This document shows, in pieces, positions 1 to 64,000 of a stretch of 64,000 nt of DNA; positions within the stretch are counted from its first letter, which is position 1; every line of letters starts with the position of its first letter. Under the pieces are notes generated by a model, which made no database searches, had not been told where the DNA came from, and saw only the letters and a program-made list of their open reading frames with translations. A program made the translations under genes and the position numbers. The stretch comes from Clostridiaceae bacterium (GTDB lineage Bacteria > Bacillota > Clostridia > Lachnospirales > Lachnospiraceae), in NCBI GenBank assembly GCA_910574345.1, contig CAJSZV010000019.1, positions 1 to 64,000 of the forward strand, in the 5' to 3' direction.

Positions 1-498
1 AGTACGAGCGAGAGCTTGAGTACAAGTGAAAGCAATAGCATCAGTACGAGCGAGAGCTTGAGTACGAGTGAAAGCAATAGCATCAGTACAAGTGAGAGCT
101 TAAGTACAAGTGAAAGCAATAGCATCAGTACGAGCGAGAGCTTAAGTACAAGTGAAAGCAATAGCAATAGTACGAGTGAGAGCTTGAGTACAAGTGAAAG
201 CAATAGCATCAGTACGAGCGAGAGCTTAAGTACAAGTGAAAGCAATAGCAATAGTACGAGCGAGAGCTTGAGTACAAGTGAAAGCAATAGCAATAGTACG
301 AGCGAGAGCTTGAGTACAAGTGAAAGCAATAGCAATAGTACGAGCGAGAGCTTAAGTACAAGTGAAAGCAATAGCAATAGTACGAGCGAGAGCTTAAGCA
401 ATAGCACCAGCGAGAGCTTAAGCAACAGTGCAAGTGAGAGCTTAAGTAACAGTACGAGTGAAAGCTTGAGTAACAGCACAAGCGAGAGCCTCAGTACC
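1..498 (+). repeat. Tandem coding repeats: nine 42-bp units then five 24-bp units
   Basis: Bases 1-378 are nine successive 42-bp units encoding 14 residues each, differing mainly in silent third positions and in the last codon (ATC for Ile or AAT for Asn). Bases 379-498 are five 24-bp units encoding STSESLSN-like octapeptides. The array probably continues to the left of the window. Near identity of neighbouring units suggests copy-number change by slippage or recombination. Confidence 0.95.
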
Positions 499-1104
499 AG
501 CCTTTCCTCTAGCGAAAGCACCAGCACCTCAGCCAGCACCAGCACATCCAACAGCGCCAGCGAAGCTATCGGAACAGGAACTGATGAGGGAACGGATGAC
601 AGCGGCATCACAGGAGGCACCACAGGCGGCGGCACCACAGGCGGAACTACAGGAGGCCCTGGTTCAGCAGCTGACACCGCTGATCCGATTACAACCGTTA
701 CAGTAGAGGATCCTGCTGTACCTCTGGGGACAGTGGCAGCTGATGAGAGGCCTGCAGCAGTAACACGGATTAATGACCAGATCATACCTCTTGCCGCAGC
801 GGGTGGTATGGAAGACCGACTTTTGCCGGCTGATGAAGAAGCGCCTCTTCCGTTTACCATAACTGAAAATGAGGAAGATCTGATCCGAATTAATGATGAG
901 GAAGTACCTCTTGCGGTAATGAATGAAGAGGAGGAAGCCAGTGAAGAACTGACGGAGATCGAGGATGTGGAAACAGCGATGACAGGAGCGCCAACGGGAA
1001 TCTGGTGGTCATGGATTCCAGTAATCGGAGCGGCTGCAAGTGCTGTAGACGGTTACCGCAGAAATAAGAGAAGCAAAAAAGAGCAGAGTGATACAAAACA
1101 GTAA
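1..1104 (+). CDS. Serine-rich repeat glycoprotein adhesin, C-terminal part (5' end outside window)
   Basis: The reading frame is open from base 1, so only the last 367 residues are visible. Residues 1-126 are nine 14-residue units of the type [13 protein letters not shown](I/N); residues 127-166 are 8-residue STSESLSN-type units. A Ser/Thr/Ala stretch, a Gly-Thr spacer (about residues 190-220), an acidic region and a C-terminal tail follow. The tail has a Trp-rich hydrophobic stretch ([16 protein letters not shown], bases about 1000-1049) and then many Lys/Arg. Such repeats are typical of SRRP adhesins, which are O-glycosylated in the cytosol and exported by SecA2/SecY2; secY2 begins 85 bases downstream. 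A canonical LPxTG motif is absent; the nearest match is APTG just before the hydrophobic stretch, so sortase anchoring is uncertain. Binding target unknown because the N-terminal binding region is missing. Confidence 0.9.
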
Positions 1105-1138
1105 GAAGAAGTATATCCGATCATTTAGTTAACAAATG

Positions 1139-1172
1139 TATATCTCTCCGGCGGCTCTTCCGGAGAGATATA
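1139..1172 (+). terminator. Perfect hairpin between adhesin gene and secY2 (attenuator candidate)
   Basis: TATCTCTCCGG at 1141-1151 pairs with CCGGAGAGATA at 1160-1170 around an 8-base loop, with two more A-T pairs outside. There is no T-run, so full termination is doubtful. It could dampen read-through from the adhesin gene into the Sec genes or protect the adhesin transcript 3' end. Confidence 0.5.
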
Positions 1173-1189
1173 TATGAAGGGATGTTTAT

Positions 1190-2389
1190 TTGAAAAAGAA
1201 CAAAACTCATGAATTAAGGCAGAGGCTCCTTTTAACAGTATTGATCCTTGCAATCTATATGATTGGAAGGAGTCTTCTGCTTTATCATGTAGATCCGGCA
1301 GCATATCAATTAGAAAAGCTGAATTCTCAGAATATTATGATTTCCATGATCAGCGGAGACAGATATCAGTATACCGTATTTGCCCTTGGTATTATGCCCT
1401 ATATTACGTCAACGATGACCATGTGGATCTTCATGGCCATAAGGGGAGCACAATTCAGAGCCCGTTTATCCCCGCAGAAGCTGGAACGGATTACACTGAT
1501 GCTGATGACAGGGATCGCTGTGATATGGGCCATATCACGGGCAGACGGACTGGTGTTTCTGGAATCAGACATGGACATCCAGACCCTGAAAGCAATCGCT
1601 GTGCTGGAGATGACGGCAGGCGCTGTTGTGATACACAAAATGGCCGGCACGAATAAAGAGAAGGGAATAGGCGGACAGACCCCTCTGATTCTGGTAAATG
1701 TCCTGGATAATCTGGTCTCTACGATACAGCGGTTTACATGGACGGAGCTTTATAAGCCGGTACTTCTCTGTCTGATTATGGCGGCGGTGATTTTGGTTAT
1801 GGAACATTCGCTTATCCGTATTCCAATACAGCGGGTGTCTATCCATAATCTTTATGCAGATAAAAGTTATATAGCATTGAAACCCGATCCTATCGGGGTA
1901 ATGCCGGTTATGTTTGCAGTTTCCTTTTTTATGGTTCCTCAGTTGGTTATACGGTTTTTGCTTTTGATTTATGACCATAACCCTGCCTTGCAGTTCCTCA
2001 ATGAGAATCTGAATCTGACAACCTCTATAGGGGTAGTCATTTATCTTGGGATCATCTTTGCGTTGAACATGATCTTTTCATTTATTATGCTGACGCCAGG
2101 AGACATGGCAGAGCAGCTGCAGAAAAGCGGAGACAGCATTGTAGGCGTCTATGCAGGAAAAAAAACAAAAAGGTATTTAAGAAGAAAGCTGCTGTTGTTA
2201 ACATTTTTCAGCGGCTGTGTTTTATGTCTGCTCATGGGAACCTCACTGGGGCTGTCGCTGAGAGGGGAGATATCGTCAGACCTGGCGCTGTTTCCCGCAA
2301 CGGCTGCTATTCTGACAGGAATATTATGTCCTCTGTACCGGGAAGTGAAGGCATATGGAAAATTTGATTCCTATTCATTTTTTATATGA
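1190..2389 (+). CDS. secY2: Accessory Sec channel subunit SecY2
   Basis: A 399-residue, strongly hydrophobic protein with about ten predicted membrane helices, starting KKNKTHELRQRLLLTVLILAI as SecY-family proteins do (short basic cytosolic tail, then helix 1). SecY2 forms the membrane channel that passes glycosylated serine-rich repeat proteins. It is shorter than housekeeping SecY (about 430 residues), as usual for SecY2. The start is TTG at 1190, with a GAAGGG ribosome site eight bases upstream. Its TGA overlaps the ATG of asp1 (ATGA at 2386-2389). The assignment rests on topology plus the adjacent asp1-asp2-asp3-secA2 genes, and I see no better alternative. Confidence 0.92.
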   Translation: MKKNKTHELRQRLLLTVLILAIYMIGRSLLLYHVDPAAYQLEKLNSQNIMISMISGDRYQYTVFALGIMPYITSTMTMWIFMAIRGAQFRARLSPQKLERITLMLMTGIAVIWAISRADGLVFLESDMDIQTLKAIAVLEMTAGAVVIHKMAGTNKEKGIGGQTPLILVNVLDNLVSTIQRFTWTELYKPVLLCLIMAAVILVMEHSLIRIPIQRVSIHNLYADKSYIALKPDPIGVMPVMFAVSFFMVPQLVIRFLLLIYDHNPALQFLNENLNLTTSIGVVIYLGIIFALNMIFSFIMLTPGDMAEQLQKSGDSIVGVYAGKKTKRYLRRKLLLLTFFSGCVLCLLMGTSLGLSLRGEISSDLALFPATAAILTGILCPLYREVKAYGKFDSYSFFI

Positions 2390-4044
2390 TTGTTTTGGAA
2401 AGGATGGAATGGCGCCTGATGTTGTACTTTATACCAGCCTGGTATTTGGAGAATGAATGGAAAGAAGATGAGCAGTTCTGGTACAGACGCCGGATGAAGA
2501 CGGAAACCGACGATACGGTTAAGCAGATTCAGCTGTTTCAGAGAAATTCCATCTGCGAATACAAAATTCTGCTGTTGTCCTATGCACCCAATTTCAGACA
2601 TTTTCTGCACAGGCAAAGCGCATTCAGAGTTCCGTACTGGTCGGTGTTTGACGCCATACAGGAGGTGCAAAGAAAAAAGCAGGCAGTTCTTTCCTTTCAT
2701 AGTCTGAACTGGCCCAGAGATATTGAGTTTGTTTATGCGCCCTTTTCGATTATCGCTATGCTGAACCATGAAAGGTATGCACAGATAGAGTTTGGAGAAT
2801 ACGGAAATCTGATACAGGTAGATTTGTATCAGAACGGACAGATCAGCCGGAAAAATATATACGATGACAGGGGCTTTATATCCTGCACCTCTGTATACAA
2901 AAACGGCAGTAAGGACTATGATCAGTATCTGACAGAAAAAGGTATCTGGAAGCTGTGCCATTTCGCAGATGGACATGTGATGGTAAATCCCCGGAGTAAT
3001 CAATATCTGATTTCCGCCAAAAGAACCGAAAAGCGGATAGTGTTTTCGAAAAATACGTATAACTCTATGGAGGAAGTAATAGAAGAAGTTTTTGAGGCTG
3101 CCCTTGGGACTACACAGAATACAGATATATTTTGTGCGGCAGTGCATCAGCAGCACATGGCTTTGCTTGACAGGCTTCTCGCAGGAAGAAACCTTTGCTT
3201 TTCTGTCTTTGGAAAGAGACTGTCATTGGACGGCAACCGGGAGGCTGTGGAGATCCTTTCCAGGGGAAATTATATTGTGACGGATTCGGAAGAGAATCTG
3301 GCAGTTATTTCAAGACAGACAGGCCTTGAGTCCATAGCCAAAAAGAATATCCCCCCTTATGATACACGAATTGATCACGGAATCAGTCAGCAGATCAATG
3401 TTCAGAAGATTCTGTTTCCGGTGGATCATCTGACAGAGGAGACGCTGGAAGGAGCGGTAACAGGTATGGCTGCATATCTGGAAGAGAACAGAGATGCCAG
3501 AGTCCATCTGTTTACCAGAAATGCTGAATTTAACAGAGAAGACATGCTGTTAAAGAAAATCCGTGAACTGCTGGAGCGCAGCGGTTATCCCCCTGGATGG
3601 GCAAGAAAAGACAATCAGAAGAAATTTGAAAACCTGTTGGATGAAGAGGATCAGATTCCGGTTTTGTTTACAGTAGAACAATGCGTGGATGAACTGTCGG
3701 TAAATAAATGTGTAAGAGAACAACGCCTTTTGGTGGATCTGGCAGATACGCCGGATCTGTTTTTGCAGATATCCTGTGTAAGCATGGGGGTTCCTCAGAT
3801 TTTAAGAACCGCCACACAGTACATGCGTCCAGGGGAAAACGGACGGATCAACAGGGAGCTGTCCAAATTGGGAGAAGACTTAAAGTATTATCTGGAAAAC
3901 CTGAGCAATTGGAATGAAGCGGTGATCCGGTCTTACGAGCTTGGAAAAACCCATACGACACAGTATTTGATTAAACAATGGAAAGAGGTTATTTTAAGCA
4001 TTGGAAACAGTACGAGTATTGCAGCTGGGAACAGAAGATTTTAG
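2386..4044 (+). CDS. asp1: Accessory Sec system protein Asp1
   Basis: A 552-residue protein. From the internal Met at 2419 it reads MLYFIPAWY, the N-terminal signature of Asp1 proteins, so translation may start there rather than at the coupled ATG at 2386. Asp1 has a GT-B-like fold without known transferase activity and acts with Asp2 and Asp3 as a cytosolic complex that helps deliver the glycosylated adhesin to SecA2. The gene follows secY2 with an ATGA overlap, and its end overlaps asp2 by 44 bases, implying one polycistronic, coupled transcript. The identification is by N-terminal signature, length and gene order. Confidence 0.9.
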   Translation: MIVLERMEWRLMLYFIPAWYLENEWKEDEQFWYRRRMKTETDDTVKQIQLFQRNSICEYKILLLSYAPNFRHFLHRQSAFRVPYWSVFDAIQEVQRKKQAVLSFHSLNWPRDIEFVYAPFSIIAMLNHERYAQIEFGEYGNLIQVDLYQNGQISRKNIYDDRGFISCTSVYKNGSKDYDQYLTEKGIWKLCHFADGHVMVNPRSNQYLISAKRTEKRIVFSKNTYNSMEEVIEEVFEAALGTTQNTDIFCAAVHQQHMALLDRLLAGRNLCFSVFGKRLSLDGNREAVEILSRGNYIVTDSEENLAVISRQTGLESIAKKNIPPYDTRIDHGISQQINVQKILFPVDHLTEETLEGAVTGMAAYLEENRDARVHLFTRNAEFNREDMLLKKIRELLERSGYPPGWARKDNQKKFENLLDEEDQIPVLFTVEQCVDELSVNKCVREQRLLVDLADTPDLFLQISCVSMGVPQILRTATQYMRPGENGRINRELSKLGEDLKYYLENLSNWNEAVIRSYELGKTHTTQYLIKQWKEVILSIGNSTSIAAGNRRF

Positions 4045-5539
4045 CAGGCTTCTGGAAATATCAAAATGTGCAGATTGGTATTATGAACCGGATTTTTCCA
4101 GTCTGCCGGAGAGGGACTTTGAGGTTGTAATTCTGGATCGTGAGATTAACAGCGATGAATTTGACTATCTGATACGATTTATGAAGGCATATTGCCTGTT
4201 TATCACGGAAAAGGTTCTCTTAAAAAAGGGCGGCAGAACACAGCAGCTTTTTGTAAGGAAAATGGGAAAACGAATTTCATCAGAAGAATTGAGAATTCTT
4301 CTGAAGGAAGAACTGCCGGATTACTTCCCGAATTCCTACGGAGAGAAATATAGCCCGGAGAATATCTCAGTGGCACAGGGGTTTAAAGGAAGGGTTTCGT
4401 GGAAGGGATTGGAGAGCGCTGATCTGGAGGGCGATTATGGAAGTGGGTTAAACCAGATTGTTTTCTGGAGAAATAATATTCCCATTGCCAAAGATCAGAG
4501 CATTGACTTCTGGCTGGAATATGAAAAGGATGATACGGTAGAGATCTCACTGGAATTGTCCATGCTTCAGTTTGCAATCGGTACGGATCCTCAGTTTACA
4601 AATGTTTGGAATTTCTCTGAGAAAGAACTGAATGACATCGTTTACATAACAAACAGAAGCGGAAAAACGGGATATCTCTTTGCTTCTCTCAAGGCAAAGG
4701 GAGAAGGGTATCTGTCGGTTATCGCCCTTCATGACCGTTACTCCAGAAGGGGAAAAGGAATCTTTTTACCTGGCGGAAAAAGGAGCGTTACGTCAAAAAG
4801 GGAAGAGATTTTTTATTATTTTGATCCAGGTAATTTAAAACCACCATTAAATGTATATTTCTCCGGTTATAAGACCCAGGAAGGATTTGAAGGGTATTAT
4901 ATGATGAGGAAAATGGGACATCCCTTCCTTTTGATTGCGGAAGCCAGACTGGAGGGCGGAAGCCTTTATATGGGGTCAGAAGAGTACGAAAACACCCTGG
5001 AGGGAATATTGCGGGAGCATATGGAAAAGCTCGGATTTCAGAATTCGGATGTGATTCTGTCGGGAATCTCCATGGGAACATTCGGAGCATTGTACTACGG
5101 CTGCAGAATTCGGCCCAACACCATATTGGTGGGGAAGCCTTTGGCCAGCATTGGTGATATGGCTGACAACGAACGGCTGAAATCTCCTGACGGCAGTCAT
5201 TCATGGCTGGATGTTCTTCATAAAGAATACGGCAGGCTGGATAAAGAGGCAGTCCGGCAGATGAACAACAGATTTTGGGATATGTTTGACCGCACGGACT
5301 GGAGCGGAACCCGGTTTGCGGCAGCATATATGATTGAGGATGAGCTGGATGGAAATGCCTATGAAAATCTTCAATTCCACTTAAAGGACGCAGGGGCAAA
5401 AATATATGGAAAAGGCCTTCATGGCCGGCACAATGATAATACGCCAGGTATTGTAAAGTGGTTTGTGAGCCAATACCGGGAGATTATCGAAAATGATTTT
5501 GACAGAACAGGAAAGAAAACAGGTAAACGGAAGCGATGA
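4001..5539 (+). CDS. asp2: Accessory Sec system protein Asp2 (alpha/beta-hydrolase-like acetyltransferase)
   Basis: A 512-residue protein. The C-terminal half has an alpha/beta-hydrolase nucleophile elbow GISMG with Ser357 and the following GALYYG helix. Acidic residues at 446-450 (EDELD) and His474/His477 (GLHGRH) are placed to complete a catalytic triad. In streptococci Asp2 O-acetylates GlcNAc on the adhesin as well as being needed for export, and the retained triad suggests the enzyme is active here. The start is a TTG at 4001 inside asp1, followed by VRVLQLG, typical of the family. The gene ends with an ATGA overlap into asp3. Confidence 0.9.
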   Translation: METVRVLQLGTEDFSRLLEISKCADWYYEPDFSSLPERDFEVVILDREINSDEFDYLIRFMKAYCLFITEKVLLKKGGRTQQLFVRKMGKRISSEELRILLKEELPDYFPNSYGEKYSPENISVAQGFKGRVSWKGLESADLEGDYGSGLNQIVFWRNNIPIAKDQSIDFWLEYEKDDTVEISLELSMLQFAIGTDPQFTNVWNFSEKELNDIVYITNRSGKTGYLFASLKAKGEGYLSVIALHDRYSRRGKGIFLPGGKRSVTSKREEIFYYFDPGNLKPPLNVYFSGYKTQEGFEGYYMMRKMGHPFLLIAEARLEGGSLYMGSEEYENTLEGILREHMEKLGFQNSDVILSGISMGTFGALYYGCRIRPNTILVGKPLASIGDMADNERLKSPDGSHSWLDVLHKEYGRLDKEAVRQMNNRFWDMFDRTDWSGTRFAAAYMIEDELDGNAYENLQFHLKDAGAKIYGKGLHGRHNDNTPGIVKWFVSQYREIIENDFDRTGKKTGKRKR

Positions 5540-5979
5540 CAGGCCAATCATGGAAGATTTACTGGAATGAATATGTAAAGAGTTCCTATTTGTATGGGAC
5601 GGAAATCTATTTCCATGCAAAGGATGACATAGAATTCAAAAATGAACTGATTCAGCCGGGGGCAGTGATAAAGCGCTGGTTTTCCAAAGTGAATTATCAG
5701 GTGATGCGTATGGAACCGGCGCTTCCCATGATAGACGGTGAAGGACGGTATCACATCAGCCTGGATGCATCTGCAGAACCAGAAGGCGGATTGCTTATGA
5801 GGCTTATTTTTTATGACCGTTATGACGGAGAAGCGGGAAGTCAGATCATACGGGACGGAAAAGGGGATTTTCAGTGCCCGTTAAAAACCTTCAGCTATGA
5901 AGTCCAGCTGATTAACGGCGGCGTCACACAGTTTCATTTTCACTCAATTACGATAACGGAAGTAACCCATGGGGAATAG
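5536..5979 (+). CDS. asp3: Accessory Sec system protein Asp3
   Basis: A 147-residue protein beginning ATGA-overlapped with asp2. It shows no enzyme motif; it has the predicted beta-rich character and position of Asp3, a small carbohydrate-binding-module-like protein that bridges Asp1 and Asp2 and contacts the adhesin. Asp3 sequences diverge strongly, so the call depends on length, position between asp2 and secA2, and beta-strand patterning such as YHISLDA and GLLMRLIFYDRYD. Its last 11 bases overlap the start of secA2. Confidence 0.85.
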   Translation: MTGQSWKIYWNEYVKSSYLYGTEIYFHAKDDIEFKNELIQPGAVIKRWFSKVNYQVMRMEPALPMIDGEGRYHISLDASAEPEGGLLMRLIFYDRYDGEAGSQIIRDGKGDFQCPLKTFSYEVQLINGGVTQFHFHSITITEVTHGE

Positions 5980-8305
5980 AAAGCTTTATCACATATTAAA
6001 AAAAGTAAAAAAAGAACAGCCGGCTATCCGAAAGTTAAGCGACGAGGCTCTGAGAAGGAAAACAGATGAGTTTCGTACATGTATTTTAAAGGGAATGTCG
6101 ACAAACAGTATTCTTCCCAAGGCTTTTGCAGTGGTGTGTGAGGCAGATCGGAGAATTCTGGGGAAGGAGCCTTATGACTGCCAGATTCTGGGAGGAATCG
6201 CACTGCATTATGGCTATCTTGCGGAGATGAATACGGGAGAGGGAAAGACGCTGACAGCTACCATGCCCCTTTATCTTAACGCATTGACGGGGAAAAGTAC
6301 CATACTGGTTACAGCCAATGATTACCTGGCGGATCGGGATGCCAAGGAGATGAGACCGGTATATGAATTTCTGGGAATGACCGTATGTTCAGGTGTGGAT
6401 ACAGGGCAGAGAGAAGGAACAAAAAACCAGGGAAAGCGCCGGATTTATGAAGCGGATATCGTTTATACCACCCATGCAATTCTGGGATTTGATTATCTGC
6501 TGAATAATCTGGTATCCAGCGCCCAGGAGCGCTTCATGAGAGAGTTCTATTATGTCATCATTGATGAGGCGGATATGGTACTGATGGATGCGGCAACCAT
6601 GCCTTTAGTAATATCCGGCGTACCTCGGGTTCAGTCCGGTCTGTACGAGCTGGCTGATTTCTTTGTGACAACACTGCAGCCTGAACGGGATTATATAGAG
6701 GAAGAGAAAAGCGTATGGCTTACGGATGCGGGAGTGGCCTATGCAGAACAGTACTTTCGAATCGAAAAATTCTACGCGGCGGAGAATTTTGAACTTAACA
6801 GACATGTGACCCTTGCTTTGAAAGCCCATATTATCATGGAACGGGATAAGGACTATGTAGTGACGGAACAGGGAGAAGTGTCGCTGTTGGATAACGGAAC
6901 AGGGAGAATTCTGACCGGCATGAAGCTGAGAGGCGGTATGCATCAGGCTATAGAAGCCAAGGAGAAACTGAAGATCACACAGGAAAACAGATCTATCGCG
7001 TCAGTAACCTATCAGAATCTGTTTCTGATGTTTCCCCATATGTCGGGGATGAGCGGTACGATCTCAGATGCCAGAAAAGAACTGTACCGGGTCTACAAAA
7101 AGAAAGTGGCTGTCATTCCGCCAAACAGGCCCCTTCAAAGAGAGGATAAGAAAGATCTGTTTTTTAAAAACGCAGGGATTCAGTATGAAGAAGCGGTTAA
7201 GGAAGTGCTGCGGCGCCATGACACAGGACAGCCTGTGCTGATTGTCACCTCAACCATCGCAGATACGGAGCTGATTTCCCAGATACTTCTGGAGAAACAG
7301 GTGGCCCACAGCGTACTCAATGCCAATAACGCATATTGGGAAGCTCAGATCATTAAGGAAGCCGGACGGATAGGAACAGTTACTGTATCTACAGGTATGG
7401 CAGGCCGGGGGACGGATATCCGCCTGGGACCTGGAGCAAGGGAGCTGGGCGGACTTGCCGTCATCGGAATCGGACGTATGGCCAACGTCCGTCTGGAGCG
7501 TCAGGCAAGAGGACGTGCAGGACGTCAGGGGGATCCCGGAAGCAGCCAGTTTTTTGTTTCCCTTGAGGATGATACGGTCTCGGCAGTGGGTGAGAAGATA
7601 CTGGAGAGGTATGTGGATAAGGATCGGCGGATTTCAAAGAGAAAACTGAAGAGGCTGATTAACGGAACACAGAAGCTTCTGGAGGAGCAGGCGGTTTCTC
7701 AGAGGAGACGATCTGTGGATTATGACAAGGTAATGAAACGTCAGAGAATGATGATGTATGAGGTGAGGAACCGACTTCTGGACGGGGGAAGTCTGGAACT
7801 GGAGACGGTAGAGCAGCTGGCCAGGGAGAGTGTCCATATGTTTTTAAAAGAACATAAAAAGCCTACTACAGGAGATGTGACCAGATATGTGCTGAACAAT
7901 GTAACTTATCATTTAAGCAATCGGTTTCTGAGTATGGGACAGGTAAAAAAGAGGGATGAGAAAAAGGTTTTAAAACGGGCTTTATTATCTTATGTAGCCA
8001 CTGTGTGGAAGAATAAAGTAAAATCATTTTCATCGGAGGATGAGTTAAAAGAATATATCCGTCTCTGCTGTCTGCGGGCTATTGATGATGCCTGGGTGGA
8101 GCAGGTGGATTATCTGCAGCAGCTGCAGTATGTGGTCAGCGGCCGGTCTACGGCACAGAGAAACCCCGTGTTTGAGTATCATGAAGAGGCTTACGAATCT
8201 TTCCTCCTTATGGAAAAAACCATTAAAAGGGATATTGTAAGAAATATCTTTTTGGGAAAAAAGGAATATGGCAAAACAGGAGAGATGCAGGTGCTATTCC
8301 CCTGA
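5969..8305 (+). CDS. secA2: Accessory preprotein translocase ATPase SecA2
   Basis: A 778-residue SecA-family motor. The Walker A sequence GEGKT lies at about residues 90-94 and the Walker B DEAD box at 199-202. The second helicase domain carries GMAGRGTDIRLG and the arginine-rich RQARGRAGRQGDPG motif. It ends at VLFP without the Cys-rich zinc tail of housekeeping SecA, so it is shorter than SecA1, as expected for SecA2. It powers export of the glycosylated serine-rich repeat protein through SecY2. The start ATG at 5969 overlaps asp3 by 11 bases. It is a full-length gene with both ATPase half-sites intact. Confidence 0.95.
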   Translation: MGNRKLYHILKKVKKEQPAIRKLSDEALRRKTDEFRTCILKGMSTNSILPKAFAVVCEADRRILGKEPYDCQILGGIALHYGYLAEMNTGEGKTLTATMPLYLNALTGKSTILVTANDYLADRDAKEMRPVYEFLGMTVCSGVDTGQREGTKNQGKRRIYEADIVYTTHAILGFDYLLNNLVSSAQERFMREFYYVIIDEADMVLMDAATMPLVISGVPRVQSGLYELADFFVTTLQPERDYIEEEKSVWLTDAGVAYAEQYFRIEKFYAAENFELNRHVTLALKAHIIMERDKDYVVTEQGEVSLLDNGTGRILTGMKLRGGMHQAIEAKEKLKITQENRSIASVTYQNLFLMFPHMSGMSGTISDARKELYRVYKKKVAVIPPNRPLQREDKKDLFFKNAGIQYEEAVKEVLRRHDTGQPVLIVTSTIADTELISQILLEKQVAHSVLNANNAYWEAQIIKEAGRIGTVTVSTGMAGRGTDIRLGPGARELGGLAVIGIGRMANVRLERQARGRAGRQGDPGSSQFFVSLEDDTVSAVGEKILERYVDKDRRISKRKLKRLINGTQKLLEEQAVSQRRRSVDYDKVMKRQRMMMYEVRNRLLDGGSLELETVEQLARESVHMFLKEHKKPTTGDVTRYVLNNVTYHLSNRFLSMGQVKKRDEKKVLKRALLSYVATVWKNKVKSFSSEDELKEYIRLCCLRAIDDAWVEQVDYLQQLQYVVSGRSTAQRNPVFEYHEEAYESFLLMEKTIKRDIVRNIFLGKKEYGKTGEMQVLFP

Positions 8306-8343
8306 CGGCATTGAAAAACAAAGCAAAGGGTATGGGAACAAGA

Positions 8344-9834
8344 ATGATCTATAATTTTAATCTTGGGATAGGCTGGGCATCCAGCGGAGTGGAGTATGCA
8401 CAGAGCTATCGGGCGGCAATGCTGAGAAATATAGGAGCCGATGCAAAGTTTATATTTACGGACATGTTTGTCTCTGAGAATATTGAGCACATGACACGAA
8501 ATATCGGATTTCTGGATTCGGAGATCATATGGCTGTATACGTTTTTTACGGATCAAAAGATTGCTCCCGTTTCGTATACATTAAATGACTTGAAGGAAAC
8601 TCTTCCTTCAGGAAGCTATACTTATACAAGAAACCAAAAGACAGGAAGAATCATGTTTCAGGGGACCAATAATTTTTATACGGTTTACTTTACAGACGAG
8701 AAGTCGGACCGGGTTCACAGAGTGGAGATGGTCTCCGGAGGCTTTCTGATCCGGAAGGATTATTTTACTTACAGCAGAGTATTCACGGAATATTATGCGC
8801 CTCTGGATAAGAAGGCTCATATGTATCTTCGGCGCTTTTTTAACGAGGATGGAACCGTGGCCTATGAGGAGATCAATGATGACGGCAAGGTGATGTACCA
8901 GTTTCCGGATCAGCTCATCTGCTCCAAGGAAGAGCTGGTAGGCTATATGGTGTCCAGACTGAACCTGACAAAAGACGATCTTCTGCTGATTGATCGGACT
9001 ACAGGAATCGGACAGGCGATTTTGCGCCATGCAGGGGAGGCCAGAGTAGGGATTGTCATTCATGCGGATCACTTCAGTGAAGGAGGAACCGATGAGAACT
9101 ATATCCTGTGGAATAATTATTATGAATATTCCTTTGCCATGGATAAGCATGTTGATTTTTATGTTACGGCTACCAAAGAGCAGAATGAGCTTTTAAAGGA
9201 GCAGTTCCTCAAATACAGAGGGACTGCGCCAAAGATCTATACCATACCTGTAGGCAGTCTGGATGAACTGAAATACCCTACAGTGAACCGCAGACCCTAT
9301 TCCATCCTGACAGCCTCCAGGCTGGCTGCAGAGAAACATATTGACTGGATTATTGAGGCGGTTGCAGAGGCGTGGAAAAAAGTGCCTCAGCTGTCCATGG
9401 ATATCTACGGGAAAGGCGGCGAGGAGAAGAAGCTTCGGGAGCTGATCAAAAAGCATGGAGCAGAAAATTATATCATTCTCCGGGGACAGCAGAACTTAAA
9501 GGAGGTTTACCAGGATTACGAATTATATCTGTCGGGCTCTACCAGCGAAGGATTTGGTCTGACCCTTATGGAGGCTATAGGAGGCGGACTTCCTATTATC
9601 GGCTTTGATGTGCGGTACGGTAATCCTGCCTTTATTGATGATGGTGAAAACGGATATCTCATTTCTGTGAATGAACATATGACAGCAAGGCAGAAAATTG
9701 AGGAACTGACAGACAGGCTCATACGTCTGTTTACCGAAGCAGATCTGGACAGCTTTCATGAACATTCTTATGAGAAGGCCAGGGGATTTCTTACAAAGGA
9801 GGTGGAGCTGAGATGGAAAGAGATCGTGGGTTAA
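8344..9834 (+). CDS. gtfA: O-GlcNAc transferase catalytic subunit GtfA
   Basis: About 496 residues. From the ATG at 8344 it reads MIYNFNLGIGWASSGVEYAQ, the characteristic start of GtfA; the frame extends further to TTG at 8311 and ATG at 8332 but without a well-placed ribosome site. The C-terminal GT-B domain has the nucleotide-sugar pocket SGSTSEGFGLTLMEAI with the paired glutamates of family GT4. GtfA with GtfB adds the first GlcNAc to Ser/Thr of the adhesin repeats in the cytosol. It follows secA2 closely and overlaps gtfB by 22 bases. Confidence 0.9.
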   Translation: MIYNFNLGIGWASSGVEYAQSYRAAMLRNIGADAKFIFTDMFVSENIEHMTRNIGFLDSEIIWLYTFFTDQKIAPVSYTLNDLKETLPSGSYTYTRNQKTGRIMFQGTNNFYTVYFTDEKSDRVHRVEMVSGGFLIRKDYFTYSRVFTEYYAPLDKKAHMYLRRFFNEDGTVAYEEINDDGKVMYQFPDQLICSKEELVGYMVSRLNLTKDDLLLIDRTTGIGQAILRHAGEARVGIVIHADHFSEGGTDENYILWNNYYEYSFAMDKHVDFYVTATKEQNELLKEQFLKYRGTAPKIYTIPVGSLDELKYPTVNRRPYSILTASRLAAEKHIDWIIEAVAEAWKKVPQLSMDIYGKGGEEKKLRELIKKHGAENYIILRGQQNLKEVYQDYELYLSGSTSEGFGLTLMEAIGGGLPIIGFDVRYGNPAFIDDGENGYLISVNEHMTARQKIEELTDRLIRLFTEADLDSFHEHSYEKARGFLTKEVELRWKEIVG

Positions 9835-11165
9835 CCGATACGGTTCTTTTGATGGATAACTATGGAGAAACCAGCCAGATGCTTTGCCGGTCTTTTCGAA
9901 ATTCCGGTTTTAAAGGTCCGGTGATCGTCATTGAGGATGACGGTTTTTTCCCGGAGGATGTGATCTCTGTCTATCAGTATTTCAGCGGCGATTTTAGAAA
10001 AAGCAGCAGGGTTTCAGGAAAGCCCAGATACTTTAATCAGATCAATATACCGGACTATTGGGAGATTAACGCAAGTAATGCCGAGGGAAAAGTGTATGAT
10101 CTGCATCGGGAGCGGGGACGCATCTTTTACGCAGACCCAAAACACAAAAGGCTGGTGCGGGTAGTGGACTGGATGGACGAAAGGGGAACGGTCCGGTCCA
10201 GCGACCATTATAACCGGTACGGCGCCTTGTACGCCAGAACCTTTTTTAGCAAGGACGGAAAACGTTTCTGTAAGGCGTATTTTGACGGAGAAGGACGGGA
10301 AACCCTGGTAGAGAATTTTGTGACCCACGATATTATTCTGAATCGGGGAGGCAGGGTTTATGTATTCAAAAGCAAGACGGATCTGATTTTGAAGCTTTTG
10401 GAAGAACTGGGAGCCATGGAATGCAGAATCTTTTTTAATTCCCTGTCCACTCCTCTGTTTGTATCCGAGAGGATGCCGGAGGGAAGAAAGGAGGATGTGC
10501 TGTTCTGGCAGGAAGGAGTGAGAAATGACATCCCCGGCAATATGCAGCTGATTCTCTCAGGACAGTCGAGACGGACAAAAGCTATCTGTGTACAAAGAAA
10601 AGCCAGTTATGAAAAACTGATTCAGCTGGGGGCATCAAAGGAAAAGGTGAGCCCTCTTGGGTTTGTCTATGAATACAGCAGAAAGAATACCTGCCGGAAT
10701 AAGGCCCTGATCTGTACCAATTCCGACAGGATTCAGTCATGCGAGGAGCTGATAAAGGCTCTTCCAAACATGGATTTTTATATTGCCGCCGTGACGGAAA
10801 TGTCCTCCAGACTCATGGAACTGTCCCGATATGACAATGTAAGCCTGTACCCGGCAGCACGGGCGGAAATCTTTGATGAGCTGTTTGATACCTGCGACTA
10901 CTATCTGGATATTAATTATGAAGCCGAGATCGTATCGGCGGTGAAACAGGCATTTTTGCATGATCAACTGATTCTTGGGTTTAAGCAGACATTGCATAAC
11001 AGAACATTTATTCCCAAGGAGCATGTGTTTGACAATCAAGAAGATCTGGTTGCTTTCTTAAATCAGGTTATGGACCATGAAGAGAGGATGAGAGAAGAGA
11101 TTGATTGGCAGAAAAAGGAGGCAATGTCAGAAGAGGCAGCTGCGTATGCGGCTCTTTTGAAATAA
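9813..11165 (+). CDS. gtfB: GtfB, partner subunit of the adhesin O-GlcNAc transferase
   Basis: A 450-residue protein. Near the N-terminus it has the GtfB-type stretch GPVIVIEDDGFFPEDVIS followed by YQYFSG. GtfB resembles a GT4 enzyme but serves as the acceptor-recognising partner of GtfA, binding the serine-rich substrate. The start ATG at 9813 lies inside the end of gtfA (22-base overlap) with GGAGGTGGAG just upstream, so both subunits are made in coupled fashion. No truncation is apparent. Confidence 0.88.
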   Translation: MERDRGLTDTVLLMDNYGETSQMLCRSFRNSGFKGPVIVIEDDGFFPEDVISVYQYFSGDFRKSSRVSGKPRYFNQINIPDYWEINASNAEGKVYDLHRERGRIFYADPKHKRLVRVVDWMDERGTVRSSDHYNRYGALYARTFFSKDGKRFCKAYFDGEGRETLVENFVTHDIILNRGGRVYVFKSKTDLILKLLEELGAMECRIFFNSLSTPLFVSERMPEGRKEDVLFWQEGVRNDIPGNMQLILSGQSRRTKAICVQRKASYEKLIQLGASKEKVSPLGFVYEYSRKNTCRNKALICTNSDRIQSCEELIKALPNMDFYIAAVTEMSSRLMELSRYDNVSLYPAARAEIFDELFDTCDYYLDINYEAEIVSAVKQAFLHDQLILGFKQTLHNRTFIPKEHVFDNQEDLVAFLNQVMDHEERMREEIDWQKKEAMSEEAAAYAALLK

Positions 11166-11193
11166 AATACTTTTAAATAGCAGGAGGAAAATC

Positions 11194-11355
11194 ATGTTGG
11201 GAACAGGAGTAAATGTGGTGATGTTTTTGGAACTGATACTTGCAGTGTACAGCGCGGCCCTTGTGGTTAACACGGATAAGAAGGCTTTGAAGATTGTACA
11301 TACAGTATTTGGGATTATGTGGGCGGTTCTGGCGCTGCTTAATATGTTTGCTTAA
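11194..11355 (+). CDS. Small two-helix membrane protein, candidate accessory-Sec (SecG/Asp5-like) subunit
   Basis: A 53-residue frame starting at ATG 11194 with a strong AGGAGG site (11182-11187) and ending TAA at 11353-11355. It encodes two hydrophobic helices, about residues 6-25 (VNVVMFLELILAVYSAALVV) and 34-53, separated by the short basic loop NTDKKALK. The positive-inside rule puts the loop in the cytosol and both ends outside, which is the topology of SecG. Streptococcal accessory Sec loci carry small SecE/SecG-like proteins (Asp4, Asp5) at about this place. The function is inferred from topology and context only; sequence similarity to Asp4/Asp5 was not tested. Confidence 0.6.
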   Translation: MLGTGVNVVMFLELILAVYSAALVVNTDKKALKIVHTVFGIMWAVLALLNMFA

Positions 11356-11361
11356 TGCATA

Positions 11362-11390
11362 AAGGGGCTGTTTCGCTGAGACAGCCCCTT
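11362..11390 (+). terminator. GC-rich hairpin after the small membrane gene
   Basis: AAGGGGCTGT (11362-11371) pairs with ACAGCCCCTT (11381-11390) around a 9-base loop. No T-run follows, only ATGTCTGG and then the ribosome site of the next gene. It may partially terminate, or separate the Sec part of the transcript from the glycosyltransferase genes. Confidence 0.55.
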
Positions 11391-11410
11391 ATGTCTGGAG
11401 GTAAGTGTTG

Positions 11411-11980
11411 ATGAATGTGTATATTACAAAATTGAACGGAATGTCTTTTATGAGCACAGAACAGTATGCACAGCATATGACTGCCGCCATTGCTCATACT
11501 CTCGGAATCAAAGAAATGGGGATTTACCGGTATCATGCAGACGGTGAGAGCACAGAGAACCGGGCAAGGAGACTTGACGGCATCATTGCAGGGATTTGTC
11601 CGGGGGATATGGTAATATGTCAGTTCCCTACATGGAACGGACTGGAATTTGAACGGGATCTGGTGAGACATATCAAAGCATATCATGGCCGTGTTGTGAT
11701 TTTTATCCATGATTTGGAGGCTATGATGTACGAAAATCGCCGTTCTGTGCTGCCGGACACGATAAAGCTGTACAATGAGGCGGAAGTCCTGATTGTCCCG
11801 TCTCACAGAATGAAGCGGTTTCTGACAGATCAGGGCATCAAAACGGGCATGAAATGTATCGTTCAGGAAATGTGGGATTATACAACTTCATTAAACTCTC
11901 CCGGCTCTCCAAAGCTGAAACAGGAGCTCCATTTTGCCGGAAACCCTGACAGGTTTCCCTTTTCCAATACATGGAATTAA
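11411..11980 (+). CDS. N-terminal fragment of Gtf3-like glycosyltransferase
   Basis: A 189-residue product from ATG 11411, behind the TCTGGAGG site at 11395-11401; GTG at 11405 is an alternative start. It carries the first half of a Gtf3-type sugar transferase: NVYITKLNGMS start, RRLDGIIAGICPGDMVICQFPTWNG in sense, then IFIHDLEAMM. Gtf3 enzymes extend the GlcNAc placed by GtfA/GtfB on the serine-rich adhesin. It lacks the second Rossmann half needed for donor binding, so alone it should be inactive. Confidence 0.6.
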   Translation: MNVYITKLNGMSFMSTEQYAQHMTAAIAHTLGIKEMGIYRYHADGESTENRARRLDGIIAGICPGDMVICQFPTWNGLEFERDLVRHIKAYHGRVVIFIHDLEAMMYENRRSVLPDTIKLYNEAEVLIVPSHRMKRFLTDQGIKTGMKCIVQEMWDYTTSLNSPGSPKLKQELHFAGNPDRFPFSNTWN

Positions 11981-11989
11981 GAAGTTCCT

Positions 11990-13561
11990 TTGAAAGTATA
12001 TTCCAATCAGGAATGTCAGGGAAACCATGTACGGAAAATGGGATGGATGCCGTCTGACCGGCTTCTGCTTGAATTGTCGAAGGGAGGATTCGGGCTGGTG
12101 TGGTATGGAAGCGAATACCAGCGCCGCTATCTGTCCATGAACAACAGTCTGAAACTTGGCGCCTATCTTGCCGCGGGAATACCTGTGATTATACCAAGGG
12201 GAATTTCAAGTCAGTGCATGATTGAGGAAAACCATCTGGGTATAGGGGTTGATACATTGGATGAAGCGGCAAAGACAGTAAAAAACATGACAGAGAAAGA
12301 ATATGGGGAGTATGTATCTGCGGTGTCCCGGTTTTCTCCCCTTTTGCGGCAGGGATTTTTTACAAAGAAGTGTCTTGTGGATACCATTCAGATATCCATG
12401 CGCAGGGATATGTATGTCTATTCGGAATCGGATATGGCCTGTGCCATGCCAAAGGGAAGATTTGAATATGTCTGTCTAGGCGAATCTTATGGAGGCCATC
12501 TGGCATTGTCATGGATTTTCCGGGGAGAAGCAGAAGGGTATCTGATCGCCGATGCGGACTCCGGGAGAGTCGTTGGAGAAGCGTTTTATGGCCTGGAGCA
12601 TTACTTCCTTTTGAAAAACCAGCCCAAAGACATACGGCTGATTGTAAAAGCCTATGTAAGAAGTATAAAGGGAAAACTGATTATAGCAGAGTCGGATAGG
12701 GTCCGTACAGAAAAAAAGCAGCCGGTAAAAAGCCTGGTAAGTATGGTGATCCCCGCCTATAATGCAGCAGGATTTCTTGCCAGATGCATCGATACGGTAC
12801 TGGCCCAGTCCTTTAAGGAGTTGGAGATTCTTGTGGTAAACGACGGAAGTACCGATGAGACAGGGGAGATTATTGACTGGTATCAGAAGCGATATCCTCA
12901 GGTAAAGAACCTTTATCAGTCAAACGCAGGACAGGCATTGGCCAGAAACTTAGGAGTTCGGGAGGCAGGCGGGGATTATATCGGATTTGCAGACAGCGAC
13001 GACATGATAAGACCGGATATGATAGAAAAACTGTATCATTCGATTATAAAGAATCATTGTGATATTGCCATGACCTCTGCTTATCAGATGACCAACGAAG
13101 GATATGAGGAGGTTGCAGGTTATCCCATACCAGAGGACAGGGCAATTTCCGTTGATGAGTTTTTTGACCATTACAGCAGGTATGCTTATCCTGTGGTCTG
13201 GAATAAACTGTATGACAGACTCCTTGTGAAGGAACATCCCATGCCCAAGATGACCTATGAGGACAGCGCCTGGACACCCTGCATCTTATCCTATGCAGAC
13301 AGGGTATGTTATATAAATGAGCATTTATACGAATACGACAGAATAATCCGGGATGTTACATACGTTCATACTTCCTATGCAAAGACCATGGACAAGCAGT
13401 ATGAAGACCGGAGAGACTATGTCATGTTTTTTCTTAAAAACGGCAACCCGGAGAGAAAAGATGTGCTGAAAGAGCTGGCTCTGGGATATGCGGCAGGATT
13501 TGTATATTCATTTTCTTATCCGGAATATAAAGAACTGCAGAAGGAGATAGAACAGGCATAA
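11990..13561 (+). CDS. C-terminal fragment: second half of Gtf3 domain plus GT2 glycosyltransferase domain
   Basis: Up to 523 residues if restarted at TTG 11990, ten bases after the stop; no good ribosome site precedes it. About the first 150 residues complete the Gtf3 fold (GFGLVWYG, AYLAAGIPVIIP, MIEENHLG). About 90 beta-rich residues follow, then a GT2 GT-A domain starting VSMVIPAYNA with VVNDGSTDET and the metal-binding FADSDDM. The GT2 domain is complete and could act alone if expressed; its donor sugar is unknown. Confidence 0.6.
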   Translation: MKVYSNQECQGNHVRKMGWMPSDRLLLELSKGGFGLVWYGSEYQRRYLSMNNSLKLGAYLAAGIPVIIPRGISSQCMIEENHLGIGVDTLDEAAKTVKNMTEKEYGEYVSAVSRFSPLLRQGFFTKKCLVDTIQISMRRDMYVYSESDMACAMPKGRFEYVCLGESYGGHLALSWIFRGEAEGYLIADADSGRVVGEAFYGLEHYFLLKNQPKDIRLIVKAYVRSIKGKLIIAESDRVRTEKKQPVKSLVSMVIPAYNAAGFLARCIDTVLAQSFKELEILVVNDGSTDETGEIIDWYQKRYPQVKNLYQSNAGQALARNLGVREAGGDYIGFADSDDMIRPDMIEKLYHSIIKNHCDIAMTSAYQMTNEGYEEVAGYPIPEDRAISVDEFFDHYSRYAYPVVWNKLYDRLLVKEHPMPKMTYEDSAWTPCILSYADRVCYINEHLYEYDRIIRDVTYVHTSYAKTMDKQYEDRRDYVMFFLKNGNPERKDVLKELALGYAAGFVYSFSYPEYKELQKEIEQA

Positions 13562-13594
13562 CCAAATACAGCGAATGGGAAAGCAGGAGAAAAC

Positions 13595-15733
13595 ATGAAT
13601 TTATATATTACAAAGCTGAATGCAATGGGCAATATGATACAGGATATGCAGTGGATGACAGCAGAGATCGCTCACCAGCTGGGATTCAGGGAAATGGGCA
13701 TATATTACTACAATACCAAAGGAGAGAAGCCGGAATACCGCAGCGCCAGATTCGACGGAATTATCGCAGGTATGCAGGCAGGGGATATTGTAATCTGTCA
13801 GTTTCATACCTGGAATGGATTAAGGTTTGAACGGGCTCTCGTGGAGCACATAAAAGCGTATGGCGGCCGTGTTGTAATCTTTATACAGAGCCTGGAAGCT
13901 TTGATGATTCGGGGAAGCCGCTTTATGCTGGGTGAGACGGTAGAACTATACAATCAGGCAGAGGCTGTCATTGTCCCTTCTTATGAGATGAAGAAATTTT
14001 TGCTGAATTCCGGCATCCGGTCCGGCATGAAATTCATAGTTCAGGAGATGTGGGATTATATTGCAGAAATCAGTCTCCTAAAGCATCCTGAGTTTCGGAA
14101 AGAAATTCATTGTGCAGGAGCCGGGGATGCCTCATATATTACAGAATGGAATTACGAAATACCATTGAAGGTTTACTCATCTACAGCCGCAAAAGGGCGA
14201 ACCATATACAGGATGGGCTGGATGAATAGGGAAAACCTGCTGATGAAACTGTCGGAAGGAGGATTTGGGCTGGACTGGTATGGGGATGAACAGGCCGGTG
14301 AATATATGAGATACGGCAATTCCTTTTTCTTAAGCCGGTATCTTGCAGCCGGAATTCCTGTGATTGTTCCGTCCGGAATCTCCTGCAGGAAGCTGATTGA
14401 GGAAAATCATCTGGGGTTGACGGCAGATTCTCTGGAGGAAGCCGTAAAACGGATTGATGTCATGAGCGAAGCAGAATATCAGGAATATATCCGGCATGTT
14501 AAGCAGTTTGCACCGGGCATTAGAAACGGTTATTATACAAAAAAGTGTCTGATTGAGGCCGTTCTGGCGCTGTTTCGGGAGGATATCCAAAAAACGGTGA
14601 TCCGGACAGAAGATATTTATGATTTAGATGAGTGTAAATTTACCGGGGCATCACTGAGGCGGTCCTATGGAGGAAATTTGGCTTTGTCATGGAATATGAC
14701 AGGAAAACCGGACGGCTTTCTGATCTGTGATCTGTCCGGACAGCTGATTGAAGCAACCGAAAACAGCTATCAGCATTATTCCCTCATAAAAGGATATAAA
14801 GAAGAGGATGGATTTATAGTAAACGCATATGTCAATACACAGAAAGGAAAAATGGTTGTGGCAAAAACCCCTCCCGTTTTTCTGGAAGCGGTCCCATATG
14901 AGATATGCCGGATCAGTCTGATTATGCCCGTATATAATGCGGAAGATTATGTTGCCAGAAGCATTGATACGGTGCTGGCACAAACCTTTACCGGTCTGGA
15001 ACTGATACTGGTGGATGACGGCAGTACGGATCATACACCGGATATTGTTGACTGGTACAAAGAAACATTCCCCAATGTAATTGCAATCCATCAAAGAAAT
15101 AAAGGGGTACCGGCAGCAAGAAACACAGGGATCGAGGCCGCAGGCGGAGAATACATCGCATTCATGGACAATGATGATATGCTTCGCCCGGATATGTTTG
15201 AAAAATTATATGGTTCCATTCAAAAGAATGATTGCGATATTGCAGTTACATCCATCTATCAAATCGTAAAAGGGAAATATGAAATCGGCATGCAGTGCCT
15301 GGTGGAAGAAGACAGGGCTGTCACATCAGAAGAATTTTTGCGTCAATATGCATCCAATGGATATGCATTATTTTCCATCTGGAACAAGCTGTATCGGGCT
15401 TCCCTTGTGAAAACCCATCCATTCCCTCTGATTCCCTTTGATGATGAAGCATGGACGCCTTATATCTTATCCTATGCAGATAAGATATGCTATCTGAACA
15501 GTGCTTTATATGAATATGACAGGAGTATCCGCAGCAGCACATTGGTAGATCAATGGTTTAAAAAGACAGAGCAAGAGATATTCTCTGATCATAAACGAGC
15601 AATTTTGTTTTATCTGGAACATGGCGATCCCAAACGAACAGAGTTTCTGAGAACCTTTGCAAAAAGCGAGCTGGGGCTGTTCGGGAGGACGACTGCATAT
15701 GGGGAGTACGAGAAATTGCGGGAAGAGATATAA
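13595..15733 (+). CDS. Gtf3-GT2 two-domain glycosyltransferase (intact paralog)
   Basis: A 712-residue protein starting ATG 13595 behind GCAGGAG. Residues about 1-330 form a complete Gtf3-like domain (NLYITKLNAMG, FDGIIAGMQAGDIVICQF, GGFGLDWYG, YLAAGIPVIVP). Residues about 340-430 are a beta-rich linker (SLRRSYGGNLALSW). Residues about 440-700 form a GT2 GT-A domain with LIMPVYNAEDYV, VDDGSTDHT and FMDNDDM. The context says it builds the glycan on the exported adhesin, with two transfer steps in one chain: Gtf3 enzymes add the second sugar in streptococci, and the GT2 domain could add a third. The sugars cannot be read from sequence. The gene is a tandem duplicate of the broken copy just upstream. 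Confidence 0.85.
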   Translation: MNLYITKLNAMGNMIQDMQWMTAEIAHQLGFREMGIYYYNTKGEKPEYRSARFDGIIAGMQAGDIVICQFHTWNGLRFERALVEHIKAYGGRVVIFIQSLEALMIRGSRFMLGETVELYNQAEAVIVPSYEMKKFLLNSGIRSGMKFIVQEMWDYIAEISLLKHPEFRKEIHCAGAGDASYITEWNYEIPLKVYSSTAAKGRTIYRMGWMNRENLLMKLSEGGFGLDWYGDEQAGEYMRYGNSFFLSRYLAAGIPVIVPSGISCRKLIEENHLGLTADSLEEAVKRIDVMSEAEYQEYIRHVKQFAPGIRNGYYTKKCLIEAVLALFREDIQKTVIRTEDIYDLDECKFTGASLRRSYGGNLALSWNMTGKPDGFLICDLSGQLIEATENSYQHYSLIKGYKEEDGFIVNAYVNTQKGKMVVAKTPPVFLEAVPYEICRISLIMPVYNAEDYVARSIDTVLAQTFTGLELILVDDGSTDHTPDIVDWYKETFPNVIAIHQRNKGVPAARNTGIEAAGGEYIAFMDNDDMLRPDMFEKLYGSIQKNDCDIAVTSIYQIVKGKYEIGMQCLVEEDRAVTSEEFLRQYASNGYALFSIWNKLYRASLVKTHPFPLIPFDDEAWTPYILSYADKICYLNSALYEYDRSIRSSTLVDQWFKKTEQEIFSDHKRAILFYLEHGDPKRTEFLRTFAKSELGLFGRTTAYGEYEKLREEI

Positions 15734-15815
15734 ATGTATGTGGAATATGAGAAATGCTGTGGGAGGGGATGATATGGAAGGAACAAAGTGAGAGATGTGT
15801 GATGGAGAAAGAAGC

Positions 15816-15865
15816 AAGAAATCCTTTGGGTTCTCAAAAAGTGTACTTTTTGAGAGGGTATTTTA
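15816..15865 (+). repeat. Control-region repeat element A with perfect 11-bp palindrome
   Basis: This is one of a pair of 50-bp elements. TCTCAAAAAGT (15832-15842) and ACTTTTTGAGA (15845-15855) are perfect inverted arms separated by two bases. Its left flank AAGAAATCCTTTGG is repeated exactly in element B, in the same orientation. Its 16-base core, AAAAAGTGTACTTTTT (15836-15851), equals the reverse complement of the core of element B. Confidence 0.85.
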
Positions 15866-15919
15866 CTTGTGGAAAATATCCGGGAAACGGTGAAAATATT
15901 GGAAACTGACTGATATTTA

Positions 15920-15948
15920 TTGACAATTATAGATTCTTGTAGTAGAAT
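15920..15948 (+). promoter_or_regulatory. Sigma-A promoter of the capsule operon
   Basis: TTGACA (15920-15925), a 17-base spacer and TAGAAT (15943-15948) form a near-consensus promoter reading toward the capsule genes. It lies between repeat elements A and B, so transcription would start just before element B. Confidence 0.75.
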
Positions 15949-15960
15949 GACACCTAATTA

Positions 15961-16010
15961 AAGAAATCCTTTGGATTCTTAAAAAGTACACTTTTTTGAA
16001 AAATATTTTA
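15961..16010 (+). repeat. Control-region repeat element B
   Basis: The second copy of the 50-bp element lies 145 bp downstream of element A. It shares the flank AAGAAATCCTTTGG in direct orientation, but its core AAAAAGTACACTTTTT (15981-15996) is exactly the reverse complement of the element A core. It sits just downstream of the predicted transcription start. Confidence 0.85.
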
Positions 16011-16165
16011 AATCTCCATAGGCTGTTTTTCACAGGAAAGCTGCTATGGAGCATTTAAAAAGGCCAAATAACTTCAAATAATAAATAAAAATGGAAATTA
16101 ATATATCTTTGAAGCAGTGACGCAGAACACATATATTTTATGAATTTCTATGTGGATTGACAGAA

Positions 16166-16195
16166 TTAGCTGGTATTTAAGTCAGCTGGTTTTTT
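16166..16195 (+). terminator. Possible attenuator in the capsule leader
   Basis: TTAGCTG (16166-16172) pairs with CAGCTGG (16183-16189), including two G-U pairs, around a 10-base loop, and is followed by six T residues (16190-16195). The stem is short, so termination would be weak; an antitermination control of the long operon is possible. Confidence 0.4.
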
Positions 16196-16244
16196 CATTA
16201 TTAAAATAAATTCAAATAATTATAGATATTGAGAGGTAAGGAAG

Positions 16245-17126
16245 GTGGAAAGAAACGCTGCTGATTCGAAAGGCTTTATTGAAGATTTTATAAACAGCCG
16301 TGTAAAGGGACATGGCCTGGACAGGCGAACAGAAAAGGCTTACCGTCTGGATTTAGAGCATTTTTTTGCGTGGGCAGAACAAAGGCAGAGAGAAAACATA
16401 GTTTCCGGGGAAAAAGAAGAGCGGGAGACTAAGGACTGGGAAGACCGGATGGAGGCCTATCTGGAATACCTGAATAAGGAAAGGAAACTGAGCTTTTCAA
16501 CACTGTATCGGAAAAATAAAGTATTGGGTTATTACCTGTCTTATCTGGCAAAACAGGGAGTTATCACCAGATGCCGTTCATTAAAGCCAATAGAGACAGC
16601 GGATAAAAAGAATGGAGGGACAGATACATCTCAGGGTTTGCTGTCCAGAAAAGAGGCGGATGCGTTCTTTAAGGCCATGAACAGAGAATATGAAGGTCTG
16701 GACAGTGAATTTCGCAGACGTGTCTGTCTCAGGGATATGGTTATGATGGAACTCCTTTTTTATCACAAGATCGAGATCAGTGAACTTTTAAGGATAAAAG
16801 TGTCGGACTATGACAGGGAAACAGGAACACTTGTGATACGAAGAAAACGAGGGAAGGATTATAAGCTTCACTTGTTTTCTCAGGAGCTTCAAAAAAAGAT
16901 GGGACTTTGGCTGGATGAAAGGAAAGCGTTCCGGCGAGACGGGGAGAATTCTCAGTGGATTTTTTTGTCCAAACTTGGAAAACCATTGTCTATGGAAATG
17001 ATGATTCAGATCTTTCATAAGTATAAAAGGCTGGCGGGGATTGAAAAGAAGCTGACACCGAAGGATTTGAAGGAGAGCGGGATGAAGCAGTATGCCAGGG
17101 AACTGATGATGGAGAGGTGCAGGTGA
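16245..17126 (+). CDS. Catalytically degenerate tyrosine-recombinase-like protein
   Basis: A 293-residue protein from GTG 16245. Residues about 8-110 form a core-binding SAM-like helical domain (LDRRTEKAYRLDLEHFFAWA), followed by the beginning of a tyrosine recombinase catalytic domain. The key residues are lost. The first catalytic Arg is replaced (KIEISELL where active enzymes have a GLRxSEL-like box), the HxxR box reads KDLK, and the protein ends at MMERCR before the tyrosine nucleophile. Lys in RGKDYKLHLF remains. It should bind DNA without recombining it. As first gene behind the repeat-flanked capsule promoter it may be a regulator, which is an inference. A truncated remnant is the alternative. 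Confidence 0.75.
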   Translation: MERNAADSKGFIEDFINSRVKGHGLDRRTEKAYRLDLEHFFAWAEQRQRENIVSGEKEERETKDWEDRMEAYLEYLNKERKLSFSTLYRKNKVLGYYLSYLAKQGVITRCRSLKPIETADKKNGGTDTSQGLLSRKEADAFFKAMNREYEGLDSEFRRRVCLRDMVMMELLFYHKIEISELLRIKVSDYDRETGTLVIRRKRGKDYKLHLFSQELQKKMGLWLDERKAFRRDGENSQWIFLSKLGKPLSMEMMIQIFHKYKRLAGIEKKLTPKDLKESGMKQYARELMMERCR

Positions 17127-17194
17127 TGGACGAGAAGTTTCCTTTAAAAGAAATTTTTGATAGCCATTTTATATTTATTAAGGAGACAAATTGA
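17126..17194 (+). CDS. Possible 22-residue coupling/leader peptide
   Basis: ATG at 17126 overlaps the TGA of the recombinase-like gene (TGATG), and its own TGA (17192-17194) overlaps the ATG of the next gene. The peptide reads MDEKFPLKEIFDSHFIFIKE and then TN. The AAGGAG ribosome site of the downstream gene lies within it. It may only bridge translation between the two larger genes; it could also be chance. Confidence 0.3.
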   Translation: MDEKFPLKEIFDSHFIFIKETN

Positions 17195-17994
17195 TGAGTA
17201 AGATGGAAGATTTGAAAAGCATTGATAATATAACGGTTATTGATTTTTTGGGTATCCGATTAAATAATATGGCAGCAACAGAAATATTGGATCACGTTGA
17301 CCATTGTATTGAACGTAGAATCCCATGTCAAATTGTTGGAGTAAATGTGGATCAGGCTATCAGAGTAATTGAAGATAAATATTCACATGAGATTTTTGAC
17401 AATGCCGAAATTGTTTTTACCGATGGCAAGCCAATTGTCTGGATGTCAAAATGGCTTAAAAGGCCGATTATTGAAAAAATATCAGGGCCAGATTTAATGC
17501 TTCTGCTCTGCGAAAGAGCTGCAAAAAGAAACTATAAGATTTTTTTATTGGGGGCTGCAAAAGGTGTTGCAGCCAACGCAGCTGAAAAATTGAAAATCTT
17601 ATATCCCGGTCTGCAATGCGTGGGTACATATTCACCATCTTTTGGATTTGAAAAAGACCCTGATGAAATAGAAAAAATAGTTGCAATACTTAAAAATTCT
17701 GGTGCGGATCAGCTGTTTGTTGGCATGGGATCCCCAAAACAAGATGTTTTTATTTACGAGAATATGAATAGATATCAGATCCCTGTTTCTTATTCTATGG
17801 GAGCTGCAATTGATTTTATGGGCGGCAGTGCAAAACGAGCCCCCAAATGGATGAGTGATGTGGGGCTGGAATGGTTCCATAGAATGATGCAGGATCCGAA
17901 TCGTCTTGTGAAACGATATTTAGTGGATGACCGTAAGATATTGAGATATTACCGTGAATTTAAAAAGAAAGAAAAGGAAGCGGGGAGACTGTGA
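17194..17994 (+). CDS. WecG/TagA/CpsF-family glycosyltransferase (GT26)
   Basis: A 266-residue protein; ATG 17194 is chosen because AAGGAG lies nine bases upstream (TTG 17191 is the alternative). Family marks are VGVNVDQAIRV, FTDGKPIVWMSKWL, KISGPDLMLLLCE and VGMGSPKQDVFI. Members transfer an amino sugar such as ManNAc to undecaprenyl-PP-GlcNAc or a similar lipid-linked primer on the inner face of the membrane, making the second sugar of a wall polymer or capsule unit. The actual sugar is unknown. It is the first gene of the AT-rich block and overlaps the next gene (TGATG). Confidence 0.9.
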   Translation: MSKMEDLKSIDNITVIDFLGIRLNNMAATEILDHVDHCIERRIPCQIVGVNVDQAIRVIEDKYSHEIFDNAEIVFTDGKPIVWMSKWLKRPIIEKISGPDLMLLLCERAAKRNYKIFLLGAAKGVAANAAEKLKILYPGLQCVGTYSPSFGFEKDPDEIEKIVAILKNSGADQLFVGMGSPKQDVFIYENMNRYQIPVSYSMGAAIDFMGGSAKRAPKWMSDVGLEWFHRMMQDPNRLVKRYLVDDRKILRYYREFKKKEKEAGRL

Positions 17995-19118
17995 TGGGTC
18001 TCGATAAAAGGATAAGAATCTTAGTGATTGTAAATGCTATTTTTGGATATGACGGGATATCTAATGTGGCTGTCAATTATTATCATTATCAGAACAAATC
18101 TAAGGTGCAGATGGATCTGCTAACTATAAATGATATTCCTGATTATCTAAAAAGAGAAATAGAGGATGATGGAAACAGACATTTTGTGGTAACAGAAAGG
18201 AACAGAAACCCCATTGGTTATATAGTAAAGATAAAAGATATTGTTAGCAGAAACAAATATGACATAGTATATATTCATGGAAACAGTGCAACCATGGCAA
18301 TTGATTTATTGGGGGCAAAGCTGGGAGGTTGTAAAGTAAGAGTTGCCCATAGTCATAATACACAATGTGATCATCAAAAAATTAATAACGTATTAATGCC
18401 AGTGTTTTCTAAATTATACACAGATTGTTGTGCTTGCAGTATTGAGGCGGGACAATTTTTATTTAAAAGCAAAGAATGTTATGTGGTTAATAACGGTATA
18501 TCCCCTTCTAAATATGAGTTTTCTAATAACATCAGAGAGAGAATAAGAAAGAAATATGGTTTGGACGGAAAATTTGTCATTGGACATATTGGAAGATTTT
18601 CTTACCAAAAAAATCAGGAGTTTTTATTACCATTATTACGGGAATTATTGAATAGAGGTCAGGATGCTATGCTGTTGTTAGTTGGAAATGGAGAAACCAT
18701 CGAAAAAATAAAAGGGCTGGCATATGAATGGAATCTTGTTAAGCATGTTGTTTTTTATGGAACAACAGATCATATAAACGAAGTGCTTCAGGCCATGGAT
18801 TGTTTTGTGTTTCCATCTAGATTTGAGGGATTAGGCATTGTAGCAATAGAGGCACAGGCAGCTGGATTGAAATGTGTGATATCTGAGGAAGTTCCAAAAA
18901 CAGTTAATGTTATGAAAAATTCAAGATTTATTAGTTTGCAACAACCATTAAGTCGTTGGGCAGATTTAGTTATAGAGCAAAGGAATAGCGCGGATGAACG
19001 TCAGAATAATGTAGAACGAACGAGAGAGAGGATCAAAGAGGCAGGGTTTGATATTGAGGAGAATTGTAAAGATATGCTAAATTATTATATGAGGATATTG
19101 AAAGTAAAAAGATTATGA
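17994..19118 (+). CDS. GT4-family glycosyltransferase (EpsF-like)
   Basis: A 374-residue GT-B enzyme. The N-terminal domain starts IRILVIVNAIFGYDGISNVA, with a His-rich RVAHSHNTQCDH segment. The C-terminal donor domain begins FVIGHIGRFSYQKNQEF and ends with FPSRFEGLGIVAIEAQAAG, which holds the GT4 glutamate pair. It should add a hexose or similar sugar to the growing lipid-linked capsule repeat unit. It overlaps its neighbours at both ends (TGATG at 17992-17996, ATGA at 19115-19118). Donor and linkage are not predictable. Confidence 0.9.
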   Translation: MGLDKRIRILVIVNAIFGYDGISNVAVNYYHYQNKSKVQMDLLTINDIPDYLKREIEDDGNRHFVVTERNRNPIGYIVKIKDIVSRNKYDIVYIHGNSATMAIDLLGAKLGGCKVRVAHSHNTQCDHQKINNVLMPVFSKLYTDCCACSIEAGQFLFKSKECYVVNNGISPSKYEFSNNIRERIRKKYGLDGKFVIGHIGRFSYQKNQEFLLPLLRELLNRGQDAMLLLVGNGETIEKIKGLAYEWNLVKHVVFYGTTDHINEVLQAMDCFVFPSRFEGLGIVAIEAQAAGLKCVISEEVPKTVNVMKNSRFISLQQPLSRWADLVIEQRNSADERQNNVERTRERIKEAGFDIEENCKDMLNYYMRILKVKRL

Positions 19119-19915
19119 GACTATCAATGATAACAGTATGTTTGAATGCGGAAGCCTATATTGAAAAAACCGTGACATCTGTATTGAATCAAACAATTCC
19201 TGTATACGAATATATTTTGATAGACGGCAAATCCGATGATCAAACAAATCAGATTATTGAAAATTATCGCAATTATTTTGAGAAAAAAGGAATACGATAT
19301 ATTCATGTTTCTGAGAAAGATGCTGGAATAAGTGATGCCTTCAATAAAGGGATCAGATTGTCAACAGGTGATGTCATTGGATTAATAAATGCAAATGATG
19401 AACTGATAAGCAATACTAATGATATTTTGAATAGCTATTATGATAGTGCCACAGATGTTTGGTATGGGAATTGTAAATGGATAGATTTGGAAAATGGTAT
19501 AGAATACGAAAGGAAAGCAAGACCTGAGAGACTAAGCAGAATCAGATATGAAATGGTGTTGATACACCCTTCAACCTTTATAAATAGAGCAGCTTATGAT
19601 CATTATGGTCTTTATAACACAAATTATAAATACTGTATGGACGAAGAGTTATTGACCAGATTTTATGAACATGGGGCCTCGTTTAAATATATTGATCAAA
19701 AACTTACTATATTCAAAGCGGGAGGGATAAGTGACAAGGGAATAAAGAAGACATTAGAGGAGGGATTAAAACTTGCTTTAGACATTCCAAATTCCGCGAA
19801 ATATAAAGCATATTGTTCGTATATATATAAATATTTCAGATACAAGATAAGTTCGTGGATGAAAAGAAAAGGTGTATATAAAATAGTAAAAAGAGATTTA
19901 GAAAAAGTCATGTAA
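19115..19915 (+). CDS. GT2-family glycosyltransferase
   Basis: A 266-residue GT-A enzyme beginning LSMITVCLNAEAYIEKTV, with LIDGKSDDQT for nucleotide binding and SDAFNKGIRLSTGDVIGLINANDE in place of the usual DxD stretch (written here as the conserved loop). This form is typical of the WcaA/PGL-beta-like GT2 subfamily of polysaccharide clusters. The ATGA start overlaps the previous gene. It is probably cytosolic and membrane-associated, acting on the capsule repeat unit; the sugar specificity is unknown. Confidence 0.88.
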   Translation: MRLSMITVCLNAEAYIEKTVTSVLNQTIPVYEYILIDGKSDDQTNQIIENYRNYFEKKGIRYIHVSEKDAGISDAFNKGIRLSTGDVIGLINANDELISNTNDILNSYYDSATDVWYGNCKWIDLENGIEYERKARPERLSRIRYEMVLIHPSTFINRAAYDHYGLYNTNYKYCMDEELLTRFYEHGASFKYIDQKLTIFKAGGISDKGIKKTLEEGLKLALDIPNSAKYKAYCSYIYKYFRYKISSWMKRKGVYKIVKRDLEKVM

Positions 19916-19930
19916 AAGGAGGACTGTCAC

Positions 19931-21319
19931 TTGAGTATAACAGTATTTGGAATACTTTTACTGGCTTACATATTTTATATATTTTTGAAAAGCAATAGTA
20001 CTAAAGAAGCTTTTATAGATTTATTTCTGTTATCAATTTTCTTATATTTAAATATTACAATAGGATATGTAGTAAAGATAGAACAGCAGACTATTGCAGG
20101 TTATTTTTTGGCAATGGTTTTTGCAGCGGTAGCTGGAATTTTATGTATTAGAAAAGTAAATAAAAAAAATTTTGTAGTAACTGGGGTTTTTATAATATGC
20201 ATATTGCTGTCATTAATGCTTATCCCTTTTAGAGAGTATCGAATTGTAGATAGTGACGGGTGGGATCGTTATCTTTTTGGAGGAAATAATCTTACCACTA
20301 GCTTGATAAATGGAAATCAGATTAAGAAGCTTATTAAGGCCGTGTCATTTATCTTTGTGGTTGAAACTGTACATCAAAAAATTGATGATGATAATTGGCT
20401 GTATATCGTAAATAAGGTTCTAAAATGGACTAAGGTAGTTTTGTGTTACGGAATATTTGAATTTATTGCTGTATATGTTTTTCAGATTACAAAGCTATAT
20501 ACAATAATTTTGCAGCCTGTTTTTGGATTAAAGGAATCTACATATACTTCTTCTATGACAAGAGGTGGCGGATTTCAACTGCAGGGACTTTTTACTGAAC
20601 CGTCTTCCTATGCAACAGGATTATTTTTGACTATTTTGCTATTTATCACCCAGGCGAGGTTATATGAATCCAAAGGAATAAAGAGGAAGAGAAGTTCATG
20701 GATATGGATAGGGTTAAGTATCACTCTTATGTTGCTGTCAATGTCATTCTCTTCACTTTTATATTGTTCGGTACTGTTGGCACTTACTATAATATACATT
20801 TATTATATTAAACCAAAATACAGGGTGACTATAATATTGTACTTTTTAGTATTTGCGGCAATGGGGAGCGGAGTGGTGTTTTTTCTTGTCAATTCTCAGG
20901 CCTACTATGGAGAGAGAATTATTTCTGCATTTTATATTTTAAAGACAGCGATTAAAGACAGTGATCTGAGAGACCTATATTTCCATGTGGTTCATATAGC
21001 CAATGATGGATCATCAATATCCAGGCTAGGTTCTTCAATTGGTATTTTGAAAATGGAATTTATGCAAAATCCATTAGTAGGACTAGGGATAGGAACAGGA
21101 AACTCATACGCAGCGATGCCGAATATGCTTACAGATATGGGAATTATCGGAACGGTATATTGGTACAAAATTCTAGTTGGAAACAGAAAAAGGAATACGA
21201 TTTACGCTAATATTGGGATATTGATATTAGCAGTATGCTCATGTTTGATTGTGCCATTTGATTATCTGGGAGCAGATATAATATTACTAGCCTATATAAT
21301 AAACTTACTATTTAGATAA
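19931..21319 (+). CDS. Wzy-like capsule repeat-unit polymerase
   Basis: A 462-residue, highly hydrophobic protein with about eleven predicted membrane helices. A loop with GGGFQLQGLFTEPSSYATGL recalls the O-antigen ligase/polymerase family, in which a soluble loop between late helices carries catalytic Arg/Glu residues. Wzy joins lipid-linked repeat units outside the membrane after Wzx flips them. The start is TTG 19931, with AAAGGAGG about nine bases upstream. Wzy proteins have little sequence conservation; the call comes from topology, length and position in a Wzx-containing cluster. Confidence 0.8.
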   Translation: MSITVFGILLLAYIFYIFLKSNSTKEAFIDLFLLSIFLYLNITIGYVVKIEQQTIAGYFLAMVFAAVAGILCIRKVNKKNFVVTGVFIICILLSLMLIPFREYRIVDSDGWDRYLFGGNNLTTSLINGNQIKKLIKAVSFIFVVETVHQKIDDDNWLYIVNKVLKWTKVVLCYGIFEFIAVYVFQITKLYTIILQPVFGLKESTYTSSMTRGGGFQLQGLFTEPSSYATGLFLTILLFITQARLYESKGIKRKRSSWIWIGLSITLMLLSMSFSSLLYCSVLLALTIIYIYYIKPKYRVTIILYFLVFAAMGSGVVFFLVNSQAYYGERIISAFYILKTAIKDSDLRDLYFHVVHIANDGSSISRLGSSIGILKMEFMQNPLVGLGIGTGNSYAAMPNMLTDMGIIGTVYWYKILVGNRKRNTIYANIGILILAVCSCLIVPFDYLGADIILLAYIINLLFR

Positions 21320-21333
21320 ATATGGAGTGTTGG

Positions 21334-22551
21334 ATGATGAAATATCTGATTTTAGGTGCCGGTCCCGCTGGACTGACGGTTGCCAATAAGTTAAAGCGTG
21401 CAGGAAAGACAGATTTTCTCGTTCTTGAGAGAGAAGCGGTAGCAGGTGGTCTTTGCCGCTCCATGGATGTAGATGGGGCGCCTTTTGATATAGGTGGCGG
21501 ACATTTCCTTGACGTTAGTCGATCTGAGGTAAATAAATTTCTCTTTCAATTTATGCCGGAAGAAGAATGGGATAAGTATGATCGTGACAGCAGAATTGTT
21601 GTTAATGGCAAGATGATAAACCATCCCATAGAAGCTAATATATGGCAGATGAAAATGGAAGATCAGATAAAATATTTAAAATCGATTGCCGTTGCTGGGT
21701 GCAATCTTGGTACAGAAAAGCCACAAGACTTTGTGGCTTGGGTTTATTGGAAACTGGGTTCTGAAATAGCAGAAGACTATATGATTCCATATAATCAAAA
21801 ACTTTTCAATAAAGAATTGAATCAGTTAGGGACTTATTGGCTTGAAAAACTTCCAAATGTTAGTTTTGAAGAGACCCTACTTTCATGTCTTGAGAAAAAG
21901 GCCTATGGGACACAACCTGGTCATACTCAGTTCTATTACCCCAAAAAGTATGGTTATGGTGAACTTTGGCTGAGAATGGCTGAAGCAATTAAACCCCATA
22001 TTGAATATAATAAGTCTGTAAAGTGTATTGATTTTAAAACAAAGACTGTGACAGTAACTGATGGCAGTAAATATCAGGCGGAGGTGATCATCACTACAAT
22101 TCCATGGATGGAATTTAGTGAGATCATTGGTATGCCAGATGAAATAAAAGCCGGAATCAAAGAATTAAAATTCAGTTCTATTCAGACAGAGTATTTTCCA
22201 AATAATCTTAATACTCCTTGTCAATGGATCTATTACCCGGATCCTGCGCTTTCTTATCACAGAATTTTAGTTCGTCATAACTTTTGCCCAAACAGCAAGG
22301 GGTATTGGACAGAGACAAACAGCCAACGGATTAATATGGAAGCATCAAGTGATAATTTTAAATATATGAATCAGTATGCTTATCCGCTTAATACGATAAA
22401 GAAGCCGGAAATCATGAAGAAGCTACTTACTTGGTGTAAAAAACGAAAGGTTGTTGGCCTTGGGAGATGGGGGGAACATCAGCACTATAATTCTGATGTT
22501 ACTGTAGATTTAGCGATGAAACTTGCGGAGATCATTATAGAAGATGAATAA
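21334..22551 (+). CDS. FAD-dependent amine-oxidase/UGM-like oxidoreductase
   Basis: About 405 residues from ATG 21334, placed six bases after GGAG (ATG 21322 upstream is less well placed). The N-terminal dinucleotide-binding motif is YLILGAGPAGLTVANKL, followed by the FAD signature EREAVAGGLCRS and GAPFDIGGGHFLD. The overall pattern is that of flavoproteins related to UDP-galactopyranose mutase and protoporphyrinogen-oxidase-like enzymes. In a polysaccharide cluster it most likely modifies a nucleotide sugar, perhaps ring contraction to a furanose; that is an inference. It stands directly before a sugar-activation module and overlaps the next gene by eight bases. Confidence 0.75.
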   Translation: MMKYLILGAGPAGLTVANKLKRAGKTDFLVLEREAVAGGLCRSMDVDGAPFDIGGGHFLDVSRSEVNKFLFQFMPEEEWDKYDRDSRIVVNGKMINHPIEANIWQMKMEDQIKYLKSIAVAGCNLGTEKPQDFVAWVYWKLGSEIAEDYMIPYNQKLFNKELNQLGTYWLEKLPNVSFEETLLSCLEKKAYGTQPGHTQFYYPKKYGYGELWLRMAEAIKPHIEYNKSVKCIDFKTKTVTVTDGSKYQAEVIITTIPWMEFSEIIGMPDEIKAGIKELKFSSIQTEYFPNNLNTPCQWIYYPDPALSYHRILVRHNFCPNSKGYWTETNSQRINMEASSDNFKYMNQYAYPLNTIKKPEIMKKLLTWCKKRKVVGLGRWGEHQHYNSDVTVDLAMKLAEIIIEDE

Positions 22552-23485
22552 AGCAATTATTAAGAGAAGTATTCGAGATATATTGAATTATAGACGAAAT
22601 AAAGAGATATATGACTTTTTGAAAGCTAAATATAGTGGAAAAACAGTATTTATTACATCGGCAAGCATAGGAGATATATGTTTTTTTCTTGCAGTAATTG
22701 ATAATTATTATCAAAAATATCACGAAAAGATTGTTGTTCTCTGTGATGAGAGAAAAAAAGATATTATTGTGTCCTATGAACATAAAGGAATTATAGTAGA
22801 TTATATTAATGTGAATGATCCCTTTTTTAAAAGAATATTTTATGAATTTAATGCATCTAAAATATTTGCTGTCAAAGGGGCAGAAGATAAGATATTTAAT
22901 ACGATTCCATGGGTTCAAAATGGGTTTGATATTGAAAAATCTACACTTTCGCAATTGTCCGAAGTATTAAAGCTTGATAAAAACTATAGTTTGAAATACC
23001 CTTCAGTACGGAAAGCTAAAATAACGGTAATAGAAGAATTCACAAAAAGAAAAAATAGAATGGCAGTTGTCAATCCATACTACGCAAGTGAAGAAAAGTG
23101 TGAATGTCTGTCGATGATGACAGAGGTGATAGAATGGCTGCATATTCATGATTACGAAGTCTATTGCAATGCCATTGGAAAACAAGAAACAATGGGAAAT
23201 TGCAAACGTCTTGAATGTGGTTTAAATGAGTTATACATGATAGCGGACAATATTCCTATATTCATTTCAGTAAGATCAGGAATAGTGGATTGGCTTGTAA
23301 AAACAAGGTCACAAAAAATTGTGATCTATCCACGCTCATTGCCAAAAGAGTGGATTTCTCTTTATACAATGAAACAATGGAAGGTAGATAATATTGTGGA
23401 GATAAACTGTTGGGAGACGAATTGTGAGAAAAACATTGATCATTTACTAAAAGCAGTTGTACTTGATCAGGCAGGGAGGTTTTAA
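22544..23485 (+). CDS. Uncharacterised GT-B/heptosyltransferase-like protein
   Basis: A 313-residue soluble protein. Features seen are TVFITSASIGDICFFLAVID near the N-terminus (a G-rich loop like that of ADP-heptose-type GT9 transferases) and IFISVRSGIVDWLVKT near residue 245, resembling the donor-site region of GT9. The protein at 29846-30775 has the matching ISIRCGLTDLIA, so the two are probably distant relatives. I do not recognise a named family. A glycosyltransferase role is plausible from fold-like motifs and context only. Confidence 0.6.
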   Translation: MNKAIIKRSIRDILNYRRNKEIYDFLKAKYSGKTVFITSASIGDICFFLAVIDNYYQKYHEKIVVLCDERKKDIIVSYEHKGIIVDYINVNDPFFKRIFYEFNASKIFAVKGAEDKIFNTIPWVQNGFDIEKSTLSQLSEVLKLDKNYSLKYPSVRKAKITVIEEFTKRKNRMAVVNPYYASEEKCECLSMMTEVIEWLHIHDYEVYCNAIGKQETMGNCKRLECGLNELYMIADNIPIFISVRSGIVDWLVKTRSQKIVIYPRSLPKEWISLYTMKQWKVDNIVEINCWETNCEKNIDHLLKAVVLDQAGRF

Positions 23486-23486
23486 T

Positions 23487-24989
23487 ATGGATTGTAATTA
23501 TATCATTGTACAAGCAGGCGGGAAAGGGACACGGATGGAAGCATTAACAAGAAATAAACCAAAGGCCCTTGTTCCAGTTGATAATCTCCCTATAATTATG
23601 CATTTATTTCGCAAGTATCCAGATAAGAAATTTATTGTTATTGGTGATTATAAATATGATGTTTTGAAGAAGTATCTACGTGAGTTTGCTCAGGCAGATT
23701 ATAAAATGGTATGTGGAAGCGGTAAAAAAGGAACATGTGCTGGAATGAGAGAAGCTGTGACTCTGGTACCTGATAAAGAAAGATTTATGATTATATGGTG
23801 TGATCTAGTCTTGGCAAAAGACCATGAAATACCAGAGTCTGAACATAATATTATTGGAATTTCTAAAGATTTTCCGTGTCGGTGGAAATATGAGAATGGT
23901 AAATTTACTGAGGAAAGAAGTACTGAATTTGGAGTGGCTGGTTATTTTATTTTTACAGATAAATCTTACCTATCAGATATGCCGGAAGAAGGCGAGTTTG
24001 TGAAATGGATTCAGAGTAAAAGATATCTATTTGAAGTGCAAGGACTTTATAGAGCTCATGAATATGGCTTGTATAGTGAATGGGATAAACTTCCGAAATC
24101 AAGATGTCGGCCATTTAACAGGATAAGGATTGAAAACAATAAAATATATAAAGAACCTATCGATGATCAGGGAAAACGGCTTGCCATGAGGGAAATTGCT
24201 TGGTATAAAAAGCTGAAAAATGTTCAGTTTGAAAATATCCCTCAGATTTATGAATATGAGCCATTATGTATGGAGAAAGTTGATGGTAAAAATATATATG
24301 AGTATAAGGATATCTCTAATGATAAGAAAAAAGACATTTTAGAACAGATAATTAATTGTCTCAAACGTTTACATGATTTGGAGTGCATTCCTGCAGACAG
24401 AAATAGCTATAAAGTATCATATCTTGATAAGACATATGAAAGACTAAAAAAGGTAAGAGCGTTAGTTCCATTTGCTAATGATAAAACAGTTATGATTAAT
24501 GAAAGAGTGTGCAGAAATATCTTTTATCATCAGGAAGAGTTGGAGAAAGCAGTAATGGGATATTTCCCATCAAAATTTAAGCTTATCCACGGAGATTGTA
24601 CATTCAGTAATATAATGTTGAAACAGGACAGTATACCGATATTAATTGATCCTCGCGGCTATTTTGGAACGACAGAAATATTTGGCGATACGGCGTATGA
24701 TTGGATTAAATTGTATTACTCCATGTTTAGTAATTACGATCAATTTAATTTAAAAAATTTTAATCTCTATATCAATGAACATGATGTAAAATTGGAGATT
24801 GCATCCAATAATTGGGAATGTATGGAAGAGGAGTTTTTTAAACTGCTTGAGGGTGAAGTAACAAAAAGGCAGATGAAGCTGTTGCTGTCGATTATATGGC
24901 TAAGTCTGACTACATATGCATGGGAAGATTATGATTCCATTTGTGGAGCATTTTATAACGGACTTTATTACCTTGAGGAGGCATTGTGA
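23487..24989 (+). CDS. Nucleotidyltransferase-kinase fusion (sugar-1-phosphate NTP transferase + APH-like kinase)
   Basis: About 500 residues. ATG 23487 follows GGGAGG; the frame also has TTG 23457 inside the previous gene. Residues about 1-215 form a nucleotidyltransferase with VQAGGKGTRM and the NKPKALVPV motif. Residues about 230-500 form an aminoglycoside-phosphotransferase/choline-kinase-type kinase with the catalytic loop LIHGDCTFSNIML and the metal-binding IDPRG. Such fusions can phosphorylate a sugar (or similar small molecule) and then activate it with an NTP. The gene overlaps the SIS gene by four bases, which supports a shared pathway. The substrate is unknown; choline or another polyol is an alternative. 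Confidence 0.82.
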   Translation: MDCNYIIVQAGGKGTRMEALTRNKPKALVPVDNLPIIMHLFRKYPDKKFIVIGDYKYDVLKKYLREFAQADYKMVCGSGKKGTCAGMREAVTLVPDKERFMIIWCDLVLAKDHEIPESEHNIIGISKDFPCRWKYENGKFTEERSTEFGVAGYFIFTDKSYLSDMPEEGEFVKWIQSKRYLFEVQGLYRAHEYGLYSEWDKLPKSRCRPFNRIRIENNKIYKEPIDDQGKRLAMREIAWYKKLKNVQFENIPQIYEYEPLCMEKVDGKNIYEYKDISNDKKKDILEQIINCLKRLHDLECIPADRNSYKVSYLDKTYERLKKVRALVPFANDKTVMINERVCRNIFYHQEELEKAVMGYFPSKFKLIHGDCTFSNIMLKQDSIPILIDPRGYFGTTEIFGDTAYDWIKLYYSMFSNYDQFNLKNFNLYINEHDVKLEIASNNWECMEEEFFKLLEGEVTKRQMKLLLSIIWLSLTTYAWEDYDSICGAFYNGLYYLEEAL

Positions 24990-25588
24990 ATATGACAACC
25001 TATGAGAAGTACTTTAAATATGATTCCAAGATTATTGAAGATGCACTTAAATCTATCAATTTGAAAGAGATGGACAAACTTATAGATGCATGTGAAGCAA
25101 CATTGAGATCAGGACACAAGATTATCGCATCTGGGTTAGGTAAGAATGTGCCGATTTGCGATAAATTTGTAGGGACTATGTTGTCATTAGGACTTAACGC
25201 GAATTTTCTACATACCAATACGGCTGTACACGGTGATATGGGTATGATCAAATCGGGGGATTTTGTCATCATTCTGACTAAGAGCGGGGCAACTGCTGAA
25301 TCCGTATATTTAGTAGAACTGTTAAAAAAAAGGGAAGGGGTACAGTTATGGCTCATTAGTTTTAAAGAACATAGTATTCTCGCGGATTTAGTGGATAATA
25401 AGCTCATTATTAAATTAGAACATGAGGGGGACTTGTGGGATGTTGTTCCAAATCATTCTACCACATTAAATCTTATTGTACTGCAGAAGGTCGCTATTGA
25501 ACTGTCAAAACGGATGGATCTGGATTTGATTAAGGATTTTAAGCCTAATCATCCAGGTGGAGCTATAGGGGAGTCTTTAAAAGGATGA
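24986..25588 (+). CDS. SIS-domain sugar-phosphate isomerase, arabinose-5-phosphate isomerase-like
   Basis: A 200-residue single SIS domain without CBS domains. Marks are SGLGKNVPICDKFVGTM, FLHTNTAVHGDMGMI, TKSGATAESVYLVELL and the C-terminal NHPGGAIG, which is close to the NHPGGALG motif of KpsF/GutQ/KdsD isomerases. These interconvert ribulose 5-phosphate and arabinose 5-phosphate. No Kdo synthesis genes are near, so the product probably enters the neighbouring activation route. It begins at GTG 24986 or ATG 24992 and overlaps both neighbours (ATGA at 25585). Confidence 0.8.
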   Translation: MNMTTYEKYFKYDSKIIEDALKSINLKEMDKLIDACEATLRSGHKIIASGLGKNVPICDKFVGTMLSLGLNANFLHTNTAVHGDMGMIKSGDFVIILTKSGATAESVYLVELLKKREGVQLWLISFKEHSILADLVDNKLIIKLEHEGDLWDVVPNHSTTLNLIVLQKVAIELSKRMDLDLIKDFKPNHPGGAIGESLKG

Positions 25589-25959
25589 ATGAGTTGGTAT
25601 TATCAACGTTAGGACATACATGGATTCTTGATCTGGATGGGACTATTGTAAAGCATAATGGATATAAAAAATATGGGGTCGACAGCTTTTTAGATGGTGC
25701 AAAAGAATTTTTAGAAAGCATTCCTAAAAAAGATATGATTATATTTTTAACATCAAGATCAAAAAGCAATAAAAAAATGACAGAGATATTTTTAAGTGAA
25801 AATAATGTGAGATATGATTACATTATCTATGGGGTTCCATATGGTGAGAGAATAGTTATAAACGATAACAAGCCAAGTGGATTAAAAATGGGTTTCAATG
25901 TAACTGGGGACAGAGATACATTATTTCTTCCCCACATAATAGAAAATCCAAAATTGTAA
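25585..25959 (+). CDS. HAD-superfamily phosphatase (BcbF-like)
   Basis: A 124-residue, capless HAD domain. Motif I is WILDLDGTIV with the nucleophile and acid/base aspartates, motif II is IFLTSRS, and the C-terminal acidic motif is VINDNKP. Small HAD proteins of this kind occur in capsule clusters, next to nucleotidyltransferases. Here it may remove one phosphate from a sugar bisphosphate made by the kinase domain of 23487-24989, as GmhB does in heptose activation. It is translationally coupled to the SIS gene. Confidence 0.78.
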   Translation: MNELVLSTLGHTWILDLDGTIVKHNGYKKYGVDSFLDGAKEFLESIPKKDMIIFLTSRSKSNKKMTEIFLSENNVRYDYIIYGVPYGERIVINDNKPSGLKMGFNVTGDRDTLFLPHIIENPKL

Positions 25960-26007
25960 TTTTAAATGTTAGTTTTTTATTAAGAAATTATATTGGTGAA
26001 GAATTTT

Positions 26008-27186
26008 ATGAAGAAAATTATGTTTATAGGAGACAAAATTTACCCGTTGGATAGCGGAGATGCTTTATACAATTATGGTTTAGTAAAAGGAATAGAAAAA
26101 TATTTTGATATAACATCTTTTGCATTTATCGATCCCAAGTATATTGCAGAGAGAGATAATTTAGATAATAAAAATATAAAGTTATATCCCAGCTATGAAA
26201 ATTGTGGTATTAGGGCGAATATGATGTCGCGATTAGGCCATGGACTTCCGATAAATCAAGAAATGATTAATGATATTTTTAGCTTACTGGATACGAAAGA
26301 ATATAAAGTTGTCATAATAAGCCACATTACAATGATCCAATTTGCGAGAGTCCTAAAAAAGAAATATACAAATATAGAATTTATATACGTTTCTCATAAT
26401 GTAGAAATAGTAAATTTCAGGGAAGAACGGGCACAGTTAATAAAAAATAAAAAGTTTAGGTTGTTGTATAAGCTTTTAACCTTAGTTAAAGAAAAAAATG
26501 TAAAAAGAGATGAAAAGTTTCTGTTATCAGAGTTTTGTCATAGCTTTACTATATCGATGAGTGATTATGAAATACAGAGACATATTTACAAAAGTATAGT
26601 GAAACCATGCTATTGTAAGCCGCTTATTGAGTTTCCACATGTTAAAAATGAAGAATCGCTAAAGAAATTTAACAAAAAAATTTTGCTGGCTGGAAGTATG
26701 GGTTGGTTTCCTAATATTGAAGGTGCAGAATGGTTTGTGAATCATGTATTCGAGCAATTAGCAAATACAGGTTATATACTTTATCTTGTTGGAAATAGAC
26801 CAGATAAAAAGATATTTAATCTGCAGAGAAGATACCCTAAAAATATTGTTGTTACTGGACGGGTAGAATCAATGGACGAGTATTTTGAAAAATGTGACAT
26901 TAGCATTATTCCATTGTTTTCAGGAACAGGAGCAAAGATAAAGGTACTGGAATCTATAGCGAGAGGGATTCCGACGATTGCGACATCATTCGCGGTTAAA
27001 GATTATAATTTAAAAGAAGAGGTTATAGTGGCGGACTCAGCTGAGGATTTTTATATTTCCATTAATCAAATCAAAGAGAATTATGGTAGAAGGCTGTCAT
27101 TATATAGAAATATGCAAATTTATTATTCTAACTATATGGTGTTGAGTCAGGAGATAAAATCCTTGTTAGATGAACTGGTGAAATAG
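26008..27186 (+). CDS. GT4-family glycosyltransferase
   Basis: About 392 residues from ATG 26008, six bases after GGTGAAG. It is a GT-B protein: N-terminal KKIMFIGDKIYPLDSGDALY and IYVSHNVEIVNFREE; the C-terminal donor domain has LLAGSMGWFPNIEGAEWFV, GRVESMDEYFEKCD and IPLFSGTGAKIKVLESIARG, in which the GT4 donor-site glutamate lies. It is most similar in pattern to TIGR-type capsule transferases of the RfaB/GT4 group. It probably extends the capsule repeat unit; specificity is unknown. Confidence 0.87.
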   Translation: MKKIMFIGDKIYPLDSGDALYNYGLVKGIEKYFDITSFAFIDPKYIAERDNLDNKNIKLYPSYENCGIRANMMSRLGHGLPINQEMINDIFSLLDTKEYKVVIISHITMIQFARVLKKKYTNIEFIYVSHNVEIVNFREERAQLIKNKKFRLLYKLLTLVKEKNVKRDEKFLLSEFCHSFTISMSDYEIQRHIYKSIVKPCYCKPLIEFPHVKNEESLKKFNKKILLAGSMGWFPNIEGAEWFVNHVFEQLANTGYILYLVGNRPDKKIFNLQRRYPKNIVVTGRVESMDEYFEKCDISIIPLFSGTGAKIKVLESIARGIPTIATSFAVKDYNLKEEVIVADSAEDFYISINQIKENYGRRLSLYRNMQIYYSNYMVLSQEIKSLLDELVK

Positions 27187-27196
27187 GTAAAATCAG

Positions 27197-28270
27197 ATGA
27201 AAAAAATTGCGATAATCACATTAACTCATGTTTACAACTATGGGAACCGATTGCAGAATTATGCTCTTCAGGAACTTCTAAAAGATATGGGGTATCATGT
27301 GGAAACTATATATAATGATGTGGGAAGTATCAAAAGTAAAGGTTTGATTATTCTTAAAGAATGCTTGTATTGCGGAAAATATGCTAAATTGCGGAAAAAG
27401 GCTTTTAAAGAGTTTAATAGAAAATATATAATCTGGAGCAATATAAAAGCCTCCAATTATATTATTTCTGATAATCGAATCAACGGGGAATATGATTATT
27501 TTATTTCGGGCAGTGATCAGATTTGGAATCCTTACTTTTCATACTTTGGATTTTACTTTTTGGATTTTGTAGAATGTGATAATAAAAAGTTATCTTATGC
27601 GGCAAGTTATGGAGTTACAGAGATTCCTGAAGAAAAGAAGCTGCAATACAAAAAATGGCTAAGTGATTTTAAGGCTATTTCTGTTAGAGAGGAACAGGGG
27701 GTTGAATTATGTGAAAAGTTGGGAATTAATGATGCAGTAAGAGTGTTGGATCCAACTTTAATGCTGTCTGATGACAGATGGAATTCAATGGCCAGGAAAC
27801 CCTATGGTTTTAATGAAAAGAATTATATTTTGCTATATTTTCTGGGAGAAATTCCAACGCTCGTTCATATGGAAATCCAACACTATAAAAAAAGAGGCGC
27901 AAAGATTATATATCTGGAAAACGAAAATAAACGTGTTTGCGAGATAAAATCTAAAAGTCTGTTTTCTGCAGACCCTATGGAATTTATTTGGCTTATAAAG
28001 AACTGTGCTCTTTTATTGACAGACTCTTTTCATGGCGTGGTTTATTCAATACTCTTTAAAAAGAATTTTTGGGTGTTTGACAGAAAAGGTGAAGATATAA
28101 GGAATGAAATGTCCTCACGGATTACAAGCCTGTTATTAATGGTAGATATAAAAGATAGAATGAATCCAATGAAAATTTGTGACACTAATATTGATTATTC
28201 AAATATTGATGAGCTGTTAGACATTGAAAGAAAAAAAAGTTTGGAGTATTTAATGAAAAACTTAGAATAA
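27197..28270 (+). CDS. Polysaccharide pyruvyl transferase family protein
   Basis: A 357-residue protein. It starts with KIAIITLTHVYNYGNRLQNY, the N-terminal signature of the family, then FISGSDQIWNP and the C-terminal LLTDSFHGVVYSILF with the conserved Asp-Ser-Phe-His-Gly. Members (CsaB, WcaK, GumL type) add a ketal-linked pyruvate from PEP to a sugar, although many gut Firmicute members are of unproven activity. Together with the FrhB-like gene further on it forms a pair often seen in Lachnospiraceae polysaccharide clusters. Confidence 0.88.
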   Translation: MKKIAIITLTHVYNYGNRLQNYALQELLKDMGYHVETIYNDVGSIKSKGLIILKECLYCGKYAKLRKKAFKEFNRKYIIWSNIKASNYIISDNRINGEYDYFISGSDQIWNPYFSYFGFYFLDFVECDNKKLSYAASYGVTEIPEEKKLQYKKWLSDFKAISVREEQGVELCEKLGINDAVRVLDPTLMLSDDRWNSMARKPYGFNEKNYILLYFLGEIPTLVHMEIQHYKKRGAKIIYLENENKRVCEIKSKSLFSADPMEFIWLIKNCALLLTDSFHGVVYSILFKKNFWVFDRKGEDIRNEMSSRITSLLLMVDIKDRMNPMKICDTNIDYSNIDELLDIERKKSLEYLMKNLE

Positions 28271-28322
28271 AAATCAATGATATTCTGTACCATATTGATT
28301 TAATAGAGGGGATTTTGATTAA

Positions 28323-29849
28323 ATGAGAATAGATAATGTAATAAAGAATAGCTCATTAGCCTTATTTGCTCAAATTATCACAAATTTTTTTAAATTTGTC
28401 ACGCAGGTGATATTTGTCAGGACCCTTAGCATAGAGTATTTGGGAGTCAATGGATTATTTTCAAACATATTAACAATGCTTTCATTGGCTGAGTTGGGCG
28501 TGGGCACTGCTATTCTATACAATATGTATAAACCGCTAGCTCAAAATGATCAGTCTAGGATAAAAGGGTTAATGAATTTTTATAAAGAGACTTATACTAA
28601 AATTGGAATTTTTGTTTTAGCAGCAGGAATATTTTTGACCCCATTTTTAGGCTTCCTAATAAAAGATACCCCAGACATTCCAGAACTTAAGCTTGTATAT
28701 ATCCTGTATGTTGTTAATAACGCAGCATCATATTTTTTTGTATACAAGCAATCGATCCTTATTGCAGATCAAAAAAATTATGTAGTGACGAAAGTAACTA
28801 TTATAAAAAATATTACAATGAGTGTCTTTCAGATATTACTTTTATTATTAACGAGAAAGTTTCTCCCATATTTGTTAATATCAATTGTATGTACGATTGT
28901 TTTTAATATTGTAGGTTCAATACTTTCTGAACGGTATTATCCATATTTAAAGAACAATGACGAGTATTTAATGAAAGAAGAAAAAAGGGATATCTATAAA
29001 GATGTATACGCACTAATGAGCCATAAGGTTGGGGGTGTAATTGTTTTTGGGACCGATAATCTTCTGCTGTCAGCTTTTGTAGGGGTTACAGCAGTAGGGC
29101 TATATTCAAATTATATGATGATTCTTAATTCCGTAAAAGGATTTTTAAATCAAATATATGAGTCATTAGTATCCAGCATTGGAAATTTAGTGAATAAAGA
29201 ATCAGATGAAAAAATATTTTTTGTTTACAAAAATATGTTCTTTATCAGTTTTTGGATTTCCTCTTTAGTATCAATAAGTTTTTATTGTTTGTCAGGACGA
29301 GTAATTGAACTTCTGTTTGGAAAAAATTATTTGCTGTCGAATCAAATTATATTTCTGATGTCACTTAATTTTTATATAGCAGATCTAAATGGGATGAGAG
29401 CGATAACCAGTAAATTTAAGGGAGCACAGGGGTTGTTTTGGAACGATCGTTATAAACCATATTTTGAATCTGCCATAAACATGTGCACGTCTGTTATATT
29501 ACTTAAGTTTATGGGATTTTCAGGAATCTTACTTGGTACACTCTTAAGTACACTAACAACAGGGTTTTGGATTGAACCTCTGGTTTTGTTTAAATATGGA
29601 TTTAATATGCCAGTAAGAGATTACTATAAAATTTTTTTTAAGGATACAGTAATATTTGCTTTGTCATGGTTGATAACAGCAATGATTATGAAACTTTTAC
29701 CTGCTGGAATTTCAGGTATTTTAATCGGATGCGTAATTTGTATTTTGGTTCCGAGCACTTTGGTGATTTTAATGTACAGGACAACCACTGAATTTGCATA
29801 TTGTATAGTTTTGATAAAGACAATTATAAGAAAGGTGCTCCATAGATGA
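28323..29849 (+). CDS. Wzx-type polysaccharide flippase
   Basis: A 508-residue membrane protein with about twelve to fourteen predicted helices. It begins IDNVIKNSSLALFAQIITNF and FVRTLSIEYLGVNGLFSNIL, as MOP-family polysaccharide exporters (PST/Wzx) do. It should flip undecaprenyl-linked capsule repeat units outward for the Wzy-like polymerase at 19931. The start ATG 28323 follows AGAGGGGA. The last four bases overlap the next gene. Confidence 0.92.
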   Translation: MRIDNVIKNSSLALFAQIITNFFKFVTQVIFVRTLSIEYLGVNGLFSNILTMLSLAELGVGTAILYNMYKPLAQNDQSRIKGLMNFYKETYTKIGIFVLAAGIFLTPFLGFLIKDTPDIPELKLVYILYVVNNAASYFFVYKQSILIADQKNYVVTKVTIIKNITMSVFQILLLLLTRKFLPYLLISIVCTIVFNIVGSILSERYYPYLKNNDEYLMKEEKRDIYKDVYALMSHKVGGVIVFGTDNLLLSAFVGVTAVGLYSNYMMILNSVKGFLNQIYESLVSSIGNLVNKESDEKIFFVYKNMFFISFWISSLVSISFYCLSGRVIELLFGKNYLLSNQIIFLMSLNFYIADLNGMRAITSKFKGAQGLFWNDRYKPYFESAINMCTSVILLKFMGFSGILLGTLLSTLTTGFWIEPLVLFKYGFNMPVRDYYKIFFKDTVIFALSWLITAMIMKLLPAGISGILIGCVICILVPSTLVILMYRTTTEFAYCIVLIKTIIRKVLHR

Positions 29850-30775
29850 TCAAAGACATAGGAAAATGGGTAATGGGATGGCTGTTGTCATTGAAAATCA
29901 ATAAAAAAAGAGAGGAAGTATATTATATTATATGGGGACATATAGGAGAAGCGGTTTACGGACTATCATTGTTGCCGGAATTAAAACAAATAAAAGAAAA
30001 ACGGATTAATATTATAACTAATGAAGCGTATTCAGAGATAGCAGATTTATATAAAAACTGTTATGAGAATATTACTGTTTTGTCAAAAAGAAGGTTGGGA
30101 ATGCTTCTCTTTTATTCTAAATCTAAATTTTCATTTCATAAAAATTATATTGGTAATAAATGGGAGTGGGAAGATTATAAGTATTATTCAGGGATTCCCA
30201 CAGATGTTTATGTGGAGGGTCTGATTTATAAAATTAAGGATCTAAGAATTCCTTATAATACAAAACATAGTAAGATTACAAATCCGCGTTCTGAGTCAGA
30301 GAGAGATTTTATCCGCATTATAAATGATCTGAAGGTGCAAAAAAATAAATCTGTTTTATTGATCCCATATGCACAGAGCGCAAAAGTGTTTGATGTTTCT
30401 TTATGGGAATTAATCGGTAAAAAGTTAAATAATTGGGGATATAAGGTATATACAAATGTTAAAGATGAAACAGAACCGGCAATAAATGGAACGATTCCGG
30501 CAGTATTGCCTTTACGATATGTAATTACATTTATCGAATATGCCGGCTCAGCAATATCTATAAGATGTGGTCTGACAGATCTGATAGCGATATCTGATTG
30601 TGATGTGGAAGTTCTATATAAAATTGAAGACGAAAATGATATATATTTTTCAGAGGTTACGTCATTAAAATTTGGCAAGGAAAACTCAATGTATAAAAAT
30701 AGATGGTTTATAAAAAATGAAGGTGATCAAAGCAGATTCATTGATCATTTGGAAAAAAAATATATAAATTTGTAA
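29846..30775 (+). CDS. Uncharacterised GT9-like protein
   Basis: A 309-residue soluble protein, ATGA-overlapped with the flippase gene. It has YYIIWGHIGEAVYGLSLLPEL near the N-terminus, SVLLIPYAQSAKVFDVSLWELIGKKL at the start of a second Rossmann half (read as motifs, not one exact match), and AISIRCGLTDLIA, similar to GT9 heptosyltransferases. It resembles the 22544-23485 protein in architecture. It may be a glycosyltransferase; no family name can be given with confidence. Confidence 0.6.
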   Translation: MIKDIGKWVMGWLLSLKINKKREEVYYIIWGHIGEAVYGLSLLPELKQIKEKRINIITNEAYSEIADLYKNCYENITVLSKRRLGMLLFYSKSKFSFHKNYIGNKWEWEDYKYYSGIPTDVYVEGLIYKIKDLRIPYNTKHSKITNPRSESERDFIRIINDLKVQKNKSVLLIPYAQSAKVFDVSLWELIGKKLNNWGYKVYTNVKDETEPAINGTIPAVLPLRYVITFIEYAGSAISIRCGLTDLIAISDCDVEVLYKIEDENDIYFSEVTSLKFGKENSMYKNRWFIKNEGDQSRFIDHLEKKYINL

Positions 30776-30821
30776 ATTGATGTTATTGGGGACAATAGAT
30801 GAAGGTGAAAGGATTTAATAT

Positions 30822-31955
30822 ATGAGAATATTGATAACTGGTGGTACAGGGGTCATCAGTTCAGGACTTGTTTATGAATGTGTTAGTAGAGGGTACGAAG
30901 TATTCACATTGACAAGAGGTAACAATAAATTCCGCAATGTCAATGGAGCGATAAATATATATTGTGACATTTGGGATACCGATAGTGTAAAGACCAAAGT
31001 AGGCAACATGAAATTTGATGTCGTTGTCGATTGTCTGACTTATACGGTTGAACAATTAAAAATATCGCTGTGTAATTTTTCTGGGATCTGCAATCAATAT
31101 GTTTTTATATCCACGGCAGGAGTATATAATCGGCAGGGAGATAAAAAGATAAAAGAATCAGATGAAAAAAATTTCATTGAATGGACGTACTCTAAAAATA
31201 AAATTGAATGTGAGAACTATTTGATAAATTATTGCTTAAGTCAAAATATAATATATACAATAATAAGACCTACGGTTACTTATGGAGATTATCGCATTCC
31301 TTTCCCTGTGGCAACCAGAACGCCTGGATGGACATTTTTTCAGAGAATGTTGGATGGAAAGCCTATGCTCGCGAGTGATAATGTTAAATTTTCTATAATA
31401 CATATAGAGGATTTTTCGCGAGCAGTGGTGTCATTATTTGGGAACCAAAAGGCATTTAATGAGGATTTCCATATTACTTCGGATTTAAATGAAATATATT
31501 GGGACGATGTAATTGAAGCTGTCGGAAAAATATTAAATATCAAGCCAAAGGTTATTCATGTACCGGCGGAAGTTTTTGGGAAAATTTATCCGTCTTTGTA
31601 CGATGAGATTAAATATCATAAGAATACGGTTCAGCTGTTTGATAATACAAAACTTAATAAGGCTGTAAATTTTACATCTAAGATAAGGCTGGAGGAGGGA
31701 ATTGCCAGGATGATAAGAAGTATGAAAAATGAATTTGATACCTCTGGTTTGCAGATTGATAAGAGATGGAATCATTATTGCAATGCGACTATATATTATT
31801 CTTATATCCATAAGATTTTGTCTAAAGAAGAGGAAAACATTCTTGATTTATACTTTGACAAGAGCGAGACTCTTTCTTTCATCAAAAGTTATATGATGGT
31901 TTATGTTTATAAAGTTAAAAGAAGTTTGCGTATCATTCGGAAGAAATTAAAATAG
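30822..31955 (+). CDS. NAD-dependent epimerase/dehydratase (extended SDR)
   Basis: A 377-residue protein. The N-terminal Rossmann motif is RILITGGTGVISSGLVYEC. YVFISTAGVYNRQG holds the serine region of extended SDRs, and YSKNKIECENYL holds the YxxxK catalytic pair. It probably modifies a nucleotide sugar used in the capsule (epimerisation or dehydration); which one cannot be told. The start ATG 30822 is preceded by GGTGAAAGG. Confidence 0.85.
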   Translation: MRILITGGTGVISSGLVYECVSRGYEVFTLTRGNNKFRNVNGAINIYCDIWDTDSVKTKVGNMKFDVVVDCLTYTVEQLKISLCNFSGICNQYVFISTAGVYNRQGDKKIKESDEKNFIEWTYSKNKIECENYLINYCLSQNIIYTIIRPTVTYGDYRIPFPVATRTPGWTFFQRMLDGKPMLASDNVKFSIIHIEDFSRAVVSLFGNQKAFNEDFHITSDLNEIYWDDVIEAVGKILNIKPKVIHVPAEVFGKIYPSLYDEIKYHKNTVQLFDNTKLNKAVNFTSKIRLEEGIARMIRSMKNEFDTSGLQIDKRWNHYCNATIYYSYIHKILSKEEENILDLYFDKSETLSFIKSYMMVYVYKVKRSLRIIRKKLK

Positions 31956-31977
31956 TATAAAAATTTGGAAGAATATT

Positions 31978-32589
31978 ATGAGAAGACTAATAAAATATGT
32001 GAAATCATTTTTGGTAAAATGCATTTATCGAAAATATATTATTGGAAAAGGAGTAATCATAAAAGACCAAGACGATTATCTTAAACTTTCTTCTGGATCT
32101 ATTGTTGAGTTAAGTGGGAATCTGGTTTTGAACTGCGGACGGATAGGTAAAAATGGCCGGTCCAGCATTCTTAGATTAGATGAAAATGCAAAATTGAATT
32201 GTGACGGATTTAGTTTTATGTATGGTGCAGATATTCAGTTATTTAAGGACGCAAATTTGATTTTGGGCAGGGGAAGTTTTATAAATAGCGATTGTAAAAT
32301 ACGATGCCATAAAAAAATTTCTATAGGCGAAGATTGTGCAATATCGCATGATTTTACAGTTATGGATTCGGATGCCCATGAATTGGACGGGAGTAGAAGC
32401 ATAAATGCGGTTAAAATTGGAAATCATGTGTGGATTGGAACAAGAGTTACAATTTTAAATGGTGTAACGGTTGGTGACGGTGCTGTAATCGCAGCAGGAT
32501 CTGTAGTGACAAAAGATATACCGGCTAATGTATTGGCAGCTGGAGTTCCGGCAAAAGTAATAAAAAATAATATAGAATGGAAAAAATAA
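31978..32589 (+). CDS. Left-handed beta-helix (hexapeptide) O-acetyltransferase
   Basis: A 203-residue protein with hexapeptide repeats, including ISIGEDCAISHDFTVMD, VKIGNHVWIGTRVTILNG and VTVGDGAVIAAGSVVTKD, ending VLAAGVPAKVIK as in WbbJ/MaaT-like sugar O-acetyltransferases. It likely O-acetylates a sugar of the capsule repeat unit using acetyl-CoA. The predicted catalytic His is in DSDAHEL. The next gene begins at or just before its stop. Confidence 0.88.
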   Translation: MRRLIKYVKSFLVKCIYRKYIIGKGVIIKDQDDYLKLSSGSIVELSGNLVLNCGRIGKNGRSSILRLDENAKLNCDGFSFMYGADIQLFKDANLILGRGSFINSDCKIRCHKKISIGEDCAISHDFTVMDSDAHELDGSRSINAVKIGNHVWIGTRVTILNGVTVGDGAVIAAGSVVTKDIPANVLAAGVPAKVIKNNIEWKK

Positions 32590-33581
32590 TGATGGATCAT
32601 TTTTTAAATCCTGTTACATATGCAGTCTGGTCGAAAGATGAAGATATACGATATAATAGTACCTCTGGTGGAGCATTTTCTGAATTTGCTGAGGTTATAT
32701 TATTGCAAGGCGGATGTGTGGTAGGAGCAAAATATAATCAAAGTAATCTGGCGGAACATACAATTATCTATACAAAAGATAGAATTAATGAAATCAGGCA
32801 GTCTAAATATATGTCCAGTATAATGAAAAATGTATACAAAGAAGTGAAAAATGAGTTAGGAGTGGGAAAACTTGTGGGATTTTGTGGGTCTCCTTGTCAA
32901 ATTGCAGGATTATACTCTTTTCTTGGAAAAGACTATGAAAATCTCATAACAATGGATTTTATCTGCAGAGGAATGAACTCTCCAAAGGCTTTTAGATCCT
33001 GGCTTGACGAAATAGAGAGAAAAGAGAATAAGGAGGTTAATAAAGTATGGTTCAAATATAAAGATGGAGGTTGGAAGAGCTCTCCAAGAAGAACCAGATT
33101 GGATTTTAAAGACGGATCTTATAAGGTTTATGAGGGTAAAAAAAATCTCTATATGAATGGGTATTTGACTTCAAATCTTTATATAAGACCATGTTGTGGA
33201 AGCTGTGCATTTAAAGATGTCCCCCGGCAGGGGGATATTACTTTAGCTGATTTTTGGGGGATTGAGAAAGAACTGGATGACGATAAAGGCATATCTTTGA
33301 TACTCATTAATTCTAAAAAGGGAGAAAAGCTGTTTGAAGAAGCGAAAACAAACTTTAATTATTATGAACGTAATTTTAATGAGATTTTTAATGAAAATCC
33401 AATGCTGACGACTTCTGTACAGATATCTGCTAAGGCGCATAATTTCCTGCAGGATCTTGATAATATGCTATTTACAGATGCATTAAAAAAATATGGTGGA
33501 TATTCTATGGAGACATCTTTATGGTTCAAGGCTGTAAAAAAGCTAATATACCAGCTATATACAAATATAATTTCTGAATAA
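32577..33581 (+). CDS. FrhB-like (coenzyme F420 hydrogenase beta-subunit family) protein
   Basis: A 334-residue protein; the start may also be ATG 32589. Conserved parts are YNSTSGGAFSEFAE, SKYMSSIMKNVYKEVK, LVGFCGSPCQIAGL, DFICRGMNSP and the Cys-rich CCGSCAFKDVPRQGDITLADFWG. This is the FrhB N- plus C-terminal domain pair, a flavin/iron-sulphur redox family. In polysaccharide clusters members normally carry an N-terminal 2x[4Fe-4S] ferredoxin domain; here that domain is encoded by the next gene instead. A role in reduction of a sugar or a pyruvyl or other substituent is an inference; the organism is not suggested to use F420. Confidence 0.82.
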   Translation: MEKIMMDHFLNPVTYAVWSKDEDIRYNSTSGGAFSEFAEVILLQGGCVVGAKYNQSNLAEHTIIYTKDRINEIRQSKYMSSIMKNVYKEVKNELGVGKLVGFCGSPCQIAGLYSFLGKDYENLITMDFICRGMNSPKAFRSWLDEIERKENKEVNKVWFKYKDGGWKSSPRRTRLDFKDGSYKVYEGKKNLYMNGYLTSNLYIRPCCGSCAFKDVPRQGDITLADFWGIEKELDDDKGISLILINSKKGEKLFEEAKTNFNYYERNFNEIFNENPMLTTSVQISAKAHNFLQDLDNMLFTDALKKYGGYSMETSLWFKAVKKLIYQLYTNIISE

Positions 33582-33590
33582 GGAGCAATT

Positions 33591-33791
33591 ATGGAAATTC
33601 CGGTTTTGTATAGGATAAAAGAGGAGTGTTGCGGCTGTACAGCCTGTTATGCAATTTGCCCTAAATCAGCAATATATATGGAACAAGACGAAGAGGGGTT
33701 CGAGTATCCACACATAAAAGAAGATATATGTATCTGTTGTCATATGTGTGTGCAGGTTTGTCCGATTAAGCGTATTGCTAACGACAGATAA
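33591..33791 (+). CDS. Small 2x[4Fe-4S] ferredoxin
   Basis: A 66-residue protein with two cluster motifs, CCGCTACYAICP and CICCHMCVQVCP. The sequence between (AIYMEQDEEGFEYPHI) matches the ferredoxin domain normally fused ahead of FrhB-like proteins in capsule clusters. It starts ATG 33591, eight bases after AAGGAGC and nine bases after the FrhB-like stop codon. It probably passes electrons to the FrhB-like partner. Confidence 0.85.
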   Translation: MEIPVLYRIKEECCGCTACYAICPKSAIYMEQDEEGFEYPHIKEDICICCHMCVQVCPIKRIANDR

Positions 33792-33850
33792 AACCTTTAT
33801 GGATATTTTTTTAAGAAACGATGCCTATTATAAAGAAAAGGACAATAAAG

Positions 33851-33882
33851 TGAAGCAGGGAGTCAGATTCCTGCTTCATTTT
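33851..33882 (+). terminator. Intrinsic terminator ending the capsule operon
   Basis: TGAAGCAGG (33851-33859) pairs with CCTGCTTCA (33870-33878) around a 10-base loop and is followed by TTTT. It lies 60 bases after the ferredoxin gene and closes the AT-rich block. Confidence 0.88.
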
Positions 33883-33898
33883 AAATTTCCATCTCTCC

Positions 33899-33927
33899 TT
33901 GTCCTTCCCCGGATTTTATGATAACAT
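33899..33927 (+). promoter_or_regulatory. Promoter of the alaX gene
   Basis: TTGTCC (33899-33904), a 17-base spacer and TAACAT (33922-33927) lie 65 bases upstream of the alaX start. Confidence 0.55.
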
Positions 33928-33991
33928 AGCAGATAAACGATGGAAAGCAAAACCATAAAAATATCATAGTTATGAGACTGCAGGAGGTTTT

Positions 33992-35233
33992 ATGGAAAAA
34001 CTGTATGAAGAACAACCCTATATAAAGGAATTTGATGCAAAAGTCCTGACCTGCCAGCCGGGAAAGAACGATTTATACCTGATAGCCTTAGACCGGACCG
34101 GGTTCTATCCAGAAGGAGGCGGGCAGCCTTTCGACACGGGGATCTTACGGCAGAACAGAGACAAGGGGGAGGCGGGCCAGGGGTCTGAATCTACCCTGCT
34201 GGAAGGCCAGAGGCCTGAATCTACCCTGGCGGATGTTCGGGTAGTGGAAGTCCATGAAAAGGACGGGCAGATCCTTCATTACACCGATGGGGAGCTGGCG
34301 CCGGGAACATGGGTTCATGGAGTGATTGACTGGGAGCGCCGGCGGCGTCACATGGAGCACCACACGGGAGAGCATATTTATTCAGGTCTGGTTCACCGGC
34401 ACTTCGGTTATGATAATGTGGGATTCCACATGGGACAGGACATGGTTACCATTGATTTTAACGGAATCCTTACTATGGAACAGGCTATGGAACTGGAGGA
34501 GGAAGCCAACAGCCTTGTCAGGGCCAATATCCCGGTGGAAGCCTGGTATCCTTCATCGGAGGAGTTACATAATCTGGACTACCGCAGCAAAAAGGAGCTT
34601 ACAGGCCCGGTGCGGATCGTCAGGATTTCAGGAGGAGATATTTGCGCCTGCTGCGGAACCCATGTAAAATATACGGGAGAAGTGGGCATCATTAAGATAA
34701 CGGGACTGAAAAAATATAAAAGCGGTGTTCGGCTGGACATGCTCTGCGGGGACAGGGCCCTGAGAGATTATCAGAAAAAGCAGGACCAGGTTATGAGGAT
34801 ATCGAATCTTCTGTCAGCAAAGCAGGGGGAGACCGCAAAAGCAGTGGAGAAGCTAAAGTCGGAGAGCGCTGCCTTAAAGCAGCAGATCGGCCAGCTGTAT
34901 CAGCAGATCTTCACCCTTCGGTGCAGCAAACTGCCGGAGAGAGAGGGACCTCTTTTGGTGTTTGAGGAAGAGCTGCCGCCGGCTCAGTTAAGGCAGTTTT
35001 GCATACTTCTTTGTCAGGAGAAAAAAGGCAGCCCTGTCCTTGCCTGTTCCGGCCGTGATACGGAGTATTATTATGTTCTGGGGAGCATGGGGGAGAGCGT
35101 GGAGCTTTACACCAAAAAGCTCAATGGGCTTCTTCACGGAAAGGGGAGCGGCAAAGGCCTTATGGCCCAGGGAATGATCGCAGCGGACCGGGAAGAGATT
35201 GAGAAAGTGTGGCACGAGGAATTGTGGAGGTAA
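33992..35233 (+). CDS. alaX: Alanyl-tRNA editing hydrolase, AlaX-L type
   Basis: A 413-residue protein. It has the tRNA-editing (AlaRS second additional) domain with RTGFYPEGGGQPFDTG, the zinc ligands in HHTGEHIYSG and CACCGTHVKYTGEVG, then a coiled segment and a DHHA1-like C-terminal domain (GSGKGLMAQGMI). It hydrolyses Ser- or Gly-mischarged tRNA-Ala in trans. An odd acidic insert near residues 50-80 contains a short tandem duplication (PESTLADVR-like), not expected in the family. The start ATG 33992 follows CAGGAGG. Confidence 0.92.
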   Translation: MEKLYEEQPYIKEFDAKVLTCQPGKNDLYLIALDRTGFYPEGGGQPFDTGILRQNRDKGEAGQGSESTLLEGQRPESTLADVRVVEVHEKDGQILHYTDGELAPGTWVHGVIDWERRRRHMEHHTGEHIYSGLVHRHFGYDNVGFHMGQDMVTIDFNGILTMEQAMELEEEANSLVRANIPVEAWYPSSEELHNLDYRSKKELTGPVRIVRISGGDICACCGTHVKYTGEVGIIKITGLKKYKSGVRLDMLCGDRALRDYQKKQDQVMRISNLLSAKQGETAKAVEKLKSESAALKQQIGQLYQQIFTLRCSKLPEREGPLLVFEEELPPAQLRQFCILLCQEKKGSPVLACSGRDTEYYYVLGSMGESVELYTKKLNGLLHGKGSGKGLMAQGMIAADREEIEKVWHEELWR

Positions 35234-35241
35234 TGGGATAA

Positions 35242-36420
35242 GTGGAATTAAATAAGGAAACGATAAAAAAGATCAGAGGACTTATTGCATTTGCAGTGGC
35301 GGCAGTTGTGCTTGGAGTCAATTATCAGAAGGTCTTTGCTTTGGTGGGAGACTGTATGGCTATGATTTCTCCTTTTATCCTGGGCAGCGCCATCGCCTTT
35401 GTCCTCAATGTGCCTATGCGGGCCATAGAGACTTATACACCTTTAAAAAAGATAAACAGAGGCAGGCGTCCTTTGTGTCTGGTTCTAGCCATTTGCCTGG
35501 TGTTGGGAGTGCTTACGGTGGTGATCTTTGTGGTAGGCCCGGAACTGGTGTCAACGATTATGGGACTTCAGAAAAGCATTCCCCTATTCTTCGAAAATAT
35601 TCAGGCTCAGGCGGAATCGTTTTTCGCCAGTTATCCTGAGATTGTCACTTATATTGAACAGGTAGATGTGAACTGGGAGCAGATAGGCAAGGAGGTTATG
35701 GGGTTCCTCACAAGCGGAGCAAGCACTATGGTTGCCTCCACTCTCAGCGCAGCCATATCCATTGTCAGCGGAGTGGCTAATTTCTGCATCGGATTTGTGT
35801 TCGCCGTATATGTGCTGCTTACAAAGGAGACATTGGCAAAACAGGCCGGCAGGCTTCTTATGGCATATCTTCCGGAGAGCTTATGTGAAAACATTGTGAA
35901 AGTGGCCTCTCTTACGGAGAAGACTTTTTCCAACTTTTTGGCGGGGCAGTGTGTGGAGGCAGTGATTTTGGGAACCATGTTCTTTCTTACCCTTACGGTT
36001 ATGAGACTGCCCTATGCGCTTCTTATCGGAGTGCTCATTGCATTTACGGCTCTGATTCCCATCTTCGGCGCTTTTGTGGGCTGTATTGTGGGAGCCTTTT
36101 TAATCCTTATGGTGAGCCCTGTGAAGGCCCTGGTATTTTTGGTGGTATTCCAGGTATTGCAGCAGATTGAAGGCAATCTCATCTATCCCCATGTGGTGGG
36201 AGGCTCCGTAGGCCTGCCTTCTATCTGGGTTTTGGTGGCAGTGACCTTGGGCGGCAGCGCCATGGGCGTCCTGGGCATGCTGGTGTTTATTCCGCTGTGT
36301 TCTGTGCTGTATACGCTGTTAAAAGGAGCGGTCCATAACAGATTAAATCAAAAACGGATGAAAAGCAGAAAAATTGCCAATAAAAATCACAAGGGACCGG
36401 ATGGAAAAGGAAGGCCATAA
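35242..36420 (+). CDS. AI-2E/PerM-family membrane transporter
   Basis: A 392-residue protein with about eight membrane helices and the pattern GQCVEAVILGTMFFL and GAFLILMVSP typical of the AI-2E (PerM/YdiK) family. Members export small solutes; some act in AI-2 release or Na+/H+ exchange, so the substrate is unknown. It starts at GTG 35242 after GGAGG and is nine bases behind alaX, suggesting co-transcription. The C-terminal tail is basic (KRMKSRKIANKNHK). Confidence 0.9.
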   Translation: MELNKETIKKIRGLIAFAVAAVVLGVNYQKVFALVGDCMAMISPFILGSAIAFVLNVPMRAIETYTPLKKINRGRRPLCLVLAICLVLGVLTVVIFVVGPELVSTIMGLQKSIPLFFENIQAQAESFFASYPEIVTYIEQVDVNWEQIGKEVMGFLTSGASTMVASTLSAAISIVSGVANFCIGFVFAVYVLLTKETLAKQAGRLLMAYLPESLCENIVKVASLTEKTFSNFLAGQCVEAVILGTMFFLTLTVMRLPYALLIGVLIAFTALIPIFGAFVGCIVGAFLILMVSPVKALVFLVVFQVLQQIEGNLIYPHVVGGSVGLPSIWVLVAVTLGGSAMGVLGMLVFIPLCSVLYTLLKGAVHNRLNQKRMKSRKIANKNHKGPDGKGRP

Positions 36421-36452
36421 TTATAGAAGAAAGAATGGGGATGGAGGCAGTT

Positions 36453-37490
36453 ATGAGAAAGAGACTGAGGGATTACGGGATCGTCATCGGAACAGGGACG
36501 CCAGGCCCCCGCAACAAGATCACTGATGTGAAAGGCGTCACTGTGGGGCATTGTACCGTGGATACCCAAAGAAGCAAAACAGGTGTCACCGTGATTATAC
36601 CATGTGCAGATAATCCGTTTTCAAGGAAACTTACAGCCGCGGTGTGTATCCAGAACGGATTCGGCAAAAGTCAGGGCCTGGTACAGATAGAGGAACTGGG
36701 AACCCTGGAGACTCCCATTGCACTGACCAATACGCTGAATGTGGGGATTGTACATGATGCAATGGTGGATTATATGCTGAAAGTGGGAGAACAGGACGGA
36801 ATATCTATTACTTCTGTCAATCCGGTGGTGGGAGAGTGCAATGACAGTGTGCTGAATGATATTTCCCTGAGAGCGGTGAAAAAGACAGATGTCATGGAAG
36901 CCATAAAATGTGCGGGGGAAGATTTTGAGGAAGGCGATGTGGGAGCCGGGAAAGGAACGGTATGTTTCGGTCTGAAAGGCGGAATCGGATCGGCTTCAAG
37001 AGTGATTGTGCCGGGAGATAAAAGCTATACCATAGGAGCGCTGGTGCAGTCTAATTTCGGCGTTGCGAAAAATCTGGTCATCAACCATAAGCCTGTAGGG
37101 CGGGAGCTTGTGGACATAGAATCGGCGGCAGAGGACAGGGGTTCCATTATGATGATCATTGCCACGGATCTGCCTGTGTCAGACCGGCAGCTGAAACGGC
37201 TGTGCAGGCGGGCTCCGGTGGGCCTTGCAAGGTGCGGTTCTTTTCTGGGCCACGGAAGCGGGGATATTGTCATCGGCTTTACCACCGCCAACAGGGTGGA
37301 GACGAAAACGGATACAGCCGTATATTCTATGGAAGTCCTCAGGGAAGAGCTTTTGGATCAGGCCTTTGAGGCCGTGGCGGAGGCGGTGGAGGAAGCGGTG
37401 CTCAATTCTCTGGCGGCGGCTTTTACAGTCACCGGATATGACGGAACCACAAAATACAGCCTGACAGACGTGTATCTTAACAGGCTGTAA
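36453..37490 (+). CDS. P1-family (DmpA/BapA-like) peptidase
   Basis: About 345 residues from ATG 36453, six bases behind GGAGG (ATG 36435 and 36441 lie upstream). Family S58 marks are ITDVKGVTVGHCTV, TNTLNVGIVHDAM, SVNPVVGECNDS and the autocleavage/nucleophile region FGLKGGIGSASRV. The chain is cut before Ser to give an N-terminal-nucleophile aminopeptidase. It lies downstream of the AI-2E transporter and is probably in the same transcript. Substrates (D-aminopeptides, beta-peptides) cannot be told apart by sequence. Confidence 0.92.
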   Translation: MRKRLRDYGIVIGTGTPGPRNKITDVKGVTVGHCTVDTQRSKTGVTVIIPCADNPFSRKLTAAVCIQNGFGKSQGLVQIEELGTLETPIALTNTLNVGIVHDAMVDYMLKVGEQDGISITSVNPVVGECNDSVLNDISLRAVKKTDVMEAIKCAGEDFEEGDVGAGKGTVCFGLKGGIGSASRVIVPGDKSYTIGALVQSNFGVAKNLVINHKPVGRELVDIESAAEDRGSIMMIIATDLPVSDRQLKRLCRRAPVGLARCGSFLGHGSGDIVIGFTTANRVETKTDTAVYSMEVLREELLDQAFEAVAEAVEEAVLNSLAAAFTVTGYDGTTKYSLTDVYLNRL

Positions 37491-37558
37491 AAAGACTGGT
37501 GTCCATGGGCAGATTGTGGGCACGGCGGTGTAATCGCTGCTGTGAACTATGGCAGCGT

Positions 37559-37816
37559 CTAATCATCAAAGTCTACATGATAAATGTTCCCATCGGTGTG
37601 GATGTCTATGGAGGATAAATTAAATTGTTCTTCCAGGACATCCACTTTGTATTCAAACAGAATATCCTCGTCCTGTTTGGAGCAAAACACATAGGAGCCG
37701 GGATCTTTGTCCTCTATCTGGTCACAGAGTTCGTTGTAGACAGCCTCCCCGTCAACGGTCATATTTACGCCGGACCGGCGGATCCTGTCCTCAATGGCGC
37801 GGTAAAGTTCTTCCAT
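37559..37816 (-). CDS. Small acidic protein of unknown function
   Basis: An 85-residue acidic protein on the minus strand. The start ATG (complement of 37814-37816) follows AAGGAGG, so translation is well supported. The sequence MEELYRAIEDRIRRSG, then a Cys-Asp-rich middle (NELCDQIEDKDPGSY), ends YHVDFDD. I do not recognise a family. Its start lies inside the 3' end of the upstream PHP gene (26-base overlap), implying co-expression with it. Confidence 0.7.
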   Translation of the reverse strand: MEELYRAIEDRIRRSGVNMTVDGEAVYNELCDQIEDKDPGSYVFCSKQDEDILFEYKVDVLEEQFNLSSIDIHTDGNIYHVDFDD

Positions 37817-38654
37817 AATGATCCTCCTTGATATCGTTTAATAAAGAACGGGAAACTCTTAAGCTTCCCCTGCCTGTCCCTATCTCAATGTCAGGTTTAT
37901 TGGCTCCGTGGAAATCGGAACCGCCGGAGGGCAGGAGTCCTAAAGTTTTGGCAATTACCTGGAGCCGGCCTGACTGTCCCTGATTCTGGGAAGGATGGTA
38001 TACCTCCAGACCCTTAAGTCCCAGGTCTTTCAGAAAGGAAGCCAGTTGTTCGATCTGTCTGTAATCCAAGCCATACTGTATGGGGTGGGCCAGACAGGGC
38101 CATATATTGCAGGAAGTCATGAGCTTAAGAACCTGCTGGGGCGATACGATTTCCTTGCGGGTACAGTAAGGGCCTTTGTACTGCAGGTACTTGTCAAATG
38201 CCTGGGCAGGAGAAGAAGCGTATCCTTTTTCCGTGAGAACCCTGGCAAAATGGGCCCTGGTGATCACCGTGCCGGGATTACCGTGCCTTAAATCTTCCCA
38301 CGTAATGTCAAATCCGTCCTTCTGAAACCGTCTGATCATAACTTCGTTGCGGCTGTTCCGGATTTCTCTGAAAGCCGTCAGTCCGTCAGCCAAAGCCCCG
38401 GAAGTCTCGTCGGCGAAAAATCCCAGAATGTGAATCTCCGTGCCTTCATAAACACAGGAAAGTTCCATGCCGGCAATGAGCTCCAGAGAGGAACCTTTGG
38501 CTGCAGCTCTGGCCCTGGCGACGCCGTCTATGGTATCATGATCCGTCAGGGCTATGGCGGCAAGGCCTTTGTTCTGTGCGAGAGCCACTACCTCTTCCGG
38601 CGGCAGGGTTCCGTCAGAGGCGTTGGAATGGGTGTGTAAGTCAACAAAATTCAT
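37791..38654 (-). CDS. PHP-domain phosphoesterase (RNase AM/YciV-like)
   Basis: A 287-residue protein. Metal-site motifs of the PHP fold are DLHTHSNASDG, ALTDHDTIDG, AGMELSC, HILGFF, CLAHPIQYG and GSDFHGANKP. Members hydrolyse 3',5'-nucleotide bisphosphates or act as 5'-3' exonucleases on short RNA. The start ATG (complement of 38652-38654) lies behind AGGAAG. All expected metal ligands are present. Confidence 0.9.
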   Translation of the reverse strand: MNFVDLHTHSNASDGTLPPEEVVALAQNKGLAAIALTDHDTIDGVARARAAAKGSSLELIAGMELSCVYEGTEIHILGFFADETSGALADGLTAFREIRNSRNEVMIRRFQKDGFDITWEDLRHGNPGTVITRAHFARVLTEKGYASSPAQAFDKYLQYKGPYCTRKEIVSPQQVLKLMTSCNIWPCLAHPIQYGLDYRQIEQLASFLKDLGLKGLEVYHPSQNQGQSGRLQVIAKTLGLLPSGGSDFHGANKPDIEIGTGRGSLRVSRSLLNDIKEDHYGRTLPRH

Positions 38655-38865
38655 AAAAATTCTTCCTTTTGAAATGATTTGGTAACACTATTTTAACATG
38701 TTCTGGAAAATAAGTAAAATGGAAAAAAAGGATTCCATTTTCCACAAATTATGGTATACTACTGTTGGTAACGATACACGATCATGATACCGGGACGGTG
38801 CAGACAGACTGTGTGAAAGGGAGGGGTATCATGGATTTTTTATATAATGTGAGACAGGTGAAACA

Positions 38866-40830
38866 ATGAATACAGGAAATCATGACTATAATAATCGGAC
38901 GAATATAGATAGAGGAGCTCCGAGGGCGGGAAAGACTCCGTCAGGGCGGACGGGAGTATCTTCCAGGGCTTCTCAGACGGGAAGCAGAAGCACCTCATCC
39001 AGAACTTCATCGGGGACAGGTTCCGGAAGAAGCGTCCCATCCAGGGCAGCCTCTTCCAGGGGAATGTCCTCACGAGCTTCAGGTGCTTCAAGAACATCCT
39101 CTTCCAGAACGGGAACATCACAGAGACCTCCCGGTTCCAGACAAAGCCAGCTTCATTCCCACGCATCAGGAAGCCATGGCGGCAGGCACGGGGGAAGACG
39201 CCGGAGAAGATCATCTGTTGATTACCGCATCATCGCCATAGCCGGTGTGGTGCTGATCCTTGCCATAACCGCAGTGGTCTACGGCATGAAGCACAGCCAG
39301 TGGGCAGGCACAGAGCCTCAGAGCACGGAGGAGACGACCACAGAGCCGGAGACGGAGCTGGAGAAACAGGTGACTGTAGACGGAATTGAGATCACCGGCA
39401 TGTCCAGGTCAGACGCCAGAGCAGAGATCTTAAAGAAGTATCCGTGGGCCATGAAGGTGGCTTACAACGGCGACACCTATGAAGTGGCCAATCTCATGGA
39501 AGAGAAGGTCAATGCTCTTTTGGACGAGATATACACAGGAAAACCCAAAGAGAATTACACCCTGGACACTTCCGGTTTAGAGGATGCAGCCACGACTCAG
39601 GCGGCCATGGCAGCGGCCAAGTGGAACAAGGAGCCGAAGAACGGATCCATCTCCAAGTACGACCCGTCTTCCGACAGCTTTGTATTTGAAGGAGAAGAAA
39701 TCGGCATTGCCATTGACCAGGAGAAACTGGCGGCAGATATTCAGGCGGCCTTAAAGTCCAAGAAGTTTGATGCACAGATTCAGGCCTCCGGCAGTGAAGT
39801 GCAGCCGGAGATCTCTGTGGCGGCGGCAAAAGAAAAGTATAAGACCATCGGCACTTTCACAACCAAGACAACTGCCAACAGCAAGAGGAATACCAATGTG
39901 CGCCTGGCTTGCGAAGCCTTGAACGGCACTATCGTACAGCCGGGCCAGGAGATCTCTTTTAATGAAACCGTGGGAGAGAGGACTGCCGCCAAAGGTTATC
40001 AGGGAGCGGCTGCCTACAATAACGGCGAGGTAGTAGAGGAGATCGGAGGCGGCGTGTGCCAGGTGTCCACTACATTATATAATGCGGTTCTCAGAGCCGG
40101 CTTAAAGATTTCCGTAAGGCGTTCCCACACCTTTGAGCCGTCCTATGTAACACCTGGACAGGACGCTACGGTGAGCTGGGGAGGACCGGACTTTAAGTTC
40201 ATCAATAATTCCAACACGGCAATCGCTATCAAGGCCAGATATGCGGATCAGACTTGTACGGTTTCCGTATACGGAATCCCGATTCTGGAAGAGGGGATCA
40301 GCTATTCCCTTGAATCCAAGAAAGTGGCGGATCTGGATCCGCCGGCCCCCACATATGAAGAGGACCAGACCCTTCAGCCTGATGAGGAAGTTCAAAAGTC
40401 AGCGGGAAGCAGAGGCAGCCGCTGGGAGACCAGACTGGTGATTAAGAAAGGCGACGAGGTGGTCAGCAGAGAGATAGACCACACCACCACATACAAGGGC
40501 CATGCTCCGGTAGTACGGCGCAACACTTCCGGTGTGGTAATCCCCACAGAGGGAACGGGAGAGACTTTGCCGGGAGAATCCGGCACGCTGGATCCATCAG
40601 CCCAGCCGTCAGAGGGAATCCCCGCCGGCCCCGGTGAACTGACTTCTACCCAGCCAGCCACCCAGCCCGTGACTCAGCCCGTACCGGACACTACCAACAG
40701 TCCGGGGAACGGAATTCCTCCCGGAGGCCCCGGCGATCCGCCGTCCCAGGACATTCCCCCGATCCAGGAACCCGGCCCCGTCACCGACCCCTCCGGCCAA
40801 GGCATCTACGTAGAACCCAAACCCGAATAA
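38866..40830 (+). CDS. VanW-family membrane-anchored protein
   Basis: A 654-residue protein. An N-terminal Ser/Arg/Gly-rich cytosolic segment (residues about 1-118) is followed by one membrane helix (IIAIAGVVLILAITAVVY), and a YoaR-like putative peptidoglycan-binding domain. The VanW domain, about residues 320-450, has EISFNETVGERTAAKGY and EIGGGVCQVSTTLYNAVL. A G5-like segment and a Pro/Thr-rich tail end the chain. VanW proteins sit in the envelope; their biochemical function is unsettled. The long basic Ser/Arg N-terminus is unusual and could serve in DNA or membrane contact. Confidence 0.88.
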   Translation: MNTGNHDYNNRTNIDRGAPRAGKTPSGRTGVSSRASQTGSRSTSSRTSSGTGSGRSVPSRAASSRGMSSRASGASRTSSSRTGTSQRPPGSRQSQLHSHASGSHGGRHGGRRRRRSSVDYRIIAIAGVVLILAITAVVYGMKHSQWAGTEPQSTEETTTEPETELEKQVTVDGIEITGMSRSDARAEILKKYPWAMKVAYNGDTYEVANLMEEKVNALLDEIYTGKPKENYTLDTSGLEDAATTQAAMAAAKWNKEPKNGSISKYDPSSDSFVFEGEEIGIAIDQEKLAADIQAALKSKKFDAQIQASGSEVQPEISVAAAKEKYKTIGTFTTKTTANSKRNTNVRLACEALNGTIVQPGQEISFNETVGERTAAKGYQGAAAYNNGEVVEEIGGGVCQVSTTLYNAVLRAGLKISVRRSHTFEPSYVTPGQDATVSWGGPDFKFINNSNTAIAIKARYADQTCTVSVYGIPILEEGISYSLESKKVADLDPPAPTYEEDQTLQPDEEVQKSAGSRGSRWETRLVIKKGDEVVSREIDHTTTYKGHAPVVRRNTSGVVIPTEGTGETLPGESGTLDPSAQPSEGIPAGPGELTSTQPATQPVTQPVPDTTNSPGNGIPPGGPGDPPSQDIPPIQEPGPVTDPSGQGIYVEPKPE

Positions 40831-40845
40831 AGGCAAACAAGAATC

Positions 40846-40890
40846 CCGCCTTTCCTCAAGGAGATATATCAGAGGAAAGGCGGTTTTTTT
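40846..40890 (+). terminator. Strong intrinsic terminator after the VanW gene
   Basis: CCGCCTTTCCTC (40846-40857) pairs perfectly with GAGGAAAGGCGG (40872-40883) and is followed by seven T residues. Confidence 0.93.
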
Positions 40891-40996
40891 CATGGAACGC
40901 TTTTTCACAGCCGGCGGCTCACCGGACGTCCCCCCGGCTCCCCGTCAAAAAGCCGCATTGTTCAGAAAATAGTACGCGGAATTGTTACATTTTTAC

Positions 40997-41025
40997 TTTT
41001 CAAATTGATAAATAATTGCTATAAT
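40997..41025 (+). promoter_or_regulatory. Promoter of the PFOR gene
   Basis: TATAAT at 41020-41025 is a perfect -10 box; TTTTCA at 40997-41002 with a 17-base spacer is the best -35 box. The region is AT-rich and 72 bases before the start codon. Confidence 0.55.
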
Positions 41026-41097
41026 AATATCCAGGTCAGTATGTATATATGATACATACTTCACTGTGCAACATCAAAATCGTAGGAGGAAAATCAA

Positions 41098-44000
41098 ATG
41101 GCAAGAAAAATGAAAACCATGGATGGTAATCAGGCAGCCGCACATGCGTCATATGCGTTTACCGAAGTAGCTGCTATGTATCCCATCACCCCATCTTCTG
41201 TTATGCCTGAGCATGTAGATGAGTGGGCAACAGAAGGAAGAAAGAACATCTTCGGACGTACGGTTCAGATTACGGAGATGCAGTCCGAGGCAGGTGCTGC
41301 AGGTGCTGTTCACGGCTCACTGGCTGCAGGCGCTCTTACGGCTACCTACACGGCTTCCCAGGGTCTGCTTCTGATGATTCCGAATCTGTACAAGATTGCC
41401 GGCGAGCAGCTTCCGGGCGTTATCAACGTATCCGCTCGTGCTCTGGCCAGCCACGCACTGTCTATTTTTGGTGATCACTCTGATGTATATGCATGCCGCC
41501 AGACCGGATGCGCTATGCTGTGCGAGTCCAGCGTACAGGAGGTTATGGACCTGACTGCAGTGGCTCATCTGGCTGCAATCAAGGGCAAAGTTCCGTTTAT
41601 TAACTTCTTCGACGGTTTCCGCACTTCCCATGAGATCCAGAAGATTGAGGCATGGGATTATGATGATCTGGCTGAGATGGCTGACTGGGATGCCATCGCC
41701 GAGTTCCGCAAGCATGCTTTGAATCCCAACAATCCCTGCCAGAGAGGTTCCGCTCAGAACCCGGATATCTTCTTCCAGGCAAGAGAGGCCTGCAACCCAT
41801 ACTATGATGCTCTTCCGGCAATTGTGCAGGAGTACATGGACAAGGTTAACGCCAAGGCCGGTACGGATTACAAGCTGTTTAACTATTACGGTGCAGCGGA
41901 CGCAGAGCATGTCATCGTTGCCATGGGTTCTGTGAACGACACCATTGAAGAGACCATTGACTATATGGCAAAAGACGGCGCCAAAGTAGGTGTTGTAAAA
42001 GTACGCCTGTACCGTCCCTTCTGTGCAGAAGCCCTTATCGCGGCTATTCCTGACACAGTAAAGAAGATTTCCGTTCTTGACAGAACGAAAGAGCCCGGTT
42101 CCTTAGGCGAGCCTCTGTACCTGGATGTAGTTGCAGCCTTAAAGGGCAGCAAGTTCAACGATGTTGAGATTTATTCCGGACGTTACGGCCTTGGTTCCAA
42201 GGATACCACACCGGCTCAGATCGTAGCCGTATACGGCAACAGCGAGAAGAAGAGATTCACCATCGGTATTGAGGATGACGTGACCAATCTGTCACTGACT
42301 CTGGGCGCTCCCCTTGTAACCACTCCTGAGGGAACCACCAACTGTAAGTTCTGGGGTCTGGGCGCTGACGGTACTGTAGGCGCCAACAAGAACTCCATCA
42401 AGATCATCGGCGACAACACCGATATGTATGCACAGGCATATTTTGATTATGATTCCAAGAAGTCCGGCGGTGTGACTATGTCCCATCTGCGTTTCGGACA
42501 CAAGAAGATCAAATCCACCTACCTGATCCATAAGGCTGACTTTGTAGCATGTCATAATCCGGCTTATGTGAGAAAGTACAACATGGTTCAGGAACTGGTT
42601 GACGGCGGTACTTTCCTGCTGAACTGCTCCTGGAGCCCGGAAGAGCTGGAGACCCATCTGCCAGGCCAGATGAAGAAGTTCATCGCTGATCACAACATCA
42701 ACCTCTATACCATCGACGGCGTGAAGATCGGTATCGAGACCGGCATGGGACCAACCCGTATCAACACCATCCTTCAGTCCGCATTCTTTAAGCTGACCGG
42801 CATTATCCCTGAGGAGAAAGCCATTGAGCTCATGAAGGATGCCGCTCAGAAGACCTATGGCCGCAAGGGCGAGGACGTAGTTAAGAAGAACTGGGCAGCT
42901 ATCGACGCAGGCGCACAGGGCGTTGTGAAGGTAGATGTTCCTGCAAGCTGGAAAGACTGCGCAGACGAAGGGCTTGACTACAAGGTAGTCACCGATGGAA
43001 GAAAAGACGTGGTTGATTTCGTTAACAATGTACAGACCAAGGTAAGCGCCCAGGAAGGCAACACCCTGCCTGTATCCGCATTCAAGGATTATGTGGACGG
43101 TTCCACGCCATCCGGTTCCGCTGCTTACGAGAAGAGAGGCATCGCGGTTAATGTTCCCGTATGGAATCCTGACAACTGTATCCAGTGTAACTTCTGTTCC
43201 TATGTATGTCCTCATGCGGTTATCCGTCCTGTTGCCATGACAGAGGAAGAGGCAGCCAAGGCTCCTGAAGGAACAAGGACTCTGGCTATGACAGGTATGC
43301 CTCAGTACAAGTTCACCGTATCCATCTCTGCACTTGACTGTACAGGATGCGGTTCCTGCGCTAACGTATGTCCGGGCAAGAAGGGCGAGAAGGCTCTTAC
43401 TATGGACAAGCTGGCTAACCATCTGGATGAGCAGCCTGTCTTCGACTTCGGATGCACCGTACCGGTGAAGACGGATGTGGTTGAGAAGTTCAAAGAGACT
43501 ACGGTTAAGGGCAGCCAGTTCAAGCAGCCCCTCCTTGAGTTCTCCGGTGCATGCGCAGGCTGCGGCGAGACTCCTTATGCAAAACTCATCACCCAGCTGT
43601 TCGGCGACAGAATGTATATCGCCAACGCTACAGGATGTTCCTCTATCTGGGGCAACTCCTCACCGTCCACTCCTTACACCGTCAATGCCAAGGGCCAGGG
43701 TCCTGCATGGGATAACTCCTTGTTCGAGGACAACGCGGAGTTCGGTTTCGGTATGCTTCTGGCTCAGAACGCCATCCGTGACGAACTGAAGGAGAAGGTG
43801 GAGAAGGTAGCTGCCGATGAAAGAGCAAGTGAAGAAGTGAAGGCTGCCTGCAAAGAGTGGCTGGATACCTTCGGCATCGGCGCTGTCAACGGCACGGCTA
43901 CTAACAAGCTGGTTGCAGCTCTGGAAGGCATTGACTGCCCGACCTGCAAGTATATTGTAGACAACAAGAACTATCTGGCTAAGAAGTCCCAGTGGATCTT

Positions 44001-44634
44001 CGGCGGCGACGGATGGGCTTATGATATCGGTTTCGGCGGCGTTGACCATGTACTGGCAAGCGGCAAGGATATCAATATCATGGTATTTGATACCGAGGTT
44101 TACTCCAACACCGGCGGACAGTCCTCCAAGGCTACCAAGACCGGCGCTGTTGCTCAGTTCGCAGCAGGCGGCAAGGAGACCAAGAAGAAAGATCTGGCAA
44201 GCATCGCCATGTCCTATGGTTATGTATATGTGGCTCAGATCTCCATGGGTGCAGATATGGCTCAGACGGTTAAGGCTATCGCCGAGGCAGAGGCTTATCC
44301 GGGTCCGTCCTTAATCCTGGCTTACGCTCCATGTATCAACCACGGCATCAAGAAGGGTATGAGCAAGGCTCAGACCGAGGAGAAGCTGGCTGTTGAGACT
44401 GGTTACTGGAATAACTTCCGCTACAACCCGGCTGCAGAGAACAAGTTCACTCTGGACAGCAAGGCTCCGAAGATGGAAGGATATCAGGAATTCTTAAAGG
44501 GCGAGGTTCGTTACGCATCCCTGGCTATGAAGAATCCTGAGAGAGCAGCAAAACTCTTCGCTAAGAATGAGGCTGAGGCTAAGGAGAGATATGAGTATTT
44601 GTCCAAGCTGGTTGCTCTGTACGGTAATGAATAG
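41098..44634 (+). CDS. nifJ: Pyruvate:ferredoxin (flavodoxin) oxidoreductase
   Basis: An 1178-residue single-chain PFOR. Domain I starts at MKTMDGNQAAAHASYAF with YPITPSSVM. A ferredoxin domain around residues 690-760 has CIQCNFCSYVCP and CTGCGSCANVCP. The C-terminal TPP domain has SGACAGCGETPY and GDGWAYDIGFGGVDHVLASG. It oxidises pyruvate to acetyl-CoA and CO2, giving electrons to ferredoxin, the central step of anaerobic fermentation. Its codon use is strongly biased toward GC-ending codons, consistent with high expression. It starts at ATG 41098 behind GTAGGAGG and is transcribed alone between two strong terminators. Confidence 0.97.
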   Translation: MARKMKTMDGNQAAAHASYAFTEVAAMYPITPSSVMPEHVDEWATEGRKNIFGRTVQITEMQSEAGAAGAVHGSLAAGALTATYTASQGLLLMIPNLYKIAGEQLPGVINVSARALASHALSIFGDHSDVYACRQTGCAMLCESSVQEVMDLTAVAHLAAIKGKVPFINFFDGFRTSHEIQKIEAWDYDDLAEMADWDAIAEFRKHALNPNNPCQRGSAQNPDIFFQAREACNPYYDALPAIVQEYMDKVNAKAGTDYKLFNYYGAADAEHVIVAMGSVNDTIEETIDYMAKDGAKVGVVKVRLYRPFCAEALIAAIPDTVKKISVLDRTKEPGSLGEPLYLDVVAALKGSKFNDVEIYSGRYGLGSKDTTPAQIVAVYGNSEKKRFTIGIEDDVTNLSLTLGAPLVTTPEGTTNCKFWGLGADGTVGANKNSIKIIGDNTDMYAQAYFDYDSKKSGGVTMSHLRFGHKKIKSTYLIHKADFVACHNPAYVRKYNMVQELVDGGTFLLNCSWSPEELETHLPGQMKKFIADHNINLYTIDGVKIGIETGMGPTRINTILQSAFFKLTGIIPEEKAIELMKDAAQKTYGRKGEDVVKKNWAAIDAGAQGVVKVDVPASWKDCADEGLDYKVVTDGRKDVVDFVNNVQTKVSAQEGNTLPVSAFKDYVDGSTPSGSAAYEKRGIAVNVPVWNPDNCIQCNFCSYVCPHAVIRPVAMTEEEAAKAPEGTRTLAMTGMPQYKFTVSISALDCTGCGSCANVCPGKKGEKALTMDKLANHLDEQPVFDFGCTVPVKTDVVEKFKETTVKGSQFKQPLLEFSGACAGCGETPYAKLITQLFGDRMYIANATGCSSIWGNSSPSTPYTVNAKGQGPAWDNSLFEDNAEFGFGMLLAQNAIRDELKEKVEKVAADERASEEVKAACKEWLDTFGIGAVNGTATNKLVAALEGIDCPTCKYIVDNKNYLAKKSQWIFGGDGWAYDIGFGGVDHVLASGKDINIMVFDTEVYSNTGGQSSKATKTGAVAQFAAGGKETKKKDLASIAMSYGYVYVAQISMGADMAQTVKAIAEAEAYPGPSLILAYAPCINHGIKKGMSKAQTEEKLAVETGYWNNFRYNPAAENKFTLDSKAPKMEGYQEFLKGEVRYASLAMKNPERAAKLFAKNEAEAKERYEYLSKLVALYGNE

Positions 44635-44651
44635 TAACAATTAACCGGCAT

Positions 44652-44694
44652 AACGCCGTGTCATTCCTGAAAAGGGATTGACACGGCGTTTTTT
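44652..44694 (+). terminator. Intrinsic terminator after PFOR
   Basis: AACGCCGTGTCA (44652-44663) pairs perfectly with TGACACGGCGTT (44679-44690), followed by a further TTTT. Confidence 0.93.
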
Positions 44695-44704
44695 CTGTGC
44701 TATA

Positions 44705-44729
44705 ACTGTATTAATTAAATTAATACAGT
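44705..44729. promoter_or_regulatory. Palindromic operator for the GntR regulator
   Basis: ACTGTATTAAT (44705-44715) and ATTAATACAGT (44719-44729) are perfect 11-base inverted arms around TAA. They sit 35 bases before the start of the GntR-type gene, where YtrA-family regulators bind to repress their own operon. Confidence 0.7.
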
Positions 44730-44763
44730 AGAAACACTGTTGTATGGAAAGGAGGTCTCAGGT

Positions 44764-45144
44764 TTGATTATACTGGATTACAGGGACAGAAGACCTATCT
44801 ATGAGCAGATTATGGAGCGGTTTCAGGAATTGATGATGTCCGGAGGCTTGAAGCAGGATGAGAAGCTTCCATCTGTGCGGAGCCTGGCCATGGAGTTGTC
44901 TATTAATCCCAACACGATTCAGAGAGCCTATGCGGAGCTGGAAAGACAGGGCTATATCTACTCAGTAAAAGGAAAGGGAAGCTTTGTGACGGATAACAGC
45001 GTCTTAAAGGACAGTAAAAAGCAGGTGGTTCTAAAGCGGCAGGAGGAGACGGCCCTTGAGGCTCTGCTCCTGAATGTGGAAAAGGAAAAGCTGAAGGACA
45101 TCATTGATAAGATTTATGACAGGGGAGGGAAGAGTGATGATTGA
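44764..45144 (+). CDS. GntR-family transcriptional regulator, YtrA type
   Basis: About 126 residues from TTG 44764, eight bases after AAAGGAGG (the frame also has TTG 44740, which would place the ribosome site inside the gene). It has the GntR winged helix: YEQIMERFQELMMSG, KLPSVRSLAMELSINPNTIQRAYAEL and GYIYSVKGKGSFV. The short C-terminal helical dimerisation tail is typical of YtrA rather than of sugar-binding GntR proteins. Such proteins regulate the ABC exporter operon they head; a perfect palindrome upstream is the likely operator. It overlaps the next gene by eight bases. Confidence 0.92.
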   Translation: MIILDYRDRRPIYEQIMERFQELMMSGGLKQDEKLPSVRSLAMELSINPNTIQRAYAELERQGYIYSVKGKGSFVTDNSVLKDSKKQVVLKRQEETALEALLLNVEKEKLKDIIDKIYDRGGKSDD

Positions 45145-46036
45145 GACGAAGAACCTGACGAAGCGGTTCGGGGATATTGTGGCTGTGGATCACATTGATG
45201 CGGTCATAAAGGACGGAAGCGTCTTTGGACTCATCGGAACCAACGGAGCAGGTAAGAGTACGTTTCTCAGGATGCTCAGTGGAGTCTTAAGACCTGACGA
45301 GGGGACCGTAACCATTGACGGAAAAGAAGTATTCGAGAATACCTTGATAAAGTCCAGATTTTTTTATATTTCCGACGACCAGTATTTTTTTAACAATGCC
45401 ACGCCGAAAGAGATGATGGACTTTTACCGCACCGTGTATCCGGAATTTGACAATAATCGGTTTCACCATCTGATGAAAAGCTTTGAATTGGATGAAAGGC
45501 GGAAGATCAATACATTTTCCAAAGGCATGAAGAAGCAGGTGTCTGTCATCTGCGGCGTCTGTGCCGGGACGGATTATCTCTTCTGTGACGAGACTTTTGA
45601 CGGACTGGACCCCGTTATGCGTCAGACCGTTAAGAGTATTTTTGTGGGAGATATGGAGGAACGGAACTTAACGCCGATTATTGCATCCCATAACTTGAGG
45701 GAACTGGAGGATATCTGTGATCATGTAGGCCTTCTGCACAAGGGAGGAATCCTTTTGTCCAGAGACCTTGAAGATATGAAGCTGAATATTCATAAGATAC
45801 AGTGCGTTCTTCTGCCGGGGACAGAGCCGGAAGATATAAAAGATCTGGATATTATGAAGATTGAACGCCGGGGAAGTTTGTGTACCCTGACAGTGCGGGG
45901 GACCAGGGAAGAGATCGAGGCGGGAATCGCTGCCTATGAACCTGTATTTGCGGAGATCATCCCTCTGACCCTGGAAGAAATATTCATTAGTGAAACGGAG
46001 GTGGCGGGTTATGACATCAAGAAGCTTGTGCTTTAA
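45137..46036 (+). CDS. ABC transporter ATP-binding protein
   Basis: About 299 residues from ATG 45137, behind GGGGAGGGA. It has Walker A GTNGAGKST, a Q-loop replaced in the form ISDDQYFF, the signature FSKGMKKQ (variant of LSGGQ) and Walker B YLFCDETFDGLD. The variant signature is common in the YtrB/BcrA-like exporters under GntR control. It works with the large permease downstream. It overlaps the regulator at its start and the permease at its end. Confidence 0.9.
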   Translation: MIETKNLTKRFGDIVAVDHIDAVIKDGSVFGLIGTNGAGKSTFLRMLSGVLRPDEGTVTIDGKEVFENTLIKSRFFYISDDQYFFNNATPKEMMDFYRTVYPEFDNNRFHHLMKSFELDERRKINTFSKGMKKQVSVICGVCAGTDYLFCDETFDGLDPVMRQTVKSIFVGDMEERNLTPIIASHNLRELEDICDHVGLLHKGGILLSRDLEDMKLNIHKIQCVLLPGTEPEDIKDLDIMKIERRGSLCTLTVRGTREEIEAGIAAYEPVFAEIIPLTLEEIFISETEVAGYDIKKLVL

Positions 46037-48209
46037 ATTAATGAGGGAAGATTTAAAACGCCGGGTATGGACCATAGCTCTGACCATATTAAGCTTTCTG
46101 TTTACTCTTTTGGTTCCCGCGGCCTTAAAGAGCGGTTCCTATCTGGACGAAATGGCCCATGGGAACCTGGAGGCGTATCAGAAGATAAGACTTATGGAGC
46201 GAATGACAGAAGTTGTGGGTATGAACGGAGTGGTGGTCACCATGCTTTTGGTGCTGTCCGTGGTATGGGCCCTGTCAGGGTTTCGCTACCTCCACAACAG
46301 CAGGCAGGTGGACTTCTACCACAGCATTCCTGTTAAGCGTCACCAGCTTTTCCTGGCACAGTATTTTAACGGACTCCTGGTTCCCGCGGTTTTCTATCTC
46401 ATAGCCCAGGGAGCTTCCGTGGCTCTGATTTTGAGAACCGGTATCGGAGCGGAGATCCTGGGCAGTACTCCGTGGCGCATGTTTCTTGTGAATATGGTAT
46501 ACTATGGATTGATGTACACTACTACGGTGATTGCTATGATGATGACAGGCAATCTTGTGGTGGCGCTTCTCGGAACTTCGGTATTCTGCGGTTACGGGCC
46601 GGCGGTGATTATGCTGATCATAGGGTATCAGGAAGAGTGGTTTCACACGATTTACAGGACAGAGGAACAGGGAAGGGCATTTCTGAGAGCCATCAACTAT
46701 TCTTCGCCCTTTGCCAATTATATGCTGGCTCTGGGAGATTTTAGTTCCAATACTCTGGGAGCTAGGCAGATTCTGGGAGCGGTGGCAGCGACCACAGCTT
46801 TAGGAGTTCTGGCTTACGGACTTTACCAGCTCCGCCCCTCTGAGGCAGCGGGAAGGGCCATGGCTTTTAAAAGGACCCGGACTCCAATTAAACTGCTCAT
46901 TGCCCTTCCGGTGGCAGTGGTGTTCAGTATCTTTTTTTACGAACTTCGCAGCACCCTTGCATGGGGAATCTTCGGTGCTGTCTGCGGTTCCGTGCTGACC
47001 TGCTGTCTCATGGAGATTATTTATCATTTTGATTTCCGAAAACTATTCGCCAACTGGATACACATGGCCGGCTGCTGTCTGGCATCTGTCCTCCTTCTTT
47101 TGGCAGGGATGTATGACTGGTACGGATATGACTCTTATATTCCGAAAGCCACAGATGTAAAGTCGGCAGCAGTCGTTATAGGATATACAGATAGTTGGAT
47201 CACCTATGGAAAGCCTGAAACTTATATAGATTCCCAGGGCATGGAGAACTACAAATGGGGGTATGAAGGTGTTTGGGATTACCAGTTTAAGCATATGGAA
47301 CTTACGGATCTGTATCCCGTCATGGAGCTGGCAAAAAAAGGCGTGGAGGAAGATCAGGCAAGGCGGGCGGAGAAAGATTTCAGATGGGGATATGGAAGAG
47401 AGCGGTATATTATTGGGTTTAGGCTTAATAATGGGAAAACCATATATCGTCAGTACTATCTTCCTTTAGATGAAGGAACGTTGGAAGCAAGGGCCATGAT
47501 TCATGACTCCAGGGAGTATAAAAAAGGCGTTTATCCGCTGCTGGAGCAGATGCCTGCGGATACCGCTTCCGTATATTTCCAGCAGTACAACCAGCAGTAT
47601 GCCCTTGACTTGGACCAGGATGAGAAAACACATCTTTTGGCTGTTTATCAGAAGGAACTGGAAGAACTGACCATGGCCCGGAGAGAGGAAGAACTGCCTG
47701 TGGGAAGCATTCAGTTCAGGACTGCGGAGCATGACCATGCGATCACCCAAAATCAGAACAATAGTAATTCCACGGCGGATATAGAAGGCCGGTGTTATTA
47801 TCCTGTATACCCGTCCTTTACAAGAACTCTGGAGATCATAGAGAAGGCCGGAGTGTCCATAAAACCCTTGAACAGTGATGATATTGTAAGTATTGATGTC
47901 CAGTATTACTGGGTCGGCGATGATGTAGAAAAGTCGCGGGAGGATAAAGAGGGAGAGTTGATCAGCTATCGCAGTGCCGAAGAGATAGAAGCCCTGCTTC
48001 CTGCTCTGGTCTACCGGGATTACCTGAATTTCAATGAGTATTATGAAATAGCTCCTGCAGGCAATGTGGATGTTATGGTGAGCTTTGCAGTGCCCAGAGT
48101 GAATTCCTATGGAAGCCGCAGCAGTTTTAATTTCCAGATCGACTTAAACAGGCTTTCTGATGAGGACATTGAGAGATTCGAATTTTACGGAGAAAAAAGT
48201 TATGATTGA
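46011..48209 (+). CDS. Large ABC transporter permease of the GntR operon
   Basis: About 732 residues from ATG 46011 behind GGAGGTGGCGGG. The N-terminal half has about eight to ten membrane helices (VWTIALTILSFLFTLLVPAAL; FLVNMVYYGLMYTTTVIAMMM). Around residue 370 it turns into a long extracytoplasmic domain of about 350 residues rich in Tyr, Asp and Glu that runs to the C-terminus. It forms an exporter with the ATPase upstream. The cargo is unknown; cell-envelope-stress or antimicrobial export is usual for YtrA-controlled systems. Confidence 0.85.
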   Translation: MTSRSLCFKLMREDLKRRVWTIALTILSFLFTLLVPAALKSGSYLDEMAHGNLEAYQKIRLMERMTEVVGMNGVVVTMLLVLSVVWALSGFRYLHNSRQVDFYHSIPVKRHQLFLAQYFNGLLVPAVFYLIAQGASVALILRTGIGAEILGSTPWRMFLVNMVYYGLMYTTTVIAMMMTGNLVVALLGTSVFCGYGPAVIMLIIGYQEEWFHTIYRTEEQGRAFLRAINYSSPFANYMLALGDFSSNTLGARQILGAVAATTALGVLAYGLYQLRPSEAAGRAMAFKRTRTPIKLLIALPVAVVFSIFFYELRSTLAWGIFGAVCGSVLTCCLMEIIYHFDFRKLFANWIHMAGCCLASVLLLLAGMYDWYGYDSYIPKATDVKSAAVVIGYTDSWITYGKPETYIDSQGMENYKWGYEGVWDYQFKHMELTDLYPVMELAKKGVEEDQARRAEKDFRWGYGRERYIIGFRLNNGKTIYRQYYLPLDEGTLEARAMIHDSREYKKGVYPLLEQMPADTASVYFQQYNQQYALDLDQDEKTHLLAVYQKELEELTMARREEELPVGSIQFRTAEHDHAITQNQNNSNSTADIEGRCYYPVYPSFTRTLEIIEKAGVSIKPLNSDDIVSIDVQYYWVGDDVEKSREDKEGELISYRSAEEIEALLPALVYRDYLNFNEYYEIAPAGNVDVMVSFAVPRVNSYGSRSSFNFQIDLNRLSDEDIERFEFYGEKSYD

Positions 48210-48256
48210 CATTCCCGGACAGACAGGATAAGATTATCCTAAAGGAGGGATTGTCC

Positions 48257-48733
48257 ATGGCATTTTTTGATGATTTAAGCAAGACCCTTAGCGATAAGGG
48301 AAAAGAAGCCGCACACAAGGCTAAGGAGGCAGCGGGAGTACTGCAGATGAAGACTCAGATTGCCTCAGAGAAGAGCAAGCTGAAAGAACTGTACGGAGCA
48401 GTGGGTGTTCTCTATTACAAAAAGCATCGGGATGACGAAGACAACGAATTTGCAGATCTGTTCAAGGAGATCGGCAATGTTCTCACCAATGTGGCGGTTA
48501 TGGAAGAGAAAGTCCAGGAGATGGAAGGAAGCTTAGTCTGCCCTAATTGCAAGAAAGTGATGAAGAAAGGCTCCGCTTTCTGCAGCAAGTGCGGCACATC
48601 TCTTAAGACAGAAGAAGAGCTGCAAAAAGACCAGGACATTACAGAAGACATGAACCCGACAGAAGAAGACATGGAAGAGATTCCCGCCGCGGAGGACGGA
48701 ATCTTTGCAGAAGACGAGACAGAGAATTCGTAA
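48257..48733 (+). CDS. Zinc-ribbon protein of unknown function
   Basis: About 158 residues from ATG 48257, behind AAAGGAGGG. The N-terminal part is an amphipathic helix (MAFFDDLSKTLSDKGKEAAHK) with a coiled-coil-like middle. Residues about 97-116 form a zinc ribbon CPNCKKVMKKGSAFCSKCG. The C-terminal tail is very acidic (Glu/Asp-rich). It is commonly seen in Lachnospiraceae, without a known role. It lies 47 bases behind the permease and could be the last gene of that operon. Confidence 0.8.
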   Translation: MAFFDDLSKTLSDKGKEAAHKAKEAAGVLQMKTQIASEKSKLKELYGAVGVLYYKKHRDDEDNEFADLFKEIGNVLTNVAVMEEKVQEMEGSLVCPNCKKVMKKGSAFCSKCGTSLKTEEELQKDQDITEDMNPTEEDMEEIPAAEDGIFAEDETENS

Positions 48734-48760
48734 CGGAATCGTTGCGGGCCTAAAACCGGA

Positions 48761-48797
48761 AACCGGAACTTATCCATAGAAGGAAGTTCCGGTTTTT
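48761..48797. terminator. Bidirectional terminator between convergent genes
   Basis: AACCGGAACTT (48761-48771) pairs with AAGTTCCGGTT (48784-48794), followed by T residues. It is flanked by A residues on the other side, so it can also serve the minus-strand DUF368 gene. Confidence 0.85.
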
Positions 48798-48821
48798 GTG
48801 TCATAGGGGACTCACGCTTTT

Positions 48822-49703
48822 TTACTCCCCAAGTTTATAAGTGACAACTCCGAAGACAAGTGCCAGAATCACGCTTAACAGAATGGTCCCTGCTCCCAGA
48901 ATAGAGAGCTGTCCCAAGGCTCCTGTATTATAAAAGATGGCAAAGGGTGATGCCGCAATCAGTCCAAGGATGGCACAGTAAGTCTGGATTCCGAACTTTT
49001 GAAAGAGAAAGGTGATCAGCTTGGCAATGAGGAAGATGCCGAGAAGAACACCGATACCGAAAGGCATAAGGAGCGCGAAACCGTGAATCAGTCCGCCTAT
49101 GTCAAATGCTTTCAGAGAATCTAAAAAGGACTTAATGGTGTTGATGATGCCGTAATAGTATCCGAGAATCATCATAACCAGGGAACCGCTGACTCCGGGA
49201 ACCACCATGGTAGCGGAGGCGATAACGCCTACAAGGAACAGGGAGGCAATGGTTCCGGGAGTGATGGAAAAGGTCTTAAGAACCTCATCATCCGCATTCA
49301 TCATGGGGAGCAGGATGGCCACGGCAAAAAGGATGAGAAATGCCAGTACCGCACTGACGCCGATCTTTGAGGAATTCTTCTCAAGCTCTTTTTTCAGGGA
49401 AGAAATGAGAACCGGAACCCCGCCGAGAATCAGTCCCACAAAGGCCATGCAGGTCACGAAGGTGTGGCGGCTTAACAGATATTCGATTATATAGGTAAAA
49501 CATACGATACCCATTCCGCATCCGAGAATAATGGGAAACAGGGTGCGGGCGCTTTTTTTCCAGTCCTTTAAAAGAGCTGATATGGAAGAGATCAGCTTGT
49601 CATAGATCCCTAAGGAGACTGCCATGGTTCCGCCGCTGACTCCGGGAATAATGTTGGCGATGCCTATGAGCATGCCTTTTATAATATCTAAGATAAATGT
49701 CAT
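48822..49703 (-). CDS. DUF368 polytopic membrane protein
   Basis: About 293 residues on the minus strand. The start at complement 49701-49703 lies behind AGAGG and is followed by MTFILDIIKGMLIGIANIIPG, the DUF368 N-terminus with the VSGGTMA motif. A second PGVSGS motif and eight or nine helices follow. The family is linked in recent work to undecaprenyl-phosphate recycling (PopT/DUF368), which would serve wall and capsule synthesis; I recall this from family knowledge, not from the sequence. The longer frame to 49769 is rejected because the promoter lies inside it. Confidence 0.9.
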   Translation of the reverse strand: MTFILDIIKGMLIGIANIIPGVSGGTMAVSLGIYDKLISSISALLKDWKKSARTLFPIILGCGMGIVCFTYIIEYLLSRHTFVTCMAFVGLILGGVPVLISSLKKELEKNSSKIGVSAVLAFLILFAVAILLPMMNADDEVLKTFSITPGTIASLFLVGVIASATMVVPGVSGSLVMMILGYYYGIINTIKSFLDSLKAFDIGGLIHGFALLMPFGIGVLLGIFLIAKLITFLFQKFGIQTYCAILGLIAASPFAIFYNTGALGQLSILGAGTILLSVILALVFGVVTYKLGE

Positions 49704-49739
49704 AATCAAACCTCTTTTCTGCGTATGGACACGCTCTTT

Positions 49740-49769
49740 ATTATAAAGTCCTCCTTCTGTATTTGTCAA
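49740..49769 (-). promoter_or_regulatory. Promoter of the DUF368 gene
   Basis: On the minus strand TTGACA (complement of 49764-49769), an 18-base spacer and TATAAT (complement of 49740-49745) are both perfect boxes. They lie about 37 bases before the start codon. Confidence 0.75.
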
Positions 49770-49977
49770 CCGAAATCAGGATTACAAACATGTTAAACTT
49801 GGGCAAGTTTGATGACATAACTGGCGGAGCAAACCGTCACTGTGTCACCCGGATTTTGTCGAAACAGCGTTTAAAATGATACCAGGGTCAAAAGGTTATG
49901 TATGACATGCCTGTATGGGGGCGCATGACTTTGGGAGCCGCAAACATGGAACCACACAGAAAGGACAGGTGAAAAGA

Positions 49978-50700
49978 ATGTGGTCAATAGCTATTTGTGA
50001 CGACAACAGAAGGGTATGCTACAAGATGGAAGAGCTATTGGAGGCTTACTGTGAGGAAATGGAAATCGCCCTGGAGACAGAGATATTTCCTGATGGATTC
50101 CGTTTGTATGAGGAAATGACAAGAGGAAGTCATTACGATCTGATTTTCCTGGATGTGATTATGTTCGGGATGAATGGAATTGAGGTGGGAAGGCAGATCC
50201 GCCGAACATTTGATGGGGTGCAGCTGGTCTATATGACTTGTATTACAGGTCATGCGGATCTTATGATTCCCAATCAGCCCATTGGATTTGTGAGAAAGCC
50301 CATACAAAAAGAGGAGGTATACAGAGCCATGGATGATGCCAGAAAGATAGGAAAGCAGAACAGGACATGGTTTTTGTACAAAAAGCACAGGATGACATAT
50401 CAGGTGTCCTACAGAGAAATTTTGTATTTTCAGAGTCTGGGAAGAAAGGTGGAGATACACACGTCAGACGGTGTAAGCGAGTTTTACGGGAAACTCTCAA
50501 GTCTTATGGAAGAGGGACTTCCCAAGCAGTTTGTTCAAATTCATCAGTCTTATATCATTAACCGGGACTATATCAGCTGTTTTGGAAACGGAAGAGTCTA
50601 TCTTCGGGGACATAAGGGATATTTTAACGTGAGTCAGCCTTACCGCCAGGCGGCGACGCAGCAGATTGGGAGTTCTCCCATGTCGGATTTTGTCAAATAA
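49978..50700 (+). CDS. LytTR-family response regulator
   Basis: About 240 residues from ATG 49978. The receiver domain starts SIAICDDNRRVCYKMEE, with the phosphoacceptor in LIFLDVIMFGMNGIEVG and the Lys in FVRKPI. The LytTR DNA-binding domain covers about residues 140-235 (ILYFQSLGRKVEIHTSDG; FVQIHQSYIINRDYI). It probably controls a few promoters in response to a histidine kinase, but no kinase gene is adjacent, making it an orphan here. The ribosome site is weak (GGACAGGTG). Confidence 0.92.
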   Translation: MWSIAICDDNRRVCYKMEELLEAYCEEMEIALETEIFPDGFRLYEEMTRGSHYDLIFLDVIMFGMNGIEVGRQIRRTFDGVQLVYMTCITGHADLMIPNQPIGFVRKPIQKEEVYRAMDDARKIGKQNRTWFLYKKHRMTYQVSYREILYFQSLGRKVEIHTSDGVSEFYGKLSSLMEEGLPKQFVQIHQSYIINRDYISCFGNGRVYLRGHKGYFNVSQPYRQAATQQIGSSPMSDFVK

Positions 50701-50780
50701 CAGGGAAACTGTGACAATGAATCAGGAAGGAAAGGAGAGTGTGATAAAATAAATCCGTGCACAAAGAGCGGTGTTTTCAG

Positions 50781-50822
50781 GCCTTTTAAAGTCCTCATTG
50801 TTGAAAGGCTTTTGTCTTTTTG
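50781..50822 (+). terminator. Terminator after the LytTR regulator
   Basis: GCCTTT (50781-50786) pairs with AAAGGC (50804-50809), followed by TTTTGTCTTTTT. A second perfect hairpin, GAAAGCCCGGAA/TTCCGGGCTTTC, lies at 50827-50859. Confidence 0.7.
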
Positions 50823-50889
50823 TGCCGAAAGCCCGGAATCGGGGGTTTTCCGGGCTTTCTCTCCCCATCCCTTGTTCCCGGAATAGGGA

Positions 50890-50918
50890 TTGATTTTCCC
50901 TCTGTGTTTGTGTACAAT
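50890..50918 (+). promoter_or_regulatory. Promoter of metY
   Basis: TTGATT (50890-50895), a 17-base spacer and TACAAT (50913-50918) lie 35 bases before the metY start. Confidence 0.7.
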
Positions 50919-50953
50919 GAAGGAATCAGACTGAACAACAAGGAGGATACCAT

Positions 50954-52234
50954 ATGAGCCGGACACAGTCGCTGGACACAATCTGTATACAGGGAGGATG
51001 GCAGCCAGGGAACGGAGAACCCAGAGTTCTGCCTATTTACCAGAGCACTACTTTTAAATATGAGACGAGTGAACAGATGGGGAGGCTTTTTGACCTGGAG
51101 GAAAACGGATATTTCTATACCAGGCTGGCCAACCCCACTAATGATGCGGTGGCGGATAAGATCTGCAGGCTGGAAGGCGGTACGGCGGCTATGCTGACTT
51201 CTTCAGGGCAGGCGGCCAACATGTATGCCGTGCTGAATATCTGCTCCGCCGGAGATCATGTTGTGAGCGCAGCAACCATCTATGGAGGAACTTCCAATCT
51301 GTTTACGGTGACTTTAAAGAGGTTCGGGATCGAGTGCACGCTGGTGGATCCAGATGCACCGGAGGAAGAACTTTCAAAGGCTTTCCGGTCCAATACGAAG
51401 GCCGTGTTTGGCGAGACCATTGCCAATCCGGCTCTGGTGGTGCTGGATCTGGAGAAGTTTGCCCGCCTGGCCCACAGCCACGGCGTGCCTTTTATCGTGG
51501 ATAATACCTTTGCCACCCCCATTAACTGCCGTCCCATTGAATGGGGCGCCGATATTGTGACCCATTCCACCACCAAGTACATGGACGGCCATGCCATGAC
51601 CGTAGGCGGCTGTATCGTAGACAGCGGAAACTTTGACTGGCAGGCCTATGCTGACAAATATCCGGGCCTTACCACGCCGGATGAGTCCTATCACGGCATT
51701 GTCTACACAGAGCGTTTTGGAAAAGGCGCCTATATTACAAAGGCTACGGCCCAGCTTATGAGAGATATGGGGTCGATTCAGTCGCCCCAGAATGCGTTTC
51801 TCTTAAACGTCGGTCTGGAGACCCTCCATCTGAGGATGCCCCGCCACTGTGAGAATGCTCTTAAAGTGGCTGAGTACTTAAAGTCCAGGGAGGATGTGGC
51901 CTGGGTAAAGTATCCGGGACTGGAAGGGGACAAATATTATGAATTGGCAAAGAAATATATGCCTCATGGGACCTGCGGCGTCATCTCCTTCGGCCTGAAG
52001 GGAGGGAGAGGGGCTGCAGCGGTATTTATGGACAAGCTGAAACTGGGAGCTATCGTGACCCATGTGGCGGATGCCAGAACATCTGTGCTCCATCCGGCCA
52101 GCCATACCCACCGTCAGTTAAGCGACGAGCAGCTGGCGGAGGCGGGAGTGGACCCGGCTATGATTCGGTTCAGTGTGGGAATCGAGAGTGCAGAGGATAT
52201 TATTGCGGATATTGAGGAGGCTCTCAGGCCATAG
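50954..52234 (+). CDS. metY: O-acetylhomoserine sulfhydrylase / aminocarboxypropyltransferase
   Basis: A 426-residue PLP enzyme of the Cys/Met metabolism family. Marks are YQSTTFKYETSEQMG, TSSGQAANMYAVLN, the PLP-lysine region DIVTHSTTKYMDGHAMTVGG and SVGIESAEDIIADIEEAL at the end. The length fits MetY rather than cystathionine gamma-synthase (about 380). It makes homocysteine from O-acetylhomoserine and sulfide. The start ATG 50954 follows AAGGAGG, and it has its own promoter. Confidence 0.93.
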   Translation: MSRTQSLDTICIQGGWQPGNGEPRVLPIYQSTTFKYETSEQMGRLFDLEENGYFYTRLANPTNDAVADKICRLEGGTAAMLTSSGQAANMYAVLNICSAGDHVVSAATIYGGTSNLFTVTLKRFGIECTLVDPDAPEEELSKAFRSNTKAVFGETIANPALVVLDLEKFARLAHSHGVPFIVDNTFATPINCRPIEWGADIVTHSTTKYMDGHAMTVGGCIVDSGNFDWQAYADKYPGLTTPDESYHGIVYTERFGKGAYITKATAQLMRDMGSIQSPQNAFLLNVGLETLHLRMPRHCENALKVAEYLKSREDVAWVKYPGLEGDKYYELAKKYMPHGTCGVISFGLKGGRGAAAVFMDKLKLGAIVTHVADARTSVLHPASHTHRQLSDEQLAEAGVDPAMIRFSVGIESAEDIIADIEEALRP

Positions 52235-52260
52235 AGCATATGCTACAGTTCACGGGGCGG

Positions 52261-52400
52261 GGAAAAACGGATAAAAACAGGCGTCAAGCTTGCTTGTAAG
52301 ACTGATTTTATCCGTTTTTCCACATCGGGTGAACGCCCGACGCTTCTTGTCCGTTGAAAACGGACAAGAAGATACCCGTCTGAACTGTTACGGGCATATA
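52261..52400. other. Cluster of perfect hairpins downstream of metY
   Basis: The stretch between metY and the FMN riboswitch holds GGAAAAACGGATAAAA (52261-52276) against its exact reverse complement at 52306-52321, a small TCGGG/CCCGA hairpin (52325-52340), CTTCTTGTCCGTT (52343-52355) against its exact complement at 52359-52371 with a GAA loop, and CCCGT/ACGGG (52376-52399). It may include the metY terminator, but the number and perfection of stems suggests a structured RNA or small repeat element. Confidence 0.6.
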
Positions 52401-52471
52401 GGCCAGGATACATAAAAGTCTTGCATTTCTCTCCGAACAGCCGTATAATACCACTTGAAAGAACATAATCA

Positions 52472-52582
52472 TTCTTCGGGGCGGAGTGAAATTCTCCACC
52501 GGCGGTATAGTCCGCGAGCCATGATATGGCTGATTTGGTGTGATTCCAAAACCGACAGTATAGTCTGGATGAGAGAAGAGAT
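52472..52582 (+). ncRNA. FMN riboswitch (RFN element)
   Basis: The sequence matches the RFN aptamer closely: TCTTCGGGGCGGAGTGAAAT at the 5' side, ACCGGCGGTATAGTCCGCG, then GTGTGATTCC, ACCGACAGTATAGTCTGGAT and GAGAGAAGA closing the first helix. It binds FMN and controls the ribU gene that follows. Some nucleotides of the variable stems differ from consensus, as usual. Confidence 0.96.
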
Positions 52583-52622
52583 CATGTGTTTCACCGTGTG
52601 AAACAGATTAGAATGACATGCT

Positions 52623-52660
52623 GCCCTGGATATCTTTGGATATTCGGGGCTTTTCTCTTG
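52623..52660 (+). terminator. Riboswitch-controlled terminator before ribU
   Basis: GCCCTGGATATC (52623-52634) pairs with GATATTCGGGGC (52639-52650) around TTTG, followed by TTTTCTC. FMN binding would favour this terminator and stop transcription before ribU. Confidence 0.85.
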
Positions 52661-52691
52661 TTGATCCCCAAGAGAGAACAAGGAGGATAAA

Positions 52692-53288
52692 ATGAACACG
52701 AAAAAACTGCTGACTTCAAAAAATGTAGTACTTATGGGAATGTTCGGGGCCATCGGGGCTGTGCTTATGCTGTTTGAGTTTCCCCTGCCCTTCATAGCTC
52801 CGTCTTTCTACGGCCTGGATTTAAGCGAGATCCCGGTTCTGGTGGGAACCTTTGCCATGGGCCCTTTGGCGGGAGTTATTATTGAAGGTGTGAAAATTTT
52901 GGTAAAACTGGTGTTAAAACCTACTACCACAGGCTTTGTGGGAGAGTTTGCCAACATCTGTATCGGCTGTGCCCTTATATTGCCGGCAGGACTGATCTAT
53001 AAGTTCAGAAAAACCAAACAGGGGGCTATCATGGGTATGGCAGTGGGAACTGTCTGTATGGCAACCGTAGGCGCCGTCTTAAATGCAGTGGTAATGCTCC
53101 CCTTTTATTCCAATTTTATGCCTTTGGAATCCATCCTGGCAGCCGGCGCCGCTATCAATCCGGCTATCGGAAGCGTGTGGACCTTTGTGCTTTTGGCGGT
53201 AGCTCCCTTCAACCTGATCAAAGGGGCCCTGGTGTCATTGATTACGGCCCTGATATATAAAAGAATCAGCATTATCATACACAGATAA
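52692..53288 (+). CDS. ribU: Riboflavin ECF transporter substrate-binding protein RibU
   Basis: A 198-residue membrane protein with about six helices. FEFPLPFIAPSFYGLDLSEI and VGTFAMGPLAGVIIEG are typical of RibU S components, and the FMN riboswitch upstream confirms the substrate. It binds riboflavin and works with an ECF energising module (EcfA/EcfA'/EcfT) encoded elsewhere. The ATG 52692 lies behind AAGGAGG. Confidence 0.95.
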   Translation: MNTKKLLTSKNVVLMGMFGAIGAVLMLFEFPLPFIAPSFYGLDLSEIPVLVGTFAMGPLAGVIIEGVKILVKLVLKPTTTGFVGEFANICIGCALILPAGLIYKFRKTKQGAIMGMAVGTVCMATVGAVLNAVVMLPFYSNFMPLESILAAGAAINPAIGSVWTFVLLAVAPFNLIKGALVSLITALIYKRISIIIHR

Positions 53289-53294
53289 GCCATG

Positions 53295-53368
53295 AAAAAG
53301 CCTTCTGCTTGTCATTGCCCCCGATTTGAGTTAAAATAGGGGGCAATAACAGAACAGGAGGCTTTTTT
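53295..53368 (+). terminator. Long double-stemmed terminator between ribU and cls
   Basis: AAAAAGCCTTCTG (53295-53307) pairs with CAGGAGGCTTTTT (53355-53367) with one G-U pair, and an inner stem ATTGCCCCC (53314-53322) pairs with GGGGGCAAT (53339-53347). It ends in TTTTTT. The 3' arm contains the AGGAGG that precedes cls, so the same structure could hide its ribosome site. Confidence 0.8.
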
Positions 53369-53372
53369 ACAT

Positions 53373-54935
53373 ATGAAAGAATATCAAAGGAAACTAAAGG
53401 GGCTGCTGCGCATCATATTCGGCCGTACCGCTTATGTGGTGCTGTTTTTGCTGATTCAGATCGGCTTCTTGTTCGGCGTGATGCGGTGGCTGAGGAATTA
53501 CTCTCTGTACATCTATGGGGCTCTGATTCTTTTAGGAGGAGTCACTTGCATCTATATTATCAACAAGAGGGAGAATCCCAGCTTTAAGCTGGCATGGATT
53601 ATTCCCATTCTGGTGTTTCCCGTGTTCGGAACCTTGTTTTATATCTTGATGGAGGCGGATCTTGGAAGCCGTATGTACGCTAACAGGGCTAATCAGCTGA
53701 TTCATGACACGAGAAAATATTTAGAGCAGGACGAGGAGGTTTTTAAAAGGCTTTCCCATAAGGACAGGCAGGTGGCCAATCTTTCCGGATATGTGTGGAA
53801 ACGGGGAGGATTTCCGGTGTATGAAAATACCGGCGTCACCTATTTTTCCAACGGACAGGAGAAGTTTGAACGGCTGAAAGAGGAGCTAAAAAAGGCCCGC
53901 CGTTTTATTTTTTTAGAGTATTTTATCGTGGAGCGGGGGATCATGTGGGATTCCATTCTGGAGATTCTGGAGGAGAAAGTAAAAGAGGGAGTGGAAGTCC
54001 GGTTTATGTATGACGGCATGTGTTCCCTTATGCTGCTTCCCTACCGATACCCCAGGACCATAGAGAAGAAAGGGATACACTGTCAGACATTTGCACCGAT
54101 TAAGCCCCTTTTGTCTTCCTATCAGAACAACCGGGACCACAGAAAGATCGTGGTCATCGACGGCCATACGGCATTTACAGGCGGCATCAATCTGGCCGAC
54201 GAATACATCAATGAGAGGGAGAGGTTCGGATACTGGAAAGACACAGCGGTTATGCTGAAAGGCGACGGGGTGAAGAGTTTTACGGTTATGTTTCTTCAAA
54301 ACTGGAATATATGGCGAAAGACTCCCTGCCCTTATGAGAAATATCTGGTTCCGGAAGAAAAAGAGGAAGGAGGGAAAATTCAGAGCGAGGGATTTGTCAT
54401 GCCTTACGGGGACACTCCTTTGGACCATGAGCCTGTGGGCAAATATGTATATATGGATATTCTTTATGAGGCCCGCAGCTACGTCCACATTACCACGCCT
54501 TATCTGATTCTGGACGATGAGACATTTAACGCTCTGATTTTTGCAGCGAAAAGAGGGGTGGAAGTCATCCTTATTATGCCCCACATTCCGGATAAAAAAT
54601 ATGCCTTCTTCCTGGCCCATACCTATTACGAGGAACTTTTGGATGCAGGGGTGAAGATCTATGAGTTTACCCCCGGATTTATTCATGCGAAAATGTTTGT
54701 CAGCGACGATGAGAAGGCGGTGGTAGGCACGATCAATCTGGATTTCAGAAGCCTGTACCACCATTTTGAATGCGCTTCTTATTTTTACAGAAATCCTGTG
54801 GTGGCGGATGTGGAAAAGGACTTTAAGGAGACCTTGAAGCAGTGTGAGGAGATTACCAAGGATGTCTGCCGGGCTTACCCCTTCTACCAAAAGCTGGCGG
54901 GCAAGGCCCTGCGCCTCATTGCCCCCCTCATGTAA
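53373..54935 (+). CDS. cls: Cardiolipin synthase, phospholipase-D type
   Basis: A 520-residue protein. Two N-terminal membrane helices (YVVLFLLIQIGFLFGV; ALILLGGVTCIYIIN) are followed by two PLD domains with HKD motifs HRKIVVIDG near residue 255 and HAKMFVSDD near residue 438. It condenses two phosphatidylglycerol molecules (or uses similar donors) into cardiolipin at the membrane. Length and layout are those of bacterial ClsA. Both catalytic motifs are intact. Confidence 0.95.
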   Translation: MKEYQRKLKGLLRIIFGRTAYVVLFLLIQIGFLFGVMRWLRNYSLYIYGALILLGGVTCIYIINKRENPSFKLAWIIPILVFPVFGTLFYILMEADLGSRMYANRANQLIHDTRKYLEQDEEVFKRLSHKDRQVANLSGYVWKRGGFPVYENTGVTYFSNGQEKFERLKEELKKARRFIFLEYFIVERGIMWDSILEILEEKVKEGVEVRFMYDGMCSLMLLPYRYPRTIEKKGIHCQTFAPIKPLLSSYQNNRDHRKIVVIDGHTAFTGGINLADEYINERERFGYWKDTAVMLKGDGVKSFTVMFLQNWNIWRKTPCPYEKYLVPEEKEEGGKIQSEGFVMPYGDTPLDHEPVGKYVYMDILYEARSYVHITTPYLILDDETFNALIFAAKRGVEVILIMPHIPDKKYAFFLAHTYYEELLDAGVKIYEFTPGFIHAKMFVSDDEKAVVGTINLDFRSLYHHFECASYFYRNPVVADVEKDFKETLKQCEEITKDVCRAYPFYQKLAGKALRLIAPLM

Positions 54936-55024
54936 AGAACTGGAAGAAAACACAGAATTTACACAAAATGAACACATTTCCCTGGTAGAGTAAGTAAAAA
55001 AGCACATTACCGGGAGGAATGGAT

Positions 55025-56125
55025 ATGAACCGATATGGACTGACAGCCTGTTTGACAGCGGCTGCCGTGTTGTCTGTGGGAGTACCCTTTAGGGCGGAGG
55101 CTGCCAGCAATTATGAGATGAGGAGGAAGGTGATCCGGTTAAGCGGGATCATGAGTCTCTCGGACGAGACGGCCATGGTCACCAGGGGAGAGTATGCCCA
55201 GATGTTATTGAATGCCAGCACTTACAAGTCCGTGGCCCTTCAGACCAGTTCAACGGCTGTGTTTTCCGACGTGCCTTCTGACAGTACATACGCTTCTGCA
55301 GTGCGCATCGCGGCGGAGAAGGGGTGGATGAAGGGATATCTTGGCGGGGTATTCAGACCGGATGAGCAGATTACCCTCCAGGAGGCGGTCAGGGGAATAC
55401 TGGCCCTTCTTGAGTATACGGATGAAGATTTTTCGGGGAACCAGATAGGAGGAAGGTGGGCAAAATTCAACTATCTGGAATTGAATGAGAATATAGCCAA
55501 GGAACCTTTGGAGGTTCTCACGAGAATGGACTGCGTAAACCTATTTTATAATCTGCTCTCCGCCGAGACGGCATCCGGGAAGGCTTACTGTACTCTTTTG
55601 GGATACGAGCTTTCAGGAAACGGCGATGTGAACCCTCTGACCATTGCAGATTATGAGCTTAAGGGCCCTAAGGTGGTGAAAAAAAGCTACAGCTTAAGCG
55701 ACTATGTGCCCTTTGACCTCAATCAGGCAACGTTTTACCTGGACGGACAGATCTCTACCATCGAACGGGTAAAACAGGAAAAAAACAACGGTTTCGTGGT
55801 GATTTATTACAATACCAACACGAAGACCATCTGGGCATACAGCTCCGGACGGTCCGGGGAAGAGATCGGGTCTAATATGACAGCCGTTTTGGGGGAAATC
55901 AGCGGAATCTTCTACAATTCCAGCGATGTTCTGACTCCCACCACAGTCATACTCGATGATGATGAGAACACCCAGTTTCGTCTGGAGGATGCAGATGTGC
56001 AGTTTGCATTTTCCATCTACGGGGAATTCCAGGTGGGAGACCATGTAATCCTTATCTGTGAAAAGTCAGGAACCACTGCAAACGGCGATGAATCCTACAC
56101 GGTAATTGACTATATTGAGTATTGA
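55025..56125 (+). CDS. Secreted S-layer-homology-like protein
   Basis: About 366 residues from ATG 55025, eight bases after GGGAGG (ATG 55019 is too close). A signal peptide (TACLTAAAVLSVGVPFRAEA, then AS) precedes an SLH-like repeat region (VFSDVPSDSTYASAVRIAAE and GYLGGVFRPDEQITLQEAVR), which anchors proteins to wall polymers. The C-terminal part, about 180 residues, is beta-rich and of unknown function. It lies 13 bases before the membrane-fusion protein gene and probably belongs to the same operon. Confidence 0.78.
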   Translation: MNRYGLTACLTAAAVLSVGVPFRAEAASNYEMRRKVIRLSGIMSLSDETAMVTRGEYAQMLLNASTYKSVALQTSSTAVFSDVPSDSTYASAVRIAAEKGWMKGYLGGVFRPDEQITLQEAVRGILALLEYTDEDFSGNQIGGRWAKFNYLELNENIAKEPLEVLTRMDCVNLFYNLLSAETASGKAYCTLLGYELSGNGDVNPLTIADYELKGPKVVKKSYSLSDYVPFDLNQATFYLDGQISTIERVKQEKNNGFVVIYYNTNTKTIWAYSSGRSGEEIGSNMTAVLGEISGIFYNSSDVLTPTTVILDDDENTQFRLEDADVQFAFSIYGEFQVGDHVILICEKSGTTANGDESYTVIDYIEY

Positions 56126-56138
56126 TGAGGGCGGGAAC

Positions 56139-57938
56139 ATGGCAGATTGGCTGGGCGGATTGAGGAAAAAGGAACGTACCCATGGGACAGAGGTACAGGC
56201 AAAGGAAGAAAGACGAAACAAAAAGGGGCAGAGCCGCAGACGCACAAAAAAGAAGATATGGAAATGGGCGGCTGCCCTTGTCATCATAGGAGGAGCGGCG
56301 GCAGGGATATGGCAGACGGCCCATAATGGCAAAGAGGCGGGCGCGCAGGCTTCGGTTCAGAGAACAGCCTCAGTGAGCCGCATGAATATTACCTCATCTT
56401 TGTCGTCATCAGGAAGCTTATCTCCTAAAAATACCTATACGATCACATCTCTTGTGTCCGGGGAAGTGGTGTCGGCGGATTTTGAGGAAGGAGACCAGGT
56501 CAAAGAAGGGCAGGTTCTCTATGTAATCGACGCATCCTCCATGGAGACGGAGTTAAACTCCGCTCAAAATTCTGTGGAGCGCGCTCAGGTCACTTATGAT
56601 CTGGCATTGGAGGAATATAACCAGGCTCTGGCGGATTACAGCGGCAATACATACAAGTCTACGGAGACGGGATTTGTCAAGACCCTTTATGTCAAAGCGG
56701 GGGATAAGATAAGCAGCGGCACGAAACTGGCGGATATCTATAATAACCAGGTTATGAAGATGAAGGTGCCTTTTCTCAGTACAGACGCCGCTTCCATCGG
56801 GGCGGGCAATGAGGCGGTTATTACCATGTCCGACACGGGGGAGCAGCTTGTGGGAACTGTGACGGCAGTGAGCAATATGGAAGGGACCATGACCGGAGGA
56901 CGTCTTGTGCGGTATGTAACGGTTCAGGTGAACAACCCGGGCGGACTTACGGAGGAGTCCTCGGCCACGGTTCAGGTCGGCCAATTTTTGTGTGCCCAGG
57001 AGAGTACCTTTGAAGCCAGTCTGGATACGGTGATGAGCGCGGATATTCAGGGGACAGTGGAGATCGCATCTGTCCTTGTCAATGAAGGGGACTATGTGAG
57101 CCGGGGCAGCGCATTTTTCAGAATGACGGACAAGACGGGAGAAAATCTTTTGCGGAATTATAAAAATACTATGGATCAGGCTCAGGAGGCCCTGGAATCC
57201 GCTCAGAGCCGTTTGGACTCCACCCAGGATTCCTATGAGAATTATACCATTACCGCGCCCATTTCCGGCACCGTGATCTCAAAGAATACGAAGGCGGGGG
57301 ACAAGATCAGCGCAGGCGGCAATAATGCCGTTACATTGGCGACGATTTATGATCTGTCGGAGTTGACATTTGAAATGTCCGTGGATGAACTGGATGTGCA
57401 GAGTGTGGCTGTGGGGCAGACGGTGGAGGTCAGCGCCGATGCCTTTGAAGGCCAGACCTTTTCGGGAAAAGTGACCAATGTAAGCCTTGCCAGTTCCTAT
57501 TCCAACGGCGTCACCAACTATCCGGTGACCGTCACATTAGATGATGCGGGGGAACTTCTGCCGGGCATGAATGTGGACGGCAATATTATTCTGGCTCAGG
57601 CGGAGGAGGTCCTGGCAGTGCCTGTGGATTCTCTTATGAGGGGGAACCGGGTATATGTAAAAGATGAGACCGCAGAGGAAGGCGAAGGGGCGGTTCCGGA
57701 GGGTTTTCGTGCCGTGGAGGTGGAGACAGGCCTGATGAATGATGATTTTGTGGAGATCGTAAGCGGACTTTCAGAAGGCGATGAGGTCTATGTGTCTGAG
57801 TCTTCTGTCTCCGGCGGGTTCCAGATGATGCCCGGCGGAATGGGCGGCGGTCCCGGCGGCGGAATGGGCGGCAGGGCTCCCGGCTCAGGCGGAGGCGGAA
57901 ACCGGGGCAGCGGCGGTCCCGGCGGCGGACGGCCTTAA
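56139..57938 (+). CDS. Membrane-fusion protein of a MacAB-like export system
   Basis: About 599 residues from ATG 56139. The basic cytosolic N-terminus (RNKKGQSRRRTKKKIWK) precedes one membrane helix, then two biotinyl-lipoyl-like hairpin regions (GEVVSADFEEGDQVKEGQ; PISGTVISKNTKAGDKIS) with a coiled coil between, then beta-barrel domains and a Gly/Pro-rich tail (GGMGGGPGGGMGG). It is the MacA-type adaptor for the ABC ATPase and permease that follow. In a Gram-positive cell it acts at the outer membrane face; cargo is unknown (peptides or antibiotics are usual). Confidence 0.88.
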   Translation: MADWLGGLRKKERTHGTEVQAKEERRNKKGQSRRRTKKKIWKWAAALVIIGGAAAGIWQTAHNGKEAGAQASVQRTASVSRMNITSSLSSSGSLSPKNTYTITSLVSGEVVSADFEEGDQVKEGQVLYVIDASSMETELNSAQNSVERAQVTYDLALEEYNQALADYSGNTYKSTETGFVKTLYVKAGDKISSGTKLADIYNNQVMKMKVPFLSTDAASIGAGNEAVITMSDTGEQLVGTVTAVSNMEGTMTGGRLVRYVTVQVNNPGGLTEESSATVQVGQFLCAQESTFEASLDTVMSADIQGTVEIASVLVNEGDYVSRGSAFFRMTDKTGENLLRNYKNTMDQAQEALESAQSRLDSTQDSYENYTITAPISGTVISKNTKAGDKISAGGNNAVTLATIYDLSELTFEMSVDELDVQSVAVGQTVEVSADAFEGQTFSGKVTNVSLASSYSNGVTNYPVTVTLDDAGELLPGMNVDGNIILAQAEEVLAVPVDSLMRGNRVYVKDETAEEGEGAVPEGFRAVEVETGLMNDDFVEIVSGLSEGDEVYVSESSVSGGFQMMPGGMGGGPGGGMGGRAPGSGGGGNRGSGGPGGGRP

Positions 57939-57956
57939 CTCAGGGAGGTCTTTGTT

Positions 57957-58664
57957 ATGGAAGAGCCATTAATCGAGTTGAGAGATATCTATAAGGTATA
58001 CCAGATGGGAGACGAGGAGGTAAGAGCCAGCGACGGTGTGAGTTTGACTATCCGCCGGGGGGAGTTTGTGGCTGTTGTAGGCAAGTCGGGAAGCGGAAAA
58101 TCTACGCTGATGAATATAATCGGAGCCTTGGATGTGCCTACGGAGGGGGAGTATCTGCTGGGCGGGGAGGATACCAGCCAGATGAGCGACGATCAGCTGG
58201 CTGACATCCGAAACCGCATGATCGGCTTTGTCTTTCAGCAGTATAATCTTCTTCCCAAGTTAAATCTTCTGGAAAATGTGGAGCTGCCTCTTCTCTACGC
58301 CGGCATTCCCGCGAAAGAGCGCAGAGAGAGGGCCATGGAATCTCTGGAGAAAGTGGGGCTTAAGGAGAAGTGGAAAAACCTTCCCAGTCAGCTGTCGGGA
58401 GGGCAGCAGCAGAGGGTGTCAATCGCCAGGGCTCTGGCGGGAAGCCCGTCTCTGATTCTGGCCGACGAGCCTACGGGGGCCCTGGATTCCAGAACCAGCC
58501 GGGAGGTGCTGGATTTTTTGAAGCAGCTCAATCAAGAAGGCAATACCATTATCATCATTACCCATGACAGCTCCATCGCCTTAGAGGCAAAGAGGGTGGT
58601 GCGGATTCATGACGGGAAGATTAATTTCGACGGAGATGTGAACGAATATGCTGCAATCCTTTAA
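57957..58664 (+). CDS. ABC exporter ATPase, MacB/LolD type
   Basis: A 235-residue ATPase. Walker A is GKSGSGKST, the Q-loop is [13 protein letters not shown], the signature is LSGGQQQR and Walker B is [12 protein letters not shown]. This layout is that of MacB/FtsE/LolD ATPases. It starts 18 bases after the adaptor gene and overlaps the permease by 17 bases, so the three form one transporter. Confidence 0.95.
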
Positions 58665-59826
58665 ACTGGCTTTAAGAAGCATAAGAAGCAACAAGATGAG
58701 GTCTTTCCTCACCATGCTTGGAATCATTATCGGCGTTGCGTCTGTTATCATTCTGGTAAGTCTGGTCAACGCTTATATGTCCTATATGACGGAGAGCTTT
58801 GCCAGCCTTGGCACTAACCAGATCAATGTGAATGTGATCAATCTGTCTTCCCGCTTTGTGTCTGCAGACCAGATGTACGAGTTTTATGAAGAACAGGAGG
58901 CCTTGTTTGACAATATGACTCCCATGGTGAATGTGGACACCGCGGTAAAACATGGCAGTGATTCCATGTCCTCCACCAGTGTCACAGGGGTCAGCGAAGG
59001 ATATCTGGACATTAAGGATTACGGACTGGTGCAGGGGCGCAATATCCAGTATTCCGATATTGTATCCCGGCAGAAAGTGTGTGTGGTGGGGTACTATGTG
59101 GCCAGCGAACTGTACGGAAGCCCTGAGAAAGCCATTGACGAGACTGTGAAGATCGGCGGTTATGCCTTTCGGATCGTAGGGGTGACAGAGCGGCAGGACA
59201 AGGAGAGCATGAAGGACGGCGGAACCGATGATTTTGTATGGCTGCCCTACAGCTGTGCCGTGAAGATGTCGAGAAATGCCAATATAAGCAATTACATTTT
59301 TACGATACGGCAGCTTGACCGTGCTGATGAGGCCAGGGAACAAATAGAAGAATTCCTTTACGGGATTTTCAAAAATGAGGATTTGTACAATGTAGTCGCC
59401 ATGAGTGAGATGCTGGACTCCTTAAATTCCATGATCGCCATGGTATCGGCGGGCCTTGGCGGAATCGCCGGAATCTCCCTTCTGGTAGCCGGTGTGGGAG
59501 TCATGAATATTATGCTGGTATCCGTGACAGAGCGCACCAGGGAGATCGGTATCCGCAAGGCATTGGGAGCGAGGAAGGGAGTGATCCTTGAGCAGTTTGT
59601 CATCGAGGCGGCGGTGCAGAGCGCCATGGGAGGAATCATAGGAATCCTTCTGGGAAGCGCTGCCACCAGGTTAGCGGGAGCAGCGGCGGGTCTTGATGCC
59701 ACGCCTACGCCTTCCGCGGTGCTGATCTCATTTTCCGTGTCTGTGGCTATCGGGCTGTTTTTCGGGTATGCGCCTGCCAGACGGGCGGCAGGGCTGAATC
59801 CCATTGATGCCCTGAGGAGCGAGTGA
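58648..59826 (+). CDS. ABC exporter permease, MacB type
   Basis: A 392-residue protein. It starts with the MacB/FtsX pattern LALRSIRSNKMRSFLTMLGI, then IIGVASVIILV helix, a large extracytoplasmic MacB_PCD domain (about residues 50-250) and three C-terminal helices with SVTERTREIGIRKALGA. It is the membrane half of the MacAB-like exporter with the ATPase at 57957. No defect seen. Confidence 0.95.
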   Translation: MLQSFKLALRSIRSNKMRSFLTMLGIIIGVASVIILVSLVNAYMSYMTESFASLGTNQINVNVINLSSRFVSADQMYEFYEEQEALFDNMTPMVNVDTAVKHGSDSMSSTSVTGVSEGYLDIKDYGLVQGRNIQYSDIVSRQKVCVVGYYVASELYGSPEKAIDETVKIGGYAFRIVGVTERQDKESMKDGGTDDFVWLPYSCAVKMSRNANISNYIFTIRQLDRADEAREQIEEFLYGIFKNEDLYNVVAMSEMLDSLNSMIAMVSAGLGGIAGISLLVAGVGVMNIMLVSVTERTREIGIRKALGARKGVILEQFVIEAAVQSAMGGIIGILLGSAATRLAGAAAGLDATPTPSAVLISFSVSVAIGLFFGYAPARRAAGLNPIDALRSE

Positions 59827-59849
59827 GACTTTGTTTGGCGGATGGTGTG

Positions 59850-59878
59850 TTGACTATCTTTTGGTTTCATGATAAGAT
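59850..59878 (+). promoter_or_regulatory. Promoter of the dipeptidase gene
   Basis: TTGACT (59850-59855), a 17-base spacer and TAAGAT (59873-59878) lie 69 bases before the start codon at 59948. Confidence 0.6.
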
Positions 59879-59947
59879 AGGGCGGAAACCCAAATTTGTA
59901 AATTCCGGAGAGAGGACGCATAAGCTAAAAGAAAACGGAGGCTGCCT

Positions 59948-60940
59948 ATGAGAGCGGCGGATATGCACTGCGATACCATTTATGAGATATATGAGGGATA
60001 CAAGAGGGGAGAGAGTGTTTCGCTGAGAAACAACTCTCTTCATTTGGACCTTGAGAAGATGAAAAAGGGGGATTACGGCATTCAGAATTTTGCCGTCTAT
60101 GTAAATCTTAAGAAGACAGAGAATCCCTTTTTGGAGGCCATGGAGATGATTGATATCTTCTATCAGGAGATGAAAGCCAATGAGGATCTGATCCATGTGG
60201 TGAAATCTTATGAGGACATTGAAAAAAACTGGAGGGAAGAGAAAATGTCCGCCATGCTCACCCTGGAAGAGGGGGGAGTATGTCTGGGCAATACCAGGCT
60301 TTTAAGGGATTTCTACAGGCTGGGGGTGAGGATGATGACCCTGACCTGGAATTATCCCAACGAACTGGCCTGTCCCAACCGGATTGTGACAGAAGGGCCG
60401 GACAAGGGATGTTATCCTGATACAGAACACGGCCTGACCCAGAAAGGCATGGAGTTTTTGGAGGAGATGGAAGACCTTGGGATGATCATTGATATTTCCC
60501 ATCTGAATGACGCTGGGATTTGGGATGTGTTTGCCCACACGAGGAAGCCTTTTGTAGCCAGTCATTCCAATGCCAGAGCCCTGGCCTCCCATCCCAGGAA
60601 TCTGACGGACGAGATGATACGGGCCCTTGGGGAGAGAGGCGGCGTGGCTGGAATCAACTATTGCCCCGCCTTTCTTCATGACTGGGCGGATGGGGAGACG
60701 AAGAAAAGCATGATTGCCCATATGACCGGGCATATGAAGCACATGAAGCAGGTGGGAGGAATCGGCTGTATCGGTCTGGGATCTGATTTTGACGGAATCG
60801 TGGGAGAACTTGAACTTGCCCATGGAGGAAAACTGCCTATGCTGGAGGCGGAGATGAAGCGCCAGGGATTTTTGCCCTCGGAGATCGAAGCCATATTTTA
60901 TGGAAATGTTATGAGGGTTTACCGGGACGTGCTGTCATAG
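59948..60940 (+). CDS. Membrane-dipeptidase-like M19 peptidase
   Basis: A 330-residue zinc peptidase. Metal-binding motifs of family M19 are ADMHCDTIYE (His-x-Asp), MLTLEEGG (bridging Glu), DISHLN, ASHSNARAL and GSDFDGI. It has no signal peptide, so it probably works in the cytosol on dipeptides, including D-amino acid containing ones. The ATG 59948 follows GGAGG. It has its own promoter. Confidence 0.93.
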   Translation: MRAADMHCDTIYEIYEGYKRGESVSLRNNSLHLDLEKMKKGDYGIQNFAVYVNLKKTENPFLEAMEMIDIFYQEMKANEDLIHVVKSYEDIEKNWREEKMSAMLTLEEGGVCLGNTRLLRDFYRLGVRMMTLTWNYPNELACPNRIVTEGPDKGCYPDTEHGLTQKGMEFLEEMEDLGMIIDISHLNDAGIWDVFAHTRKPFVASHSNARALASHPRNLTDEMIRALGERGGVAGINYCPAFLHDWADGETKKSMIAHMTGHMKHMKQVGGIGCIGLGSDFDGIVGELELAHGGKLPMLEAEMKRQGFLPSEIEAIFYGNVMRVYRDVLS

Positions 60941-61028
60941 AGGGGGAGATAGGCTGTCTTGTGCAGCTCAGAGTATAGATTCGGCGCTTTATCGCGTTGA
61001 ATTTATGTGAATTTAAAGTTACATAGGA

Positions 61029-61057
61029 TTGACGTCAGGGGGATTTTGTAGTATGAT
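61029..61057 (+). promoter_or_regulatory. Promoter of the TrpXYZ-like importer
   Basis: TTGACG (61029-61034), a 17-base spacer and TATGAT (61052-61057) lie 43 bases before the lipoprotein gene. Confidence 0.7.
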
Positions 61058-61100
61058 AACACCTGAATGAAAAACAACTTGAAAAAGGGAGATAAGAATT

Positions 61101-62147
61101 ATGAGAAAATCAGGTAAACTACTGTCCATGATGGTTGCAGGAGCCATGGTTTTGTCCATGGCAGGCTGCTCCGGTTCCAACAATGAAACTACGGCTGCTC
61201 CGGAGCAGACTACGGCACAAGCCGCTGCCGGTGATTCGGCGCAGACAAAGGAAGGGGCTGCGTCCGAGGGAAAGACTTACACCGTAGGCATTTGTCAGTT
61301 GGTACAGCATGATGCTTTGGACGCGGCTACCAAGGGATTTATGGATACCCTGAAGGAAGAACTGGGGGATGGAGTTGTCTTTGATGAGCAGAACGCCCAG
61401 GGCGATTCCAACACCTGTTCCACCATTATCAACAATTTTGTGTCCGGCGATGTGGATTTGATTCTGGCCAATGCAACCCCGGCTCTTCAGGCGGCACAGG
61501 CGGGAACCAACGAGATCCCGATTCTGGGAACTTCTGTCACCGAATACGGAGTGGCTTTGGGAATCGACAATTTTAACGGTACTGTAGGAGGCAACATCTC
61601 CGGTACCTCTGATCTGGCTCCCCTTGACGAACAGGCGGCCATGCTTCATGAGCTGTTTCCCGATGCGAAAAAGGTAGGACTTCTCTACTGCTCCGCTGAG
61701 GCTAACTCCCAGTATCAGGTGGATACGGTAAAGACAGCTCTGGAAGGTTTGGGCTACACCTGCGAATACTATTCTTTCTCTGACTCCAACGATTTGTCCA
61801 CTGTGGCCACCAAGGCGGTTTCCGAAAGCGAAGTGATCTATATTCCCACGGACAACACGGCGGCTTCTGCAACGGAGATCATTGACAATATCTGCCGTCC
61901 TGCTAAAATTCCGGTAATTGCAGGCGAGGAAGGCATGTGTGCAGGCTGCGGCGTGGCCACATTGTCCATCAGCTACTATGATCTGGGTGTGGGGACGGGA
62001 AGAATGGCAGCAAAGATTCTGACCGGCGAGGCCGATATCTCTCAGATGCCCATTGAGTATGCGCCTCAGTTTACGAAGAAGTATAACAAAACGATCTGCG
62101 ACGATCTGGGAATCGAGATTCCCGAAGGATATGTGGCAATCGAATAA
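61101..62147 (+). CDS. ABC importer substrate-binding lipoprotein (TrpX-like)
   Basis: A 348-residue protein. A lipoprotein signal (LSMAGC, Cys23) and a Thr/Ala/Gln-rich linker precede a two-lobed periplasmic-binding fold of the DUF534/TrpX family. Marks are VGICQLVQHDALDAATKGF, NTCSTIINNFVSGDVDLILA and PILGTSVTEYGVALG. TrpX-like proteins import tryptophan or other aromatic compounds; the specificity here is not proven. It starts at ATG 61101 behind AGGGAGA, and the permease gene lies 152 bases further on. Confidence 0.9.
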   Translation: MRKSGKLLSMMVAGAMVLSMAGCSGSNNETTAAPEQTTAQAAAGDSAQTKEGAASEGKTYTVGICQLVQHDALDAATKGFMDTLKEELGDGVVFDEQNAQGDSNTCSTIINNFVSGDVDLILANATPALQAAQAGTNEIPILGTSVTEYGVALGIDNFNGTVGGNISGTSDLAPLDEQAAMLHELFPDAKKVGLLYCSAEANSQYQVDTVKTALEGLGYTCEYYSFSDSNDLSTVATKAVSESEVIYIPTDNTAASATEIIDNICRPAKIPVIAGEEGMCAGCGVATLSISYYDLGVGTGRMAAKILTGEADISQMPIEYAPQFTKKYNKTICDDLGIEIPEGYVAIE

Positions 62148-62177
62148 CCGGGATTCAGATAGGAGTGATCATAACGG

Positions 62178-62205
62178 CAGCGGAAGAGCCAAAACTTTTC
62201 CGCTG
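62178..62205 (+). terminator. Internal hairpin between binding-protein and permease genes
   Basis: CAGCGGAA (62178-62185) pairs with TTCCGCTG (62198-62205) and is followed by TTCTTG. The stem is short and the T-run broken. It may reduce read-through so that the binding protein is made in excess over the membrane parts, a usual arrangement. Confidence 0.5.
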
Positions 62206-62299
62206 TTCTTGCGGTTTGATATGGGATACAGGTTGAGAAGACAGAAAGTCCGGATTTCAGAGAGCAATCGGTTGCCACGGACAGCTAGGAGATAGAACA

Positions 62300-63220
62300 A
62301 TGAATATTATGAGTTTGGTAAATGCATTGCCGGGGGCGGCGGCTCAGGGATTGATCTGGGGGATCATGGCCATCGGTGTTTATATTACGTACCGCATTCT
62401 GGATATTGCGGATCTGACCGTAGACGGTTCTTTGTGCACCGGCGGCGCCGTTTGCATTATGATGATGCTGAAAGGAAATAATGTGTGGGTGTCCATGGCG
62501 GCTGCGTTCGGGGCGGGCATGGCTGCCGGCCTTGTTACAGGGCTTCTTCATACATTCATGGGAATTCCGGCCATCTTGTCGGGGATTCTCACACAGCTGG
62601 GGCTGTGGTCCGTTAATTTGAAAATAATGGGAAAGGCCAATCAGGCCATTAATGTGGATAAATATCAATTGCTTGTATCTTTAAGATTTATTAAGAATGT
62701 GCCTTTCTATAAAAATACAATTTTGGTGGTGGCGCTCATCACCGTGGTTCTTATCGTGATCTTATACTGGTTTTTCGGGACGGAGCTGGGGTGTTCCCTG
62801 CGCGCTACGGGGTGCAACGACAAGATGGCCAGGGCTCAGGGAATCAACACGGATTTCAGCCGCGTGCTGGCATTGATGATATCCAACGGCCTGGTGGCCT
62901 TATCCGGCGGACTTCTGGCCCAGTATCAGGGTTTTGCGGATATTAATATGGGCCGCGGCGCTATCGTCATCGGTCTGGCAGCCGTGATTATCGGTGAGGC
63001 GGTGTTCAGCAGGATCTTCCATAACTTTGGACTGAAGCTTCTGGCAGTGTCCTTTGGCTCCATTATTTACTATCTGGTTCTTCAGGTGGTGATCTGGAGA
63101 GGAATTGATACGGATCTGCTGAAACTTTTGCAGGCAGCCGTGGTGGCGGTGTTCCTGGCTATCCCTGTATGGCAGGAGCGGTATTTTTCAAAACCTGTGA
63201 AGAAGGGAGGGAATTCCTGA
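62300..63220 (+). CDS. ABC importer permease (TrpY-like)
   Basis: A 306-residue membrane protein with about eight helices. GAAAQGLIWGIMAIGVYITYRIL and DIADLTVDGSLCTGGAV are typical of the permeases paired with DUF534 binding proteins (similar to LivH/BPD type 2). It forms the channel for the substrate captured by the lipoprotein at 61101. The ATG 62300 lies behind GGAGATAGA. Its TGA overlaps the ATPase start. Confidence 0.92.
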   Translation: MNIMSLVNALPGAAAQGLIWGIMAIGVYITYRILDIADLTVDGSLCTGGAVCIMMMLKGNNVWVSMAAAFGAGMAAGLVTGLLHTFMGIPAILSGILTQLGLWSVNLKIMGKANQAINVDKYQLLVSLRFIKNVPFYKNTILVVALITVVLIVILYWFFGTELGCSLRATGCNDKMARAQGINTDFSRVLALMISNGLVALSGGLLAQYQGFADINMGRGAIVIGLAAVIIGEAVFSRIFHNFGLKLLAVSFGSIIYYLVLQVVIWRGIDTDLLKLLQAAVVAVFLAIPVWQERYFSKPVKKGGNS

Positions 63221-64000
63221 TGCTGGAAGTGAAGAATATTTCAAAAACCTTTAATCCCGGTACCGTTAACGAGAAACAGGCCTTAAAGGGCTTAAGCCTG
63301 ACCTTAAGAGACGGGGACTTTGTGACGGTAATCGGCGGCAACGGCGCCGGCAAATCCACTATGCTCAACGCTATCGCAGGAACCTGGAAGGTGGATGAGG
63401 GCCAGATCCTTATCGACGGGGTGGATGTGACCAAATACCCGGAACATAAAAGGGCCGTATTTTTAGGCCGGGTGTTTCAGGACCCTATGAACGGAACAGC
63501 GGCAACTATGGGAATAGAGGAGAATCTTGCCCTTGCATTGCGCCGGGGAGACAAGAGAACCTTAAGAATAGGAATCAACAAAGAAGAGAGAAAACTTTAC
63601 CGGGATATGCTGGCGAAACTGGGACTGGGACTGGAGAACCGTCTTACCAGCAAAGTCGGGCTGCTTTCAGGAGGCCAGAGGCAGGCCCTGACCCTTCTTA
63701 TGGCTACTCTTAAAAAACCCAAGCTTTTACTTCTGGATGAGCACACGGCGGCTCTTGATCCCAAGACGGCGGCTAAGGTTCTGGAGACCACGGAATCCAT
63801 TGTGAATCAGGACCGTCTCACAACTCTTATGATTACTCACAACATGCGGGATGCCATTCATATCGGCAACCGCCTGATTATGATGAACAACGGGCGGATC
63901 ATCTACGACGTGTCAGGGGAGGAGAAGGCAAAGCTCACAGTGGAGGACCTGATGCATAAATTTGCCGAGGCCAGCGGAGAGGAATTTGCCAATGACCGGA
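63220..64000 (+). CDS. ABC importer ATPase (TrpZ-like), cut by the window edge
   Basis: 260 residues are visible from ATG 63220, which overlaps the permease stop (TGATG). Walker A is GGNGAGKST, the Q-loop is GRVFQDPM, the signature is LSGGQRQA and Walker B is LLLLDEHTAALD. It powers the TrpXYZ-like importer. The frame is open at base 64000 and the last residues visible are EEFANDR; only a short C-terminal piece should be missing. Confidence 0.93.
   Translation, partial: MLEVKNISKTFNPGTVNEKQALKGLSLTLRDGDFVTVIGGNGAGKSTMLNAIAGTWKVDEGQILIDGVDVTKYPEHKRAVFLGRVFQDPMNGTAATMGIEENLALALRRGDKRTLRIGINKEERKLYRDMLAKLGLGLENRLTSKVGLLSGGQRQALTLLMATLKKPKLLLLDEHTAALDPKTAAKVLETTESIVNQDRLTTLMITHNMRDAIHIGNRLIMMNNGRIIYDVSGEEKAKLTVEDLMHKFAEASGEEFANDR

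Follow-up and report, generated by a model that had tools for sequence, protein, structure and literature searches.

A putative phase-variable promoter of a capsule-type operon in Lachnospiraceae, flanked by sites that resemble those of small serine recombinases

Two inverted elements on either side of a capsule-type promoter are very probably the crossover sites of a phase-variable promoter, flipped by a small serine recombinase whose gene lies at another chromosomal position. The enzyme would bind the quasi-palindromic sites, presumably cut at their 2-bp centres and invert the segment of about 145 bp between them. In the ON orientation, which is the state of the window (the whole stretch of 64,000 nucleotides analysed here), the promoter would drive the gene of a catalytically dead Xer-like protein and the capsule-type operon. 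In the OFF orientation it would point at the upstream gene; site A would then have a palindromic flank, and the hairpin formed by it may terminate antisense transcription. The features are collected in Table 1.

Table 1. Positions of the features discussed (numbers without a prefix refer to the window)
Feature	Position	Strand	Remark
Site A core AAAAAGTGTACTTTTT	15836-15851	.	read directly
Site B core AAAAAGTACACTTTTT	15981-15996	.	read directly
Site A, 20-bp palindrome TCAAAAAGT-GT-ACTTTTTGA	15834-15853, centre 15843-15844	.	proposed crossover site
Site B, TTAAAAAGT-AC-ACTTTTTTG	15979-15998, centre 15988-15989	.	inverted partner of A
Proposed invertible segment between the centres	15844-15988	.	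promoter toward operon (ON), by promoter score and homology
Promoter TTGACA-N17-TAGAAT inside the segment	15920-15948	+	read directly
Direct repeat of 50 nt around site A (copy 1)	15816-15865	+	outer half-hairpin AAGAAATCCTTTGGGTTCTC
Direct repeat of 50 nt around site B (copy 2)	15961-16010	+	after a flip would base-pair with copy 1 by its left half
Leader motif, copy 1 AAATAACTTCAAATAAT	16066-16082	+	
Leader motif, copy 2 AAATAAATTCAAATAAT	16204-16220	+	just 5' of the start codon region
Xer-like protein, 293 aa, first operon gene	16245-17126	+	catalytically dead by residues; putative regulator
Surface-polysaccharide genes: WecG/TagA/CpsF transferase, glycosyltransferases, Polysacc_synt flippase-type protein, epimerase, nucleotidyltransferase	17191-33581	+	
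FMN riboswitch RF00050, 116.9 bits	52468-52584		
C10 site pair	L005 7747/7874		
C13 site pair	L006 6640/6777, again 7140/7277		
C8 site pair	L008 3045/3182		directly behind a small serine recombinase gene
C2 site pair	L080 3822/3967		directly behind a small serine recombinase gene
C1 site pair	L007 4749/4876		
C2 invertase gene	C2:318172-318780		
TnpB-like first genes behind two putative invertible promoters	L005 7934-9247 (C10), L007 4946-6265 (C1)		
ON loci	window, L136, L139, L141, L142		
OFF loci	L137, L138, L140, L143, L144		
CGCAGATT-N5-AATCTGCG sites	C1:78962, C1:104822, C1:105501, C8:13710, C10:44765, C11:97048, C16:41463		loci L012, L014-L017, L019

The sequence-only reading had described two 16-bp cores as exact inverted copies, and direct reading bore this out: the cores are exact reverse complements and differ only in the central dinucleotide, GT in site A and AC in site B. 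The near-consensus promoter was present between them as described, and the direct-repeat flanks were larger than claimed (50 nt, 80% identity). The inverted segment had been given as 15852-15980; the segment as such held, and its bounds would move to the site centres, 145 bp apart, if cleavage occurs there. Both sites, 9-2-9 palindromes with a GT/AC centre, resemble those of small serine recombinases. Compared with the 20-position site pattern, site A had 0 and site B 3 mismatches, the centre and core of B being intact. A promoter flanked by inverted putative recombination sites, the arrangement of an inverton, is found in the window.

The pair was then compared with chance expectation. Exact core matches occurred at 0.0025 per simulated 64-kb window, none of 400 windows contained two, and the 511-bp intergenic region, simulated 20,000 times, never contained one. 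Two such cores in this gap are beyond chance. When 2 mismatches were tolerated, sites A and B were still the only ones in the window, against a shuffled mean of 0.60; because two matches were reached in 13 of 100 shuffles at this tolerance, the exactness and the pairing bear the weight. Genome-wide, single sites were near background (14 against 9 for the reversed pattern with up to 1 mismatch; 20 against 18 for a longer pattern with up to 3), and it is the pairs that are the distinctive signal. In the window, the pair scan picked up A/B and, with 6 mismatches, a weak AT-rich pair at 30632/30755; the reversed window had none. Over all loci of that scan, the reversed control gave 2 pairs.

Five further site pairs were traced from the window core in the same genome, on the contigs C1, C2, C8, C10 and C13. 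Their central dinucleotides are reverse complementary in every pair, which was a requirement of the pair scan; the C10 and C13 pairs had shown it beforehand. Several of these elements, including that of C2, have a self-complementary AT centre, which by itself would not fix the orientation of a site. The window segment aligned with the C2 element at 73% in the opposite orientation, and the C2 element has the layout expected of a flipped window, with site A inside a long palindrome and the same AATCCTTTGGATT flank. The C13 element stands before two c-di-GMP-I riboswitches and an LPXTG protein, and those of C10 and C1 precede TnpB-like genes. Behind the two invertase-adjacent elements, similar genes were observed (L080 4009-4518 and L008 3177-3722), the first with a weak AP2 match under the cut-off.

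The linkage of such pairs to small serine recombinases was examined across genomes. The window's genome has three such genes, on C2, C8 and C7, and the invertases carry the Resolvase domain PF00239, the catalytic domain of Hin/Gin-type invertases. A search at E ≤ 1e-30 placed related invertases in 16 of the 26 genomes of the genus; at E ≤ 1e-40, they were present in 84 of 299 genomes of the family, which represent 298 genera. For 57 invertase loci (28 taken from the genus list, the other 29 added from the longer family list), an inverted GTNNAC pair with up to 6 of 20 mismatches was found within 420 nt downstream of the gene in 20, upstream in none, and in none of the reversed controls. The downstream pair was absent from the other 37; at least 250 nt of downstream sequence was available for 52 of the 57 loci and less than 250 nt for 5. 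The third gene of the window's genome (C7, L112) gave no site pair in either invertase-locus scan. With a stricter consensus and wider spacing over the whole locus, 12 of the 57 had a pair and the reversed control had none. Three of these 12 pairs, those of L166, L167 and L172, are spaced 294-325 bp apart and two of the three are AT-rich; they probably arose by chance or reflect a different pairing. In the 26 genus genomes, the paired-site pattern occurred 12 times in 7 genomes, counting the C13 and G005 elements twice each and leaving out the window's own pair by its gap limit; the reversed pattern occurred in none. All 7 genomes carry an invertase, as 16 of the 26 do. Matching pairs are found beside cognate invertases; the window pair itself does not lie beside one.

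The spacings behind the invertases were 116, 125-127, 135-139, 145-146, 155, 166 and 179 bp. They are helically phased, with a coherence of 0.73 at 10.5 bp for 19 spacings, which was equalled by 2 of 100,000 uniform draws; the twin loci L166/L167 were counted as one, and periods of 10 to 10.7 performed about equally. A second set, which overlaps the first in part and comes largely from dispersed elements, comprised ten distinct spacings and gave P = 0.014.

The best candidate enzyme for the window would be the C2 invertase acting in trans, with the chances somewhat in its favour, because its own element has the same 145-bp spacing, the TCAAAA arms and the AATCCTTTGGATT flank. Against it stands a mismatch, as the C2 element has an AT centre and the window a GT centre. 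The sites of Hin and Gin consist of two arms around a 2-bp centre; the sites here are built alike, the Resolvase domain is shared, and two solved 'DNA-invertase' chains, presumably Gin, matched at 9e-14. In contrast to these systems, the segments here are about 115-180 bp long and the best solved match of the C2 invertase is another enzyme, 2r0q (1e-27), which was deposited as Tn552 DNA-invertase bin3 and which we take to be Sin. A chain named Sin (Staphylococcus) matched at 5.9e-21. Sin is a resolvase, whereas the enzymes here are linked to inverted site pairs.

Comparing the orientation in related genomes had been suggested as a check, and homologous loci were found both ways. Of ten loci with the same regulator, the window and nine others (regulator identity 55-69%) whose records bear the names Hungatella sp., Lachnospiraceae and, in one case, uncultured Bacilli, five were ON and five OFF by alignment to the L141 segment. 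The ON call of the window is the weakest of the ten (homology 33 against 21, promoter scores 11.5 against 10), and C13, whose two possible orientations relative to its gene scored nearly alike (homology 31 against 34, promoter 8.5 against 9), was excluded from the tally. L139, L140 and L144 end with the contig inside or near the segment, and the full pair is absent from those sequences. L138 and L141 are opposite in orientation and belong to the same assembly. Junctions of both orientations were observed in three assemblies, at C13 of the window's genome, at G005:C1 and at the dead-Xer locus L141, in each case side by side with a gap of N between them. These assemblies could in part be mis-assembled; the novel junctions nonetheless fall in the site core, and at C13 the exchanged flanks, compared by eye, put the crossover inside the shared core. 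The homologous loci and the junctions support the reading of the elements as inversion sites, and by extension the window's own copy would also flip.

The window assembly contains the segment in a single orientation, and site B is further from the pattern than A, both as expected of a once-invertible element that was locked ON by the decay of site B. This is unlikely, and it overlaps with the promoter inversion proposed here, so that the two do not exclude each other. The centre and core of B are intact, and the sites adjacent to the C8 invertase, scored by that consensus, came out lower (18 against 22).

The sequence-only reading had implied the neighbouring tyrosine-recombinase-like protein as the agent. 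The protein matched Phage_integrase (PF00589) at 2e-14, and the Xer models scored far under their cut-offs. Aligned with the solved XerA, the box-I Arg is replaced by Glu and H-x-L-R-H by K-D-L-K-E; the alignment stops at residue 277 of 293, where XerA continues for 50 residues. The catalytic Arg, the His-x-x-Arg and the Tyr were absent from all 25 distinct proteins of the family (29 rows minus the duplicates L010, L145 and L147 and minus L150, which was in a wrong reading frame). In these 25, the box-I Arg is replaced by E, Q or D, and box II reads P-K/R-D-L-K and is followed by 15-28 residues. For comparison, about 32 residues separate the box-II Arg of XerD from its Tyr. The neighbour is rejected as the inverting enzyme for want of these residues and the nucleophile, and such sites adjoin serine invertases, so this part of the earlier reading is not supported. 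A DNA-binding regulator is more likely than a recombinase, because the family is conserved without the nucleophile.

The genome of the window has nine further copies of the dead Xer with 51-56% identity. At E ≤ 1e-40 the protein was present in 3 of 26 genus genomes and in 1 of 299 family genomes, the window's own, and would therefore be confined to a narrow clade, yet named records beyond the 299-genome list carry it. The one or two ORFs examined 3' of the gene matched glycan or sugar families at all 18 further loci, nine in the window's genome and the nine named ones; the families were glycosyltransferases, UDP-sugar dehydrogenase, GHMP kinase, hexapeptide transferase, pyruvyl transferase, LicD and similar. 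In the window, gene order suggests that the surface-polysaccharide genes form one operon, with its 3' end where the table places it. In the leaders of the window and of L136-L144, the motif TAACTTCAAATAAT or a variant was seen by eye, often twice, before the start codon of the dead-Xer gene, and is a possible binding site for the regulator.

A flip by a tyrosine recombinase, be it the neighbour or an enzyme encoded at another locus of the genome, could draw on the PF00589 match, on an intact-looking tyrosine recombinase gene that adjoins one paralogue (L085 3735-4916, C1:77734-78915) and on the Clostridia inverton group 139, which is tied to a tyrosine-type recombinase group in the extract of PMC11892184. 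It is nevertheless highly improbable. Besides the lost residues of the neighbour and the site pairs behind serine invertases, the paired sites of several loci agree, by eye, only in the centre and one arm, as a 2-bp overlap permits, and the sites of the genome that look tyrosine-type are different. These have the form CGCAGATT-N5-AATCTGCG and occurred 7 times in the window's genome and not at all in the reversed control. Each precedes a dead-Xer gene, one of them a truncated extra copy. Inverted partners with the same locus-specific spacer were found 326-396 bp away at four loci and, by eye, also at L012. This set looks like tyrosine-recombinase invertons, and the L085 enzyme, which adjoins one such site and a dead-Xer gene, is a candidate for acting on it. 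At one such element, L092 (about 5400-6700, C1:104400-105700), a single upstream flank was seen by eye to be joined to both segment ends across N, as if the element were present in both orientations in the sample. Upstream of three dead-Xer loci of the genome (L011, L013, L018), neither site type was observed.

The elements had also been read as two operators for looping. The dead Xer-like protein or another dimer would then bind the two palindromes and loop the promoter, to repress or tune it without recombination. The conserved, catalytically dead family of the neighbour, the direct-repeat flanks and the helical phasing, which also suits looping, would fit. This is very unlikely, since the same pairs occur at loci without an Xer-like neighbour (C1, C2, C8, C10, C13 and invertases of other genera), 9 of the 10 dead-Xer loci in the window's genome have no such pair, and segments were found in both orientations. 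Looping operators are not needed, yet looping between the sites would belong to synapsis in an inversion by a serine recombinase.

In the window, site A would fold at -31.6 kcal/mol after a flip, and site B at -8.7 in the present ON orientation. In 8 of 10 loci, the hairpin of A when OFF was stronger than that of B when ON. Because L136 and L005 go the other way, element A as a conditional terminator is only a tendency. The former remark that element A could act as a hairpin gains some support, the strong hairpin being predicted in the flipped state.

In Bacteroides fragilis, Mpi is a master DNA invertase of capsule promoters, and the first gene of Bacteroides capsule operons is UpxY. The system proposed here is similar in that a small serine recombinase would invert several dispersed surface-polysaccharide promoters in trans. 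It differs in the phylum, the site and the first operon gene, a dead Xer-like one, and the three invertases scored 46.6, 45.4 and 40.7 bits, far under the NCBIfam cut-off of 272 (NF009949). Inversions in Clostridia, including the RecV switches of C. difficile, are published (PMC11892184, PMC5903667), and these too are invertible, often intergenic segments; the extracts of both papers describe tyrosine-type recombinases or RecV and contain nothing on the site or the capsule layout described here. A capsule promoter of M. gnavus was not bimodal according to the extract of PMC13121745, which counts against capsule switching in one relative. The literature search, which covered papers without their supplementary files, gave no description of this combination of site, invertase and capsule, in agreement with the earlier statement that no such layout was described in Lachnospiraceae.

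The TnpB-like genes behind the C10 and C1 elements offer a parallel to the dead Xer. The L007 gene scores under the NCBIfam cut-off. The L005 protein has a Lys aligned to the near-C-terminal Asp of Cas12f, which we take to be a catalytic residue, and L007 is alike by eye. As judged from this alignment, both are probably nuclease-dead and are reminiscent of the TldR regulators. Further genes of C10 matched cytidylyltransferase-like, aldolase and FGGY-kinase families, and the large gene beside the TnpB-like gene had no Pfam match, as its C1 counterpart. That C10 and C1 are glycan loci is a guess.

We tentatively consider a Lachnospiraceae-wide serine-invertase regulon, a speculative extension, in which the flipped promoters would feed genes of mobile-element enzymes that have lost their activity, namely dead Xer at capsule-type loci and nuclease-dead TnpB-like proteins elsewhere; these proteins may then act in trans as second-tier regulators choosing the surface polysaccharide. 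Our results give a concrete proposal of enzyme and site for surface phase variation in Lachnospiraceae. They also give a site rule, AAGTGTACTT-type inverted pairs that are helically phased and often right behind the invertase, with which ON and OFF states could be read from existing metagenomes. Finally, they draw attention to phase-variable promoters whose first gene encodes a recombinase-like or TnpB-like protein that is catalytically dead.
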